NCBI GenBank assembly: GCA_019448385.1
Contig: JAGTXO010000014.1
Location: forward strand, 682,001-746,000
Source of the DNA: Diacronema lutheri
Lineage: Eukaryota; Haptophyta; Pavlovophyceae; Pavlovales; Pavlovaceae
Reading direction: 5' to 3'
DNA length: 64,000 nucleotides
The translations under genes and the position numbers were made by a program. The notes beneath the pieces are model-generated. The model saw only the letters and a list, made by a program, of their open reading frames with translations, had not been told where the DNA came from and searched no databases. Position 1 is the first letter of the stretch. Every line of letters starts with the position of its first letter. Of this stretch, positions 1 through 64,000 are shown piece after piece.

Positions 1-3000
1 TGCGTCTACACTGCGCCTGATGAGGGCGACGCGGACGCGCGCGTGTACGACGCCAAGGACCCCGAGCAGCTAAAAGCGGGCAGGGCGCGGCCACGGGCGA
101 ACAGCGGGCGCGCGCCCGCCGTGGTCGACACGCTTTTCGCGCACGCGACGGGCACGATCGTCACGCGGCAGCGCACGGAGGGCGTGACCGGCGCGGGCAT
201 GCACCACCTCGCCGCCCCGACGCAGGGCGCGGGGTACGGTACCGTCGTGCGGGCCGAGCTGGGCGAGCCCGGCTTCGCGGGGACGACATGGCACATGACG
301 TCGGGCGTGGAGAACCAGCCGCGCGCGGTACGAGCGGCCGCGCGCGCGTACGCGCACGACGGCTGGGGCGGCGTGTACAATGCGCACGAGGACTTTGCCG
401 CCTTCGAGGGCTTGCCGCGGCTCGCCGCGCCCGAATCGCTCGCGGCCATCGCCGGCGGGTCGGCGGACGCGGTGTTCTGCTGGCGGTCCGGCCGGTCCGT
501 CATCGGCGAGGTGACGACGGTTCACTTCAATGGCGACCGCGCCGCCGCCATCGACCACGCGCGGGCGCTGCGCGTCAGGCCCGATTGGCGCTCGCAGCCC
601 AGGATCTACGAGGCGGCGTGCGGCGCGGAGGGCACGGTGCTGCTCGTGTGGGTCGTGCCCGACCGTCACAAGAACCCGCGGCTGGACTGGGCGCCGATTC
701 TCGTCGTGATCCACCTGCCCGCCGACCCCGACTGGCTCGCGCGCGCCACGCCGGCGATCGCGAAGGCGCGGCGCGAGGTCGAGGACGGACGCGCGCGCGC
801 GGAGGCGCGCGGCGTGCCGCAGCACCTCGCCTACACGCTGAGCCCACGCTTCCGAGGCACCGCGCCGCGCGGAGCCGCGCGCGTGCCGCCGCGCCTCGGC
901 GCGAGCGACGCGCGCGAGGCGCGCGCGCTCGCGGCGCTCGAGCCGGCGCTCATGTTCGCGCCGGCCTGGCGGCGCGCGGTGCGCGCGGCGAGCCGCGCCC
1001 CCGGCAGTGGCGCCGCGGCCGTCGAGCGCGCGCTCGCGCGCCTGCACAACGCGCTCGAGCCCGATGACGAGAGCGCGCCCGAGTCGACGCGCGTCGCGCC
1101 GCTCGCCGCCGCGCTCGAGCAGTCGGCGGGCTGGCCGGCGGGCACGGCGCGCATGGCGGCGAGCGTGACCAAGGGCCCCGGCGTCGGAGATGGCGCAGGT
1201 GGCGACGAAGTGACCAAAGTGGAGGAAACGGCGAAGACGAGCGGCGACGGCTGCACCGGCACGCCTCCTCTGCGCCCGGCCGCGCGCGCGGCCGGCGCGG
1301 CGGACGACGGAGGGGCGGCGGTCGTGGCGGGCGTCGAGGGCGAGCGCGACGCACTCGCCAAGACGGGTGCCGGCGGCTGCGACGACGACGCTCGCGAGCC
1401 GCTGTCGGCCGGCAAGCCCGGCGCACTCGCCGCCGCGGCGACCGTCGGGGGTCTCGGCGAGCTCGTCGGCAGCCTATGCGCGTGGCTGGCGCGCGGCGCG
1501 GCTGGCGGCGCCATCGCGGCCACCTCCCCCGGGACGGCCGCGCGCGGAGCAAACGGCACGCCGCAGCGCGCCGAGCCGCCGGCCGCCGGCGATCCCGTCG
1601 CTCCGCACGCGCGCGTCGCCGCTGCGGCGCCCTTGGCGGGCAGCGCGGCGGCGCCGTCGTCGGCCGCGCGCGACGCGCAGCGCGGCGTCGCGGGAGTCGA
1701 CGCGGCCGCGCACGCGCACGCGCGCGACGGCAGGCGGGCGGCACGGCGGATGCGCGAGCAGGAGGGGGCGGTGCACAGGGCCTTCCGCATGTCCCTCTGG
1801 CGCGACGCGACGTTTGTCGAGTTCGTTGAGAAGCTGCGCCCCGACGGCGGCGCGCAGCTGCTCGCGCGCGAGCCCACGCGGCGCGCGGCGGCGGTGCTGT
1901 GCGAGCTCGCGCGCGGCCGCGACGGCGCGAGCGGCGCGGCCGGGCTGCTGCACGAGATGAGAGCCGCCGATGCGCGCGCGCGCGAGGCCGCCAAAGCGGC
2001 GGAGGCAGCGCAGCTTGCGCACGGGACGCTGCGCATCGTGGCAACCGTGGCGCTGGGCGGTGCGGTCTTCGCCGGCATGTCAGCGCTGGTCGTTGCTTGC
2101 GCGGCGCGCACGGCGACCGGTGCGCTTTTTGGGGCCCGCCGCCCGCGGGCGGCCGCGCGCGGAGCCGACGACGCGCTCGGCACGCTGCAGCGCGCCGAGC
2201 CGCCGCCCGCCGACAAGGGCAAGCGCAGGCGCGCCAGAGCCAACGACGACCCCGTCGACGCGGCGCGCAAGGCCGTGGGCAAGGCGGAGGGCAACTGCCG
2301 CAAGGCAGCCCGCCGGCTGCACCTCGCTGCACTGGGCGAGGAGGAGGCGCAGCAGCGCGTGCTCGACGCCGAGGCGGCGGAGCAGCTGGCGCGCTCGCGC
2401 GAGCCGGCCGGCGGCTGGGTAGGCAGCGCGCGCGCGCGCGCGCGCGCGCGCCCCGCCGCGCGCGCGCCCGTCGATTGGCGTGCGCGCAGCGCAGAACGGC
2501 GCGCCAGCTCCGTCACCTGCGCGCCGCCGCGCCCGTGCCCCTCGCGCGCAGGGGCGCCCTGCGGACCTGCGGCTGCAACAGGCGCACTTTGGCATGCGCG
2601 AAGATGCCGACGCGGAAGTGCGCCGCGCGCACGAGGCGCTGCGCCGGGCGAGACAGGGTGTGGCGTGCGCCAAGGCCAGCGTGCGGCAGATGGAGGCGGC
2701 GTTGCTCAACGCGACGCGCTGCGCCACCGCGGTGCTCGCGCCGCGTGGCGTGCCGGAGGGTGACGAGCAGGCCGCGGCGAGAGAGCAGGCGGCGCTGGAC
2801 CGGGAGGCGCCGCCGGCCGCGCAACGCGCGGCGCCGACGGCGCGCTCGCCCTCGGAGCCGCCGTCCGAGTGGGGCCCGCCAGCGGTCGGCCGGCGCCCGA
2901 CGCCGCGTGCACTGTCGCACGCCGCGGGGCGCGGGGACGACAACCCGTTTGCGCCGCTCGCAACCGTCAGCGGCGATTGGTCGCCCACGCCGAGCTCGCG

Positions 3001-6000
3001 CCCGCCGTCCTCGCCGCCGCGGCAGCCGCCGTCCGACCGCCGCAGCGCGCAGCGTCGCAGCGCGCGCGCGCGGCCGCCGAGGCCGACCGTTTCGCCCGAG
3101 GACGCGCTCGCAGCCGAGCGCCAGGCGCGCGCGCTGTCGGAGCAGGCGGAGCGGAGGCGCGCCAAAAAGGCCGCCGCCAAGGCCGCGCGCCGCGCCGCGC
3201 GCGCCGCCGACAAGCGGACGGCGCGCGTCGTCCACGCGTGCGTAAGCGCCGCCTTGCGGCGCGTCTGCACGAGCGTCGCCACGGGCACGCCGCTCGCCGT
3301 GCTCCGCGAGCGCGCCGAGGGGCCGCGCGCGCCGAAGGCGGCGCCCGCGCCGCCACGCCGCGCAGCGGACGGCGGCCGCGCGCTCCGCCACGCGCGCCGT
3401 GCGGCCGCCGCGGCGGCGGAGCGCGAGGCGGCGGTGGCGGCCGACGCCGACGAGCGGTTCGAGCGGCAGCCCTCCGCCGCCCGGTTCGACGGCGGCGATG
3501 GCGGCGGAGGCGGCCACGTCGAGGCGAGCGCGCGACCGCGCGCCGGCGAGGCCGGCGAGGCTGGCGCGCACGGCGCGCCTGGCGCAGCGGGGACCCCGGC
3601 GGCGTCGCTCGCGTCGCGCAGCCCGTGTGATGCGCGCCGCACGGCACGCCTCCCGCACGCACGCGCCGCAGCCACCTGCGCACGCAACGGCGGCTGGGGT
3701 GGCAACGTCGGCGGCGACGTGTGCGGCGATTGTTTCGGCGGCGGCGGCGTCCGTCGCGACGCCTGCGGCGGCGGCGACGCCACCTGCGGCTGCGGCGATG
3801 GCGGCGTCGGTGCTGGCGCTGGCGAGGCCCCTGCACACGGTGCGCCGGCGCGCGCGACGGCGTCGCGCTTGCTGCGCTTGCTCGGCGCGCCACGCGCCGT
3901 GCTCGGTGCGATGGCGCACGCCGCGGCCGTGTTGGCGCGCGGCGTGGCCGCAGCCGTCGCTGGCGTGCGCGCCGCCGCGCGCGCCGTGCGGCGCGCGCGC
4001 CGCCGAGCGCCTCGCGCGCGCCGCACGGCTGCGCGGCGGGCTCGCGGCCCGCCGATGCGCGACGTCGACGGCGCCCTGCGGCCCTCGCCGTCCTGGTTGC
4101 GCACACGCCTCGTCTGCGGCCGGCGCCTCGCGCCTCTGCGCCGCGCGGGCGCGCGCCCGCCGCCCGCACACGCCGCGCCGAGTTCCCGCGCGCGCGCTGC
4201 GCAACCCGACAGCGACGCGCCGGCGTGCGCGCCGCGGCGCTCGGCGCCTGTCGGTGCGCCGCCGCGCGCGCGTGGCCTGCGCGCGGCGCGCGCACGGCGC
4301 TTCCTCGACGTCGCCGGCCGCGCGGCGCGGAGCGCGCGCCTCGGCGCGCGCATCACGCGCCAGCGCACGCCGGGTTCGCCATCGGAGCCCTGCACGGCCG
4401 AGAGCGGCGACGGCGCGGGCGCCGGCGGCGTCGGCGCGGCGGCGCCTGGCGCGGCGACGATGCGCGCCACCGGCGCGCGCGCAGCGCGCGCTGCGGCGGC
4501 GGCGGTCGGTGGCGCCTCGCGTCTCGCGCGCCGCGCGATGGCAAGCGCCGCCGCCGCTGCCACCTCCATCGCCGGCGCTGCCGCCTCGACCGTCGCCGCC
4601 GCCGCCGTTGCCATCGGCGCGGCCGTCACGTCACCGGCGTTCGCCGCGGCGCGCGGCATGGCGGCCGCATGCGTCGCTGCCTGCGCCCGCCCCACCGCCG
4701 CGCAGGCGGCCGCGTCGCGCGCGCTCGGCGCGCTCTTCGTGCTCGTCGACGCGGCCGACGCGGCGGGCGACAGCGACGCCGCGCTCGGCGCGCTCGCGGC
4801 CGCGGTCGACGCGACGGAGCTGCGCCCGCCGCCGGCCTTTTGGCGCGCGGGCCGCGCCGCGGCGTACGCACCGCGTCCGCCGCCCCTCGACTCGGCGCGG
4901 CCGCGCTACAACCGGCGCGCGCGCGCACCTAGCCCTCCCGTCGCGGCCGCGCGGCGCAATCTCGCGCGCGCGGTGCGCGAGCTCACGCGCGCCGCGCGCG
5001 CTGAGCGCGAGCGCGCGCCGGCGCCGCGCGGCGCGCGCGGCGGCGTGCTCCACGCGCTGCGCGCGTCGCTCCCCGTGCACGCGCGTGCCGCGCTCGGCAC
5101 GGACGCGGAGCTGCGCGCGGACATCGCCGCGTTCGCGCGCGCGCGCCGCGAGCTGCACAGCCTCACCGACGCCGAGGTGGCGGCGCTCGCGCGCCCGGAC
5201 GGGCCGCCGCTGCCCGTGCGGCTCGCGTGCACGGCGGTCGCGCGCGCGCGCGGCGTGACCGTGCTGCTCGACATCGTGCCGCGCGGCGGCGGCGCGCCCG
5301 AGCGGCTCGTGTGCCGCGCCCGTCGCCGCGGCGCCGCCACGCGCACGCCACGGCCGACAGCCGCCGTTATCGCGCGCGCGCCTTGCATAGCGGCGCGCGT
5401 TGGCCACACTGAGCCGGCGCGCGCGTGCGCGGGCGGATCGATCGGGGTCGCGCGCCTCCGTTCAGCGCGCCGCCGCTCTTGGCGTGGGGCGCGGCTCGAC
5501 GTGCACACCCGCGAGCGGCTGGCCACACCGGTGCCAGGCCACGTCGTGGCCTGCGCCGCCGCCTCGGCCATCGGCGCGTGCGTCGCTCGCGCGCGGCTTG
5601 GGCTTGCACGGCTGGCGCGCGCGTGGCCCTGCGCCTCCGCTCCACTGGCCACTGCTGCTGTCGCCTTCGCGCCTGCCGCCGACGGTGTTTTCTGCGCCCC
5701 GCTGGGCGCTCCTGCATCCGCCTTCGCGCCTGCCGCCGACGGTGTTTTCCCCGCCGCACTAGCCGCTGCTGCATCCGCCTTCGCGCCTGCCGCCGATTTT
5801 CCCGCCCCACTAGTTGCTCCTGCACTCGCCTCCGCGCCAGCCACCGACGGCGTTTTCCCCGCCCCGCTAGCCGCTGCCGCTGTCGCGTCCGCGCCTGCCG
5901 CCGCGGGCGTGTCCTCCGCCCCACCAGCCATCGCCGCCGCGCCCGCCGCCAACGTGCGCACCGCCAACGTGCCCGTTGCCAACGAGGCTACCGCCACCGA

Positions 6001-6999
6001 ACCAGCCGCCCTTGAGCTTCCCCTCCAACCCGCCAACTCGGCGCTGCTTGCGTGGGCGGGCGACGCGGCTGCGCGCCGGCTGGCCTCCGCCGCCGCGAGC
6101 GCCGGCCTCCCGCAGGCAGAGGTGGAGCGCATCGCCAGCGGCGACATGCTCGCCTCAACCGTCGACGCGTGCTGCGAGGTCGTGCTACGCGTGCACGGGC
6201 AGGCCGGCGGCGGGCATGTCTGCCACGTGCCGCTCGCCGCGCAACCCGCGGTGTTCCAGGACGGCGCCGAGCGCGCCGCGCTGCTGCACCGCCTGCGCAG
6301 CGAGGCGACGACGCAGGCTGTCATCGGCGTGTGGAGCCCGTCGGACGAGCGCGGCGGCGCGGGCGGTGACGACGGCGCGCAGCTCGCCTCCGGCCATTTC
6401 ACCGCGTTGCGCCTTGTGCGCGTCGCGCGCGCGGGCGAGCGTCGCTACGACGCGGTGCTCGTCGACACGCTCGCGTCGCCCTGCAGGCGGGCGCTCGTGC
6501 TCGCCACGGCGATAACTGCCACGCTGCACGCGGCGGGTCTCGACATTTCGCGCGTGCGCCGCGCGCGGCTGCTCGACGAGGCGGCGCAGCGTGGCGCGAC
6601 GTGCGGCCTCGCGATAGTGGGCGCGCTCAACGACGCGCTCGCCGCGGCGGGCTGCTCGTCCGCGCCGCGCACGTTCAGCGTGGCGGACATGTACGCTGTC
6701 GGCGAGCGCCTCCGCGTCGCGCTGACCGGCGCGGCCAGCGATCGTGCGCCGGGCGGCGTCTGCGCGGGCACGAGCGCGGTGCGTGGCGGGGGCAGCCCCG
6801 ATCGCGCCGAAGCGCCGCCGCAGACGCGCGTCGCCAAGGCCGCCGCTGGCGTCACCGCCGCCGCCACCGCCGCCGCCACGCCGCCGCCGCCCGCGCTGGG
6901 CGCCGCCGCCGCCGCCACCGCCGCCGCCGCCGCTGCTGCCGCCGCCGTGGCCGCGCCGTCACCGCCGCCACCGCCGCCGCCGGCCGGCGACGCGGGCGA

Positions 7000-7086
<87 letters not shown>

Positions 7087-10000
7087 GCGCACGTTCTTGA
7101 GGCTCGCGCCCAGGGCGCGCGCGGCCGCCTCGGCGCGTGAGGCGTTGCGCGCCGCGTGTGCGCGCGCGGACGCGGCGGCGTCGTCACACGCGTCGGCGCC
7201 GCACGCGCCCGCCGGTGCGCGCCGCCGGCGGCGCGCGGGCGCAGGCGAGCTGGCGCTCGCGGCTGCGCGCGCGCTCGCCTCGACGGAGCACGGCGATTTG
7301 ACGGACGACGCGCTCGAGGCCGCCATCGAGCAGGAGCTGGGCGACGAGCGCGGCCAACTGCTGCTGTGCACGCGGGGCGCAGCGGCGCAAAGGCCCGCGC
7401 TTTGCCGGCTCCTGAAGCACGCGTGCGCGTCGGCGCGCGCGGCGAAGCGCGCGCAATTCACGGTGTTCGTCGTGCGCGCGCCCACGCGCGGCGAGCGGGG
7501 GGGCGCCGCCGCGACGCGCGTGGACTCGGTGGTCGAGCTGTCGTGCGCGCTGCACGAGAAGGCGGGCGCGCTCGGCGGCCTCCAGAGCGTCTGTGTGCGT
7601 GGCTTTGCCCTCGAGCGCCGCCGGACACTCGACGGTGGCGCCGAGGCCGGCGCGTCCGCCATCGGCCAGGACGAGCAGGTCGAGGCAGAGGCGGGCGAGG
7701 CGTGCGTCGCCGGCGTGACGATGGCCAAGCAGCTGCGTCAGTTTGCCGAGCAAGCTGCCCGCGACGACGTGCTCTTCCGCGTCGCCGTGTCCGAGGCCGA
7801 CGCCCACGCCCGGCTGGCGCGCGTTGCGGGTGACGATGTCGGCGCGTACAGCGTCGTGCTCGCAGTCGCCGGGCTCGTCTGGCTGGCCAAGGCCGACGAG
7901 GTTGCGCCGGCGGCCGCCCAGTCCGCCGCCGCGCCGCCCGCCGCCCCGCCTGCTGCCGCCACGTCCGCCGACGCCGAGCGCGACGCCTCGCCTTCCGACC
8001 GCCTGCGCGCGCTGACGCTCGCCGTGCGAGTCGCGCTCGCGCGCGGCGTGCTGCGCCACCTCCTCGCCGACGCGTCGCCGGGCGCGTCCGCGACCGCTGG
8101 CGGTAGTTGCGCGACGCCCGTCGAGGCGGCCGCGTCCGACGCCGCGCCGCCCGCCACGGGCGTCGTGACGAGTGGCGTCGCGGCGGGCGCTGTGGCGGCC
8201 GCACCGGCTGCTGCGGGCGGTGCGACGGCGGGTGCATCGCCCATCGCGCGGCCGGCGAAGCGCGCGCGGCGCACGCTCACCGCCGCTCCAGCCGCCTCGG
8301 CCGTTGCGGCCGCTGGAGGCGCACGCGCTGGCGCACGCGGCGCGGCCGGCGCGCCTCGCGCGCGCGCCGCGCGCGCGCCGGCCGAGTACGTCTGGCTTGC
8401 CATCGCGCGCCGGATGCTGGCGGCGCGACACGCGGCGGCCGCGGGCGGCGACTTTGTCGCGTCGTGCGTCGCCGCGATGCAGGCCGAGTACGGCGACGGC
8501 TGTGCCGTCGTCGTCGGCGACGCGCCTGGTGACGCCTTGGTCGAGGCTGCGGCGGCGGCGCTGCTCGAGGGCAAGCACGCGGCGGTGAGCCTCGGCTGCG
8601 TCGACCGGCCGGCGGTGCTCGTCGTGCAGCGCGCCGTGGATGCGCCCACGTCGCGCGTGCACGGGTGGTGCGCGCACGCGGCGGGCGCCGCCGAGTTTGA
8701 CGAGGGCGCCGCGCGCGACGTGTTCAACGCGATCGTCGAGCGCGCGTGGGCGCTGCGTCCGGACCCGGCCGACGGCAGCCCGCCGCCCACGCGCACGTGG
8801 GAGGTCGGGCGCATCGCTGGCGACGCGCCCGACCAGGCGGGCGTGGCCGCGCTGCGCGTGCTCTACGCGCTCGTCGCGGCGCACGGCCGCTACCGCTCGG
8901 CCGCCGCGCTCTTTGGCGCGCTCGCGCAGCTGCACGCGCCCGACGCCGCCGGCGCGCGCGCGGAGGTCGTCGCGGCGGCGTGCGCGGTGCCGCCCGGCGC
9001 GCGGCCGGGCGCCGCGCCGGCGGCCGCGCGGGACGACGCGAGGGAGCGCGCATGGGAGGGCGCTCAGATCGCCGCGCTCGCCGTCGGCGCGGACGCTGCG
9101 CGCAGGCGTGTCGCGCCCGTGCGCGCGCTCGTCGACGCGCTCGGCACGCCACCGACCTCGGCGATCACGGGCGGGCCGGCGGTCCGGCTCGCGGGCGCGG
9201 GCGACGGCGGCCACGGTGTACGGTGGGTGGGCGAGCAGGCGGCGACGCCCGCCGAGCAGCTGCCGAGGGAGCTGCTGCGCGCCTACCACGAGGCGGTGCT
9301 GTGCGTCACGCCCGGCAGCCTCCAGCTCGGCCCGGCGGCGCTCGACGCGGTCACGCGGCCGCGCGAAAACGACACGCTGGAAGGCCTCCTCGCGCGCGTC
9401 AGCTGGCAGTGCGGCGCGAGGGCGAGCACGTGCGCCATGCTCGCCACGTTTTCCGAGCAGGCGGGCACCGGCTCGCGCGTCGCGCTCAAGGCCCTCCGCA
9501 CGAGCTCCGACCTGGCCGGGCTGACGGCGGCTGCGGTCGGGCAGCAGGCGCCGCAGACGCCGCCGCCGCCGCTGCTCGTAATGCTCGGCCGCTGCCCCAG
9601 CCCGCTCGTCGGCGGCGGCCTCTTCCCGCCCGACCGCGCGACGGGCGAGCCGGCGGTGCACGCGGCGACGTCCGAGCTCGCCGTCGAGCTGCTGCGCGAC
9701 GCGCGCGCGCTGGCCGGCACGGACGGGCGGCTCGTCGTGCTGTGCCTCGAGGCGTCCAACCCGCTCTGGTTCTGCCCCAAGGTGCGCGAGCTCGAGCTGC
9801 CGCGGACGCGGTCGGACGGCGTGCGCGCGTCCGGCTGCACCTGCCCTGCGACGTGCAGCGATGCGCGCGGCGCGGCGGGTGGCGCTGCCCGCGGCGCATC
9901 GACGCGGCCGGCGGCGCGCGCGATCAACAAGGCGGTGCTCGACCACTTCGTCGCGCTTTTCGGCCGCGAGGGCTTCGCGACCTTTGAGTTTGCGGGCGGC

Positions 10001-13000
10001 GGCGAGGCGAGCTGGCTGTGCGACAGCGCGGCCGGCACGACGACCGTCGCGGCGTGCGCGTCGCTGCCGCCGCGCATGGGCGATGGGCAGCTGGCCATCC
10101 GGCGGCACACGCTCGGCACGGGCGCCGACGCGCCGGCGCACGCCGTCGTCTCGCTCCGCGTCGCGCACGTGAGCCACGCCATCCGCCGCGCGGCGGACGA
10201 CGGCGGCGCGCGCGCCGAGCGGATGGCGCGCGCCGCGCGCGCGTTCTGCGATGTGGCGGCCGCGCTGCGCGTCGACGCGATCCTGGCGGAGGTGCCCGAG
10301 GACCGCCCGACGGGCACGCCCTTCCTTGGCGGGCTGCTCAAATTTTGGGACAAACGCAACGGGAGCTGGACGGCGCCAGCCACGCTCGCGCTCGGAGACG
10401 TGCGCGAGGTGGCCAAGCGGACGGCCGACGCAGCGGCCGGCCGAGCGGACGAGGTCCCTGCGGCTGGCCGTCCGCAGGTCGCGGCGCGCGCGTGCGCTGG
10501 CGCGATTGGCGGCGGCGCGGGCGCGGCGGGCGCCTCGGACGCTGCGCCCCGTGCACTGGCGGGCGCGTCGGGTGCGCGCACGGACGGCGGCCCTGCCGAC
10601 GCACCGCGCCAGCTGGAGAGCCGCTACGGCGAGGCGAGCAAGCTCGACCTACCCCAACATTCCACTACGGGCTGCGTCCTCGACGCTCGCGAGGCCCAGG
10701 ACCGCGCGCGCGTGCCTGCTGCGCCCGACGGCACAGCGCTGCGCCGCGTGCTCGACGCCGTCGGCGCGGGCGCGCCCGCGCAGCGCAGCCCGCGCTGGCA
10801 CGACGAGCGATGGGAGGAGGTCACGGGCAGCAAGGTTGGCGACGTCGTGAACGACAACGCCGGCGTCGCGCACGAGACGCTCACCGACGAGTACGTGCAC
10901 CGGCGGCGGCGCGAGGTGCGGACCAAGGCGACGACCGCGGGCATCCTCGGCGAGGCCGTCGCGCTGCGCAAGCTGGCGGCCGCGTACGGCATCACCGTCG
11001 TGTGCAACCTGCCGATGGTGCGTGCGGACCCGCACGACAAGAGCGCGCCGTTCGCCTTCTCGCCGGACGGGCTCGCCATCCTCCCCGAAAACAACGAGCA
11101 GGTCCTCGTCGAGGTGAAGACGCTCACCAAGGCGGGCGCCACGGCGCACGAGGACGGGCCGCCGCAGCCGCACCGCGATCAGCTGCAGCTCGGCATGCAC
11201 GTCCTCGGCGTGAGCAAAGCGCTCTACGTGCAGTACCTCAGGCACGAGGACCGGATCGTCGTGCACGTCGTGACGCGCGGCGCCGGCTGGCTTGCATTCG
11301 CGCAGCCGAGGGTGCAGGCCTTCTGGGCGCGCGTCGTCGAGCGGCGCGCGCGGCTCGAGCGCGCGCGCGCCGACCACCCGGCTGCGAGCCGGCGGCACCG
11401 GCGGCAGCAGACGCCGGCCGGGCCGCCGCTCGTGCTCGCGCTGGACGGGCGCATCCCCGCCGCGCGCGCCGCCGCGCTGCACGCCGTCGCGCACGGCACC
11501 GCGAGCGCGGCGGCGGTGACGGCGGCGGCGGCGACGGGCGACGCGACGGCGTTGCAAGACGCGATCGCGGCGCTGCGCGCGCCCGTCGGCAATGCGGCGA
11601 TCGACAGCGCAGCGCGTGCGGAGGGCGCGGCCGTCGAGCGGGCGATCGCGTACCTCGGGCAGCCGGCGGGCGACGCCGCCGCCCGCGGCACGGCCGAGGC
11701 GGCCGAGGAGGAGAGGACGGTCGACGCCGACATCTGCGCGTTGCTGCACCAGCTCGGCGCGAGCGTGGCGCACGTGCACGTCGAGGACGCGGATTGCGTC
11801 ACGCGTGAGCACTGGGGCGAGGCGGTGCTCGCTGCAGCGGACGACCCGTCGAGCGCCCCCGCCATTTCGAGCGTCATCGTCGCGCACATCGTGCGCCTCG
11901 CCGGCTTTGGCGTCGAGCTCCCGCAGTCGATTCGCGTCGCCCCCAGCACGGCCGACTGGCACGAGGGCTGGCTCGACGTGCAGTGCGTGCTGCTGCGCAC
12001 GCGCCGGCGCGGGCGGCGCGACGACGACTTTGTGGCCGTCGTCAGGCGCGGTGGGCGCTGGTTTGCGTGCGAGCCCGGCCGCGCGCGGCGGCTGCAGTGG
12101 CGGTCGGTCCTACGCCGCGCGCGCGGCGGCGTCGACGGGACCGGCGAGGAGGCGTTCGCGATCGTCTACGTGCGGCGCGGCGACGCGGCCGGCGACGCGG
12201 CTGGCGACGCGCAGGCCGCACGGGCGCGCGGCGGGCGCGCGCGCAGGCGCACGCGCGGCGGCACGCGCAAGCGCAAGCGCGGCGCCTCCGCCGGGCTCGA
12301 GGCGGCCGCGCCCGCCGGCGCGCCGGCTGCCGCGCCCGCCGGCGCGCCGGCGGGCGCTGCTCACCGCCCGCCCGCCATGCGCGCCACGGTCGCCGCGCGC
12401 ACCACGCGCTCTGTGACCGACGCGCTGCACTCGGCGCCTGCCGCCACGGTTGCACCTGTCTTCGACTGGCGCGCCGGCCGCCCGCCCCCCGCCGCTCGAG
12501 CCCGCCACCCGCGGCCGCGTGGGCGCGCGCCACCGGGCAAGGCCTGGGACAGCGTCTCGGGTGCGTGGGCGGACAAGCCGACTGGTGCTGCCGTCGCCGC
12601 CGCGCCGCCGCCGCTGCCGCCCGCCGCCGCGCCGCCGCCCACCGCCGCGCCGCCGCCCGCCGCCGCGCCGCCGCCCGCCGTCGCGCCGCCGCCCGCCGCC
12701 GCGCCGCCGCCGCCGCCGCCACCGGCGGCGCTCGGCCGCCGGCAGCACGTCGGCGCGGGCGGCAGCGCGGCGGGCCGGCGGCTCGCGGCCATCGCACGGC
12801 GGCAGCGCGGCGTGCGCGCGCCGCCGCCCGCCGCGCGCTTCCTCGCCACGCTGCCGCCACCGCCACGCGACGGCCTCGCGCGCACGAGCAAGCAGGCGCG
12901 CGCGAGGCGCAACGCGGACGGACGGCCGGCGCACGCGCGCGCGGCCAACGCGCGCGCCTTCTACCGCGGCGTGGAGCTCGGCGTGCACGCGACGCGCGCC

Positions 13001-16000
13001 ATCGTCGACGCGCGCCACGCCGACCTGCCGCAGGCCGTCTTCGTGGCGGAGGCGCGGGCGATCGTCGCGCGCTCCGCCGGCGGCGGCGCGCTGCTCGCGC
13101 CGGACGACGTGCGCGACCTGTGCGACGCGCAGACGGACGCCGATCGCGCTGCGATCTGGGCGTCGGTGGGCGCGCACGAGGCGACGCGCATCTTCGCGCT
13201 CGTCACGCGCAACGCGAGCTTGGCGGGCGCGGCGCTGCTCGTGCTGCACACGCCGGCGGGCGCGCCGGCGCGCGCGCTCGGGCTCCTGGCGACGCGCTCG
13301 CGCGCGCCGTCGACGGGCGCGCCGCGCGACGCGCACAGGGCGCTGGTGCAGCGGTTGGACGTGCTGATGGACGCGATCGCCGCGGCGCGAGGCGCGTCGC
13401 CGCTCGAGCTCGAGCTCGCGCTCGCGCCCGAGCCGCAGAGCGCGTGCAACGCGCGTGCGGCCGCGCTGCTCTGCCTGCAGGCCGTCGCGGACGCGAGCGG
13501 CCGTCCCGCCGCTGAGGACGCGCTGGCCGCGCTCGACGACGCGCGCGGCATCGACCGGCACTGCCACGCCGTCCGGCAGCAGATCGAGGCGAAGCTCGCG
13601 TGGCGGCGCGCCGACGGCGCCGTCGGCGTTGACGGCGCCGACGGCGCGCCCGCGCTCGCGCCTGCCGCCGCACCGCCGGCGTGCGCGCCGGCGCACGCTG
13701 CCGGCGAGGCGGCGGTCGACCAGGCGATCGTCACGCGGGTGCGCGACGCGCTGCGCGCGTGGGCGACGACTGGCACCGCGCCCAGCGCGGCGGTGCTCGA
13801 CGACGCCTGCGCCGCGTACACGGCCCGCGCACGCGCGCGCAAGGACGCGCGCACGGCGCTGGGCCCGACGCGCGCGGCCGAGCTGCTCGCCGCGGCCGCG
13901 CGCGGCGGAGCCGACGGGGCGGATGCCGCGCGCGCGCTGCTCGGCGGCACGCCGCGCCTGCTCGTCGTGCTCCTCTGCGTGCCCGTCGCCGCGCCGTCCG
14001 GCGAGCCGCCGCGCCCGGTCGGGCTGCTCGTCGCCGACCGGCCGACGGACGACTCGCGCCCGGCCGCGCTCGTGCGCTACGACTTTGCGCCGCTCGACGC
14101 GGACGTGGCCGTCGCGGTCGGCGCGCATGCCGTCGCGCTGGCCAGTGCGATCTGGCCGCTGCTCGCGGCCGAGGGGGAGCCGCGGCCATCGCCCGTCGTG
14201 CGCTCGCAGCCGCGCGGCGGCGACGATGGCGCGCGTGCGCTCGCAACGTTCGCGTGCCTCGACGCGCTGATGACCGCCAGCGTCGGCGCGCACGGCCTCG
14301 CGGGCGGCGCGGGCATGCTGCCCGCGCTGGTCGCGCGAGGCGCCGCGGCCGCCCAGCGCGAGCGGCAGCTGCGCGCGGCCGCCGAGAGGCTGGGCGGCAC
14401 GGTCGCTGGGTGGCCGGACACGGGCGCGAGCGCGGCGGGCGCGAGCGTCGACGAGGAGGCGCGCACGTACGAGGTCGAGGCGGTCGTCGACGAGCGCCGC
14501 AAGGCGGGCAAGAAGGTGACGTTCCAGTTCCGGATCAGGTGGCGGGGCTACGACGAGAGCGCCGACACGTGGGAGCCTGAGGCCAACGTGAGCAGCGACC
14601 TCGTCGCCCACTTCCGCAAGACGCGCGACGAGCAGAAGCGGCGCGCGGGCGTATCGGGCAGCGGCAGCGGCGGCGCGGGCGCGGCGTCGGCATTGGCGTC
14701 GGCGCCGCTTCGCGCGCACGGCGAGTCGGGCGCCGCGGGCAAGCGCGCCGCGGCGGGTGCCGCCGCGAGCGCGCGCGACGCCGCGGGCGCGCGCGCGCCG
14801 AGCGTTCCCCGCGCGCGCGGCGTCGAGCGCGCGCGCGTGGACGAGCCCGCTGCGCCGAGCGCGCGCGCCGCCGGCGGCGCGACGGCGCGCACGCGCGTCA
14901 GCGTGCTCCCGGGCTTCGTGGTCAAGCGCTCGACGCTCAACGCGGGGCCGCAGGCGGTGACGGCGCAGCCCGGTGCGCGGAAGGAGCTGCGGCGCATCGC
15001 GGCGGCCGTGCACAGGCTCACGACACAGGCGTACCGCGTCATCAACAAGGTGGTGCGCGACGAGGCTGCGGTGGCGAGCGCGCAGGCCGTCGGCGCGGCG
15101 TCGGGCGGCCCGTCGACCAGCGTGCACACGTCGACCACGATGGACAAGGGAACCGTCCGTGCGATCTTCTCGGCCATCGGCTGGCACAAGGACGAGAGCA
15201 CGTACGGTGCAGCGCCCCGAGGCAAGCCCGCCGAGCAAGCCGCCGCGCAGACCAAGGCGGCGACGGCGCGCGCCGTCGGCGAGATGGCCGAGGGCGTCCA
15301 GCCCGTCTGCGCGGTGGGCCTCACGGAGATCCTCGAGGCGGAGGCGACGCAGGTGTCCACCGCGTGCCTGATGCATCCATCGCGCGTCGTGAACGGGCTG
15401 CTCCGCGACGTCGTCCGCGCGGCAGTCGAGCGCGACGAGGCGCTCGTCGCGCTGCCCGAGATGCAGCGAAACGCGCGCGTGCGCGAGCTGTGCGAGCGGC
15501 TGCTGCGCGGCGACGTGGAGGGCGCGCGCGTCGGCTGCCCCGCCGCGCTCGACCGCCACCTGCCCGACATGGTCCTCCACAAGATCGACTACAAGTGCAC
15601 GCCCACGAAAAGGTGGAACTACGACCGGCACACGACGCGCTACTTCCTCGTGCAGATCCGCACCCTGCAGCACGTGGCCGAGGGGCAGGCGCTGCTCTGC
15701 CGGCTCGCGCACATCCACACGCAGCTGACCGGACGGCCGCCGCGGTACAATGTGGCGCCGCTGCGCACGCACAATGTGCGCGCGAGGCGTGGCTGCCGCT
15801 GCCGCCGCCGAGCGCCCAAGCGCGCGCGCCGCCGCCGTGCGCGCCGCCCCGCGGCCAGGTTGGTCACGCGCCCGCGCGCTCGCGCGCCGCGCGCTGCGCG
15901 CAGGTGCCGCGCAACGTGCGCCTCGCCGCGAGCGCCATCTGGGTGACGCTTTCGGATGACGAGCGCAAGGAGCTGCGCGCGCGGCTCAAGGCGCTGGACC

Positions 16001-17628
16001 TGCGCGACCACGATGGCGAGCCGATCAAGTGGACAGGCACAAACGGCAACACCCCGCCGATGTCGGACGTGCGCGTCAGGTACGCGGTCTTTGCGACGCG
16101 CTTCGACATCTCCAACCGCGTCTTCGACTACGCCGGGCGCGAGCGGCCGCCGGCCGATCTGCCGTGGCACGCGCGGCGCTCGTGGGTTGGCCTCGCGCCG
16201 CTGCCGCGCGTGCCGCTCCCGGGCCGGCAGCCCGTCAAGTCGGTGGTGACAGATGGCGTCGCCGTGCACGCCGTCGGGACCGTCCTCGTGCCGAAGGCGC
16301 AGGCGCCGGCCGGCGGCTCGGGCGTCCTGCACCGCTGGCGCCGGCCGGACGGGCGCATCGCCGTCGCGCTCGGCTCCGAGCTGCGGCGGGCGATCGACGT
16401 CGAGGCGGCGGTCGTCGTCGCGGCCGACCCGAACATGGGCAACATCACCACCTACTCTGCGCACGTCGGGCGGGCGGCCGTCTGGCGGCAGTTCACGCAG
16501 CGCGCGCGCGCGCGCGCCGCGGGCTTTGCGCGCGAGACGGCCAAGACCAACGCGGCGCGGCGGCGCGTGCGCACCGACGGGCGCGGCGAGGAGTTCAGCG
16601 TGGAGGCGGACGAGGCGCGGCTTGGCGAGGCGCACAGCGCCAAGGTGCTCGACGCGGGCAAATACATCGCCTTCCACCGCGAGAGCGCGCGGGTGCGCGA
16701 GCGCGCCGCCGAGCACGTGTACGACGCGCCGGCGCGCCGGAAGGAGCGCTGGCGGCGCGACAGCGGCGGGCGGTCCAACGCGGCGCGCGTCGCCGAGGCG
16801 CTCATCGCGGCGCACTGTGTCGACGGCGTGACGCGCGACCGGCTGCTCGTGTGCGTGGGCAAGTGGCTGCGCGACCACAAGGGCGCGCAGCCCAAGGGCG
16901 CGCCGCCCGCCTTCCAGGTGGGGCTGCTGCGCGAGCTGCGGCGGCGCGGCGTCGCGGCCGTCTTCGTGCCCGAGCCGTACACGTCGATGCACTGCTCGAT
17001 GCCGCGGCTCGCCAAGGGCGGCAGGCTGCAGCGCTGCGGCGCGGAGCTCGCGCAGAACCCGCGCCTGCCCGTGGCAAAGGGCGGCACGCGCACGGTGCAC
17101 GCGCTCGTCATCTGCCCGGCGTGCAACGGCGGCAAGAAGCCCGTGCACCGCGACTACAACGCCGCGCGCAACATCTTCTACGACGTGCACGACATGGCGG
17201 CGCACGCGGCCGGGCGCGACACCACGTCGACGCCTGAGCGCTTTGCCCTCGTGCTCGCCTGGTGGGCGCGCGGCGAGGTGTGGGAGCGTGAGGAGCGCAT
17301 GGTGCACGGCGAGGGCGACGACTGCGACGACGAGTGCGACGGCGACGACGAGGGCGACGACGAGGGCGACGACGACGACGACGACGATGGCAGCGGCGAC
17401 GGCGGCGGCGGCGAGGGCGACGGCGACGGCGACGGCGACGGAGGCGGCGGCGGCGACGACGACGATGACGGCGGGGGAGGCGGCGGCGGCGACGGCGGTG
17501 GCGACGACGGCGGCGGGCGCGGCGGCGGTGGCGGCGGCGGCTCTCGCGCCCGCACCCCCGCCCGCGGAGCTGCCAGCGCCAGTGCCGGCGGCGGCAGCGC
17601 GCGCGGGCCGAAGCGCGGCCGGCGTTGA
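1..17628 (+). CDS. Giant multidomain protein ending in a chromodomain and Fanzor nuclease (5' partial)
   Basis: The frame is open from base 1, so the true start lies upstream. Two introns are inferred: 2419-2551 (GTAGGC...CAG) and 15776-15903 (GTGCGC...CAG). The joined product is at least 5,788 aa. In order it shows an uncharacterised N-terminus with a hydrophobic segment near 2030-2130, Ala/Arg-rich low complexity, a Ulp1-like protease (about 6240-6640), a poly-Ala tract, several protease-like degenerate modules, a YqaJ-type nuclease (about 10790-11345), Pro/Ala linkers, a chromodomain (14467-14642) and a Fanzor domain ending in an acidic Asp/Gly-rich tail. This domain mix suggests the coding part of a large mobile element. 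Stop codons are rare at this GC content, so an unbroken frame does not prove a single protein; it could be two or more genes run together. Coding frames look real because recognisable domains fall in the same frame or join in phase through the introns. Confidence 0.6.
6240..6640 (+). other. Ulp1/C48-like cysteine protease domain within the giant protein
   Basis: The stretch reads SGHFTALRLV, then VLVDTL, then QRGATCGLAIV. The candidate triad is His at 6395-6397, Asp at 6464-6466 and Cys at 6602-6604, with an oxyanion-type Gln five residues before the Cys. Order and spacing (H to D 23 residues, D to C 46) resemble Ulp1/adenain-type SUMO or viral-type proteases, where the order is His-Asp-Gln-Cys with a CG pair. 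Function is inferred: it could process the polyprotein or act on ubiquitin-like proteins. Later parts of the same protein repeat the module in weakened form without a full triad. Confidence 0.6.
7001..7086 (+). repeat. (GCC)n microsatellite coding poly-alanine
   Basis: About 28 uninterrupted GCC triplets, in frame as poly-Ala between the Ulp1-like domain and the next module. Imperfect GCC/CCG runs flank it from about 6840. Likely a flexible, length-variable linker. Confidence 0.95.
10790..11345 (+). other. YqaJ/lambda-exonuclease-like nuclease domain within the giant protein
   Basis: The segment begins near RSPRWHDERWEEVTGSKVGD and contains GILGEAVALRKLA, then FAFSPDGLAI, LVEVKTLTK and RDQLQLGMHVLG. 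These are the hallmarks of the YqaJ viral recombinase family: a conserved Glu in the helix after the SKVGD-like turn, the Asp of PDG, the Glu and Lys of ExK, and the QLQ motif. The family are 5'-3' exonucleases of recombination systems in phages, large DNA viruses and mobile elements. Here it sits upstream of the chromodomain and Fanzor in the same frame. Assignment is from motifs only. Confidence 0.7.
14467..14642 (+). other. Chromodomain immediately N-terminal to the Fanzor domain
   Basis: The sequence runs TYEVEAVVDERR, then FQFRIRWRGYDESADTWEPE, then DLVAHFRKTR. This is the chromodomain pattern: Y-x-V-E at the start, the V/I-x-W-x-G-Y core, TWEP, and a C-terminal helix. Aromatic cage positions (Tyr, Trp, Trp/Tyr) appear present, so methyl-lysine binding is plausible. 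Chromodomains fused to integrases direct chromoviruses to heterochromatin, and a similar targeting role is inferred. About 250 nt of Ser/Ala/Arg-rich linker separate it from the Fanzor part. Confidence 0.85.
14900..17628 (+). other. Fanzor (eukaryotic TnpB-like) RuvC nuclease domain
   Basis: Exons are up to 15775 and 15904-17628. The N-terminal part includes helical sequence (LRRIAAAVHRLTTQAYRVI) and a conserved WNYDRHTTRYFLVQI block. The RuvC core is recognisable: Asp in AADPNMGN (codon 16426-16428), Glu in VFVPEPYTS (16972-16974) and Asp in VHRDYNAARNIF (17152-17154). Between the last two is a zinc-ribbon with Cys codons at 16993, 17035, 17113 and 17122. TS-x-x-CS followed by a C-x-x-C and RDxNAAxNI is the TnpB/Fanzor signature. 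All three acidic residues and four cysteines are present, so it is probably catalytically intact. The end is a long Asp/Gly-rich acidic tail and a basic KRGRR terminus. A broken second copy lies at 40639-41979 on the other strand. Confidence 0.85.
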
Positions 17629-17880
17629 CGCACGGCCGAGCCGCGCAGCGGTCGACGCTTTGCGGGCTCTGCCCAGGTCGCGCGCGGCTGGCGACGCGTG
17701 CCGCGCGCGGCACGACCGTGCACGCCGCCACCCGTGGCCGAGCGCGCCGCACCAGCCGGCCCGCTCCAACCGCCGTGCGGATCACGGACGCTCGCTACGG
17801 CTCGTCGGCGCGCGTCACCTGCGCCGGCGGCCACGGCGCCGTCTGCTCCGGCCTCGTCGCGAGCAGCCCGACCGCTGCTC
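17629..17880 (+). ncRNA. Candidate Fanzor guide-RNA (fRNA) region or element 3' end
   Basis: The block directly after the Fanzor stop is conserved in the second copy (40639-40880, -). The last about 105 nt compared are about 92% identical, with changes spread over all codon positions. Homology stops abruptly at GAGCAGC (17861-17867), the left arm of a perfect 7-bp inverted repeat with GCTGCTC at 17874-17880. In TnpB and Fanzor systems the guide RNA overlaps or follows the 3' end of the nuclease gene and its guide is taken from sequence beyond the element end. That role here is inference. Confidence 0.3.
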
Positions 17881-18111
17881 GCCGCCCGCACGCCGCCGCA
17901 GCAACGCTGCGCGTCGTGCTCCCCCGCTCGCCAAACGCGAAGAGCTCCCTCACAAGGACGTCCTTCCGAACGGCCCGCGCTGCACTCGGGGCGCGATCGT
18001 GCCCCTGATCGGATTTGGCTTGACCATCTATACGTAGTTCTTTGTTTTATTTTATTTTTCCTGATTTCGGCCTGATGTTGCGTGCGCCCTTTCGCTCGCT
18101 CCGTTTGTCCA

Positions 18112-18160
18112 GCCTCGGCCCCGTGCGCGCCCCTCCTGCTGACCCGCCTGTAAGCGTCGT
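18112..18160 (+). repeat. 49-nt dispersed repeat, copy 1
   Basis: Nearly identical to 39626-39673 in the same orientation (one substitution and one single-base indel). It starts GCCTCGGCCCCGTG and ends in GCGTCGT. Both copies lie just upstream of a gene (18225 and 39782), and both are near a Fanzor copy. Confidence 0.85.
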
Positions 18161-18166
18161 TAGTAT
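18152..18166 (+). promoter_or_regulatory. AAGCGTCGTTAGTAT motif upstream of the 18225 gene
   Basis: The same 15-mer occurs, on the coding strand of the downstream gene, at 29544-29558 (-), with one mismatch at 61769-61783 (+), and in partial form at 39728-39737 (+). Here it is 58 nt before the chosen ATG, followed by a T-rich stretch. A core promoter, start-site or 5'-UTR signal is possible. Confidence 0.4.
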
Positions 18167-18224
18167 ATTTTTTCCTTGGGAGAGGCCCAATGATGATGGA
18201 AGGAAAAAGGGAGTAGCCCGACCC

Positions 18225-21200
18225 ATGGGGAAGCAGGACGGGAATCGCCTCCCGGTGCAGCGCGACGAATCGCTCCGCGCAGATGCGCAAGCCGAGCCTG
18301 CCGTCGTTATGGACCCGCGGCAGGTCGTCTGGAGCGTCAGCTGGACGCTCAACGGGATCAACCTCCAGTCGGTGTACGCGGAGCGCGTGCCGCAGCCGTT
18401 CACGACGCCGCAGCCCAAGGCTGTCGCGGCGGGTGAAAAGGCGCGCAGGTTCACGTCGCAGGGGCCTGGCTCGCGCGAGCAGCGCATTGCGCTCTACTGG
18501 CCCGCCGAGCTCCTCGCGTCCACGGCACTGACAGTCCATCCGGGCGACCGGCTGTCGGTGCTCGTGATGGCGAGCTACGTCGCCGCGCCGGCCGAGCAGG
18601 AGGCGCAGCGCGGCGGCAGGTCGGCGGCGAGCAGGGTGGTCGAACCGGCGCCTGGCCGCCTCACGCCGCGCCTCGGCCTCTTCAGCCTCAAGAAGAAGTC
18701 GCCGGCGGGCACGCGGCCACCGCCTCAGCTCTCCGCCGCACATACAGCGGCCGCGCGCGCGCAGGCGAAGCGCTTCTTCACGCGCAACGTGGTCGTGCAG
18801 GTGCCCGAGCGTGTGGAGGTGGGCGCGCTCGTCACGCGCGCGACCGACTTGGGCGTCTGCTACACGCACGCCGACTTCCGCTCCTACGCCGCCACGTTCA
18901 GGCACCTTCCGTCCCTTGCCGAGCACGCGCGCCGCACCGGTGCCAACCGCGCGCTGCTCGCGCAGCTCGAGGACGAGGCGGCGGCCGACGCCGGTGAGGA
19001 GGAGGAGAAGCCGGCGTACGCGCTCGAGACGCTCACGATCGTCATCCCCGTCGAGCACGTGCTCGTCGACTTCCGCCGCAACGTGACGGCGCGCGAGGTG
19101 GCGGGTGGCGCAGGCGCGAGCATCGAGCCGGATAGCACGGCCGGCGGCTCGAGCGCGCAGCACGACCGAATCGCCTTTGAGATGGTGCGCAACCTGGACA
19201 CGGGCGAGATCATCCACGTCTCCGAGGTCGCCGAGCGCGTGCCGTCGGGCGTCAGTCCTGAGGCGATGCACTGGCTGCTCCGGGAGGACGAGCGCGTACG
19301 CGCACAGCGTGGGCGCGCTCAGCGCGGGCGCGCTCAGCGTGGGCGCGCACAGCGCGGGCGTGGGCGCGCGCGCCGCGCGCCGCGCGACACATGCAATCGC
19401 GCGCGCGTGCGCGCGACGCTCAGTTTGCGCCTGCGGCCGCGCCTGCGTTACGTTACCCCTGCGCTACGTTACCCCTGCGTTACGTTACCCCTGCAGGCGT
19501 TGCGTTTGGTGATCCCGTTCATCTCGTCGACGGTCGACATTGTCAAATGCGCGCCGCCCACGCCGCTTGTCGCGATGAACGGCGTCTGCGAGAGCGGTGC
19601 GACAGTGCGCCCGCTGATCACGCTCGATCGGTACGGGCACGGCGTCAACGATCGGCGCCTCGTCTCGCTCAACATCACGCAAGTCACGTGGCGTCGTTAC
19701 TCGCACTTTGGCACCGGCGAGCTTCCGCCGCCCCTCGGCGTCGCCGCCGCGCGCGGCGCGTCGGCGCGCGCTGCGGCAGGCGGTAGCTCGAGTCGCGTGC
19801 TCGTCTCGGCAGACATCAACAGCGTGCTCGGCGCGACGTGCACGCTCACTTCGAACAATATGGGCGGGATTGGCGCGACCGTTACAGCCTACACGCCCGT
19901 CGTCGTAACGGCGCCGGCGCTGCGCGACGCGGTGGCGACGGCACTCATGCTCGAGTCAGGCTCGTTCGACGTCATGCTCGACGAGGGGATGACGGCGCTC
20001 GCCAGGCAGCGGCACCTCGAAGCGCGCGCGCGATCTGCCCCGGCCGACGAGCCACGCGCCTCGTCGCCGTCGTCGCCGCCGCCGCCGTCCGCCGCGCGGG
20101 TGGGTAAGGCGGGCGCCGGCGCGGCGGCCACGCGGGGCCTGGTCACCCAAGCGAGCAGCAGCAGCAGCAGCGCGGGCGGCGAGCCGAAGAGCTGCGTGCT
20201 GCAGGTGAGCCGCGCCGCAGTGACGCTTGTGCAGAGCCGTTTCGTCCAGCGCGCGGGCAACTTTGCGCGGCGTGTCGAGAAGACGACCGCCAAGGGTGCG
20301 ACGGCGGGCGAGCCCGAGGTGGGCTTCTCGCTCGACGAGGACGATGGCACGCAGTGCCGCTTCCTGCTCCGACTGAACGGCAAGCTCTTCGCGCTGATCG
20401 CACCGAGCGCGTGGCACCGCGACGTGATCGAGCTCGTGATCCGAAGGCGCGCGCAGCGCGCCGTCGCTGCTGCGAGCACGGCGGCGGGCGGCGCGCGCGG
20501 CGCGGGCGGCCCGCGCGACGAGCTCTCCGCACCCTCGCCGCTGCTGTATGAGCCTCCAGAGGTGCTGTGCGACGGCGTGCCGCTCGGCATCGACGTGCCG
20601 CTCGTCGGGGACACGCTTGAGCTCGCGCCCGCGCGCGTCGACTACGCCGATGGGTGCGCCGTGCAGTGGTGGCGGCGTCATGAGTCCGGTGCGCTCGTCC
20701 CGATCGGCGGCGCCGTTGGCCCTCGATACAGGCTTTCGGCGGACGATGCATACTGCCGCCTCGAGGCGCTGTGCACGCCGTTCCGTGCGCGCGACGACCG
20801 CGCCGACGACGGCGGCGGCTCGCCCGGCGCGCGCCTTGGCGCCCAGGCGCGCCGAGCGTCGGCCGACTCCGTCACGGGCGCGGGCGCGGGGGGAGATGGA
20901 GGCGCTCGACTTTCAAATTACGGCACGCCGGCCGTGAGCGCCGTCCACGCGGCCGCGCTGCCGGCCGAGGCAGACGAGGAGGCGGTCAAGTCCGCGCACG
21001 GCTGGGAGTACGCCAAGATGCCGGTGCTCTGCGCGTCGCTCGGCGCCGGCGTCCCGCCGCTCAACGCACAGCTGCAGAGTCTGCCGCAGGCGACTGCCGC
21101 GTCGCTGTGGACGACAGCCGGACTCATGTCCGGCACCGACGCACAGTCAAGCGCATCGGCCGGTGGAAGTGCGCTACCGCTGGAGTCGTACACGTGCGTG

Positions 21201-21494
21201 CTCTCCAAGAAGCATGTGGTCGTGCGCCCGCCCGGTGTGCTCGTGCTGCGGAGCCTCGTCACGTGGCCAGTCAGGCCGGGGATCAACGCGCGCGTGCCAG
21301 CGTGGGACAAGCCGGTCGTTGAGCTCGCGGAGGACGAGCTCGACGCGTCGGCGCGACGGCTGCTGCTGCTCTTCGACTCGCTCGAGGAGCGCGACCAGTT
21401 TGTGCTCGTCTTCCATTATCTCGTCTTTCACGGGCTTCAAGTGCAGTACAACGCGCAAGCGGCCGCGGCGAGTCTCGCCGCGCGACGGAAGTGA
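18225..21494 (+). CDS. Uncharacterised 1,022-aa protein with PH-like and Ig-like segments
   Basis: Start chosen at ATG 18225 (MGKQDGNRLPVQ); an internal ATG at 18310 is an alternative. Exons are 18225-19295 and 19497-21494, joined in phase across an intron with donor GTACGC and acceptor CTGCAG. If unspliced, the intron would add an Arg/Gln repeat and a TTACCCCTG minisatellite, which look non-coding. The product is soluble, without signal peptide or clear membrane span. A middle segment (DGVPLGIDVPLVGDTLELAP...QWWRR...YRLSADDAYCRLEALC) resembles the Ig-like A9 repeats of AIR9-type proteins. The C-terminus (SYTCVLSKKHVVVRPP...LEERDQFVLVFHYLV) looks like a PH-type fold. These comparisons are by pattern only and the function is unknown. 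It is convergent with the Zn2Cys6 gene, only 59 nt apart. Confidence 0.7.
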   Translation: MGKQDGNRLPVQRDESLRADAQAEPAVVMDPRQVVWSVSWTLNGINLQSVYAERVPQPFTTPQPKAVAAGEKARRFTSQGPGSREQRIALYWPAELLASTALTVHPGDRLSVLVMASYVAAPAEQEAQRGGRSAASRVVEPAPGRLTPRLGLFSLKKKSPAGTRPPPQLSAAHTAAARAQAKRFFTRNVVVQVPERVEVGALVTRATDLGVCYTHADFRSYAATFRHLPSLAEHARRTGANRALLAQLEDEAAADAGEEEEKPAYALETLTIVIPVEHVLVDFRRNVTAREVAGGAGASIEPDSTAGGSSAQHDRIAFEMVRNLDTGEIIHVSEVAERVPSGVSPEAMHWLLREDERVRAQRGRAQRGRAQRGRAQRGRGRARRAPRDTCNRARVRATLSLRLRPRLRYVTPALRYPCVTLPLQALRLVIPFISSTVDIVKCAPPTPLVAMNGVCESGATVRPLITLDRYGHGVNDRRLVSLNITQVTWRRYSHFGTGELPPPLGVAAARGASARAAAGGSSSRVLVSADINSVLGATCTLTSNNMGGIGATVTAYTPVVVTAPALRDAVATALMLESGSFDVMLDEGMTALARQRHLEARARSAPADEPRASSPSSPPPPSAARVGKAGAGAAATRGLVTQASSSSSSAGGEPKSCVLQVSRAAVTLVQSRFVQRAGNFARRVEKTTAKGATAGEPEVGFSLDEDDGTQCRFLLRLNGKLFALIAPSAWHRDVIELVIRRRAQRAVAAASTAAGGARGAGGPRDELSAPSPLLYEPPEVLCDGVPLGIDVPLVGDTLELAPARVDYADGCAVQWWRRHESGALVPIGGAVGPRYRLSADDAYCRLEALCTPFRARDDRADDGGGSPGARLGAQARRASADSVTGAGAGGDGGARLSNYGTPAVSAVHAAALPAEADEEAVKSAHGWEYAKMPVLCASLGAGVPPLNAQLQSLPQATAASLWTTAGLMSGTDAQSSASAGGSALPLESYTCVLSKKHVVVRPPGVLVLRSLVTWPVRPGINARVPAWDKPVVELAEDELDASARRLLLLFDSLEERDQFVLVFHYLVFHGLQVQYNAQAAAASLAARRK
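19446..19494 (+). repeat. Intronic minisatellite with TTACCCCTG core
   Basis: Three near-copies (period 16 nt) of CGTTACGTTACCCCTGC lie at the 3' end of the intron of the 18225 gene, running straight into the acceptor CTGCAG. A second short G/C-rich repeat (GCGCAGCGTGGG-like) fills the 5' half of the same intron. Confidence 0.8.
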
Positions 21495-21553
21495 CCGTCC
21501 GGATCATCGACGTATTGCTGCCCGGACTTCCGCTGTCGGACGCAGACTGGAGC

Positions 21554-23364
21554 TCATAAGTCGCCTGAGCACAGCTCGAGCAGCTGCTCGATCGTGAGCG
21601 GCAGATTCATACTGTCGGCGAGCTGCGCAAAGTCAGCATCCGCGCTCGGCGCGCGAGGCGACGCATGCAAGCCGGTCGCCTCGGCTGGGAAGGCCGCGAC
21701 GGGCTGCGGCCACGCGCGCGAGACAGGGAAACCGTGGAGAGGGAAGGCGTTCACCGTCGCGTAGGCCGGCATGGCGGAGGCCTGCACGACGGCCGGGAAC
21801 GGCGAGGCGTGCAGCGGCGGCGCGTGCAGCGGCGGCAGCTGCTCTGAGACTGCCGGTGCCTCCGCCCCGCTTGGCTGCGCGCCGGGCGGAGCGCTCGGCG
21901 CGCCGGACTGGGGGGGGGGGGAAAGGGCGGGGCTCGTTGCACCGCTCAGCGAGTTGGCTTCGACGCGATGTGCGTCGGCTGAGTTCGACGCCGAGTTAGA
22001 GCGCGGGAGAGAAACCTCCGCCGGGCCGCACGCATCCGCGTTCGCAACGCAGGGGAGGCACGGCGGCTGCCGGGACGGGTACGGCGCGAGCGTAATGTCC
22101 GGATACGGCGCGAGCGCGATGGCGAGGACGGGCGCGGGCGGCGCGAGCTCCTGGCGCGTGCCGGCGACGGTGAGTCCGGGCCACGCGCAGCAGTGCAGGC
22201 AGACGAGTCCCGAGTCGCTCACATACATGCGTAGGCGGGGCTGCGTGTACGTGGAGAAGCGGCCGCTGCCCAGGCGCATGCGCATCGTGCAGTCGAGCGT
22301 GCCCTCGAGGTGCTGCGCGGTGGGCGTGTCGGGGCGCACCTGCGAGAGCATGCGCACGAACGCCGCCGTCATCTCGCGCTGCATCGCCACCGTATCGATC
22401 ATCTGCAGCCACGCCCTGTCGGCGACGCGCGGGTCGCCCGCCGGATTAAAACCGGAGATCGCGTCGAGGCGGGTCATGTCGCCATCGTGCGCCTGCGCCC
22501 AAAAGGCGCGGAACGCCACGTTGGGTAGGAGTGCGTGGCGGCCGTACCACTGCACCGTCGTGACCGCCGGCACCCCCAAGTGGCCGTCCCACTCACGGAT
22601 GTAGTCAGGCATGACTGGTTCGCCAGCGGGCTGGTTTGCCGCGGCGGTCGCGGCGTGCGCCATCGCGAGCACCGCATCGTCCATCGAAAGTTTGAGCGCG
22701 CGCGCGACCTCCATCACCTCGCTCGTGAGGGCTGGCGCGCACGGCAAGCGCGCCACGCGACAGACGGCGCGACCACCGGGCGCGTGGGCCGAGGCGCACC
22801 GTTGAGCGTGGGCGCGCGCGCGCCAGCGGCCGCGCGCTCGCGCGCGCGGCGCGCACCCCAATTTTGCGCCTGCCGCGCGATGGCAAAGGCGCGGCGGACG
22901 ATCTCGAGCTTGAGTGGCTTGGACGCTACGTCCGCCATCTGCCTGCAGAAAAGCTCCCACGTCGAGCAGATGCCCGAGACCGTCCGATCGCCCGCGCTCA
23001 CGAGTTCGCCCCCTCCGCCGTCTGCGGGCGCCCACGCGAAGGGCGTGAGAGCGCCGGGCTGCACGCCCGGCTGCGGCACTGCTGGAGATACGCCCACCGC
23101 TTGCGCGCCATTCGCCTCATGCGGCTGCAGCGCGTCGCCGCTCGCGTCCGCGTCTCTGCGCGGCGGCTTGATGAGCAGCGCGCGCACCGCCGGGCTGAGG
23201 CGCTTCGTCGTGTCCGGGATGCGCGGCCTGCCCTGGCGGCTCGGCGGGTTCTCAATGCACGCGAGGCCGAGGCGGGCGCAGCGTGTGCACACCCTGCTCG
23301 CGCAGTGCGCGAGGTCGCACTTGACCTTGGAGATTCTGCAGGCTTTGCAGCCCACCTTCACCAT
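21554..23364 (-). CDS. Zn(2)-Cys(6) fungal-type transcription factor
   Basis: Exons on the minus strand are 23364-22857 and 22731-21554, giving 561 aa. Donor is GTGCGC and acceptor GCCAG, joined in phase. Near the start is CKACRISKVKC, then CASRVCTRCARLGLAC. The six cysteines follow C-x2-C-x6-C-x9-C-x2-C-x6-C, the binuclear zinc cluster typical of fungal Gal4-type DNA-binding domains, which also occurs in some algae. A basic stretch follows. The middle (SEVMEVARALKLSMDDAVLAM...FWAQAHDGDMTRLDAISGFN) may be a regulatory region, and the C-terminus is Pro/Ser/Ala-rich, typical of activation domains. A 12-nt G run at 21910-21921 codes prolines. DNA target unknown. Confidence 0.85.
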
Positions 23365-23465
23365 CGTGCCCCCTCGACGGATGGCAGAAATGTCAAATCA
23401 AAATAATTGCCAAGAATTGGTCATGATGGCGCGGATTCCCCGCCCCCCTCGTGGCTCGTGGACAG

Positions 23466-26400
23466 CTACAGACGCCACGCGTCGTGCAGGGCCGCCAGCC
23501 GCATGACGGCATCGTCTGAGCGCGCGGCGGCGGCGACTGCGCGTGCATTGTGCGGCACGAGCGCGCCGCGCCATCCGCCGCTGCCGTTGAGCTCCGCAGC
23601 CTCCTCCACGCCCGCGGCAAGCGGCGTGAGGTGCGCGTCGAGCGCCTCGAGCGCGCCAACGGCGGCGCTCACCTCGGCGTTGAGCGCCGCACACGCGGCG
23701 CGGAAGGCGCGCCACGCGCTCGCGCCCATCGGGTCGAGCGCGACGGCCACGCCATCAGGCAGCCCAGCTCCCGGCGCCAGCAGTCGCGTGAGCGCATACT
23801 GTGCGCATTCGTCCGCACGCGCGCCTCGAGCCTCGAGCGAAATTGCAAGCGCGCGCGAGAGCGGCCGGCAGGTGAGCGCGAGCGTGCACGCCGTGCCGGC
23901 CGAATGCCCAACCATGCGCAGCGCGCCGCACGCGTCGCCCGCATCCATGCTCGCCGCGCCATCGTGCGGCGCAAGCGCGTCAGTTCGACCCTCAACCTCC
24001 GTCTCCGCCTCGGCCTCGGCCGCAGTCGCGACGTGGAGCTGCAGCGCGTCGGCGATCGCGCGAGGCAGCGCGTTGACGAGCCGCCATGCGCGCGCGTCAT
24101 CGGGATCGCTCGCCCACGCTCCGCCATTGCGTTCGCCACCGCCGACGCCGGCTCGCGTACCAAGCTCCTGAGGCGCGCGCGACGACACGATGGCCGGCCC
24201 GGGCAGCAGAAGCAGCTCGAGGCGCGCGCGGTAGGCGGAGGGGAGCGGCAGCGACGGGCGCGCGCGCGCGGCGCACGAGCCGTCGGGCGTGCGCGACGCT
24301 TGTGCGAGCTCGGTGACGCCCAATCGCAGAAGTGCGAGCGCGACGGCGTGCGTGCGTGGCGGTGTTGCGGGAGCGCCGGCGGCTCCGCGAGAGGCGGCTA
24401 TCGTCGGCTGCGCGCAGCGCACGCGCTTGCGTGGCGTCGTGGCCAAAGGCGCGCCGCCCGCCGCGCCGACGGCCGTGTGGCGCGGCAGCGGCACGTCGAA
24501 ACCGCTCGCCTCGTCGCACCACGTACCCACGAGCTGCACGCAAAGTGGGCGTGCCGACCGATATGCGGCAAGAGGCAGTCGCACCGCGACGAGCGCCGTC
24601 GCGCTCGCCGCTCGCGCGCCCGTGGTGCGCGCCGCGCCGTCCACTGCGACGCGCGGCGGCAACGCGAGTAGGAACGTCTCACTCGCCGACTCGCACTCAT
24701 TTTCTGCGTCGCCATCGTGCGCGCGCCGCACACCGCGCTGCACGGCGCCGGTGGCGTCCGCGTCGCGCGCGCGCGGCGCGTGTCGGTCGTCTGGCGTGGT
24801 GGCCTCGGCGTTAAGCGCGTCCGACGGCGCGGAGAAGCGCGCGCGCGTAAACTGACGGCTCGCCGCGCTCTCGCCGCCGCATGCGTCGAGCCGCGTCGTC
24901 ACAAGTGCGCCAAGCGCAACGCGCACAATGCGTGGCTCGCGCACGCGCGCGCGCTCGCGTTGAGCTCGTTCGCCGCCCCCGACCTCAAGCGGACGCGGCG
25001 CGCAACCCGCTCCGTCATCGAGCTCGGCATCGAGCTCGCCGGCGCGTGCAGGCGCAAACAGCTGCTCCGTGTCGGCCCAGCTCGCGTGCACGCGCAGCTC
25101 GACAAGCAGCAGCCCGTTTTCAAAACGGGCGTGCACGCCGCTCGCCCTCAACTGCACGGCCGCGGCGTCCGCCTCGTGCACGCGCAGCGCGCCGTCCACT
25201 GCGCCACCCGCCGCTTCGCCGCCGTCGCGCCCCGCCGCGCACCCGGCCGCCTCGGCGCACAACCCTGTCGAGTTGCCAGGCGGCGCGGCTGGCGCGCTCG
25301 TGCCGTCGCCCGCCTCGCCCGCGCCCGCGAGCCCGCCCGCGCGCGGCGCCGGCCCTCGCCCAGTCAAAAGCGACGGGCCGTACGAGCACCCAGCCAGCGC
25401 AGTCGGCGCCGGCCGCGCGCCGCTCCGCTCCGCGGCCGGCGAGAGAGCGGAAGGTGGCGCACCGGACCTCCCGGACAGCGCCAGTCGCACGAGGCCGGCG
25501 CGCGCCGCCCATTGCGTGCGCGCGGCCGTCGCGTACGCGTCGCGCGCTGCGCCGTCGTATTTTAAAAGGGCGAGGGCGAGCTCGCTTACGTGCTCTGCGC
25601 CTTTGCGCTCGTCATCCGCCGTGCGGAGCGCGAGGGAGCCGGCACGCACGCGCGCGACCAGCGCCGAGCGCAGCTGGCCCAGCCGCGCCGAGCGCTGCGC
25701 GTGCGACGTGGCCAAAGCCGGCGCCCGCGCCGCGTCGGCGCCAGCCACGCTCGCGGCGCCGCCGTTTAAAAGCGCGACGCCGTCCACGCGCGCGGCGTTC
25801 CCGCATGCGGCGCCGGCGGCCGGCTCGCCGGCGCGCACCTCATCCGCGCCAGCCTCGGCGGGCTCGCGCGAGCGCTGCTCATTCGCAAAGGCCGCCGCTG
25901 CATCGCACACCACCCACTCCGCCGCGGCCGAGCCGCGCGTGCTGACCGTCCGCTCGCCGTGCTGCGCGGCGTCGCGCTCGCGTGCCGCTTCCGCGCCTCC
26001 GCCGGTGCATTGCGCGCAGGCAAGGCCGGGCGCGCGTGCGCTCGCACTCGCCTCGGCGCCGTGCGCGCCGTGCACGCCGTGCGCGTATGCGCTCAGTGTG
26101 CCGATGTCACTGTCTGCACGCAAGCACAGCCCGCACGCCGCCGCGCCTGAGATCCCCGCGCGGGTGGAGCGCGCGCCGCCGGCCGGCGGAGCGCCGCGCG
26201 GCGCAACGGTGCGTGCGAGGAGTAGGAGGAGGGTTGAGCTGTGCGGCTTGAGCCAGTCAGCCAGGAGCGGCGGCGCGAGCACCGAGCTGCCGCTGAACAG
26301 CGTCACTGAGCCCACTTGCGCACACCTGCCAACCGGCGGGCCGGCGCGCGCGCCCGGCTTGGCAAGGTCGCGCGCGGCGGACGATGCTGGGAGCGGACGC

Positions 26401-28266
26401 CCGCCTGGGGTCCAGCCGGGCTCGTCATACGCTGTGGCCGTGCACTGCCGCGCGTTCGGCAGCGCGTCGTCGTCCACCGCCGCGCCGTCGGCTCCGTCGC
26501 CGAAGAGGCGCAGCAGGGAAAGCGCGGTCGGCGCTGCCGCGCGCGGCACGCCGAGCTCTGAGAGCGCGCCGGCGTGCGCGCCTTCGTGCGGCGCGCGCTC
26601 GCCATCGCTCGCCGCGGCAGCTGGCGCGACGCAAAGCACACACGCGACCGGCTCTTGCCGCTCCGGCCCGCCGTGCTGCACGCCACGTGGGCCGCCGCCG
26701 CCGCCACTGCCGCCGCATCCACCGGCGCGCCGCACACCGCTAGCGCCTCCGCCGGGCGGGCCAGCCTGAATGTGCGCCCAGTGCACCCACCCAACCATGG
26801 CAGGCACGCCGTCAAGACGCCCGTATCGGCACAGCGCCTCGGCGCGCGCGCCGCGGCTCGCGGGCGCGCCGACGAGCAGCACCGAGCAGTCCGACAGCCC
26901 GAGCAGCAGCGCGTGCTCCCAGCCTCCGCCCGCATAGATGAGCGTTCGGGCGAGCACGCCGACAGCGTCGACCCCGCGCGCGCGCGCGCGCGCGCGCGCG
27001 GCGCATGGGCTCGGCCACGGAACGAGGCACGCGCAGCGCGCCAGCGGTGCGAGCCCAGCTTCGAGCCCGGCGCACAGCGCGAGAGCGTCGGCGCACGCTG
27101 CAGCGACGTTGCCGTTCGCCCATGCCGGCAGGCTTGGCCGAGGCGGGCGGCCATCGTGAGGCGGGCGGCCATCGTGAGGCGGGCGGCCATCGTGAGGCGG
27201 GCGGCCATCGTGCTCACCACCGTTCGTCTGCGCGGCAGGCAGCCGCTCGCCGCCCTCCGTGTAGTCCTCATCCTCCTCCCCCTCCTCCTCCTCCTCGTCT
27301 GCGAAGTCATACGCGCACAGCAGCTCGAAACGATCGCCTCGGCGCGCTGTGGCCGAGCCGTCACCATCGCTCAAGGCGAGCGCGCGATGCGCGAGCAGCG
27401 CCATCGACGGCGCGATGGCGCGCGAGGGCGCGCTTGCGCTTGCCGCGGAGCATTGCGGCGAGAAGGTGCACAGCACGCGCGAAGACGGCGTGAGCCCGCG
27501 GAACTCGCGCACGCTCAGGTCAAACCCGTCGCGCGCGTCGTCCGCGTCGTCCGCCTCGCCCGCGCCGCCGCACATGTCGGCGCGTCCGCCAACGCGCGGG
27601 CGATCGCCGCTCGCCGCCACGGGCTCCACTGACGCAAAGTAGAGCGTGCCATGCGACGAGCCTCGCCTGGCGTCCGCGTCATCGGCAGCTGCGAGGTCGT
27701 GCACGCACGCTGCCGGGCCGTGCGTGAGCGCGGCATGCCACACGCCGCCGCGCGCGAGCGTGTCAGTTGACGCGAGCGCGCGCAGCGCGAGCGAGAGACG
27801 CGCGCTAAACATGGCCACTGGTTGGTATGCGCACGCATGTACGTGCACGTGCCCGAGCTCAAAGTCGAGAAGCCCGCCAGCCGCCGCCGCCGGCGCCGCG
27901 GCGAAGAGCACAAACACGCGCGCCGCGCCGTCGTGCAGCCGGCTGCGCACGCGCTCGAGCGCGGCGACCGACGCATCCAGGATGGAGCCCACCGACGCGA
28001 ACGCTGCGCGCACGCGCGCGATCGCGCGCCGATCGCCACGGGTGAGATGAGCTCGATGGGCGCGTGCGTGCCGCACGGCGTGCACGCTGGCAGGCAGCGG
28101 CGCGGCGCGGCGACGCACGATGCACGGCGCACGTGCCAACCTCGACAAGCGAGGCTGACGGCCCGTCCACGCGAGCGACTGTCGCGGTGAACGTCGGGTG
28201 GTCGGCCTCGCGGGTCGAGCTTGGCGAAACGAGCACCAGGAGCCCATCCTCTGTGCACGCGCTCAT
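23466..28266 (-). CDS. Uncharacterised 1,584-aa protein
   Basis: Proposed exons on the minus strand are 28266-28133 and 28086-23466, joined in phase by a very short 46-nt intron (GTGCGC...CCAG). The start is ATG 28266 (MSACTEDGLLVLVSPSS), which reads more like protein than the ATG at 28247 in another frame. Most of the protein is Ala/Arg/Gly-rich with hydrophobic patches (for example FVLFAAAPAAAAGGLLDFEL and RTLIYAGGGWEHALLLGLSD), an acidic stretch (DEEEEEGEEDEDY) followed by four HDGRPP repeats (18-bp tandem repeat near 27156-27227), and beta-rich segments towards the C-terminus. I recognise no family. The GGG-x-E motif recalls chaperonin-like BBS proteins only faintly. The intron and start are the weakest parts of this call. 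Confidence 0.6.
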
Positions 28267-28361
28267 CGAGGTCCGATACACGCGCTCCGCGCCATCGCCT
28301 GTCACCTCAAGAGAGGACCGGCTTTGAATTCACGCCGTCCTTAAGACGCGGCTAGAACGCG

Positions 28362-29429
28362 TCATTCGATCTGCTTTCGCCCTTGCCCTTCCGCGCGGGC
28401 CGCGCCGGCTCCGACGGCCTCCTCCATCGCCATGACCGCTGTCGGCGCAACGTGCTCCGCCCGCGTCACTGGCACGAAGAGCGACAAACCCTCATGCACC
28501 ACAACCATGCCGAGCACGACGCAGCCGCCGCCGATCGTCCAGACGGATGGCACCTCGCCAAGGACGAGGAAGGTGGAGAGGGGGCCGAGCAGGCCCTCGA
28601 GCTGCATGATGAGCGAGACCTCGGCCGGCGGCGTCAACCGCACGGCGAGCGTCACGCTGAAGAGCGCGAAGCCAAGGCAGAGGCATCCGTTCAACCCGAT
28701 GAAGCCGAGCGCTTCGATCGATGGCAGCAGCGGCTCGAGCGGTGGGTGGAGCGTGGGCACGAGCGCGAGGCCGATGAGCGAGGCGAGGCACATGCCCGCT
28801 ACCGACGCATACACCATCGGCGTGCCCGGCGCACGCGCGCCCGCCGATCGGATCACGGTGAAGAACGCCGCCTGCGCGACGCCGGTCACGAAAGCAATCA
28901 CCATGCCCGCGACGTCGAGCCCGATGTCCCGCGCGCGCTCGGTGCCTGCGCCTTCGCCGGAGATCGCGACGCCCGCGACGACAATGGACGTACCTATGAG
29001 CGCGCCCACGTTGGCCCAGATCGTGCGCCAGAGCAGAGGCTCACCGAGCACAGGCTTGGTGAGCACCGACGTCCAGATCGGAGCAAGCGCCGTGAACGCG
29101 AGCACGTTCGCCGACGCCGTGAGGTAGAAGGCCAGGGTAAAGCCGGAGAAGAGGATGGCGGAGAAGACACCGCCAATAACGATGTGCAGGAGGCCGAGCC
29201 GGCTGACCGTCGGGCGCTGACACCGCTTGCCGCTCGAGCGCGAGAGCAGCGCTTCGGACGCGAGTTGCAGCGCGAGGAGCGTGACCGCGGCCATCGAGCT
29301 CTTCAATGCCACGATGATCGGCACGCTCGCGCCAGCCTCTGCCGCCAGCTTAACGAGCACGCCATCGGACGAGACCGCGACCGCCGCAAAAAGCGCGAGG
29401 GCCACGCCGCTCGCATCGTGGTTGCTCAT
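28362..29429 (-). CDS. EamA/DMT-superfamily transporter
   Basis: A 355-aa intronless protein starting MSNHDASGVALALFAAVAVSSD. It shows about ten hydrophobic spans in two halves, each resembling an EamA repeat: VSSDGVLVKLAAEAGASVPI near the start, then a later half ending in LTPPAEVSLIMQLEGLLGP and FLVLGEVPSVWTIGGGCVVLG. The E-x-x-L-x-x-L...F/L-GE pattern in the final helices is characteristic of drug/metabolite transporters. Its substrate cannot be told from sequence. It lacks introns, so a bacterial origin is possible but not shown. The AAGCGTCGTTAGTAT motif lies 115 nt upstream on the same strand. Confidence 0.85.
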   Translation of the reverse strand: MSNHDASGVALALFAAVAVSSDGVLVKLAAEAGASVPIIVALKSSMAAVTLLALQLASEALLSRSSGKRCQRPTVSRLGLLHIVIGGVFSAILFSGFTLAFYLTASANVLAFTALAPIWTSVLTKPVLGEPLLWRTIWANVGALIGTSIVVAGVAISGEGAGTERARDIGLDVAGMVIAFVTGVAQAAFFTVIRSAGARAPGTPMVYASVAGMCLASLIGLALVPTLHPPLEPLLPSIEALGFIGLNGCLCLGFALFSVTLAVRLTPPAEVSLIMQLEGLLGPLSTFLVLGEVPSVWTIGGGCVVLGMVVVHEGLSLFVPVTRAEHVAPTAVMAMEEAVGAGAARAEGQGRKQIE

Positions 29430-29543
29430 GGACCCGTCGTAGACCGGGTGGGTATCGTCGGCACGAACCTCCGACGCGGAGAACGCTCCAAACCAACGTT
29501 TCGGAGAACGGAGTATCTAAGCCGGGTATCTGGTAAAGCAGTA

Positions 29544-29558
29544 ATACTAACGACGCTT
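29544..29558 (-). promoter_or_regulatory. AAGCGTCGTTAGTAT motif upstream of the DMT transporter
   Basis: Exact match to the motif at 18152-18166. It reads in the sense direction of the transporter, 115 nt before its ATG. The similarity to the 18-kb site extends about 16 nt further 5' (CTG[CT]TGACCCG...), so this may be part of a longer shared element. On the sense strand it runs directly into TATTACTGCTTTAC. Confidence 0.4.
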
Positions 29559-29931
29559 TCCGACGGGTCAACAGATGGGGTCAGGAAGTGCGCAGCGAGG
29601 CGCCAGGCGGAGCAGGCCCAAAGGCCCACTCGCGCCTAGCCACCGCGCGCCGCCGCCCGCGCGCCGCCGCTCCGGTGGCCGCCGTCAATCACACCACCGG
29701 CCGACGCGCACGCGCACGCCGAGGCCCGAAGATCGTCGGCGACGACCGCCACCCCCGAGCCGCCGCCTGCCACGTCGCCAAGCCGCCCGCCGCCGCTGCA
29801 GAGCGCGACGCCCGCCGCCAGCGAGCCGCCGCCCTCCCCGCCGCGTCGCAGCCCCCTGCCGCCGCCGCGAAGCGTACCGCCACCCGCCGCCAGCGTGGCA
29901 AGCGCCGCGATGCTGGCCGCGTGGCCGCGCA

Positions 29932-31004
29932 CGCGCGCCCCGCCATCCCCAAACCCACCGACCGGGGCGAAAAGTACGTTGTTCGCGGTGCCGGCGCAGT
30001 CGATGGGCAGGGGCGGCGGGGCGCGCGGAGCGCGGCCAGCAGAGCGCGAGGGCGCAGCCGTCGCAAGCGAAGGTTTCGTCGTAGAGAAGGCCACGCCGCC
30101 GTCGCTCGTGCGGCCGTGCGCGCGCGCCCCGCCACCCCCAAACCCACCGACCGGGGCGAAAAGTACGTTGTTCGCGGTGCCGGCGCAGTCGATGGGCAGG
30201 GGCGGCGGGGCGCGCGGAGCGCGGCCATCAGAGCGCGAGGGCGCAGCCGTCGCAAGCGAAGGTTTCGTCGTAGAGAAGGCCACGCCGCCGTCGCTCGTGC
30301 GGCCGTGCGCGCGCGCCCCGCCACCCCCAAACCCACCGACCGGGGCGAAAAGTACGTTGTTCGCGGTGCCGGCGCAGTCGATGGGCAGGGGCGGCGGGGC
30401 GCGCGGAGCGCGGCCATCAGAGCGCGAGGGCGCAGCCGTCGCAAGCGAAGGTTTCGTCGTAGAGAAGGCCACGCCGCCGTCGCTCGTGCGGCCGTGCGCG
30501 CGCGCCCCGCCACCCCCAAACCCACCGACCGGGGCGAAAAGTACGTTGTTCGCGGTGCCGGCGCAGTCGATGGGCAGGGGCGGCGGGGCGCGCGGAGCGC
30601 GGCCAGCAGAGCGCGAGGGCGCAGCCGTCGCAAGCGAAGGTTTCGTCGTAGAGAAGGCCACGCCGCCGTCGCTCGTGCGGCCGTGCGCGCGCGCCCCGCC
30701 ACCCCCAAACCCACCGACCGGGGCGAAAAGTACGTTGTTCGCGGTGCCGGCGCAGTCGATGGGCAGGGGCGGCGGGGCGCGCGGAGCGCGGCCATCAGAG
30801 CGCGAGGGCGCAGCCGTCGCAAGCGAAGGTTTCGTCGTAGAGAAGGCCACGCCGCCGTCGCTCGTGCGGCCGTGCGCGCGCGCCCCGCCACCCCCAAACC
30901 CACCGACCGGGGCGAAAAGTACGTTGTTCGCGGTGCCGGCGCAGTCGATGGGCGGGGGCGGCGGGGCGCGCGGAGCGCGGCCAGCAGAGCGCGAGGGCGC
31001 AGCC
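29932..31004. repeat. 189-bp tandem repeat array, about 5.7 copies
   Basis: The marker AAGTACGTTG recurs at 29972, 30161, 30350, 30539, 30728 and 30917, exactly 189 bp apart each time. Copies are almost identical: one site alternates G/T (GGCCAGC or GGCCATC) and the first and last copies carry one or two further changes. Because 189 is a multiple of three, long frames stay open on both strands, for example a 63-aa unit with NPPTGAKSTLFAVPAQSMG on the plus strand and DCAGTANNVLFAPVGGFG on the minus strand. With so few variable sites the frames cannot be told apart, so no coding call is made. Confidence 0.95.
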
Positions 31005-31135
31005 TGGATGGCTAAGGCAGGCGCCGTCAAGGCAGCCGGCGTTCCGAAGCTGCCGGCCGGCACGGCCGCGCCGGCGCGCGCCGCGCCGACGGGGACCACG
31101 GCGCCTCGCAGCTGTAAAGCAGTAATAGAACCGGG

Positions 31136-31552
31136 ATGGCGCATGGCGGACGCACGCTCGCTCTGGTGATCGGGCTGGCGGTCGTCGCCGCTGCGGCGCA
31201 CAGCCTGACCCCGAGTGCTGCGCGCTCGATGGCGCGCAGCCCTACGTTGGGTGCTGCGCGCGCATCGCTGCTCAGGCCGTCGCGTCTCGTCGCATGTGCG
31301 CGCAAGCCGGTGTGGTCGTTTGTGCAGGCGCGAGAGTACGCTCGCAGCTTTGGCTTTGCCTCCGCTGCCGAGTACAAAGAGTACCGCTGCCCTGGCGCGT
31401 ACGCGCTCCCGCGCGAGCCCGAAGTTGTCTATGCTGCCGAGTGGGCGGGCTGGGATGACTTCATTGGCCTCATGAGAGGGGAGGGCGAGGTTGAGCGCAA
31501 GATGAATGGCCGCGTTGCTCGTGAGACTGATCGTGACACGATGGCAGGGTGA
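31136..31552 (+). CDS. Small integrase-repeat-like protein with an N-terminal leader
   Basis: A 138-aa single-exon protein starting MAHGGRTLALVIGLAVVAAAAHS. The hydrophobic leader followed by a Ser/Ala/Arg-rich stretch is compatible with a signal peptide plus transit peptide, that is, import into a secondary plastid. The mature part reads SFVQAREYARSFGFASAAEYKEY, then PREPEVVYAAEWAGWDDFIGL. This is the short E/Q-AR-x-Y/F-x-R-S-x-G...W-x-G-W-x-D-F/W-L/I-G module known as the integrase repeat unit, common in algal proteins. Its role is unknown. A 28-nt poly-C run begins 10 nt after the stop. Confidence 0.7.
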   Translation: MAHGGRTLALVIGLAVVAAAAHSLTPSAARSMARSPTLGAARASLLRPSRLVACARKPVWSFVQAREYARSFGFASAAEYKEYRCPGAYALPREPEVVYAAEWAGWDDFIGLMRGEGEVERKMNGRVARETDRDTMAG

Positions 31553-31558
31553 GGCGTG

Positions 31559-31561
<3 letters not shown>

Positions 31562-31589
<28 letters not shown>
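31562..31589. terminator. Poly-C run (28 nt) between convergent genes
   Basis: 28 consecutive C residues between the 31136-31552 (+) stop and the 31670 (-) stop. One of four such runs in tail-to-tail spacers of this window. A transcription pause or termination role is inferred from position only. Confidence 0.35.
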
Positions 31590-31669
31590 ATTCCCGGAGC
31601 ACGCTGCGCTCTTCCAAAGCAGCGTGCATCTGCAGTCTTCAACCTGGCGGCACAGGGGTGCCCGGCACA

Positions 31670-32854
31670 TCAGCGCGCCTCGAGGGCCCAGCTGTCAACT
31701 GTGGCCGCTGCCTGCCGCGCGCCCTCCTCGATCTGCGCCGCGAGTGCAAACGGCGAGCCTGCCGGCTCCGCGCCGGCGCCGGGCGCATCGAGCCGCGCGA
31801 ACGCGCCAAATGGCACGTGCCACGGCTGCAGGCCAAAGCCGCGCGTCGCGGCGCGCTCATGCTCGTCGGCGAGCGCGGCGCCATCCGTCACGTGCGCGTC
31901 GAAGGCCGCGTGCGCGCGCGCCTCCGTGCGCAGGCATTCGCCCAGGCTCGGCGCCGCCGCTGCCGCGCGCAGCTGGCGGGCGGCGAGCTCGAGGCCGAGG
32001 GGAGAGGCGGTGGCCATCGCGCGCAGCGCGCGCGCCGCCCACTCACCCGGCACGCCCGCAAGGCGCTTGGCCACCTCGCCCGCCGCGTCGCGCGGGCCGA
32101 GATCGAAGAGGCGTGCAATTTCGGCGAGACGCGGCGCCATCCCATCCGGCGTGCTGACCTCGTGCGCCTGGCCGTACATAGCGCAGTGAAGCGCGAGCGC
32201 GCGCGCGCGCGCGCGCCGCTCGAGCCGCAGCTCCGCCGGCGACGGCGTCGACGCCGACATTGCGTGCGCGCCGACGGCGACCATGGCGGTCGCAGGTGGC
32301 ACGTCAAGCCCGCCAAGCACATCGAGGTCGTCCGCGACGGCGAGCGCGGCCGTGAGGCGCGTGAGGGTGCGCGAGTTCAGGTGGTCGCGCGCGAGTCCAA
32401 CATGCACCAGCTCGTGCGCGCCGAGCACCGAGCCCGTCAGCGCGAGGTAGGCGCCGAGCCCCCGCGGCAGCCGCGCAAGCAGCGCCGATTCGCCGTACGC
32501 GAGCGGCAGGCCGTGGCTCGGCGCGGTCACGGCGAGTGCGGCATCCTCGAGCGCGATGCAGACACCACCGCCACCGAGCGACGCAAAAGTTGCGATCGGC
32601 AGCGCCTGCACGCCGCTGAGCACGCCGAGCAGCGGCGTGCGCAGCAGCGCGGCGGTGCTCGCGAGCGCGCTCAGCTCCGCCGGCGTCGATGCACGCGGCG
32701 CGGATGCCGGCGTCGGGGGATGCGACGCTTCGGCGCGAGGCGGCACGAGCATGATGCCGCGCGTCCAATGTTCCACGTCCAGGCGCGCGAGCCGGCGCGC
32801 GAGCGGGTCAGCGCGCAAGCGCACGGCTCGCGGCGCGACGAGCCTGAGGACCAT
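31670..32854 (-). CDS. HIBCH-like / enoyl-CoA hydratase family protein
   Basis: 394 aa from ATG 32854. The central part matches the 3-hydroxyisobutyryl-CoA hydrolase branch of the crotonase family: SLGGGGVCIALEDAALAV (the GGG-V glycine loop), PLAYGESALLARLPRGLGAY, LALTGSVLGAHELVHVGLA, and a C-terminal domain with ARQLRAAAAAPSLGECLRTE. The family hydrolyses 3-hydroxyisobutyryl-CoA in valine breakdown, usually in mitochondria. The N-terminal segment that normally carries the first oxyanion-hole motif (FCAGGD) is not recognisable, and the GFFPD-type motif is altered. It may be a divergent or inactive paralogue, or an upstream exon may be missing. It is divergent from CAND1, starts 147 bp apart. 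Confidence 0.7.
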   Translation of the reverse strand: MVLRLVAPRAVRLRADPLARRLARLDVEHWTRGIMLVPPRAEASHPPTPASAPRASTPAELSALASTAALLRTPLLGVLSGVQALPIATFASLGGGGVCIALEDAALAVTAPSHGLPLAYGESALLARLPRGLGAYLALTGSVLGAHELVHVGLARDHLNSRTLTRLTAALAVADDLDVLGGLDVPPATAMVAVGAHAMSASTPSPAELRLERRARARALALHCAMYGQAHEVSTPDGMAPRLAEIARLFDLGPRDAAGEVAKRLAGVPGEWAARALRAMATASPLGLELAARQLRAAAAAPSLGECLRTEARAHAAFDAHVTDGAALADEHERAATRGFGLQPWHVPFGAFARLDAPGAGAEPAGSPFALAAQIEEGARQAAATVDSWALEAR

Positions 32855-33001
32855 CACGCAAGGCCAAGATGGCTGCCCAACGTCGCACGATCCGCACGAC
32901 TCATAGAAAAGAAAAAAGAAGAAAAAATTGAAAACAAGACTCTCGTCTCTCGCGCGCTTCGGCTCGGCCTGCCGCCGGGCGTCAGGTCACAGCCCGCCGC
33001 C

Positions 33002-34099
33002 ATGAGCCTCTCGCTGATCCTCGACAGGATGGCGAGCCGTGATAAGGACTTTCGGTACATGGCCACCTCCGACTTGCTCGTCGAGCTGCAGAAGGAAACA
33101 TTCAAGATGGATAGCGAGTCGGAGCGCAAGCTCTGCCAGATGAGCATCAAGCTGCTCTCCGATGCCGCGGGCGACGTGCAGGGGCTGGCGGTCAAGTGGT
33201 GCGCGCGCCGCGCGCGCGCGCACCGCGCGTCGGCCTCCGCCGCGGTGCGCGCTGTCGTCCGCCTCGCGATCCGCTCACTGGCACTACGACCACACTGCGC
33301 CCACGCCCGCGCGCGCGCGCGGCCGCGCGCGCGCGTGCGCCGGCGCGCAGCCTACCGCTGCTCGTGCGCAAGGTGCAGACGGCGCACGTGGAGGAGATGG
33401 TGGATCGGCTGTTTCAGATGGTGAAGACGGGCAAGGACGAGGAGCGCGACATCAGCTCGATCGGCCTCAAGACGGTGCTCGCAGAGGTGCCGCAGTCGGC
33501 CGCGGGCACGACGGTCAGGGGCCTCACGCCGCGCCTCCTTGACGGCATCTCGTCTACGTCGATGGAGGTGACGGTGTGCTGCCTGGAGATTCTGCACGAC
33601 GTACTGCAGCACTTTCCGTCGCTCGTCACCTCCGACCTTCCCGCCATCAAGGCCAAGCTTCTCCCGGAGCTCGCGTCGTCGCGCGCGGCGGTGCGAAAGC
33701 GCGCCGTCGCGTGCGTCGGTGCGCTCTGCGGCTCGCTGCCCGAGGGCCTGTACGCCGAGGTGGTGGATCACCTGCTTGCGCAGGTGGAGGCGGGTGCGGC
33801 GGGCGGTGCCAACGCCACGCTCACCGCCTACATCCAGGCCATCTGCGCGCTCGGCCGCGGCTCGGGTTTTCGGCTGGGTAGCCACGTCGCTCGAATCGTG
33901 CAACCGCTGCTGCGCTGCGCTGAGCGCTCAACCGCGCAGGGCGAGGCGGGCATGGAGGTGGCGGAGCACTGCCTGCAGGCGAGCGAGGCACTCGTCGCGC
34001 GCTGCCCTGACGAGATCGCTCCGTTCATCACGCAGCTCCTTGGCCTCGGGCTTGGGTACATCAAGTTCGACCCAAACTACGCCGACGACGACGACGCGG

Positions 34100-34136
<37 letters not shown>

Positions 34137-37100
34137 CGATTCGATGGACTTTGAAGACGACGGCGCCGCCGATGACGACGACGACCTCGGCGGCGAATAC
34201 TCCGACGACGACGACACGTCATGGAAGGTGCGGCGCGCGGCCGCGAAGCTGCTCGCCGCGCTGATCTCCGCCAAGCCGGACGCGGTGCCGGACATGTTCG
34301 CGTCGCTCTGTCCCGCGCTGCTCGCGCGCTTCGCCGAGCGCGAGGAGTCGGTCAAGGCCGACGTGTTCGCCACCACGCGGCTGCTCATCCAGGCGAGCGG
34401 CTCGCCGGTTGCGGCGACCGCCATGCTGCCTCTCTTGCGCGCCGAGCTTGGCCGTATCACCGGCGCGCTCCGCCGCCAGCTCGCGCAGCGTTCGATGAAG
34501 ACTCGCTTCGGCGTCTTCGTGCTGCTGCGCGAGCTGGCGGGCGCGCTGCCCGGCGGGCTCGCCGCGCACGTTGGTCCGCTCGTGCCACCAGTCGAGCGCG
34601 CGCTGCGCGACAAGGCCTCCACCTCCGCGCTGCGCATCGAGGCCCTCGGGTTCTTGCGCCTCGTCATCGACTCGCATCCGCCTACCGTCCTTCACCAGCA
34701 TCTCAAGTGCGCGCGCATCACACCGTCCGCCGTCCGCCGTCCGCCGTCCACCGTCCGCCGTCCGCCGTCCGCCGTCCGCCGCGCGGGCCGTTCGAACCGG
34801 CGCTGCACCGCCGCCATGCGCTGCGGCTGCGTGCAGCCGTTACATGCGTGGGATGCGCGCTCCGCCTGCCCGCCGCCGGCTTCGGACTCGCGGCTCATGC
34901 GTGTGTGTGTGCGCGTGCGCGCGCCATTTTCCCTGCCTCCGCGCCCGCGCCCCTGCGCGCGCTGCCAGGTTGATCGTGCCCGCTGTGCTCGCATGCGTTG
35001 CCGACCGGTATTACAAAGTGTGCGCGGAGGCGCTGCGCGTGTGCGCGTCGATCGCTCGCGCGCTCCGGCCCAACCCGCCCGAGCCCTCGCCGCTCGCGCT
35101 CGGCGAGTACGTGCCCCCCATCTACGAGGCGGTCAGCACGCGGCTCGGTGCGCTCGACCAGGACCAGGAGGTGAAAGAGGCTTCAATCATCACGATGGGG
35201 CTCATGATCGCGCACGTCGGCGACGCGCTCGGCGAGCGCCTCGGCGCGGCCCTCCTCGTCCTCCTCGACCGCCTGCGCAACGAGATCACACGCCTGACCG
35301 CCGTGCGCGCCTTCGAGGCGATCGCAACTTCGCCCCTCAACCTTGATCTCGGGCCAACGGTCGCTCAGCTGCTCACCGAGCTGTGCTCCTACCTGCGCAA
35401 GAGCTCGCGCGCGCTGCGCCACGCCTCGCTCCTTGCGCTCCACGCGCTCACCACCCGCCACGCTCGCCACTTCAGCGCCGCGCACAAGGCGGAGGTCGTG
35501 CGCGAGCTCGCGCCGACGCTCAGCGACGCGGACATGCAACTGGCGGCGAGCGCGCTCGCGTTGTGCCTCTCGCTTGTCGAGGCGGACGCCAAGGTGGTGG
35601 GCCCGCTCGTGTCGGAGCACGTGCTCCCGCCCGTCCTCACGCTGCTCGCCTCGCCGCTGCTGCAGAGCGCGGCCATCGCTCAGATGCAGGCGCTGCTTCG
35701 CGCGCTCGTGCGCACCAACGCGTCGGGTCTCACTTTTGAAACGATCCTGTCGCAGCTGCTCGGCGTGGCGGGCGGGGCGGAGGCCGCGACGGGGTCGAAG
35801 CAGCGCCTCTCGTCCATCGCGCTCTGCGTCGCCGCGCTCTGCGAGGGCGCGTCCGACGCGCAACGCCTGGAGACGGTCGAGCGTTTTAAAAAGGGGATCG
35901 GCAATGGCGATCAGCAGTCGCAGCTGCTCGCGCTGCACTGCCTCGGGCAGATCGGCCGGCAGATGGACCTGTCGGCGCAGCGCGACGCGCTGCTCTCCGC
36001 GCTCACCGCCACCTTCGACTCGCCCGCCGAGGAGGTCAAGGGAGCGGGTGCGTTCGCGCTCGGCTGCATCGCGTCCGGTGCGGTCCGGACATTCCTTCCG
36101 GTGCTGATCGGACAGATCGCGTCGGCGCAGCACGCGCCGCACCACTACCTGCTGCTGCACGCGCTCAAGGAGCTGATCCTCTCGGCGGACGACACGGCGC
36201 TGCAGCCGCACGTCTCGCAGATCCTGCCCCTCCTCTTCGCGCAGACAGAAAGCGCTCCCGAGGATTCCGTCAAAACCGTCGTTGCGGAATGCCTCGGAAA
36301 GCTGCTCGCCGCCGCGCCCGCCGCCGCGCTGCCCGAGCTGCACGCGCGGCTGCGGCACGACGCCGCGCCGATGCGCGCGATTGCCGTCACCGCGCTCCGC
36401 TTCGCCATCGTCGACGCGTCGTCCGGGCTCGACACGGTCCTCCCGGCCACGATGGGCGACTTTTTCGCGCTCCTCTCCGACGCCGACCTCAAGGTGCGGG
36501 CGCGCGGCACGCGCGCTGGCGCCGGCGTGCCGCGCGCCAGCCGGCGCGTGCAGCGAGCAACTGCGCGCGTCGGCGCGTGCGACCCGCGCGCGAGCGCCCT
36601 CCGGCCTCGTCCGGACGTTGGCGCCGGACCCGCCGGGGCTCGCCTCGGCTGCGCGTTGGCGCCGGACCCGCCAGGGCTCGTTCACGCCAGGCCGCCGCGC
36701 GCGGCCCAAACGCCCGCGCGCACTTGCCGCTTACCCCTGCGCGTTTGGCCCGCGCCCCGCCATCTCCCGCCTCGTCCCGACGCACTCGCCCGACGAAACT
36801 GGGCGCGCGCGCGCAGGTGCGCCATGCAACGCTGCTCACATTGTCCTGCGTCGCACACAACCGGACATCATACCTGGTCGAGTGTCTGCCGCCGATTCTG
36901 CCGCTCCTGTACGAGGAGACGGCCAAGCGCGCCGAGCTGGTGCACCAGGTCGACCTCGGCCCCTTCAAGCACACCGTCGACGATGGCCTCGAGTTGCGCA
37001 AGGCTGCCTACGAAGCGATGGACACAATCCTCGACTCGTGCGCCGAGCGGCTCGAGCTACGCGCCTTCATCGCGCGGCTTGCCGCCGGGCTGACCGACGA

Positions 37101-37771
37101 TTACGACATCAAGCTTCTCTGCCACCTCGTCCTCTGCAAAATGGCGCGCGCGCGCGCACGCGCGCGCGCCACGCGCCCGATAGAGCGGCCCGCCCGACGG
37201 CAACGCGGCGGATGGGCGAGCGCGCACGCGAGCAGCCGTTTTGCGCCTGACGCGCGGCCTGTGCCGCACGCCGCGCGCGACACCACGCGACACCGCGCGC
37301 AACACCACGCGACACCGCGCGGGCTCAGGCCGTGCGTCCGGCATGCACGCCTGCACTGCTCGGCAGCCTCGACACTCTGTGCGAGCCGCTGCGCAAGACC
37401 GTCGTCGGCACGCTCAAGGACAATGCCGTCAAGCAGGAGATCGAGCGGCACGACGAACTCGTGCGCCGCCGCGGCGCCGATCCCCTCTCCCCCTCTTCCC
37501 CACCGCGCCACCGCGCCATTGCGCCACCGCGCGCCCTGTGCCCACGCCCGCCTCTGTCGTCCGCTGGCGCACGCGTGCGTGTGCGCAGGTGCGCTCCGGC
37601 TTGCGTGTGAGCTACTTGCTCGCAAAGATGCCCGGCGCGGACGGCTGCGTCAAATTTGACGAGTACGTGCGCATGACGCTCAAGCAGGGCAAGCTGCAGG
37701 CGCGGTACGAGCTCATCATGAATGAGGTTGACGGCGCGGACGACGGGGCCGCTGACCCGATGGTTCTGTGA
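33002..37771 (+). CDS. CAND1: CAND1, cullin-associated NEDD8-dissociated protein
   Basis: Six exons, 1,239 aa: 33002-33198, 33351-34706, 34969-36493, 36817-37143, 37329-37460 and 37589-37771. All junctions preserve the CAND1 frame. Diagnostic stretches are DKDFRYMATSDLLVELQKE, EERDISSIGLKTVLAE, KFDPNYADDDD followed by an acidic Asp/Gly loop, YSDDDDTSWKVRRAAAKLL, EEVKGAGAFALGCIASG, NVVAECLGKL-like sequence, and DLGPFKHTVDDGLELRKAAYEAMDTILDSC. CAND1 is a HEAT-repeat solenoid that binds un-neddylated cullin-RBX1 and exchanges substrate receptors of SCF ubiquitin ligases. Length matches the usual about 1,230 aa. Intron 4 has a GC donor (AAAATG|GCGCGC), and four of the other five introns start GTGCGC or GTGCGG. 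Intron 2 contains a CCGTCCG short tandem repeat (about 34724-34790). An A-rich tract (32908-32935) precedes the gene. Confidence 0.95.
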
Positions 37772-38327
37772 GTGCTGGACAGGTGAGTGCTGGACAGGGC
37801 CAATCCCGAGTGAGTGACCGGTGCCCTCGCCCATTCAGTCTCTCGGAGACAAAGCGACACTGTGGTCATGATTGTGGAGACCTTGCAAAATGCAACCGTC
37901 CTGCGCCTGCCCGGCCGCCGGCGTGCGCACGGGGCCGAGCATTGCGGAGCGGAGACGGGGCCTGCTGCGTGAGCGCTGAGCTCACGCACGTTGCGCGCGT
38001 GGCGCGCACGGCGGCGCCGATCTGCGCCAACGCGTGGCGCACACCTTGCCGGTCGTCGAGGAAGCCTTCGGCTGCGCCAACCGAGAAAGACGCGCTGCTT
38101 CGGGCCTGCCGCGTCGCGCTGCAGCCCAAATGTCCACGGCTTGAACATTTCCGAAGGCGCGGGGAGTGGAAACGTCGCGCGCACCATGGCGGCGCGCGGC
38201 GCCCTACGGTCACGCCGCGGCCGCGCCCAACCACAGGACGCTTTTTGGGCAAGAGGCAGAGTTGTCGCTCGTGATCAAAGCGTCCTGTGCTTTTTAAAGT
38301 TTAAACCGCGCCAAAACGAAAGTGCCA
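37772..38327. other. Intergenic, no gene supported
   Basis: Starts with a 15-nt tandem duplication (TGAGTGCTGGACAGG, twice from 37769) overlapping the CAND1 stop. An AT-richer stretch with TTTTTAAAGTTTAAA at 38290-38305 precedes the sulfotransferase start. No frame looks like protein. Confidence 0.6.
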
Positions 38328-39512
38328 ATGCCGGAATCGAGCGGCGTGGGCGACGGCCGATTCCAGGCGTTGCTCCCGTCGGCGAGCGCCGCGCCGTCGT
38401 GCTGGCTTGTGATATTTGTCCACATCGAAGCGTGCGGCTTTACGACGCTGCGCGACCACTTTGCTCAGCTCGCGTCCGTCGAGACGTTTGGCATGGGGAG
38501 CGTAGCCTTCCACAAGCGCAGCTCGCCCGCGCGCGCGCGGATCGCGCCGGCGCTGCCTCTCGGCCGCTGCTCGCCGCGCCCCGCGTCTTGGTTTGGCGAG
38601 CGTGAGCAGTGCACGTGGGACAAGCTCGTGCGTGAGCTCGCCGATGGTCCGACGAAGCAACGGCGGCGAGTTCTCGTCGAGCTGCCGACGAACGCGTTCG
38701 CCTCGTCGCGGCGGGACCATCTCGAGCTCCTGCTCGGCACGACGCGCAAGCTGCGCGCCGCGTGGGAGACGCGCGGCTGCCCGCTCGTCCTCGCGTCGCT
38801 CGTGCGCGAGCCGCTCGAGCACATCGCCGCTGCATATAATAAATTCGTGCAGCCGACGCAGTCGAGCGCGCCCGAGCTGTTCGGGCGCGACTTTGGCGAA
38901 TGGGTGCGCTCGGAGCACGTGCACAACCCGAGCTCGAGGCTCCTTCTCGGCGAGCCCGTGCTCAGCATGCGCGCGCGCGCGCCGACCACCGTGCCGTTCG
39001 CGCGGCTGCCCGCGCCGTACAGGACGACACCGGCAGACGTGCACGCGCGGCTGCCTGAGCTCCTCGACGCGCTTGCCTCGCGCTTCGACCTCGTCGCGCC
39101 CCTCCGCGCCTTCGATGAGCTCTTCTTCCGCCTCGCCGACATTATCGGCCTGCGCGAGCGCAGGTACGCGCTCGGTGCGCCCGCCGCACGCAACGGGAGT
39201 GCGGCGGCCAGGGCACGGGCAAATGCCAAGGGTGACGTCGTGCAAGTGCCACGCTCGCCGGCGCTTGCACAGCCCGCGCGCGTGCGCGCGCGCGAGCTCG
39301 ACTGGGACATGCGCGCCTTCCTGACGACGCGCAAGCTCACGGCCGACCGCGTCATGTACGCCAACGTGAGCAGCGCATGGGCGCGCTCGATGGCGGCGCT
39401 CGGGCACGCGGCTCGCGCGCGCATCGGGCGGTTTCGTGCGCTCATGCGCATCGCGCGGCGCGAGGACGCGCGTGTCGCCGCCGCCGTGCCGGGCGACGGA
39501 AGGGCGCTGTGA
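38328..39512 (+). CDS. Sulfotransferase-like protein
   Basis: 394 aa from ATG 38328, no intron seen. Near the N-terminus is CWLVIFVHIEACGFTTLRDHF, a variant of the 5'-phosphosulfate (PAPS) loop of Golgi carbohydrate sulfotransferases (usually hxPKTGGTSL). Later LASLVREPLEHIAAAYNKFV matches the 3'-phosphate motif (RDPxxRxxSxY), with Arg kept and Ser replaced by Ala. Similar spacing occurs in uronyl 2-O- and galactosyl 3-O-sulfotransferases. A clear N-terminal membrane anchor is not obvious; the hydrophobic CWLVIFVHI is part of the fold. The Lys of the PAPS loop appears replaced (HIEACG), so activity is uncertain. Confidence 0.65.
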   Translation: MPESSGVGDGRFQALLPSASAAPSCWLVIFVHIEACGFTTLRDHFAQLASVETFGMGSVAFHKRSSPARARIAPALPLGRCSPRPASWFGEREQCTWDKLVRELADGPTKQRRRVLVELPTNAFASSRRDHLELLLGTTRKLRAAWETRGCPLVLASLVREPLEHIAAAYNKFVQPTQSSAPELFGRDFGEWVRSEHVHNPSSRLLLGEPVLSMRARAPTTVPFARLPAPYRTTPADVHARLPELLDALASRFDLVAPLRAFDELFFRLADIIGLRERRYALGAPAARNGSAAARARANAKGDVVQVPRSPALAQPARVRARELDWDMRAFLTTRKLTADRVMYANVSSAWARSMAALGHAARARIGRFRALMRIARREDARVAAAVPGDGRAL

Positions 39513-39625
39513 GACGTGACGCACCGCTGCTGCCGCGAACTCCTTCGCGTTGCCCTTCTGCGAGGTGAGATGAGTTGCAGCCTGCAGGCCACTGTGGGCG
39601 TCACGGTCTCGCATTTGCACGTCAC

Positions 39626-39673
39626 GCCTCGGCCCCGTGCACGCCCCTCCTGCTGACCCGCCTGTAGCGTCGT
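39626..39673 (+). repeat. 48-nt dispersed repeat, copy 2
   Basis: Matches 18112-18160 with one substitution and one deleted A. It is followed by AT-rich sequence and the ATACTAACGA palindrome, then the MCU gene. Confidence 0.85.
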
Positions 39674-39710
39674 GATTTATTACCCATACTTATGAATGTA
39701 GTTCGTGAGT

Positions 39711-39737
39711 ATACTAACGACGTTAGTTCGTTAGTAT
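39711..39737 (+). promoter_or_regulatory. Palindromic ATACTAACGA...TCGTTAGTAT upstream of MCU
   Basis: A perfect 10-bp inverted repeat (39711-39720 and 39728-39737) with a 7-nt spacer that itself contains CGTTAGT. The right arm matches the 3' part of the AAGCGTCGTTAGTAT motif and lies 45 nt before the MCU ATG, in sense orientation. It may be a dyad binding site or a doubled form of that motif. Confidence 0.4.
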
Positions 39738-39781
39738 ATAGTTCTTTGCACCAAGGACCTTCAAAATCTCCCCCCCCAAAA

Positions 39782-40525
39782 ATGGCCTGTGCCTTTTCGC
39801 GCGTCTTGCGGGTGCGAGCGCCGCGCTCGGCACGCTGGGCGCTCATACCGGCGTGCCGAGCGCTGTCGGCGGCTGGATCGAGAAGTTCCGCGAGACCGCG
39901 CCTTCCGCCGCAGCCGCCCGCCCTCTCGCTCGACGAGTTGCTCTATGCGTCGGACGCCATGCGACTGCGCGAGCGCCTCGCGAGCGTCGAGCCGCTCACG
40001 ATTCCGTGGGCCGAGTTTGTGCAGGTCTGCGAATCGCTCGAAATCTCGCACACGCGTGCGCACCGCCTGGCCGACGACCTCCAGAGCAGTGGCGCGCTGC
40101 TCCACATGGACAGGACAGTCTGTGTGCGGCCGCGCGAGGTGCTCGCGCACATGCTCACGCCGACAGCGTCAACGCTGCTCAGCCAAGCGGGCAGCCTGGC
40201 CGACCGTGTCGATGGGAGCCGGCGTGTGGAGAGCGAGCTGGATGCGCGCGCGAGAGCTGTTACGCGGCGCATCATGGTCGGGGCGGGCGTGGCCCTCACC
40301 GCGCAGTTTGCTCTCCTTTTCCGCCTCACGTTCTGGGACGTTGGGTGGGACCTCATCGAGCCGGTCACCTTCTTTTTGAACGCGGGCTCCACGCTCGGCT
40401 GGTATTTCTTCATGGCCTTTGCGCACAGGGAGGCGGCGTACATGAATTTGACCTCGTTCATCCACGAGCGCGTGCGCGCGCGCATGTACACAGGCGCGGG
40501 CCTCCGGGCGGTGAAGCGCGGGTGA
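39782..40525 (+). CDS. MCU: Mitochondrial calcium uniporter (MCU) family protein
   Basis: 247 aa from ATG 39782. It starts MACAFSRVLRVRAPRSARWA, an Arg/Ala/Ser-rich leader typical of a mitochondrial presequence. The body ends in two membrane spans: IMVGAGVALTAQFALLFRLTFW and VTFFLNAGSTLGWYFFMAFAHR. The loop between them reads DVGWDLIEPVTFF, matching the MCU signature WDxxEP (DIME in animals). The acidic Asp and Glu that line the Ca2+ selectivity filter are both present; the middle residues are LI rather than IM. MCU forms a tetrameric Ca2+ channel in the inner mitochondrial membrane. The protein is short compared with animal MCU, lacking an extended N-terminal domain. An in-frame ATG at 39692 is less likely because it would precede the leader. 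Confidence 0.9.
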   Translation: MACAFSRVLRVRAPRSARWALIPACRALSAAGSRSSARPRLPPQPPALSLDELLYASDAMRLRERLASVEPLTIPWAEFVQVCESLEISHTRAHRLADDLQSSGALLHMDRTVCVRPREVLAHMLTPTASTLLSQAGSLADRVDGSRRVESELDARARAVTRRIMVGAGVALTAQFALLFRLTFWDVGWDLIEPVTFFLNAGSTLGWYFFMAFAHREAAYMNLTSFIHERVRARMYTGAGLRAVKRG

Positions 40526-40638
40526 AGAGCAAGGTCAAGTGCGCTCGAGCAAGCTCATCGGGCTTCCCCGACTGACGTGTGCAACACACTTGTTTCTGTT
40601 TGTGTGCTTTTGTATGCCATGATGACATCGTGCATCTC

Positions 40639-41979
40639 GCTGCTCGAGACGAGGCCAGAGCAGACGGCGCCGTGGCCGCCGACGCAGGTGATGCGCGCCG
40701 ACGAGCCGTAGTGTGCGTCCGTGATCCGAACGGCGGTTGAAGCCTTGAAGGCCGGCTGGCGCGGCGCGCTCGGCCGTGGGCGGCGGCGTGCAGGGTCGTG
40801 CCGCGCTCGGCACGCGTCGCCAGCCGCGCGCGACCTAGGCGGAGCCCGCATAGCGTCGCGGCTCGGCCGTGCGTCAACGCCGGCCGCGCTTCGCTCCGCG
40901 AGCGCTGCCGCCGCCAACAGTGGCGCCGGGAGCGCTGCGGGTGGGGGTGCGGGCGCGAGCCACACCGCCGCGCCCGCCTCCGCCGCCGTCGTCGCCACCG
41001 CCGTCGCAGCCGCCGCCGCCGCCGCCGCCGCCATCGTCGTCGCCGTCGCCCTCATCGTCGCCCTCGCCGTGCACCATGCGCACCTCGAGCTCCCATACCT
41101 CGCCGCAAGCCCACCAGGCGAGCACGAGGGCAAAGCGTTCAGGCGTCGACGTGGTGTCGCGCCGGGCCTTACCTTCCAGGTGGGGCTGCTGCGCGAGCTG
41201 CTGTGGTGTCGCGCGGCCGTCTTCGTGCCCGAACGGCTCGGGCACGAAGACGGCCGCGACGCCGCGCCACCGCAGCTCGCGCAGCAGCCCCACCTGGAAG
41301 GCGGGCGGCGCGCCCTTGGGCTGTGCGCCCTGGTGGTCGTGCAGTCACTTGCCCACGCACACGAGCAGCCGGTCGCGAGTCACGCCGTCGACGCAGTGCG
41401 CCGCGATGAGCGCCTCGGCGACGCGCGCCGCGTTGGACCGCCCGCCGCTGTCGCGCCGCCAGCGCTCCTTCCGGCGCGCCGGCGCGTCGTACACGTGCTC
41501 GGCGGCGCGCTCGCGCGCCTGCGCGCTCTCGCGGTGGAAGGCGAGGAACTCACCCTCGCCGAGCACCTTGGCGCTGTGCGCCTCGCCAAGCCGCGCCTCG
41601 TCCGCCTCCGCGCTGAACTCCTCGCCGCGCCCGACGGTGCGCACGCGCCGCTGCGCCGCGTTGGTCTTGGCCGTCTCGCGCGCAAAGCCCGCGGCGCGCG
41701 CGCGCGCGCGCTGCGTGAACTGCCGCCAGACGGCCGCCCGCTCGGCAGAGCGAGCCGGCAGAGCAGCGCCTGCCCCTCGGCCACGTGCTGCAGGTTGCTG
41801 ATCTGCACGAGGAAGTAGCGCGTCGTGTGCCGGTCGTAATTCCACCTGGGCGTGGGCGTGCACTTGCAGTCGATGCCGTGGAGGACCATGTCGGGCAGGT
41901 GGTGGTCGAGCGCGGCGGGGCAGCCGGCGCGCGCGCCCGCCACGTTGCCGCGCAGCAGCGGCTCACACAGCTCGCACAC
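40639..41979 (-). pseudogene. Broken second copy of the Fanzor gene
   Basis: Read on the minus strand it matches the first copy from about 15480: CELCEPLLRGNVAGARAG, then CTPTPRWNYDRHTTRYFLVQI. It lacks the stretch equivalent to about 15709-16470 (including the intron and the first RuvC Asp), then resumes at RAAVWRQFTQRARARAAGFA through to RDRLLVCVGK. After the second RuvC motif (VFVPEP) it turns into an inverted copy of itself and resumes at RDTTSTPERFALVLAWW, so the zinc ribbon and third RuvC Asp are gone. The acidic tail and downstream block follow to 40639. Three lesions make it non-functional. It ends just 108 nt before the next gene. Confidence 0.85.
41174..41301. repeat. Fold-back inverted repeat inside the Fanzor relic
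   Basis: Two arms of about 60 bp (41174-41233 and about 41238-41301) are near-perfect reverse complements, centred on GTGCCCGAACGGCTCGGGCAC. Each arm corresponds to the Fanzor sequence for FQVGLLRELRRRGVAAVFVPE. The left arm carries extra substitutions. Confidence 0.9.
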
Positions 41980-42087
41980 GGTGCCGACGCCGACGCCGAC
42001 GCCGCGCCAGCGCCAGCGCCACCGCTGCCAGATCCGCCCGCGAGATCGCAAACGTGAGAACCGCTCGGGAGTGCATTCTTCGTTGGA

Positions 42088-44163
42088 ATGGAGCCCGACG
42101 TCGCGCGGGAAAGCGGCGGCGACGCGTCCGCCGCGCCCGACACTGGCGCGACGTCTCAATACGCGGCGCGGCCGTCGCACAGCGGCGCGGTGCGGCCTGT
42201 CGACATGGTCGACACGCGCGGCGCGCCGTACCAGAGGGCGATCAATTGGATCGACGAGCACGAGGACGCGCCGGCGTGCGTGAAGAACGGCATCAAGCTG
42301 CTGCAGACCGCGCACAACAAGAAGGCGTGGTTCTCTGACAGCCAGGGGCGCGTGCGCAGCGCTGGGCTCAAGACCGCTGACCACGTCTCAACCGCTGCGT
42401 GCGCCAAGGACAAAGTCGCCAAGTACCTTGTGGTCTACGCGCAGTTCCGCGCGGCGATGGGCTTGCTCGACCTCGATGCGGTGGGACTCATCGAGAACGA
42501 CGTGATCGATCTTGCGGCTCCCGGCGACGTCGCGCGCAACGACGACGGCCGTGACGGCGACGAGCGCGGCATCGGCCGCCTGCCGATCGTCATGTATGGC
42601 GACAACTCCAACGCGTCGGACCTCGCGCAGCGCGTCGGCGCAATGATCAAGCAGGCGGGCGGCTCGTTCGAGTTCAACAACCCGCGGGCCATGATCGACC
42701 TCATCGCGCTGCTCTCTGCGCACACTTTGGTGACCGACGTATGTTGCGGCTGCCCCATCCTCGCGTGTGCGCCCTTGCTCCGCCCCGTCCCTCCCCTGTG
42801 GCGTGTGCCGACCATCGCTGCCTACCGCCCCGCTTTGACGCCGGCCGTGGTCAGGATGACGACGGCGGGCTCGAGGTCGACATGGACGGGTGGCTCAAGC
42901 ACGGCTTGGCGGCGTTCCCGCGCGCCTTGGCGCGCCCGGTGAGCATGCTCGATGCTGTCGCGCGCTTTGTGCTCCTCTGTCTCGACCCAAAGTATGCCGA
43001 TGCGACGAGGAATGAGCTTGACGACAAAATGTTCAGCAACATGTGGAAGGACAAGTGCGTGCGCAAAAGGATGTGCTCCGTGCATCGCTCGACCCCGTGC
43101 CAGCGCGTTTTTTGGGTGCCGCGCCCCTTCTGACTTGCTGCATCACATCACCTGCGTGCGTCCGATGCTGCGCGCTGCGCGCTCGGACGCGCAGGAAGAC
43201 GCCGATCATCGCGGCCTTCTACGACCGGCGCGTAATTGTTGAAGGCCCAAAGCCGGAGCAGATGGAGGATGCGGTCGAAAAGTACGACGCGCAGATCAAC
43301 GGCGACTTTTCTCGCCTCGCGCTCGATCGGCTCAAGGCTGAGTACAGCGCGGCGCGCGGCAAGCTCGCAGATCCGGTACGTAAGTGGAATCAGTCCGGCC
43401 AGAACGAGACGGCGTTCTTCAACTTTTGCAGGGAGCTGCCCTACGTGTACCTCTTCTACGTCTTCAAGGTGAAGGTCGGGCTGAACGACGGCCGGCTTCA
43501 CGTGCCGGGCTGGTTCCGCAAAGACATGCCACCCGAGTTTTACGTCGGCGGTGGCGCCAATCGAGCTGCAGTCGGCGCAGCCGGCGAGGCGGGCGGGCGG
43601 GCGGGCGCGGCGGCCGACGCGAGCCCCTCGGTCGACGAGGAAGGCGCAAGCTGGCTGGAGAGCGCGCCGCACCCGCAGGCTGCCTCGGCGACCAGACCAC
43701 GCGCATCGTTGGGCGGGGCGTTGCGCAAGCGCGCGCGGTCTCGCGCAGCATCGCCCGACGGCAGGACAGGCGACGACGCCGCCGTCTCGGAGCGTTTGAT
43801 CAACTGCATCAGCCAGCTCAGGCCGCCCAGGCCGCCCCGTCCCGACAAGGAGCAGCAGCAGCTCATCAACAATCGGCTTCGCATCCAAAACCTGAAGGCG
43901 CGCGCGCGTTGTTCCCCTGTCGCCAGCCGCGCATCGTGGGTCGACGCCCACCGCGCGCTGAGCGCTGAGCGTGCGCCGTGCCCCGCGCGCGCGGCGCGCG
44001 CGGCGCGCCCCGCGGTGCGCTGCGCCGAGGCGCGCAGGAGCTGAGCGAGCTCGCCAACTTCCTCGCGACGCAAGACGATCCGCGCGCGGAGCCGTTGTGC
44101 GACGCCGCGTTCGGCCTCGCGCGCGAGCAAATGGCCGAGCTGCGGGCGGCGGCGGCGATGTAG
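42088..44163 (+). CDS. Uncharacterised four-exon gene, 559 aa
   Basis: Exons 42088-42738, 42855-43054, 43195-43897 and 44038-44163, all joined in phase. Donors are GTATGT, GTGCGT and GC (AAG|GCGCGC). Conserved-looking stretches are NWIDEHEDAPACVKNGIKLL, SAACAKD-like sequence, DLIALLSAHTLVTD, DAVARFVLLCLDPKYADATR, KKTPIIAAFYDRRVIVEGP, FFNFCRELPYVYLFYVFKV and INNRLRIQNLKELSELANF. No known domain is recognised and there is no signal peptide or clear membrane anchor. An alternative 3' end is possible: a GTAGCC donor at 44160 overlaps the TAG, and splicing to 44238 would be in phase and add a Pro/Ala-rich tail ending at 44550. The gene starts right beside the Fanzor relic, on the opposite strand. 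Confidence 0.65.
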
Positions 44164-44625
44164 CCGCCTGCCAACACGACGAGCTCGTTGGCGCACCGCG
44201 GGCGCGCGCCAGGACGCGCGCGTGGCTTGTCGGGCAGTTCGCTGCGTAGCGGTCTGCCCTCGCCTTCGTGCTCGCCGCCGGTCGTCGACCTCCTCAACCC
44301 GCCGCGGGTGCGCCGGACTGTCATGCCGCGCGCGCAGGCGGGGCCGCCGCGGCAGCCGACGGCGATGTCAGCCGCCGTTGCGCGGCAAGGGGCGGCCGAG
44401 CAGGCGTTGGCCGCTGGCGCGGCAGCTGCGGCGTACCCGATGCCGGCCGCCGCTCCTGCTCGCAGCTTGGGCTCTGAGCTGCGGCCATTCCGCATCGCGC
44501 AGGCGGAGAGGCGCGGCGCTCAAGCGGCCGGCCGCAGCATCGTCGCTTGAGCGCCCTCAATTTCATGCCGTTCTTCAAGCGGCGGGCAGAACAGTCTGCC
44601 AAGCCCGGCCGCCCGTCCACGACAG

Positions 44626-44657
<32 letters not shown>
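44626..44657. terminator. Poly-C run (32 nt) between convergent genes
   Basis: The longest homopolymer in the window, between the 42088 (+) gene and the 44761 (-) stop. Same context as the runs at 31562, 57492 and 59817. Role inferred. Confidence 0.35.
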
Positions 44658-44760
44658 TTGGCGCCCCTTGACTCTGAGCCGGAGATTCACTCACCGGGCT
44701 GCCGCGCTTCGCGCGGCCAGTCTCACGCCACGTCCGGGAAGCATCGCGCGCGCAGGCTGC

Positions 44761-45738
44761 TCAGTCAAACGCCACGCCCCACTCGCCGGGCGCCTCGGCC
44801 GCGTACAGCGCGTCAAAGCCGTCGACGTCATCCGGCCGCAGCGCGAACAGCCGGCAGCGCGCCTCCTCGAGGCGTTGCGCGCGCTCCGAGCTCTTACACT
44901 TGGTACCAAGGCTGCGCACCGTCTCCGCACGCTCCGCCGCGGCGAGCGCCTCGAACGCGCGGCGCGCCGCGAGCGGCGCGGCGCGCCAGCGCGACGCGAG
45001 CCGGCGCGCCACGTCGCGCACAGAGGCGCTCGGCTCGTCCTCGGCCTTGCCCTCGTCCTCGTGGCGATGGGCGAGGGCAAAGGCGAGGAATGCGCTCGGG
45101 CCTTCGGCGATCGTCGCTTCGACGCGCCTCGCCATCTCCTCGGCCGTTGGCGCGTGACGCGAGCTGCGGCCAGCGGGCGGCGGGCGGTACGAGTGGAGCG
45201 CTTCGACCTCGAACACAATGGCGTCGAGCACGAGCGCCAGCTCCTCGTCATCGCTGATGAGCTTCTGCCGCTTTGGCTCGACAACGTCGAGCACGTCCGC
45301 GCCCTGCCACGCGAGGTTGTCCTGGTTCCGCTCGGCAATGATCATCGCCTCCTCCGAGTGCGGATCGAGGTGCGCGCGCACCTTTCGGAGCGAGTCGAAG
45401 CGGCGGTCAGTGCTCGGCTCGAGCCAGAAATTGTCGCACGCGCGAAGCGCGTGACTCTTGCCTGGGCGGCCGACCTGCTCGAGCAGCCAGCCCGCCGGCA
45501 GGTCAGCAAGCAGCCGGTGCTCGTCGAAGACGCGCACCTGCCTGCCAGCGCGCGAGAATGTCTTGATCGGCGTGGCGGATGCGTCGAGTCGCCTTATCGC
45601 CTCGCTATCAAGCTTGCGCTGCAGCAGCCGGCGCTGCTGCGCCGACAAGTGGTCCAGGTCGTCCGCGCTCGCCGGCGCACCCCCTTCTGGTGGCTCCATG
45701 CTCGCCAACTCACCGCTCGCCACCATGCCTTCTTCCAT
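44761..45738 (-). CDS. Methyl-CpG-binding-like plus HMG-box protein
   Basis: 325 aa from ATG 45738 (MEEGMVASGELASMEPP); the frame is open further upstream but without an ATG. In the middle, DLPAGWLLEQVGRPGKSHAL...DNFWLEPSTDRRFDSLRKVRAHL follows the MBD/TAM pattern (LPxGW...R...YxxPxGxxFxSxxxVxxxL). Nearer the C-terminus, PSAFLAFALAHRHEDEGKAE...VRDVARRLASRWRAAPLAARRAFEALAAAE follows the HMG-box pattern (P-x-x-A-F...F...W...A-R-x-x-F-E). A nuclear chromatin protein is inferred, possibly reading methylated DNA. Some core MBD residues that contact methyl-CpG are not clearly present, so methyl specificity is uncertain. Confidence 0.6.
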   Translation of the reverse strand: MEEGMVASGELASMEPPEGGAPASADDLDHLSAQQRRLLQRKLDSEAIRRLDASATPIKTFSRAGRQVRVFDEHRLLADLPAGWLLEQVGRPGKSHALRACDNFWLEPSTDRRFDSLRKVRAHLDPHSEEAMIIAERNQDNLAWQGADVLDVVEPKRQKLISDDEELALVLDAIVFEVEALHSYRPPPAGRSSRHAPTAEEMARRVEATIAEGPSAFLAFALAHRHEDEGKAEDEPSASVRDVARRLASRWRAAPLAARRAFEALAAAERAETVRSLGTKCKSSERAQRLEEARCRLFALRPDDVDGFDALYAAEAPGEWGVAFD

Positions 45739-51226
<5,488 letters not shown>

Positions 51227-51450
51227 GCACTCTGAGCAGGACCGTTCTCTTCGGATCGCCGGCCACCATTGCGGCTGTCGCCTCGGTCTCGGGAGAGGCT
51301 GCCAACCGCGCGGGGCTGCTTCGTTCGCCCGGCAGTGGCCAGTGGTGCGTGAGGAACTCCCATCCAACGTCGTCTCAGTCAGTCAGTCATCATTGTGTCC
51401 ATCAACCTGGCGGACGCCATCGTGCGCGACTGCCCATCGGGGTAGCGTGC

Positions 51451-51735
51451 ATGCTGGGCTTTGGCGGAGGCGCGTCGAGCGCCGAGGCGGCGCGCGTGGC
51501 GGAGCAGCAGCGCATGCAGCAGGCGAGCAGCCTGCGTGACAAGGAAATGCGCGACATGTACCACCGGATCACCCGCGTCTGCTTCGAGGAGTGCGTGCAC
51601 ACGTTTGCGTTCACGAAGCACTTCTTGCCCGGCGAGGCGAAGTGCATCGAGACGTGCGCGCTCAAATACTACCAGCTGAGCATGAGCATGGGCGCCTCTT
51701 TTGCGGAGATGTATATGGAGTCAGCGAGGCGATGA
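51451..51735 (+). CDS. Small Tim chaperone (Tim9/Tim10 family)
   Basis: 94 aa from ATG 51451. It contains the twin CX3C motif of the family: VCFEECVHTF and CIETCALKYY, separated by 19 residues (ten to eighteen is usual, slightly long here), followed by the typical FAEMYMESARR-like C-terminal helix. Small Tims form hexameric chaperones in the mitochondrial intermembrane space that escort hydrophobic precursors to TIM22 and SAM. Which of Tim8, 9, 10 or 13 this is cannot be told; the tail S-M-G-A-S-F resembles Tim9/10. It is convergent with RPT1. Confidence 0.85.
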   Translation: MLGFGGGASSAEAARVAEQQRMQQASSLRDKEMRDMYHRITRVCFEECVHTFAFTKHFLPGEAKCIETCALKYYQLSMSMGASFAEMYMESARR

Positions 51736-51983
51736 TGCGCCCGCGCAGCAGGAGCTCATGCGCCGCGTGTGGTCATCCGCGGTTGAGGCGCAGTGTGCAG
51801 TTCACAAGCCGGGGGCGTGGCGTCCTCGTCATTTTGTGTGCAGCAACCGTTTGGTCCCGGCGCAGCCTGCCGCGCTCCTGTCGTGTGTGCGTGTGACCCT
51901 GTGCAGTTGGGATGCGCCAGGCCGCCCGAGGCCTGGGGCCCTGAGCTGCCAGACACTAGCCCCGGCTGCCGCGACGTGCGCGC

Positions 51984-53921
51984 TCAATTGTACGTCATGT
52001 ACTTGGGCGTCGCGCTGAACTTGGCGTAGCCCTTGACCACCTTGTTCACCGCCTCAATCATGTCCTTCTCCGTGATTGCCTTGCGCCGGCCGCGGATCGC
52101 AAACATGCCGGCCTCGATGCAGACCGATCGAATGTCGGCGCCCGTCGTGTTCGGGCAGAGGCGCGCGAGGAGCTCGAAACGGATGTCGCGGTCGCAGTTC
52201 ATGCTGCGCGCGTGGATGGAGAAGATGTGCGCGCGCCCCTCGAGGTCGGGCAGCCCAAACTCGACCTGAGGCGACGTGCAGGCGGTCCGACGGGGCGTCG
52301 TCCGTTCGCGAGGCGTGAGCGGCCGGCGGGCAAGCGGGCAGGCGTGAGGATGGTGCGGGAGGGTGGCACGGCATGCGAAGAGCGGAAAGTGCTCGTCTGG
52401 GCTCGGTGCAAGAGGCCGCGCGGTGGCGGGAGGCGCACGCGCGCGCCGCACGCGCATCGAAGGGCCCAACCGGGAGGGCGACTGCTGCACGAGAGCACGG
52501 CGCGGCCGTCGCAGCCGCGCGCGCACCTTGCGGTCGAGCCGGCCGGGTCGGAGGAGCGCCGGATCGAGCGTGTCCGGCCGGTTGGTCGCCATCAGCACCT
52601 TGACGTTGCCGCGCGCGTCGAAACCGTCCAGTTGGTTGACGATTTCAAGCATCGTTCTTTGGACTTCGTTGTCGCCGCCGGCACCATCGTCGAAGCGCGC
52701 GCCGCCGACGGCGTCGACCTCGTCGAAGAAGACGATGCACGCCTTCTTCGAGCGCGCGAGCTGGAAGAGCTCGCGCACCATCCGCGCGCCCTCGCCGACG
52801 TACTTCTGCACGAGCTCAGAGCCGATCACGCGGATGAAGCACGCGTCCGTGCGGTTGGCGACCGCGCGCGCGGCGAGCGTCTTGCCCGTGCCCGGCGGGC
52901 CGTAGAGCAGCACGCCCTTGGGCGGATCGATGCCGAGCTGCGCGAAGCGACGCGGCGCAGTGCTCGCGCGCGCGTCAGGCGGCACGCGCGCGTCGTTCGG
53001 CCGTCGCCGCGGCGTTCGCAGGCCAACGCGCAGCGCAGCGGGGCGGAGCATGCCGCGCAAACGGGCACCGGCGGACGATAACGCGCTGGCAAGCAAGGCG
53101 ACGCCCGGTTGGCCGCCCGAGCCGCGCGGCGCTCTCGCGCGCGGCGCGCGGCGCGCGCGTCCGTCACCTGCGCGAATCGCTCGGGGTGCAGCATGGGCAG
53201 CTCAACAACCTCTCGCAGCTTTTTGATCTGCTCCTTGCCGCCGCCAATGTCGTCGTAGGTGATGTCGGGCTTCTCCTCAACGGTCATCATCGTCACCGTC
53301 GGGTCGATCTTCGGCGGCAGCGGGATCTGGATCTGGTACTTGTTGCGGTCGACGCCGACGCGCATGCCCTCCTCAATGTCGGTAGGTGCGACGCGGTCGC
53401 CAAGCCCGACGACGAACTTTGCAATCTGGCGGACGTTGATCACGTACTTGGCCTCGTCGGTATTCGCGCCGATGATCTTCGTGCACCGCGCTACTTGCAG
53501 CGGCTGCTCCTCCTGCATCATCTGCTTGTCCTGCACAAGGTCCCACTGCGACGGCGGCGCGAGGCCCGTGTCCGACTCCTTGATGCCGATCGTCGTCTCG
53601 ATGCGCTTGACGAGCTTGTTGATGTCATCCTGCGTCGACTGGATGCCCTTGTTGTACGGACCCACGCCCTGCGCACGTGCACGCGCGCCGGGCGTGCGCG
53701 CGCAAGCTCGCGTCGGATCCCGCGCGCGCGGCCCGCGCCCGCCCGGCGTGCGCGCGCGCTCGGGGTTGCGGCGGGCTGCAAGGCGGTGGGCTGAGCGCGC
53801 GCGACGTGGCACGCACGTAAGTCTTCAGGAGGGCAATGTCCGCCTCGTCGAGCGGCCGGTGGTCCTTCTTCTGGTCGTCGTCCTCAGGGGCGTCCGCCGA
53901 GCCAATAGCGCTCGCCACCAT
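51984..53921 (-). CDS. RPT1: 26S proteasome regulatory ATPase RPT1 (PSMC2)
   Basis: Four minus-strand exons: 53921-53817, 53668-53168, 52937-52527 and 52265-51984. The product is 432 aa against about 433 in animals. It has the RPT1 N-terminus ([32 protein letters not shown]), the OB region ([32 protein letters not shown]), Walker A GPPGTGKT, Walker [10 protein letters not shown], the [14 protein letters not shown] pore/ISS region, the arginine-finger segment [11 protein letters not shown], and the C-terminus [12 protein letters not shown]. It is one of six AAA ATPases that unfold substrates in the 19S particle; the RPT1 tail here ends in YN like its relatives. Donors are GTGCGT, GTGACG and GTGCGC. 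Divergent from the small Cys-rich gene, starts 178 bp apart. Confidence 0.97.
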
Positions 53922-54099
53922 TGTGCGCTCGCACTGCGCGCCCAGTGTGGAGCCGGTCGTGTGGCTTTGCGAGTTGAACTACTCAAAAGAATTGAAAAGA
54001 TTACCACAGTCCTCTCGGCGCCCTGACTTTCTGCGAAATTGCGACACCGCCCCGTCCCTCTTTCGCGCCGCTCCTCCTCCGCGTTCTACGCCTCAAAAG

Positions 54100-54288
54100 A
54101 TGTGCATGAAGGTGCAGTGCGGCTCGTGCGGCAAGCCTTCGTGGGCTGGCTGTGGCATGCACATCGAGTCGGCCCTCCGCAATGTCGCCGTTCAGGACCG
54201 CTGCCCCGGCTGGCAGACAGGCCGGTGCGCCGCGAAGATCGAGTCCGCGTACGTGCCGCCCGCCGACGGCAAGGACGAGAAGAAGTAG
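54100..54288 (+). CDS. Small conserved Cys-rich protein, 62 aa
   Basis: Reads MCMKVQCGSCGKPSWAGCGM, then HIESALRNVAV and DRCPGWQTGRC, ending in a charged tail. CxxCGKxxWxGCGxH followed by two further cysteines resembles a family of about 60 to 80-aa zinc-binding-like proteins of unknown function in plants, algae and fungi. The start could also be the ATG at 54106. No UGA codons are involved. A metal-binding role is inferred from the cysteines. Confidence 0.75.
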   Translation: MCMKVQCGSCGKPSWAGCGMHIESALRNVAVQDRCPGWQTGRCAAKIESAYVPPADGKDEKK

Positions 54289-54537
54289 GGCCCGCCTTCA
54301 GCGGCGTGCGCGCATCCACGTGTACGAACGTTGGTGAGCAAGATGACCCTACTTTCCCTAGAGGCATGGAAGCATCAGCGGTGAGGCTTCGATGCGCAAC
54401 ACGCTGTTCCACAGCTCCAGCAGCAGCTCGGCAGTTCATCCAGCCGGAGTCCACGAGAGGATGGCCGCGGAGGATGAACGCGTCACGCCCCCAGAAACAA
54501 TAAGATACGCGCTATGCTGAGCATGACCCCGTGCGCG

Positions 54538-56346
54538 TCACACCTTCAACACCTCGGGCACGAGGATCTCCACGGTCGGCGCGGCGCGGCCGAGCGACGC
54601 GCCTAAGCTCGGCTCCGCCTTGGGCCCCAGGAGCGCGTCTTGTGCGTCTGTCGTCGCACCGCAGCGGTCGCGGTGACTTCGCGAGCTTGCACGAGTGCCA
54701 GCGCGGGCGCACGCGGCCGTGGCACAGAGCGCCGCCACCGCCGGTCCGGGCGTGGGCCGCACCGCAGTGTGCGGCCGCTCCATCGCCGCAGCTGGCCTGT
54801 GTGACTGTTGTGCCGCACGCACCTGCGGCGCGCGCTCCTCTCTAGTGGCTCGAGGCCCACCCGCCTCGCCGCCATCGCTCGCCTCGTCGGCGCCCGCGCG
54901 GCGCGTGCAAACCGACGCGGGCGCCGCCGGACGCGCGAGCAGCCTCGCCGCCGCGCACCGCCACTCGCAGAACCCGCGCTGCACGCGGTCTCGGCTGAGC
55001 GCGAGCGCGGCGAGCCGGTCAAGCACCATCGCGCCGCACGTCAGGGCCCACGCGCGCTCGACCGCGTGCACGCGCGCGCGCTCGACCGCGCGGCGCCATG
55101 CGCACAGCGCACGGCCCGCGGCCTGCTGCTCGAGCGCGACGATGATTGCACTAAGCGTGCCGGCGCGCGCGCGCGCAACCGCGTCCGCGACCGCCGGCTG
55201 CCCGACGCGCGCGCCGCTGTGGAGGGCGCCGGCGGCCGCTCGAATCGTCGCGTAAACGACGCGCAGCTCCTCCTCGACTGGAAGCGGCTCATAGGCGGTG
55301 GCCGTAACGGCGGCGAGGTCAACGTGCGCGCCTCCGCGCTCGCTGGCAACGAGGAGCCGCGCCGCCGCCGCCGTCACGCCGCGCGGCTCGTGCACCGGCG
55401 CGCGCACCTGGAGCTCGTCGGCGCGTTCGAGGAGAAGCGCGGCCGCGTGTGCGCCGAGCGAGGCGTTGCGCGCGCGTAGCGAGCGGAGCTCATCAACGAG
55501 TTGGCGCTCGAGCTGCGCAAGAGCCTCGCGCGTCGCCGCCAGCTCGCGTGCGCACGCCGCCCGCTCTGCGCCGTCGGCGCCGAGCGGCGCGAGCAGCGCT
55601 GCCGCTCGCGCCGCGCCGTGCTCGCGCTCGGCGCGCGCGGCTGCTCGGCTCATCTCGCGCGCGAGCGCGTGCGCGGAGTGAAGGCCGCGCGCGCACGCAA
55701 TCCACGAGGCGAACGCCCGACCGAGCCGCAGGTCGCGCAGCGCCGCCGCCGCGCCAAAAGCGCGGCGCGCGGCCGCTGCCGCGCGAGCGCTCGCGGCCGG
55801 CGGCGTGGAGCGCTCGGTGGCCGGCGCGTGCAGGGCCGCGCTCCCCTCATTGCGCGCGCGCAGCTCGCACACGGCGTCGCGCCAGGCGCGTAACCCGCCG
55901 CCGAGTCGACTCGCGCGCCCGATCGCGAGCGCGATCCTGCGCGCGCCGTCCCGCGCCGTCGCGCGCGCACGCGCAAGCTTCACGTCCGCGCGCTGCAGCG
56001 CGCTGCGCTGGGCGGCGCCGCGGCCGGCGGAAGCGGCGAGCTCGACGGCGAGCCGCGAGCATTTGGCTTCGAGCGCGCTTGCGCGCTCGTCCGCCGCACG
56101 CGACTCCTCCGCCACGAGGCGGGCGCGCGTCTCGGATTCTCGCTGCGCGTGCCGAACGGCGGCGACGCGCGCCGAGGCGGCTCGCCTGGCCGCGGCAGCG
56201 GCCGCTGGAAGTGGTCGCGCGCGCTCGTGCGGCTGCGCAAGGCCCTGCCCGGGCGCGCCAAGCCTGAGCGCGCGCTCCTCCGCGAGCGCCGCCTCCACTG
56301 CGGCCCAGTCCACCGCGTCCTCGTCTTGCCGCCAGCCGAGGAGCAT
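54538..56346 (-). CDS. Coiled-coil protein with SFI1-like repeats
   Basis: 602 aa, single exon, from ATG 56346-56344 (MLLGWRQDEDAVDWAAVEAA). Extended Ala/Arg/Glu helices carry repeats with the pattern A/G-F/L-x-x-W: GGLRAWRDAV, GRAFASWIAC, GRALCAWRRAV and RGFCEWRCAA. In SFI1 and relatives such repeats bind centrin at centrosomes and basal bodies. Spacing here is irregular. The C-terminus is Ala/Ser-rich and ends VEILVPEVLKV. A basal-body role is inferred and uncertain. The start codon overlaps a plus-strand ATG (56345-56347). Confidence 0.6.
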   Translation of the reverse strand: MLLGWRQDEDAVDWAAVEAALAEERALRLGAPGQGLAQPHERARPLPAAAAAARRAASARVAAVRHAQRESETRARLVAEESRAADERASALEAKCSRLAVELAASAGRGAAQRSALQRADVKLARARATARDGARRIALAIGRASRLGGGLRAWRDAVCELRARNEGSAALHAPATERSTPPAASARAAAAARRAFGAAAALRDLRLGRAFASWIACARGLHSAHALAREMSRAAARAEREHGAARAAALLAPLGADGAERAACARELAATREALAQLERQLVDELRSLRARNASLGAHAAALLLERADELQVRAPVHEPRGVTAAAARLLVASERGGAHVDLAAVTATAYEPLPVEEELRVVYATIRAAAGALHSGARVGQPAVADAVARARAGTLSAIIVALEQQAAGRALCAWRRAVERARVHAVERAWALTCGAMVLDRLAALALSRDRVQRGFCEWRCAAARLLARPAAPASVCTRRAGADEASDGGEAGGPRATREERAPQVRAAQQSHRPAAAMERPHTAVRPTPGPAVAALCATAACARAGTRASSRSHRDRCGATTDAQDALLGPKAEPSLGASLGRAAPTVEILVPEVLKV

Positions 56347-56439
56347 GGATGGGTTTGCCTTTTTTAAGCGCACTTTCGGCGGTGCGGCGCGGCTGGCGGT
56401 CAAGCTGCCGGCGTCGCCGTCGCCCGCCGCAAACTCGGG

Positions 56440-57477
56440 ATGGAGGGCGGACGCGCCTCCGCGCTGTCGCTCGACCTGCGCCTCGATGACATCAGCCTGG
56501 GCAGCCTGGGCTACCGGGCGCCGTACGAGCGCAATGCGACGGAGCTCAGCGCGACGCCAATCACGTCGACGACGACGGCCGTCTCTCCGGCCGCCGCGAT
56601 CCTCGGCGTGCCCGGGAACGACGCGTGCGCGGACTGCAGCGGTACCAAGCCGCCCGTATGGGCGTCGACCAACCTGGGGACCGTCATCTGCATCGCGTGC
56701 GCGGGCGTGCATCGCAAGCTGGGCTCGCACGTGAGCAAGGTGCTCAGCTTGCATCTCGACGACTGGACAGCCGACCAGGTCGCGCACATGCTTGCGCGCG
56801 GCAACCGACGCGTCAACGCCGAGCTCGAGGCGAGTGTGCCGCCGGCCGTCACCAGGCCGTCCGAGCACTCGTCAGCACCCGAGCGCGAGGCGTTCATCCG
56901 CGCAAAGTACGCGCTTCTCTCCTTCGCCGCCGGCGGTGACGGCCGGCTGCCGCATGTCGCGGCCGCATCCGCGTCCAAGGCGGGCAGCGTCGAGTTTGCG
57001 GGCGTGCTTTTCGTGCGGGTGGTATGCGCGAGCAACCTGGTGAGCATGGACCTGCTTTCCCCTTCCGACCCGTATTGCGTGCTCAAGCTCGCGCAGCAGA
57101 GCATGCGCACGCGAACTGTGCGCGACGACAACGCGCCATCGTGGGGCGAGACCCTCTCGCTCAACGTGATCGAGCCGCAGCAGGTGCTGCTCGTAGAGGT
57201 GTGGGACGCGGACGAGTTGGGAAGCGACCAGCTCATCGGCACGGCGCATGTGCCGATCGCCGCCGCGTGCACGCAGCCATCCCAGCCGACGCCGATCACG
57301 GTCGAGCTCAGGCTCGGTGCGGAGGCGGCGCGCTTTGTGCGCGGCAATCTGGTCGCGCGCTGCTTGCCGTGCCTCGCGCTGGGCGAGCGGCTCGGAGGCG
57401 TGTACCGCCAAGGGCAGCCGTCGACGGTTTCACTTGAACTCACCTTCACCTCACTGAGCGGCAGGTCATGCGCATAA
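56440..57477 (+). CDS. ArfGAP with C2 domain
   Basis: 345 aa from ATG 56440. The ArfGAP zinc finger reads GNDACADCSGTKPPVWASTN, then GTVICIACAGVHRKLGSHVS (C-x2-C-x16-C-x2-C with the essential Arg in GVHRxLG). The usual length of about 120 aa is slightly shortened after WTADQVAHMLARGNRRVN. From about residue 185 a C2 domain follows: VEFAGVLFVRVVCASNLVSM, SDPYCVLKLAQQSMRTRTVR, LLVEVWDADELGSDQLIG, with the Asp residues that coordinate Ca2+ present. The order ArfGAP-C2 is that of plant AGD11-13 (ZAC). It would stimulate GTP hydrolysis on Arf at membranes; an Arf-like gene is 2.5 kb away. An upstream ATG at 56345 is in another frame. Confidence 0.9.
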   Translation: MEGGRASALSLDLRLDDISLGSLGYRAPYERNATELSATPITSTTTAVSPAAAILGVPGNDACADCSGTKPPVWASTNLGTVICIACAGVHRKLGSHVSKVLSLHLDDWTADQVAHMLARGNRRVNAELEASVPPAVTRPSEHSSAPEREAFIRAKYALLSFAAGGDGRLPHVAAASASKAGSVEFAGVLFVRVVCASNLVSMDLLSPSDPYCVLKLAQQSMRTRTVRDDNAPSWGETLSLNVIEPQQVLLVEVWDADELGSDQLIGTAHVPIAAACTQPSQPTPITVELRLGAEAARFVRGNLVARCLPCLALGERLGGVYRQGQPSTVSLELTFTSLSGRSCA

Positions 57478-57491
57478 TGCGAGAGTCCCTT

Positions 57492-57507
57492 CCCCCCCCC
57501 CCCCCCC
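57492..57507. terminator. Poly-C run (16 nt) between convergent genes
   Basis: Lies 15 nt after the ArfGAP stop and about 100 nt before the UAP1 stop. Same context as the three longer runs. Role inferred. Confidence 0.3.
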
Positions 57508-57608
57508 AATTTCGAGCACAGCTTTTTGTCTCATTTGAAGCTTCTGCGCCCGCACGAATCATGAATCACATCTGTCGTCGGCTCGTCGTGCCCTCATCTC
57601 TCCCTGCA

Positions 57609-59087
57609 TCAGCGGATTTCGCACGGCGGCACAAACGTCTTGCCAGCCGCATGCCTCTCGAGGTCCTCGCCGTCAAGGGAGACGAGCGGGCTCACCTCGA
57701 TGAGCGCGCGCACGCCGTCCGCCGCGCCGCCCCGCGCCACGCTGCCGCCGGCGGCCGCCACCTTCCTCTCGGCCCACGCGGAGAGCAGCGCGGCCGCACT
57801 CTCGGGCGAATCAGACGGCGAGCCGGGCGCGTTCTTGACGGGCGCAAACTCGTCGTCGCGCGGCACCTGCAGCGCGACCATCTTGCGCGCGTGCGCGAAC
57901 GCGTCAAAAATGAACATCTCCAGCTTGATGGCGCGCACGTCAGTCGGCGCGTCGTTGGCGCCGTCGGCGTCGACGCCGTTGGCCGCCGAGCCACGCTCCG
58001 ATGGCGGCGCGAGCGCACGGATCTGCTTGCGCGCGACATGGACCGGCAGCACGCAGGCGGGCTCGGTGGCGACGCGCCGCACGAACTCGAGCGAGAACCA
58101 GTTGACGCAGATGTGCGCCGCGCCGAAGAGGAGCGCGCCCGAGCCGTCGGGCGCGAGCGCCTCGGCCGTGCGCGCGTCGATCTCCGAGTACTCGAGGACG
58201 CACGCCCTCCCGTCCTGCGTGCCGAGCACGCCAACGCGCTCGTGCGCGTGCGCCTTGGGCACGGTCTTCGACGCGCAGTCCGCGCCCTCTCGCGCGCAAA
58301 ACCCGACGAACGTCGGGTCGGCGACCTTGCAGAGCGCGTTGTCAACGCAGAGCTGAAACACGCAGCTCGTGCCTCCACGCTCGAGCGCGTCGAGCAAACC
58401 GCTGGCGAGGAGCGAGGCGTAGACACCGCCGTTGCCGTCGGGCGCCATCGCCACGCGCCCGTCGCCCTCGACGAGGATCTCGCCCGCCTCGCTCAAGCAC
58501 GGCAGCATGCCCTGCTCGAAAAAGTGGACCTGAGATGGCCCGAGACCAAAATGGCCGTGCTGCTCAAAGAAGCCGACGGTCTCGCGGTGCGTCGCGTCGG
58601 AGGTCATGACGAGGAGCGGCAGACGCACCGCCGACACGTCCACGCGCGCGACCGATGCCGCCAGCTGCCGCACGCGCAGCAGCCGCTCCGCGTGGTACTG
58701 GAAGAGCGACTTGCCCGATGGCATCCCAATGTTGTAGCAGCCCTTTGGCGCGCTCGAGCCGAGGCGCGTGCCCTGCCCGCCGGCAAGGAGGAGCACGGCG
58801 AGCGCGCCGCGCGCGATCAGCCGGCAGCCCTCGTCGAAGAGCGACGCGCGCTCCTCCGGCGGCATCGAGCTCAGCTCACGCACGTGTGGGAACGGCGCGA
58901 TCGCGCGCCCCGCGCCGCTCGGCGAACTCGCGCCGAGCGAGGCGGCAAGCCGGGCGCGCAGGCCGCGGAGGTTGACACCCTTGAGCTGCTCGACAGCCGG
59001 CGCGCCCGGGCTCGACACGAGCGGCAGGACGTGCTGCTGCTGTTCCGCTTCGAGTGCCGCTCGGAGCGCTGCGATGGACGGCGCCAT
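57609..59087 (-). CDS. UAP1: UDP-N-acetylglucosamine pyrophosphorylase
   Basis: 492 aa from ATG 59087 (MAPSIAALRAALEAE), single exon. The nucleotide-binding signature is LLLAGGQGTRLGSSAPKGCYNIGMPSGKSLF, then LPLLVMTSDATHRETVGFFE, VHFFEQGMLPCL, APDGNGGVYASLLASGLLD, FQLCVDNALCKVADPTFVGF, and EYSEID-type sequence. The end carries the KLEMFIFDAFAHARK block. The enzyme makes UDP-GlcNAc from UTP and GlcNAc-1-phosphate in the cytosol, feeding N-glycans, GPI anchors and chitin. Length is close to the family norm (about 500). An upstream extension in the same frame starts only with GTG, so it was not used. Confidence 0.95.
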   Translation of the reverse strand: MAPSIAALRAALEAEQQQHVLPLVSSPGAPAVEQLKGVNLRGLRARLAASLGASSPSGAGRAIAPFPHVRELSSMPPEERASLFDEGCRLIARGALAVLLLAGGQGTRLGSSAPKGCYNIGMPSGKSLFQYHAERLLRVRQLAASVARVDVSAVRLPLLVMTSDATHRETVGFFEQHGHFGLGPSQVHFFEQGMLPCLSEAGEILVEGDGRVAMAPDGNGGVYASLLASGLLDALERGGTSCVFQLCVDNALCKVADPTFVGFCAREGADCASKTVPKAHAHERVGVLGTQDGRACVLEYSEIDARTAEALAPDGSGALLFGAAHICVNWFSLEFVRRVATEPACVLPVHVARKQIRALAPPSERGSAANGVDADGANDAPTDVRAIKLEMFIFDAFAHARKMVALQVPRDDEFAPVKNAPGSPSDSPESAAALLSAWAERKVAAAGGSVARGGAADGVRALIEVSPLVSLDGEDLERHAAGKTFVPPCEIR

Positions 59088-59284
59088 CGTTCTCAAAAGT
59101 TGCCCGTCTCGCGTTTGATAGGCCACCGCAAACAGCGTTGTGCGTCGCGCGCGCGCGCTGCCGGGTGCAGGTTGAAGGCCTCAGAGTCTGACGGTGCGGC
59201 GCCCGGCCCTGTGCCCTCACTCACGCAGCTCCAGCTGCCCTCCCCGTCCGCCGTCCCGTCCCTTAACCCCGCAGAGGCTTCGGC

Positions 59285-59752
59285 ATGGGCAACAGCGAAT
59301 CGGCGCTCGGCGCGGCGAGCTGCCAGCAGTCGCTGTACTCCTGCAACGACATTGGCATCGACAACGTGCCTGCGTATGCCTTCTCCGCGCCTAGAGGTGT
59401 GTCTGGCATGTTCGGCCGCGGAAGCAGTACCGCTCCGGCCAAGCCCAACGCGGCCGACGCCGCGGCGAGCGGCAGCTGCCTGCAGTACTGCATCCCGACG
59501 CAAAACAGCCTCGCGATCAAGTCGACGCTGAAGGCAAAGATCGGATACTGCTGCACCCAAGGTGCGCGCCGCACGCACCATGCGCTGCCCTCCCGCGCGC
59601 CGCGCTGCCGCTCATCCAGGCTTCGTGCGAGCGCGCCAACGCCTTTCGCGCGCGCAGGCTTCAACGATTTCCAAGGCAGCATCCACGAGCTCGTGCCGGG
59701 CATGAGCGACATTGCCATCTGGCAGTACGACAAGGGGGACTCATCGTTTTGA
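59285..59752 (+). CDS. Uncharacterised protein with an N-myristoylation motif
   Basis: Starts MGNSESALGAASCQQSLYSC: Gly2 with Asn3 and Ser6 fits an N-myristoylation signal, and nearby cysteines could be acylated. Exons are 59285-59561 and 59658-59752, giving 123 aa. The 96-nt intron (GTGCGC...GCGCAG) is a multiple of three, so an unspliced frame also stays open, but its Arg/Ala-rich content looks intronic. The C-terminus reads GFNDFQGSIHELVPGMSDIA. No known family. It may be a small membrane-associated protein. Confidence 0.6.
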   Translation: MGNSESALGAASCQQSLYSCNDIGIDNVPAYAFSAPRGVSGMFGRGSSTAPAKPNAADAAASGSCLQYCIPTQNSLAIKSTLKAKIGYCCTQGARRTHHALPSRAPRCRSSRLRASAPTPFARAGFNDFQGSIHELVPGMSDIAIWQYDKGDSSF

Positions 59753-59816
59753 GCCACGCGCGCGCGGCGTGAGCGGCTCGTGCCCGCGGCATGGAGCGTG
59801 GTGGATTGGGGAGCCT

Positions 59817-59840
59817 GGGGGGGGGGGGGGGGGGGGGGGG
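59817..59840. terminator. Poly-G run (24 nt) between convergent genes
   Basis: 24 consecutive G on the plus strand (C on the minus strand), 64 nt after the 59285 (+) gene and 140 nt after the stop of the Arf gene (-). Same context as the poly-C runs. Role inferred. Confidence 0.35.
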
Positions 59841-59980
59841 CAAGTGGGTTCATGTTGACAAGCTGGCGGTCAGGATCGTCGATGACCAACCACGTCTGAC
59901 GTTTGCAACCACGATGAGCTCCAGCTGAGGAGGGGGTCCCTGGCTCTGGCAAGTCAGTGACGCCTTGGGCTTCGCACGGC

Positions 59981-60698
59981 TCAGCCTTTCAACTGCTTGC
60001 ACAGCCAATCGAGGCCCTCAAAGAGGCCGTCGCCCGTCGCCGCGCTGCACGCCTGAATGTGCCACGCGTGTCCCTGGATGTCCTCCAGCGCGAGCGCCTC
60101 GCAGATGTTGTACACGTCCGCCGCGCCAGCCATGTCCTGCTTGTTTGCGAGCACAAGCACCGACGCGGTCTCCATCTCGGGGAGCGCGAGCATCTGCTGC
60201 AGCTCGGAGCCTGCGCGCGGCGGGAGCGCGCGCGTCGCGCGGCACGGTCAGCCATAGCGAATGAGCGCCGCCTGCGGTGCGATGTGGCGCGCGGCGCGAT
60301 GCGTGGCGTGGCGCGCGCGAACCGGCTTCGTCGAGCCTGTCCCTGTCGTTCGAGTCGACGACAAAGATGAGCGCGTCGGTGTTGCGGCAGTAGTGGCGCC
60401 AGAGGGGCCGAATTTTCTCTTGGCCGCCCACGTCCCACACCGTCATCTCCAGGTTGCGGTACTTGAGGCTCTCCGCGTTGAACCCGATCGTCGGCGCGGT
60501 CGTGATGTACTTGTTGAGCTTCAGCCGGTAGAGGACGGTGGTCTTGCCCGCGCCATCGAGGCCGAGCATGAGGATGCGCACGTTGCGATTCAGCAGGAGC
60601 GAGCCGAGGATTTTTGAGAAGGCCGCGCCACCCTCCACCCCGACCGCACACGCGACCAGCACGAGCGCCAACAAGCGACCGATACGCGCGAGTGCCAT
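59981..60698 (-). CDS. Arf-family GTPase with a signal-like N-terminal extension
   Basis: Exons 60698-60323 and 60210-59981 (donor GTTCGC, acceptor CGCAG), 201 aa. G-motifs: GLDGAGKTT (P-loop), APTIGFN (switch I), [16 protein letters not shown] (switch II), NKQD and CSA. The body aligns with Arf1/Arl1 without gaps. Instead of the usual MG start with myristoylated Gly, the protein begins [20 protein letters not shown] and then [14 protein letters not shown]. This looks like a signal peptide followed by a GAAF site, resembling the ASAF motif for import across secondary-plastid membranes. It could act in the periplastid space, or an alternative upstream exon could supply an MG start. Divergent from selenoprotein T with 69 bp between starts. 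Confidence 0.85.
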
Positions 60699-60767
60699 CG
60701 TTCCGACACGTGTTTCGCCTCCCTCCCCGTTGGGTGAGAGAGGGGGGCGGGCACGAAGGGCGAGGCC

Positions 60768-61511
60768 ATGCCGTACGTTGACAGGCACGGCACTGTCCGC
60801 CAAGGGGACCGGCCGTCGTCGCGCCCGATGCTGACGGAGACGCAGCGCACGCTTGCCGTCCTGGTCGCCGTCCTCGTCCTGCCGAGCCTTGCGCTGCGCT
60901 CGTGGCGGCAGATGCGCGCAGAGGAGGGCGTCGACCTCTCGCGCCTCTCGATCAGCACGACGCCATTTGACACGCCGTCGATCGACAAGCTGGACAACAC
61001 GGTGCGCATCGAGTACTGCGCCAGCTGACACGTGCGCGGGCAGCTGGCGCGCGTCGGCGACGAGGTCCGCCACGCCGCGCCCGAACTGCCGCTCGTCGCC
61101 GGGCCGTACGTGCCGCCCCGCTCGGTCCAGGCGGCCGTCAAGGCAACACGCGCGGCGCAGGTGCTCGCGCTTGGCGCCTATGTCCTCGGTGAGAGCCTCT
61201 TCGCCTCATCGCCCCGTCTGCTCGCGCTGCTTGCGGCGGCGCATGCAAATCGATTTCCGCTCGGGCTCGGCGCCTACCTGACGCACGTCGCGTGCGAGAT
61301 GGCGTACTCGACGTCGGCGTTCGAGGTGTACCTGAACGGGCACGTCGTCTTCTCCAAGATGCGCGAGGGCAGGTTCCCCGCGCCGGGCGAGGTGGCGCGC
61401 CGGCTGCGCGAGGTGGCGCACGCCGACGCCAAGCGGCGCGCGCTCGACTCGCAGGGCTTGGTCGTCGTCGAGGCCGGCGAGGGGGCGGACGACGCGCCGC
61501 CCGACGGCTAG
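60768..61511 (+). CDS. SELENOT: Selenoprotein T (in-frame UGA = selenocysteine)
   Basis: The frame runs through a TGA at 61026-61028 within [20 protein letters not shown], the CxxU redox motif of the Rdx/SelT family. After the TGA the frame continues to a TAG at 61509-61511. The C-terminal half carries SelT features: a hydrophobic span ([15 protein letters not shown]), then [20 protein letters not shown] and [19 protein letters not shown], matching SelT (STGAFE...VWSKL...GHLP). The product is 247 aa; the more likely start is ATG 60828 ([20 protein letters not shown]), giving a signal-anchor. SelT is an ER thioredoxin-like oxidoreductase. A strong SECIS candidate lies at 61647-61723, as eukaryotic Sec insertion requires. 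Confidence 0.93.
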
Positions 61512-61646
61512 GCGCGCATCCGGCGTCGAGCAGCAGCGCCGCGCTGGCGCTGGCGGCGCGTGCACACGCCGGCGCGCAGGCGCCGCCGAGCCGTCCCAGC
61601 GTTCGGGGCGAGGCGCATGCAGAAGGGCGAGGAGGAGCACGGCGTA

Positions 61647-61723
61647 CCGAAGGCCGCAATGACGGGCCCACACCGCAAGCGCAATGTGCCGCGCCGGGTG
61701 GCAGCCCCGACAATCGGCCTCGG
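61647..61723 (+). promoter_or_regulatory. SECIS element of the selenoprotein T mRNA
   Basis: Located 136 nt after the stop. Helix I pairs CCGAAGGCCG (61647-61656) with CGGCCTCGG (61715-61723), nine pairs with one bulged A. The quartet is ATGA (61659-61662) opposite GA (61709-61710). Above it GGGC (61664-61667) pairs with GCCC and CCAC with GTGG, and the apical loop contains AA at 61677-61678, 14 nt after ATGA. This matches the eukaryotic SECIS consensus. Confidence 0.85.
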
Positions 61724-61768
61724 GCTCGGCGACCGCTTCACCCGTAATTAAACAGTTTAAAAAGACTC

Positions 61769-61783
61769 AAGCGCCGTTAGTAT
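61769..61783 (+). promoter_or_regulatory. AAGCGCCGTTAGTAT motif upstream of the PKG gene
   Basis: One mismatch from the motif at 18152 and 29544. Sense orientation, 83 nt before the ATG, in an AT-rich stretch (AATTAAACAGTTTAAAAAGA). Confidence 0.4.
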
Positions 61784-61865
61784 TGCCGATTCGGCTTCGC
61801 CCGTTCGTTTCAATTCCCTTCAAACCTTGGCTCGGCGTCAAAGGGGAGTCACAGTCGGATGCACA

Positions 61866-64000
61866 ATGGCGCTGGAGCGTAAACGGATCGGTGGCGGCAA
61901 GCCTGGGACTCCCGAACAGGTGTCTAGGTCGGGTTTGGCGGCGGGCAAGCTGCAGCCGCTTGGCGGGCGCGGCGGTTGCACGGTCTCTACGCCAGCGAGC
62001 ACGCTCGGCAAAAGCCAGCCGCGAAGCGGGCGCAAGTCGCCCGTCGGCGCGGAGAGCGTGCTCGGCGCGGGCGAACGGCGCAACGCGGGCGAGCAACTGA
62101 GCGCGATCGAGCCAGACGGGACGCCGAGCCTCGGTGCGAGCCCAGGTGCAGTGCGCCAGCTGCAGCCGCTGGATGTGCGCAGTGACGAAGCGCCGATGGG
62201 CGCCGTCCTGCGGCGCAACGCGATCTCGTCACTCCCGTCGCTCACATGTCCCGGCGCTCAGCACGCGAGCTCGAGAAGTCTCGCGCCGATGCGCGTGGAG
62301 GAGGAGATTGAGGCAGTCGTCGAGCCGGTCGAGGGCACGTCGCTCACCGACCGCGACCGTAAGCGCGCGGCCGCGTGCCTCAAGCGGAGCAAGCTCATCA
62401 GCGACCTGAGCAGCGTCAACCTGTACGAGGTCTCAAAGCTGCTGCGCACGGTCGACTTTGAGGCCGGGATGAAGGCGCGCCGCGCGCGCGCCCCGGTAGC
62501 GGCGCACTGCTGGCTTGGCCGCGCGCTGCTGGCTTGGCCGCGCGCTGCTGGCTTGGCCGCGCGCTCACGCATTGCGTCGCCCGCACGCCCGCCTCCCCCG
62601 CTGCGCGCTCGCCCGCCGCACGCAGGTTGTCACGTATGGCGACATCGGCGACTGCTGCTACGTGATCGACGCTGGCGAGTTGGACGTGTACGTGGCGGAG
62701 GAGGGCGATACGACGCTTAAGCCGGTCTCGAGCCTAGGCGCGGGCGAACTCTTTGGCGAGCTCGGCGCTTTCTACTCGTGCCGCCGGACGGCGACCGTCG
62801 TCTCACGCACGCTCGTTCGCCTTTGGAAGCTACGCCACGCCGACTTTACGCGCATCTTGAAAATGGACGCGGTCACCTCGCGACGCGAGGTCTTCGAGAT
62901 CCTGCGCGCGGCCGAATCGCTCCAGGCGCTCGACGAGCGCGCGATCAGCCTGCTCGCCGACGTGTGCGAGCAGGTCTGGTTTGAGGCGAACGAGACGATC
63001 ATCTCGCAGGGCCACGAGGGCGACGCGCTCTATATCGTCAAGTCGGGCTCGGTGATCGTCACGCAGTCCAAGCCGATCGGCGGCATCGGCGGCGGACATG
63101 GGATCGGCGCGCCGAACGGGCTGGCCGGCGGCGGCGGCGCCGTCGTCTCGGGCTTCGCGCCACCCCCGCGCCATCGCTCGACGTTCTGTCGGATGATCGG
63201 ACCTGGCGGGTACTTTGGCGAGCGCGCGCTGCTCGTCAACGAGCCGCGCTCGGCGACGGTGGTGGCCGCGCAAGAGACGGAGTGCCTGGTTGTGCGCCGC
63301 GAGTCCTTCCAGCAGCTCCTCGGCCCGCTCCATTCGCACCTCAAGGCGCACATGCCTCACGACGAGGCCTCGCGTGATGCGCCCGCCGACGCGCTTTCGC
63401 CAACGCCGGCCGCACAGCCGCTCGGCGGCAGCGTGTCGCTCAACGCGCCGCGGTACAACGAGCTCAAGGTGCTCCGGCCGCTCGGCGTCGGCGCGCTCTC
63501 CGCCGTCGCGCTCGTCTCGCACGCGCCCTCGCGCCGGCTGTACGCGTTGAAGATCGTGCACAAGGCGGTCCTCACGCGCGAGGCGGACATCGAGCAGCTG
63601 CGCGGCGAGAAGCAGGCGCTGCAGCTCGCGGGCGTGCATCCGTGCATCGCGCAGCTGCACGGCACGTACCAGGACGTGCGCTCCTTCTACCTCCTCCTCG
63701 AACCGTGCCTCGGCGGCAACCTGTTTGATCTCATGCGCGACAATGGTGCCCTCTCTTCCAACCAGGCGCGCTTCTACGCGGCGACGTGCGCGCTCGCGCT
63801 CGAGCGGCTGCACCGCGTCGCCGTCGCGTACCGCGACCTCAAGCCCGAAAACGTGATGATCGACGCGCAGGGCTTCGCGCGCCTGAGCGATTTTGGCCTT
63901 GCGCGGCAGCTGCGCGGCGGCGAGCGCGCGTACTCGGCATCGGGCACGCTCGAGTACATGGCGCCCGAGGTGCGGGCGCGCGGCGCGGCCGGCGCTGGCG
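61866..64000 (+). CDS. cGMP-dependent-type protein kinase (3' partial)
   Basis: Exon 1 is 61866-62474; exon 2 runs from 62626 to the window edge (over 660 aa seen). The intron has a GC donor (ATGAAG|GCGCGC) and contains three 19-bp repeats (CTGGCTTGGCCGCGCG). The N-terminus is Ser/Pro-rich, then SLTDRDRKRAAACLKRSKLI starts cyclic-nucleotide domain A: TYGDIGDCCYVIDAGELDVY, GELFGELGAFYSCRRTATVV. Domain B: QGHEGDALYIVKSGSVIVTQ, GGYFGERALLVNEPRSATVV. Thr or Ser after the phosphate-cassette Arg favours cGMP over cAMP. The kinase follows: LGVGALSAVALV, LYALKIVHK (Lys), VAYRDLKPENVMID, LSDFGLARQL and GTLEYMAPEV, an AGC-type set. The P-loop third Gly is Ser. Activity by cGMP is inferred. Confidence 0.9.

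Follow-up and report, generated by a model that had tools for sequence, protein, structure and literature searches.

Fanzors are reported to be RNA-guided nucleases that eukaryotic transposons carry, with a native role not yet known (PMC10432273), and Helitrons of Chlamydomonas are among the elements reported to carry them (Bao and Jurka 2013, PMC3627910). The same source defines the TnpB/Fanzor motif as D-X(125,275)-[TS][TS]-X-X-C4-X(5,50)-RD (PMC3627910). Here we describe a locus of the haptophyte alga Diacronema lutheri at which sequence evidence supports the presence of a chromodomain and a Fanzor-type nuclease in one coding sequence. The nuclease resembles Fanzor1 and Fanzor2 in its motif (spacing 184 here), its intron (predicted here), its carriage by a mobile element and an N-terminus that cannot be aligned to TnpB. 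It differs from them in being joined to a chromodomain and to a giant open frame that also contains a RecE-like exonuclease, all within a 31-kb element. The zinc ribbon and RuvC end can be aligned to TnpB of IS200/IS605 (ISDra2; PDB 8bf8) with an hhalign E-value of 9.8e-5; the N-terminal half cannot, and TnpB is a bacterial protein of approximately 400 residues without a chromodomain.

Chromovirus (Ty3/Gypsy) integrases carry a chromodomain, and here too a presumed DNA-cutting protein of a mobile element bears a chromodomain of the HP1 class. At the present locus, however, no reverse transcriptase or integrase profile was found in the scanned frames, the nuclease is of the TnpB/Fanzor type and the chromodomain lies N-terminal to it. 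Chromodomains have also been described as accessory domains in LTR polyproteins (PMC6338049).

Helitrons (Helraiser, PDB 7lcc) share with the element a helicase, subterminal palindromes and the lack of a terminal inverted repeat. Helitron ends were defined as 5'-TC/CTRR-3' plus a 3' hairpin (Helitron1) or as two hairpins plus asymmetric inverted repeats of 8-15 bp (Helitron2). In contrast, the present element spans 31 kb, has ends of the form CTATATA...CTATAC rather than TC...CTRR, and encodes no recognised HUH Rep. The preliminary description of this DNA knew of no Fanzor with a chromodomain, and none turned up in the open-licence literature searched.

Results

The window analysed is a 64,000-nucleotide stretch of the D. 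lutheri genome; coordinates refer to it, and features lie on its plus strand unless stated otherwise. Positions 1-18033 belong to a mobile element of 31,026 bp, delimited by ends shared across loci, and make up its right-hand 18,033 bp; the left end lies outside the window (contig C85:669008, window coordinate -12992). The window and 23 loci with visible flanks share the terminus ...GACCATCTATAC and then diverge; 194 exact 3' ends are present in the genome. The left end reads CTATATA[G/C]GGCGCGG in the three copies compared, and 198 left ends were found at one mismatch or fewer. In 18 of 44 pairs of end patterns, the two lay 30.97-31.06 kb apart. With sharp ends and approximately 195 copies in the D. 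lutheri genome, this is a high-copy, recently amplified element. Palindromes occur near both ends, including an 18-bp near-palindrome (GGGGCGCGATCGTGCCCC, 17988-18005) predicted to form a hairpin 28 nt before the right end; at 8 nt, the longest inverted word that the terminal 200 nt share is situated more than 100 nt inside.

After 3 of 20 flanks had been dropped, 17 were searched and only one gave high-copy matches, which is no sign of strong repeat targeting. When empty target sites were sought, the other places of the L031, L055 and L059 flanks proved to be occupied copies and the L033 flank proved to be a repeat. Many contigs stop at the right end of the element, but a telomeric location was rejected, as TTAGGG arrays lie at other places; contigs ending there seem to break at the edge of the repeat. 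No relative outside the D. lutheri genome was found among viral contigs, prokaryote genomes, phages or plasmids. A single weak phage match was discarded, falling in a gene annotated as an HNH endonuclease.

The chromodomain was located at 14468-14620 by a Pfam profile search (PF00385, E 1.8e-11; 44.2 bits against a cut-off of 25.1), and the same interval matches PDB chromodomains of CDY/CDYL and HP1 with E-values of 7e-10 to 1e-8. Alignment to CDY/CDYL/HP1-family chains places a predicted Y-W-Y aromatic cage at the codons for Y 14468, W 14540 and Y 14549, the positions that form the cage in HP1. In the PDB alignment, CDY1 has F at the first of these positions and CBX5 has F at the last. The three predicted cage residues and a DTWEPE motif are intact, and no stop interrupts the matched 62 residues in any of the 150 copies scored (the best 150 of 251 candidates).

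The RuvC part of the TnpB/Fanzor-type domain (15904-17313, predicted exon 2) was recognised by Pfam PF07282 (E 2e-6; 28.3 bits against a cut-off of 26.3), by motif and by hhalign. The motif begins at D 16426 and continues, at a spacing of 184, as TSMHC...C...CPAC-X8-RD; RuvC-I, RuvC-II and RuvC-III are assigned to D 16426, E 16972 and D 17152, respectively. The target-nucleic-acid-binding C4 zinc ribbon occupies 16936-17175 (PF07282 E 4e-6 with the whole ORF). Across the six-frame translation of the window (126,734 residues), the [TS][TS]xxC4-RD core occurs in two open frames, one of them the nuclease frame. Compared by hhalign with four proteins of the TnpB family, the domain aligns over 66 C-terminal columns only (probability 58%, E 9.8e-5), and the RuvC-I residue was assigned from the motif only. 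The NCBIfam guided_TnpB model scored 14.4 bits, far under its cut-off of 100, and phmmer gave an E-value of 0.42 against Cas12f1. An AlphaFold model of the RuvC part made with no alignment input was too poor for use (pLDDT 34.8). The protein ends in a tail (17314-17628, including the stop) that is acidic and Asp/Gly-rich, then basic, terminating in GPKRGRR, which by eye resembles a nuclear localisation signal. No stop was found within the matched 469 residues of the 91 nuclease copies scored (the best 91 of 425 candidates). Both domains proposed in the preliminary description, which had suggested profile searches as a check, are borne out by those searches and, for the nuclease, by the motif as well.

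The chromodomain belongs to a 4507-residue open frame running stop to stop from 2423 to 15946 (ORF list; GC3 frame plot), and the start at 14467 given earlier merely cuts into this far larger frame. Coding periodicity extends to approximately 15775, being weak near 3.5-4.5 and 5.3-5.9 kb. The chromodomain is followed by a low-complexity, Ala/Gly/Arg-rich linker (14621-14900) lacking any stop or ATG, and by a putative Fanzor N-terminal region (14901-15775, the end of predicted exon 1) that the codon model scores as coding in the same frame. As no TnpB similarity was detectable in 14901-15775, its assignment rests on position and continuity; a structure model of this part, where a TnpB/Fanzor nuclease would have its WED/REC lobe, was too poor for use when made without alignment input (pLDDT 45.3). 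The earlier claim of a single reading frame holds for the chromodomain and this putative N-terminal region, but not for the RuvC and zinc-ribbon part, which sits in a different frame (14581-17628) beyond a predicted intron.

A codon model trained on the upstream interval 8500-14440 and applied in 150-nt windows was positive in the chromodomain frame (frame A) for every window starting at 14300-15700 and in frame B for every window starting at 15800-17400, with weak coding signal between the two stretches. The GC3 plot agrees on the coding stretches, and codon usage marks just one frame through the chromodomain and linker. The two frames are most likely joined by a predicted phase 0 intron from GT 15776 to AG 15903 (15776-15903, 128 nt) or to the alternative acceptor AG 15858 (83 nt), and we infer a spliced mRNA that joins them. 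Splicing in silico lengthens the giant frame from 4507 to 5026 residues. Splice pairs that keep the frame open number 17 for GT-AG and 112 for GT/GC-AG in all, and some GC-AG pairs score about equally by the codon model: four lie slightly above the pair GT 15776/AG 15858, while the pair GT 15776/AG 15903 is exceeded by more than four. There is no frame A ATG between 14315 and 15140, where the next one occurs. Unless spliced otherwise, a protein containing 14621-15139 must therefore start upstream of the chromodomain.

Indels between copies also bear on the predicted intron. The 40 loci L001-L040 represent 37 distinct copies, that of the window included, and those numbered L001-L020 end near 16135. 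Beyond 14400, an indel was found in five of the 40. Three of these indels are of 1-2 nt and all lie inside the predicted intron, and the two outside it are of 3 and 12 nt. Within the predicted intron, a 2-nt insertion occurs in L006, L028, L046 and L049, and a 1-nt insertion in L014, which is the same copy as L057. The contig-end loci L041-L059 show 1-nt indels in coding parts, which we take as unpolished sequence.

The chromodomain lies upstream of the nuclease in at least 83 of the 91 scored nuclease copies; 80 were placed by position, 76 of these at exactly equal spacing, and L031, L032 and L044 complete the count. Given this frequency and the one-frame codon usage, the association of the two domains exceeds chance. 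The copies are, however, 98-100% identical. Among 55 distinct copies (L003/L040, L013/L022, L016/L033 and L014/L057 being the same copies), shared variants comprise 41 non-synonymous and 20 synonymous changes, all possible changes standing at 2.6 to 1, with no clear sign of purifying selection. Agreement between copies consequently says little about function. The sister copy C46 was rejected as a conservation test, being too close (98.4% identical over 901 bases).

Pfam scans of the element's frames, which on the plus strand of 2403-18033 covered the coding ones, recognised no transposase, no reverse transcriptase or integrase and no Rep profile, and no HUH pattern was present in the coding frames. 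The element encodes an SF1 helicase of the Helitron type, for both exons of which Helraiser is the best PDB match. Exon 2 matches Helraiser (PDB 7lcc) at E 5e-13, whereas the other 13 sequences listed, mostly PIF1 helicases by name, lie at 0.024-0.074; by this comparison the helicase is nearer to Helraiser than to cellular PIF1. A YqaJ/lambda-exonuclease (RecE-like) domain is found in the open frame at 10772-11347 (PHROG 434, E 6.4e-17), with sub-cut-off matches to NCBIfam TIGR03033 (E 2.2e-6) and Pfam YqaJ (E 0.0024). Elsewhere in the element lie a segment resembling ubiquitin hydrolases (UCH-like, E 0.0076, below cut-off) and, by eye, Ulp1-like motifs.

The 3' non-coding end of the element (17629-18033) occupies the position expected for an omega or guide RNA. 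It carries no shared substitutions and one shared deletion site (mean depth 35 copies). Its RNA fold was no better than that of shuffled sequences (z -1.13), and an Rfam search over 13800-18200 gave no match at the gathering score and one sub-threshold snoRNA match on the opposite strand.

Discussion

As the chromodomain and nuclease share one predicted coding sequence, their fusion is the simplest reading. On balance we favour an arrangement in which the fusion, comprising chromodomain, flexible linker and TnpB/Fanzor-type nuclease with one short predicted intron, forms the C-terminal end of the giant frame of a 31-kb haptophyte element. The giant open frame is probably a polyprotein. Such a product may be processed, as other parts of the element contain peptidase-like segments.

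It is conceivable, if on the unlikely side, that polyprotein processing or internal initiation parts the domains, such that the nuclease acts alone and the two are fused in the coding sequence only. An upstream open frame thousands of residues long, the UCH-like segment and Ulp1-like motifs, the low-complexity linker and the in-frame ATG at 15140 are all compatible with separation. A start at 15140 would, however, drop approximately 80 residues of the preceding coding region, there is no stop or non-coding gap between the chromodomain and the putative nuclease N-terminal region, and the spacing is equal in 76 of 80 placed copies.

We consider it rather unlikely that the chromodomain is a passenger, captured by chance, no longer reading histones and without a role in targeting. 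Capture of domains by mobile elements is common, the flanks (high-copy matches in 1 of 17) lack the mark of strong repeat targeting, and the variants between copies look close to neutral. Conversely, the DTWEPE motif and all three predicted cage residues have been kept, and none of the 150 scored copies has acquired a stop, although the family is young.

A programmed ribosomal frameshift, in place of an intron, linking exon 1 to the RuvC frame appears very improbable. The frame does change while the first frame is still open (to 15946), but little coding signal is seen where one coding stretch gives way to the other, GT and AG are available in phase 0, and the 2-nt and 1-nt insertions listed above would break a frameshift unless the copies bearing them are themselves broken. 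Finally, the vanishingly improbable reading that the matches are accidents of a 70-83% GC sequence, in which stop codons are rare and spurious long frames abound on both strands, is refuted for practical purposes by the profile matches and the codon model, namely two independent curated profiles and a one-frame codon bias through chromodomain and linker, together with an equal architecture in at least 83 copies and a full nuclease motif in the expected order.

Returning to the fusion, the favoured reading also suggests how its domains may act together. The chromodomain, with its predicted cage residues kept, may read H3K9 methylation and so would concentrate the nuclease on chromatin bearing the element or its sites. 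RNA from the right end of the element would guide the nuclease to cut an empty allele or sister site, and repair would copy the element back, the break being processed by the element's own RecE-like exonuclease and Helitron-type helicase. A further proposal, speculative and quite improbable, is that the element has no transposase of a known kind and spreads by such RNA-guided, chromatin-addressed breaks, which its own exonuclease and helicase would process; histone marks and guide RNA would then jointly choose the sites at which recombination copies the element in.

The host is a cultured alga with approximately 195 copies of the element, which permits a comparison of insertion sites, guides and heterochromatin across the whole genome. 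If true, the fusion of the nuclease to a reader of histone marks would directly show a mobile element using chromatin state to steer such a nuclease. It would likewise offer a testable native function for Fanzors, and genome editors gated by chromatin would have a model in nature.

The chromodomain and the Fanzor-type nuclease

The chromodomain claimed near position 14467 was recovered as a PF00385-type Pfam match at 14468-14620 (E 1.8e-11; 44.2 bits against a cut-off of 25.1). Its nearest solved relatives by sequence are the CDY/CDYL proteins and HP1 (E 7e-10 to 1e-8), with 39 distinct solved sequences matching at E <=1e-4. Alignment to the CDY/CDYL and HP1 relatives revealed retention of the Y-W-Y positions, which we take to be the methyl-lysine cage.

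The claimed Fanzor-type domain was likewise borne out. Pfam placed a TNB zinc ribbon of the TnpB/Cas12f type at 16936-17175, with E 4e-6 when the whole frame was scanned and 2e-6 for just the exon. Motif inspection placed the RuvC acids on the plus strand at 16426 (RuvC-I D), 16972 (RuvC-II E) and 17152 (RuvC-III D), together with four cysteines; the RuvC-I acid is a putative assignment by motif alone. With a spacing of 184, these residues match the published TnpB/Fanzor pattern, as defined in PMC3627910. The last part of the nuclease aligned with a profile of four TnpB-family proteins over 66 columns (E 9.8e-5, probability 58%). The NCBIfam TnpB model, with a cut-off of 100, gave only 14.4 bits. 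Judged by sequence, the chromodomain and the TnpB/Fanzor-type nuclease are both real.

Two reading frames, one coding sequence

The preliminary description (14467-17628) had the chromodomain some 250 nt ahead of the Fanzor domain and sharing its reading frame. The chromodomain lies within a 4507-aa open frame (2423-15946) and the RuvC/zinc-ribbon part in another (14581-17628); what stands is a single coding sequence, as indicated by a codon model trained on 8500-14440 and scored in 150-nt windows. The first frame scored positive in all windows starting at 14300-15700 and the second in all windows starting at 15800-17400, both being positive in the low-complexity tail past 17300. GC3 was 90-96% for the first frame in windows at 12.8-15.5 kb, and 92-98% for the second at 15.8-17.0 kb. 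The frame switch falls between about 15730 and 15870, where either of two predicted phase-0 introns with consensus GT-AG borders, one of 128 nt (15776-15903) and one of 83 nt (15776-15858), mends the frame. Altogether 112 GT/GC-AG pairs keep the frame open, 17 of them GT-AG; several GC-AG pairs came out slightly higher in the codon model, four of them beating the 83-nt intron.

A much less probable alternative is that a frameshift rather than an intron joins the two frames. As an independent check, indels were compared among loci L001-L040 of the element (37 distinct copies including that of the window, half of the loci stopping near 16135). Five of these loci possess indels past 14400: a 2-nt insertion after 15819 (L006 and L028) and a 1-nt insertion after 15822 (L014) lie inside the predicted intron, and outside it there are a 3-nt change at 16052 and a 12-nt change at 17570. 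The contig-start loci L041-L059 were excluded owing to frequent scattered 1-nt indels, coding parts included, which look like unpolished sequence; the 2-nt insertion recurs there in L046 and L049, and L057 is a second reading of the L014 copy. Unless the copies concerned are simply broken, the insertions speak against a frameshift and place the acceptor beyond 15822. We conclude that chromodomain and nuclease constitute one coding sequence, its two frames joined by a predicted intron.

No in-frame ATG is present between 14315 and 15140, so unless splicing brings in another exon, a protein including the region 14621-15139 must start before the chromodomain. The first frame was traceable by GC3 upstream to about 2.6 kb; since the signal is weak near 3.5-4.5 and 5.3-5.9 kb, a single full-length protein over the 4507-aa frame is putative.

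Comparison of copies

Among the matches listed, a chromodomain was found at the expected place in at least 80 of 91 scored nuclease copies (the best 91 of 425 candidates), 76 at identical spacing. Direct reading of L031, L032 and L044, among the remaining 11, revealed it there too, bringing the count to 83 or more of the 91. No stop interrupts the matched 469 aa of these nuclease copies or the matched 62 aa of 150 scored chromodomain copies (the best 150 of 251 candidates). The family is young, 59 loci (55 distinct copies) aligning at 98-100% identity; these contain one stop, in contig-start locus L049. Shared coding variants comprised 41 non-synonymous and 20 synonymous changes, against 2.6 to 1 for all possible changes, and purifying selection among copies is thus not clearly indicated. 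Evidence of a coding past comes from the long-kept codon bias, not from copy agreement.

A decayed relic of the same Fanzor occupies 40639-41980 on the minus strand, in pieces 83-96% identical to element positions 15478-15708, 16467-16978 and 17208-17867. It has suffered a deletion and, judged by eye, an in-frame stop, lacks any chromodomain match, and represents an older layer of the family.

The mobile element

The search covered 43,492,796 bases in 103 contigs; the published NIVA-4/92 assembly comprises 43,502,671 bp in 103 contigs at 73.25% GC, and the paper that describes it attributes 22.9% of the genome to repeats, while words starting with 'transpos' are absent from its main text (PMC8379373). 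The element breaks off sharply at its right end, position 18033, after ...GACCATCTATAC (23 loci showing flank). Comparison of the window's copy with those on contigs C82 and C86 gave the left end, CTATATA[G/C]GGCGCGG; following CTATATA, all 73 listed exact matches have G, whereas 20 of the 27 listed one-mismatch matches (out of 125) have C. The genome contains 194 exact right ends and 198 left ends with <=1 mismatch.

The window's copy spans 31,026 bp, 18,033 bp of it inside the window. Among the matches listed (100 places per end, so that not every unpaired end is a truncation), 44 of 68 left ends on contigs C1-C50 pair with a same-direction right end, one right end being used twice. In 18 of these 44 pairs the two ends are separated by 30.97-31.06 kb; shorter classes fall near 29.1-29.4, 26.2-26.9 and 21.4-21.6 kb. 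Ends are common to all size classes (the longest ~31.0 kb), which points to subfamilies differing by fixed internal deletions. As a rough estimate from these counts, the family makes up about a tenth of the assembly. Many contig starts (such as C1, C5, C10, C12, C26; L041-L054) coincide exactly or nearly with the right end; these look like assembly breaks at a repeat border, making copy numbers and ends there uncertain. A ~900-bp block of direct and inverted repeats (units ~90-100 bp) lies inside the element at C85:671007-671893, outside the window, and is present in this copy and two others compared (L067, L070).

The element encodes a PIF1 helicase split over two exons (Pfam E 1e-24 and 1.7e-15; 2B domain E 5.8e-11). 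Among proteins of known structure it matches the Helitron transposase Helraiser best (E 1.4e-7 and 5e-13); in the exon 2 search, the 13 further sequences listed, most of them named PIF1 helicases, gave E values of 0.024 to 0.074. A RecE/lambda-type exonuclease lies at 10772-11347 (PHROG E 6.4e-17; sub-cut-off matches to NCBIfam, 2.2e-6, and Pfam YqaJ, 0.0024). A ubiquitin-hydrolase-like segment fell under cut-off (E 0.0076), and putative Ulp1-like cysteine-peptidase motifs were seen by eye at several places, without profile match. The element frames scanned (on the plus strand of 2403-18033, the coding ones) yielded no profile match to a transposase, integrase, reverse transcriptase or Rep, and the element's coding frames contained no HUH pattern. 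Palindromes lie near both ends, which share a CTATA word and lack a terminal inverted repeat. In helicase and palindromes the element resembles Helitrons; as no Rep was recognised, it is not classed as one.

Insertion sites

An AP2-domain open frame (E 7.3e-9) lies at C85:667163-669043 (L063:163-2043), its last 36 nt overlapping the left end at 669008; this frame's tail is where the window's copy inserted. CAND1-like repeats (E 3.3e-24) in host-type open frames at 33115-37090, plus strand, place the element near ordinary genes. One of 17 searched flanks lay in a high-copy repeat, which does not strongly suggest a preference for repeats; three of the 20 flanks built had been removed beforehand as repetitive or low-complexity, a bias against repeats. 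By eye, the flanks of L030, L037 and C8:74000-74205 (L075) have another repeat in common, TTAGTATATAT... / ...ATATACTAACG, which appears to be a second mobile element in or beside which these copies landed.

Discussion

Fanzors are known in transposons and chromodomains in integrases; we found no report in the open-licence literature of both in one protein. The fusion is known here from this genome alone, the main weakness of the case.

One coding sequence supplies the two domains, in an element with a helicase and an exonuclease. By analogy with TnpB, the nuclease would be guided by RNA from the element's right end to cut the element-free site, and repair of that site would then copy the element in; fold and Rfam tests found no guide RNA signal. 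Such a cut-and-repair role has been proposed for Fanzors co-occurring with HUH transposases (PMC10432273). The chromodomain, if it acts as chromodomains do elsewhere, may keep the nuclease on methylated chromatin, the home of silenced copies and their alleles.
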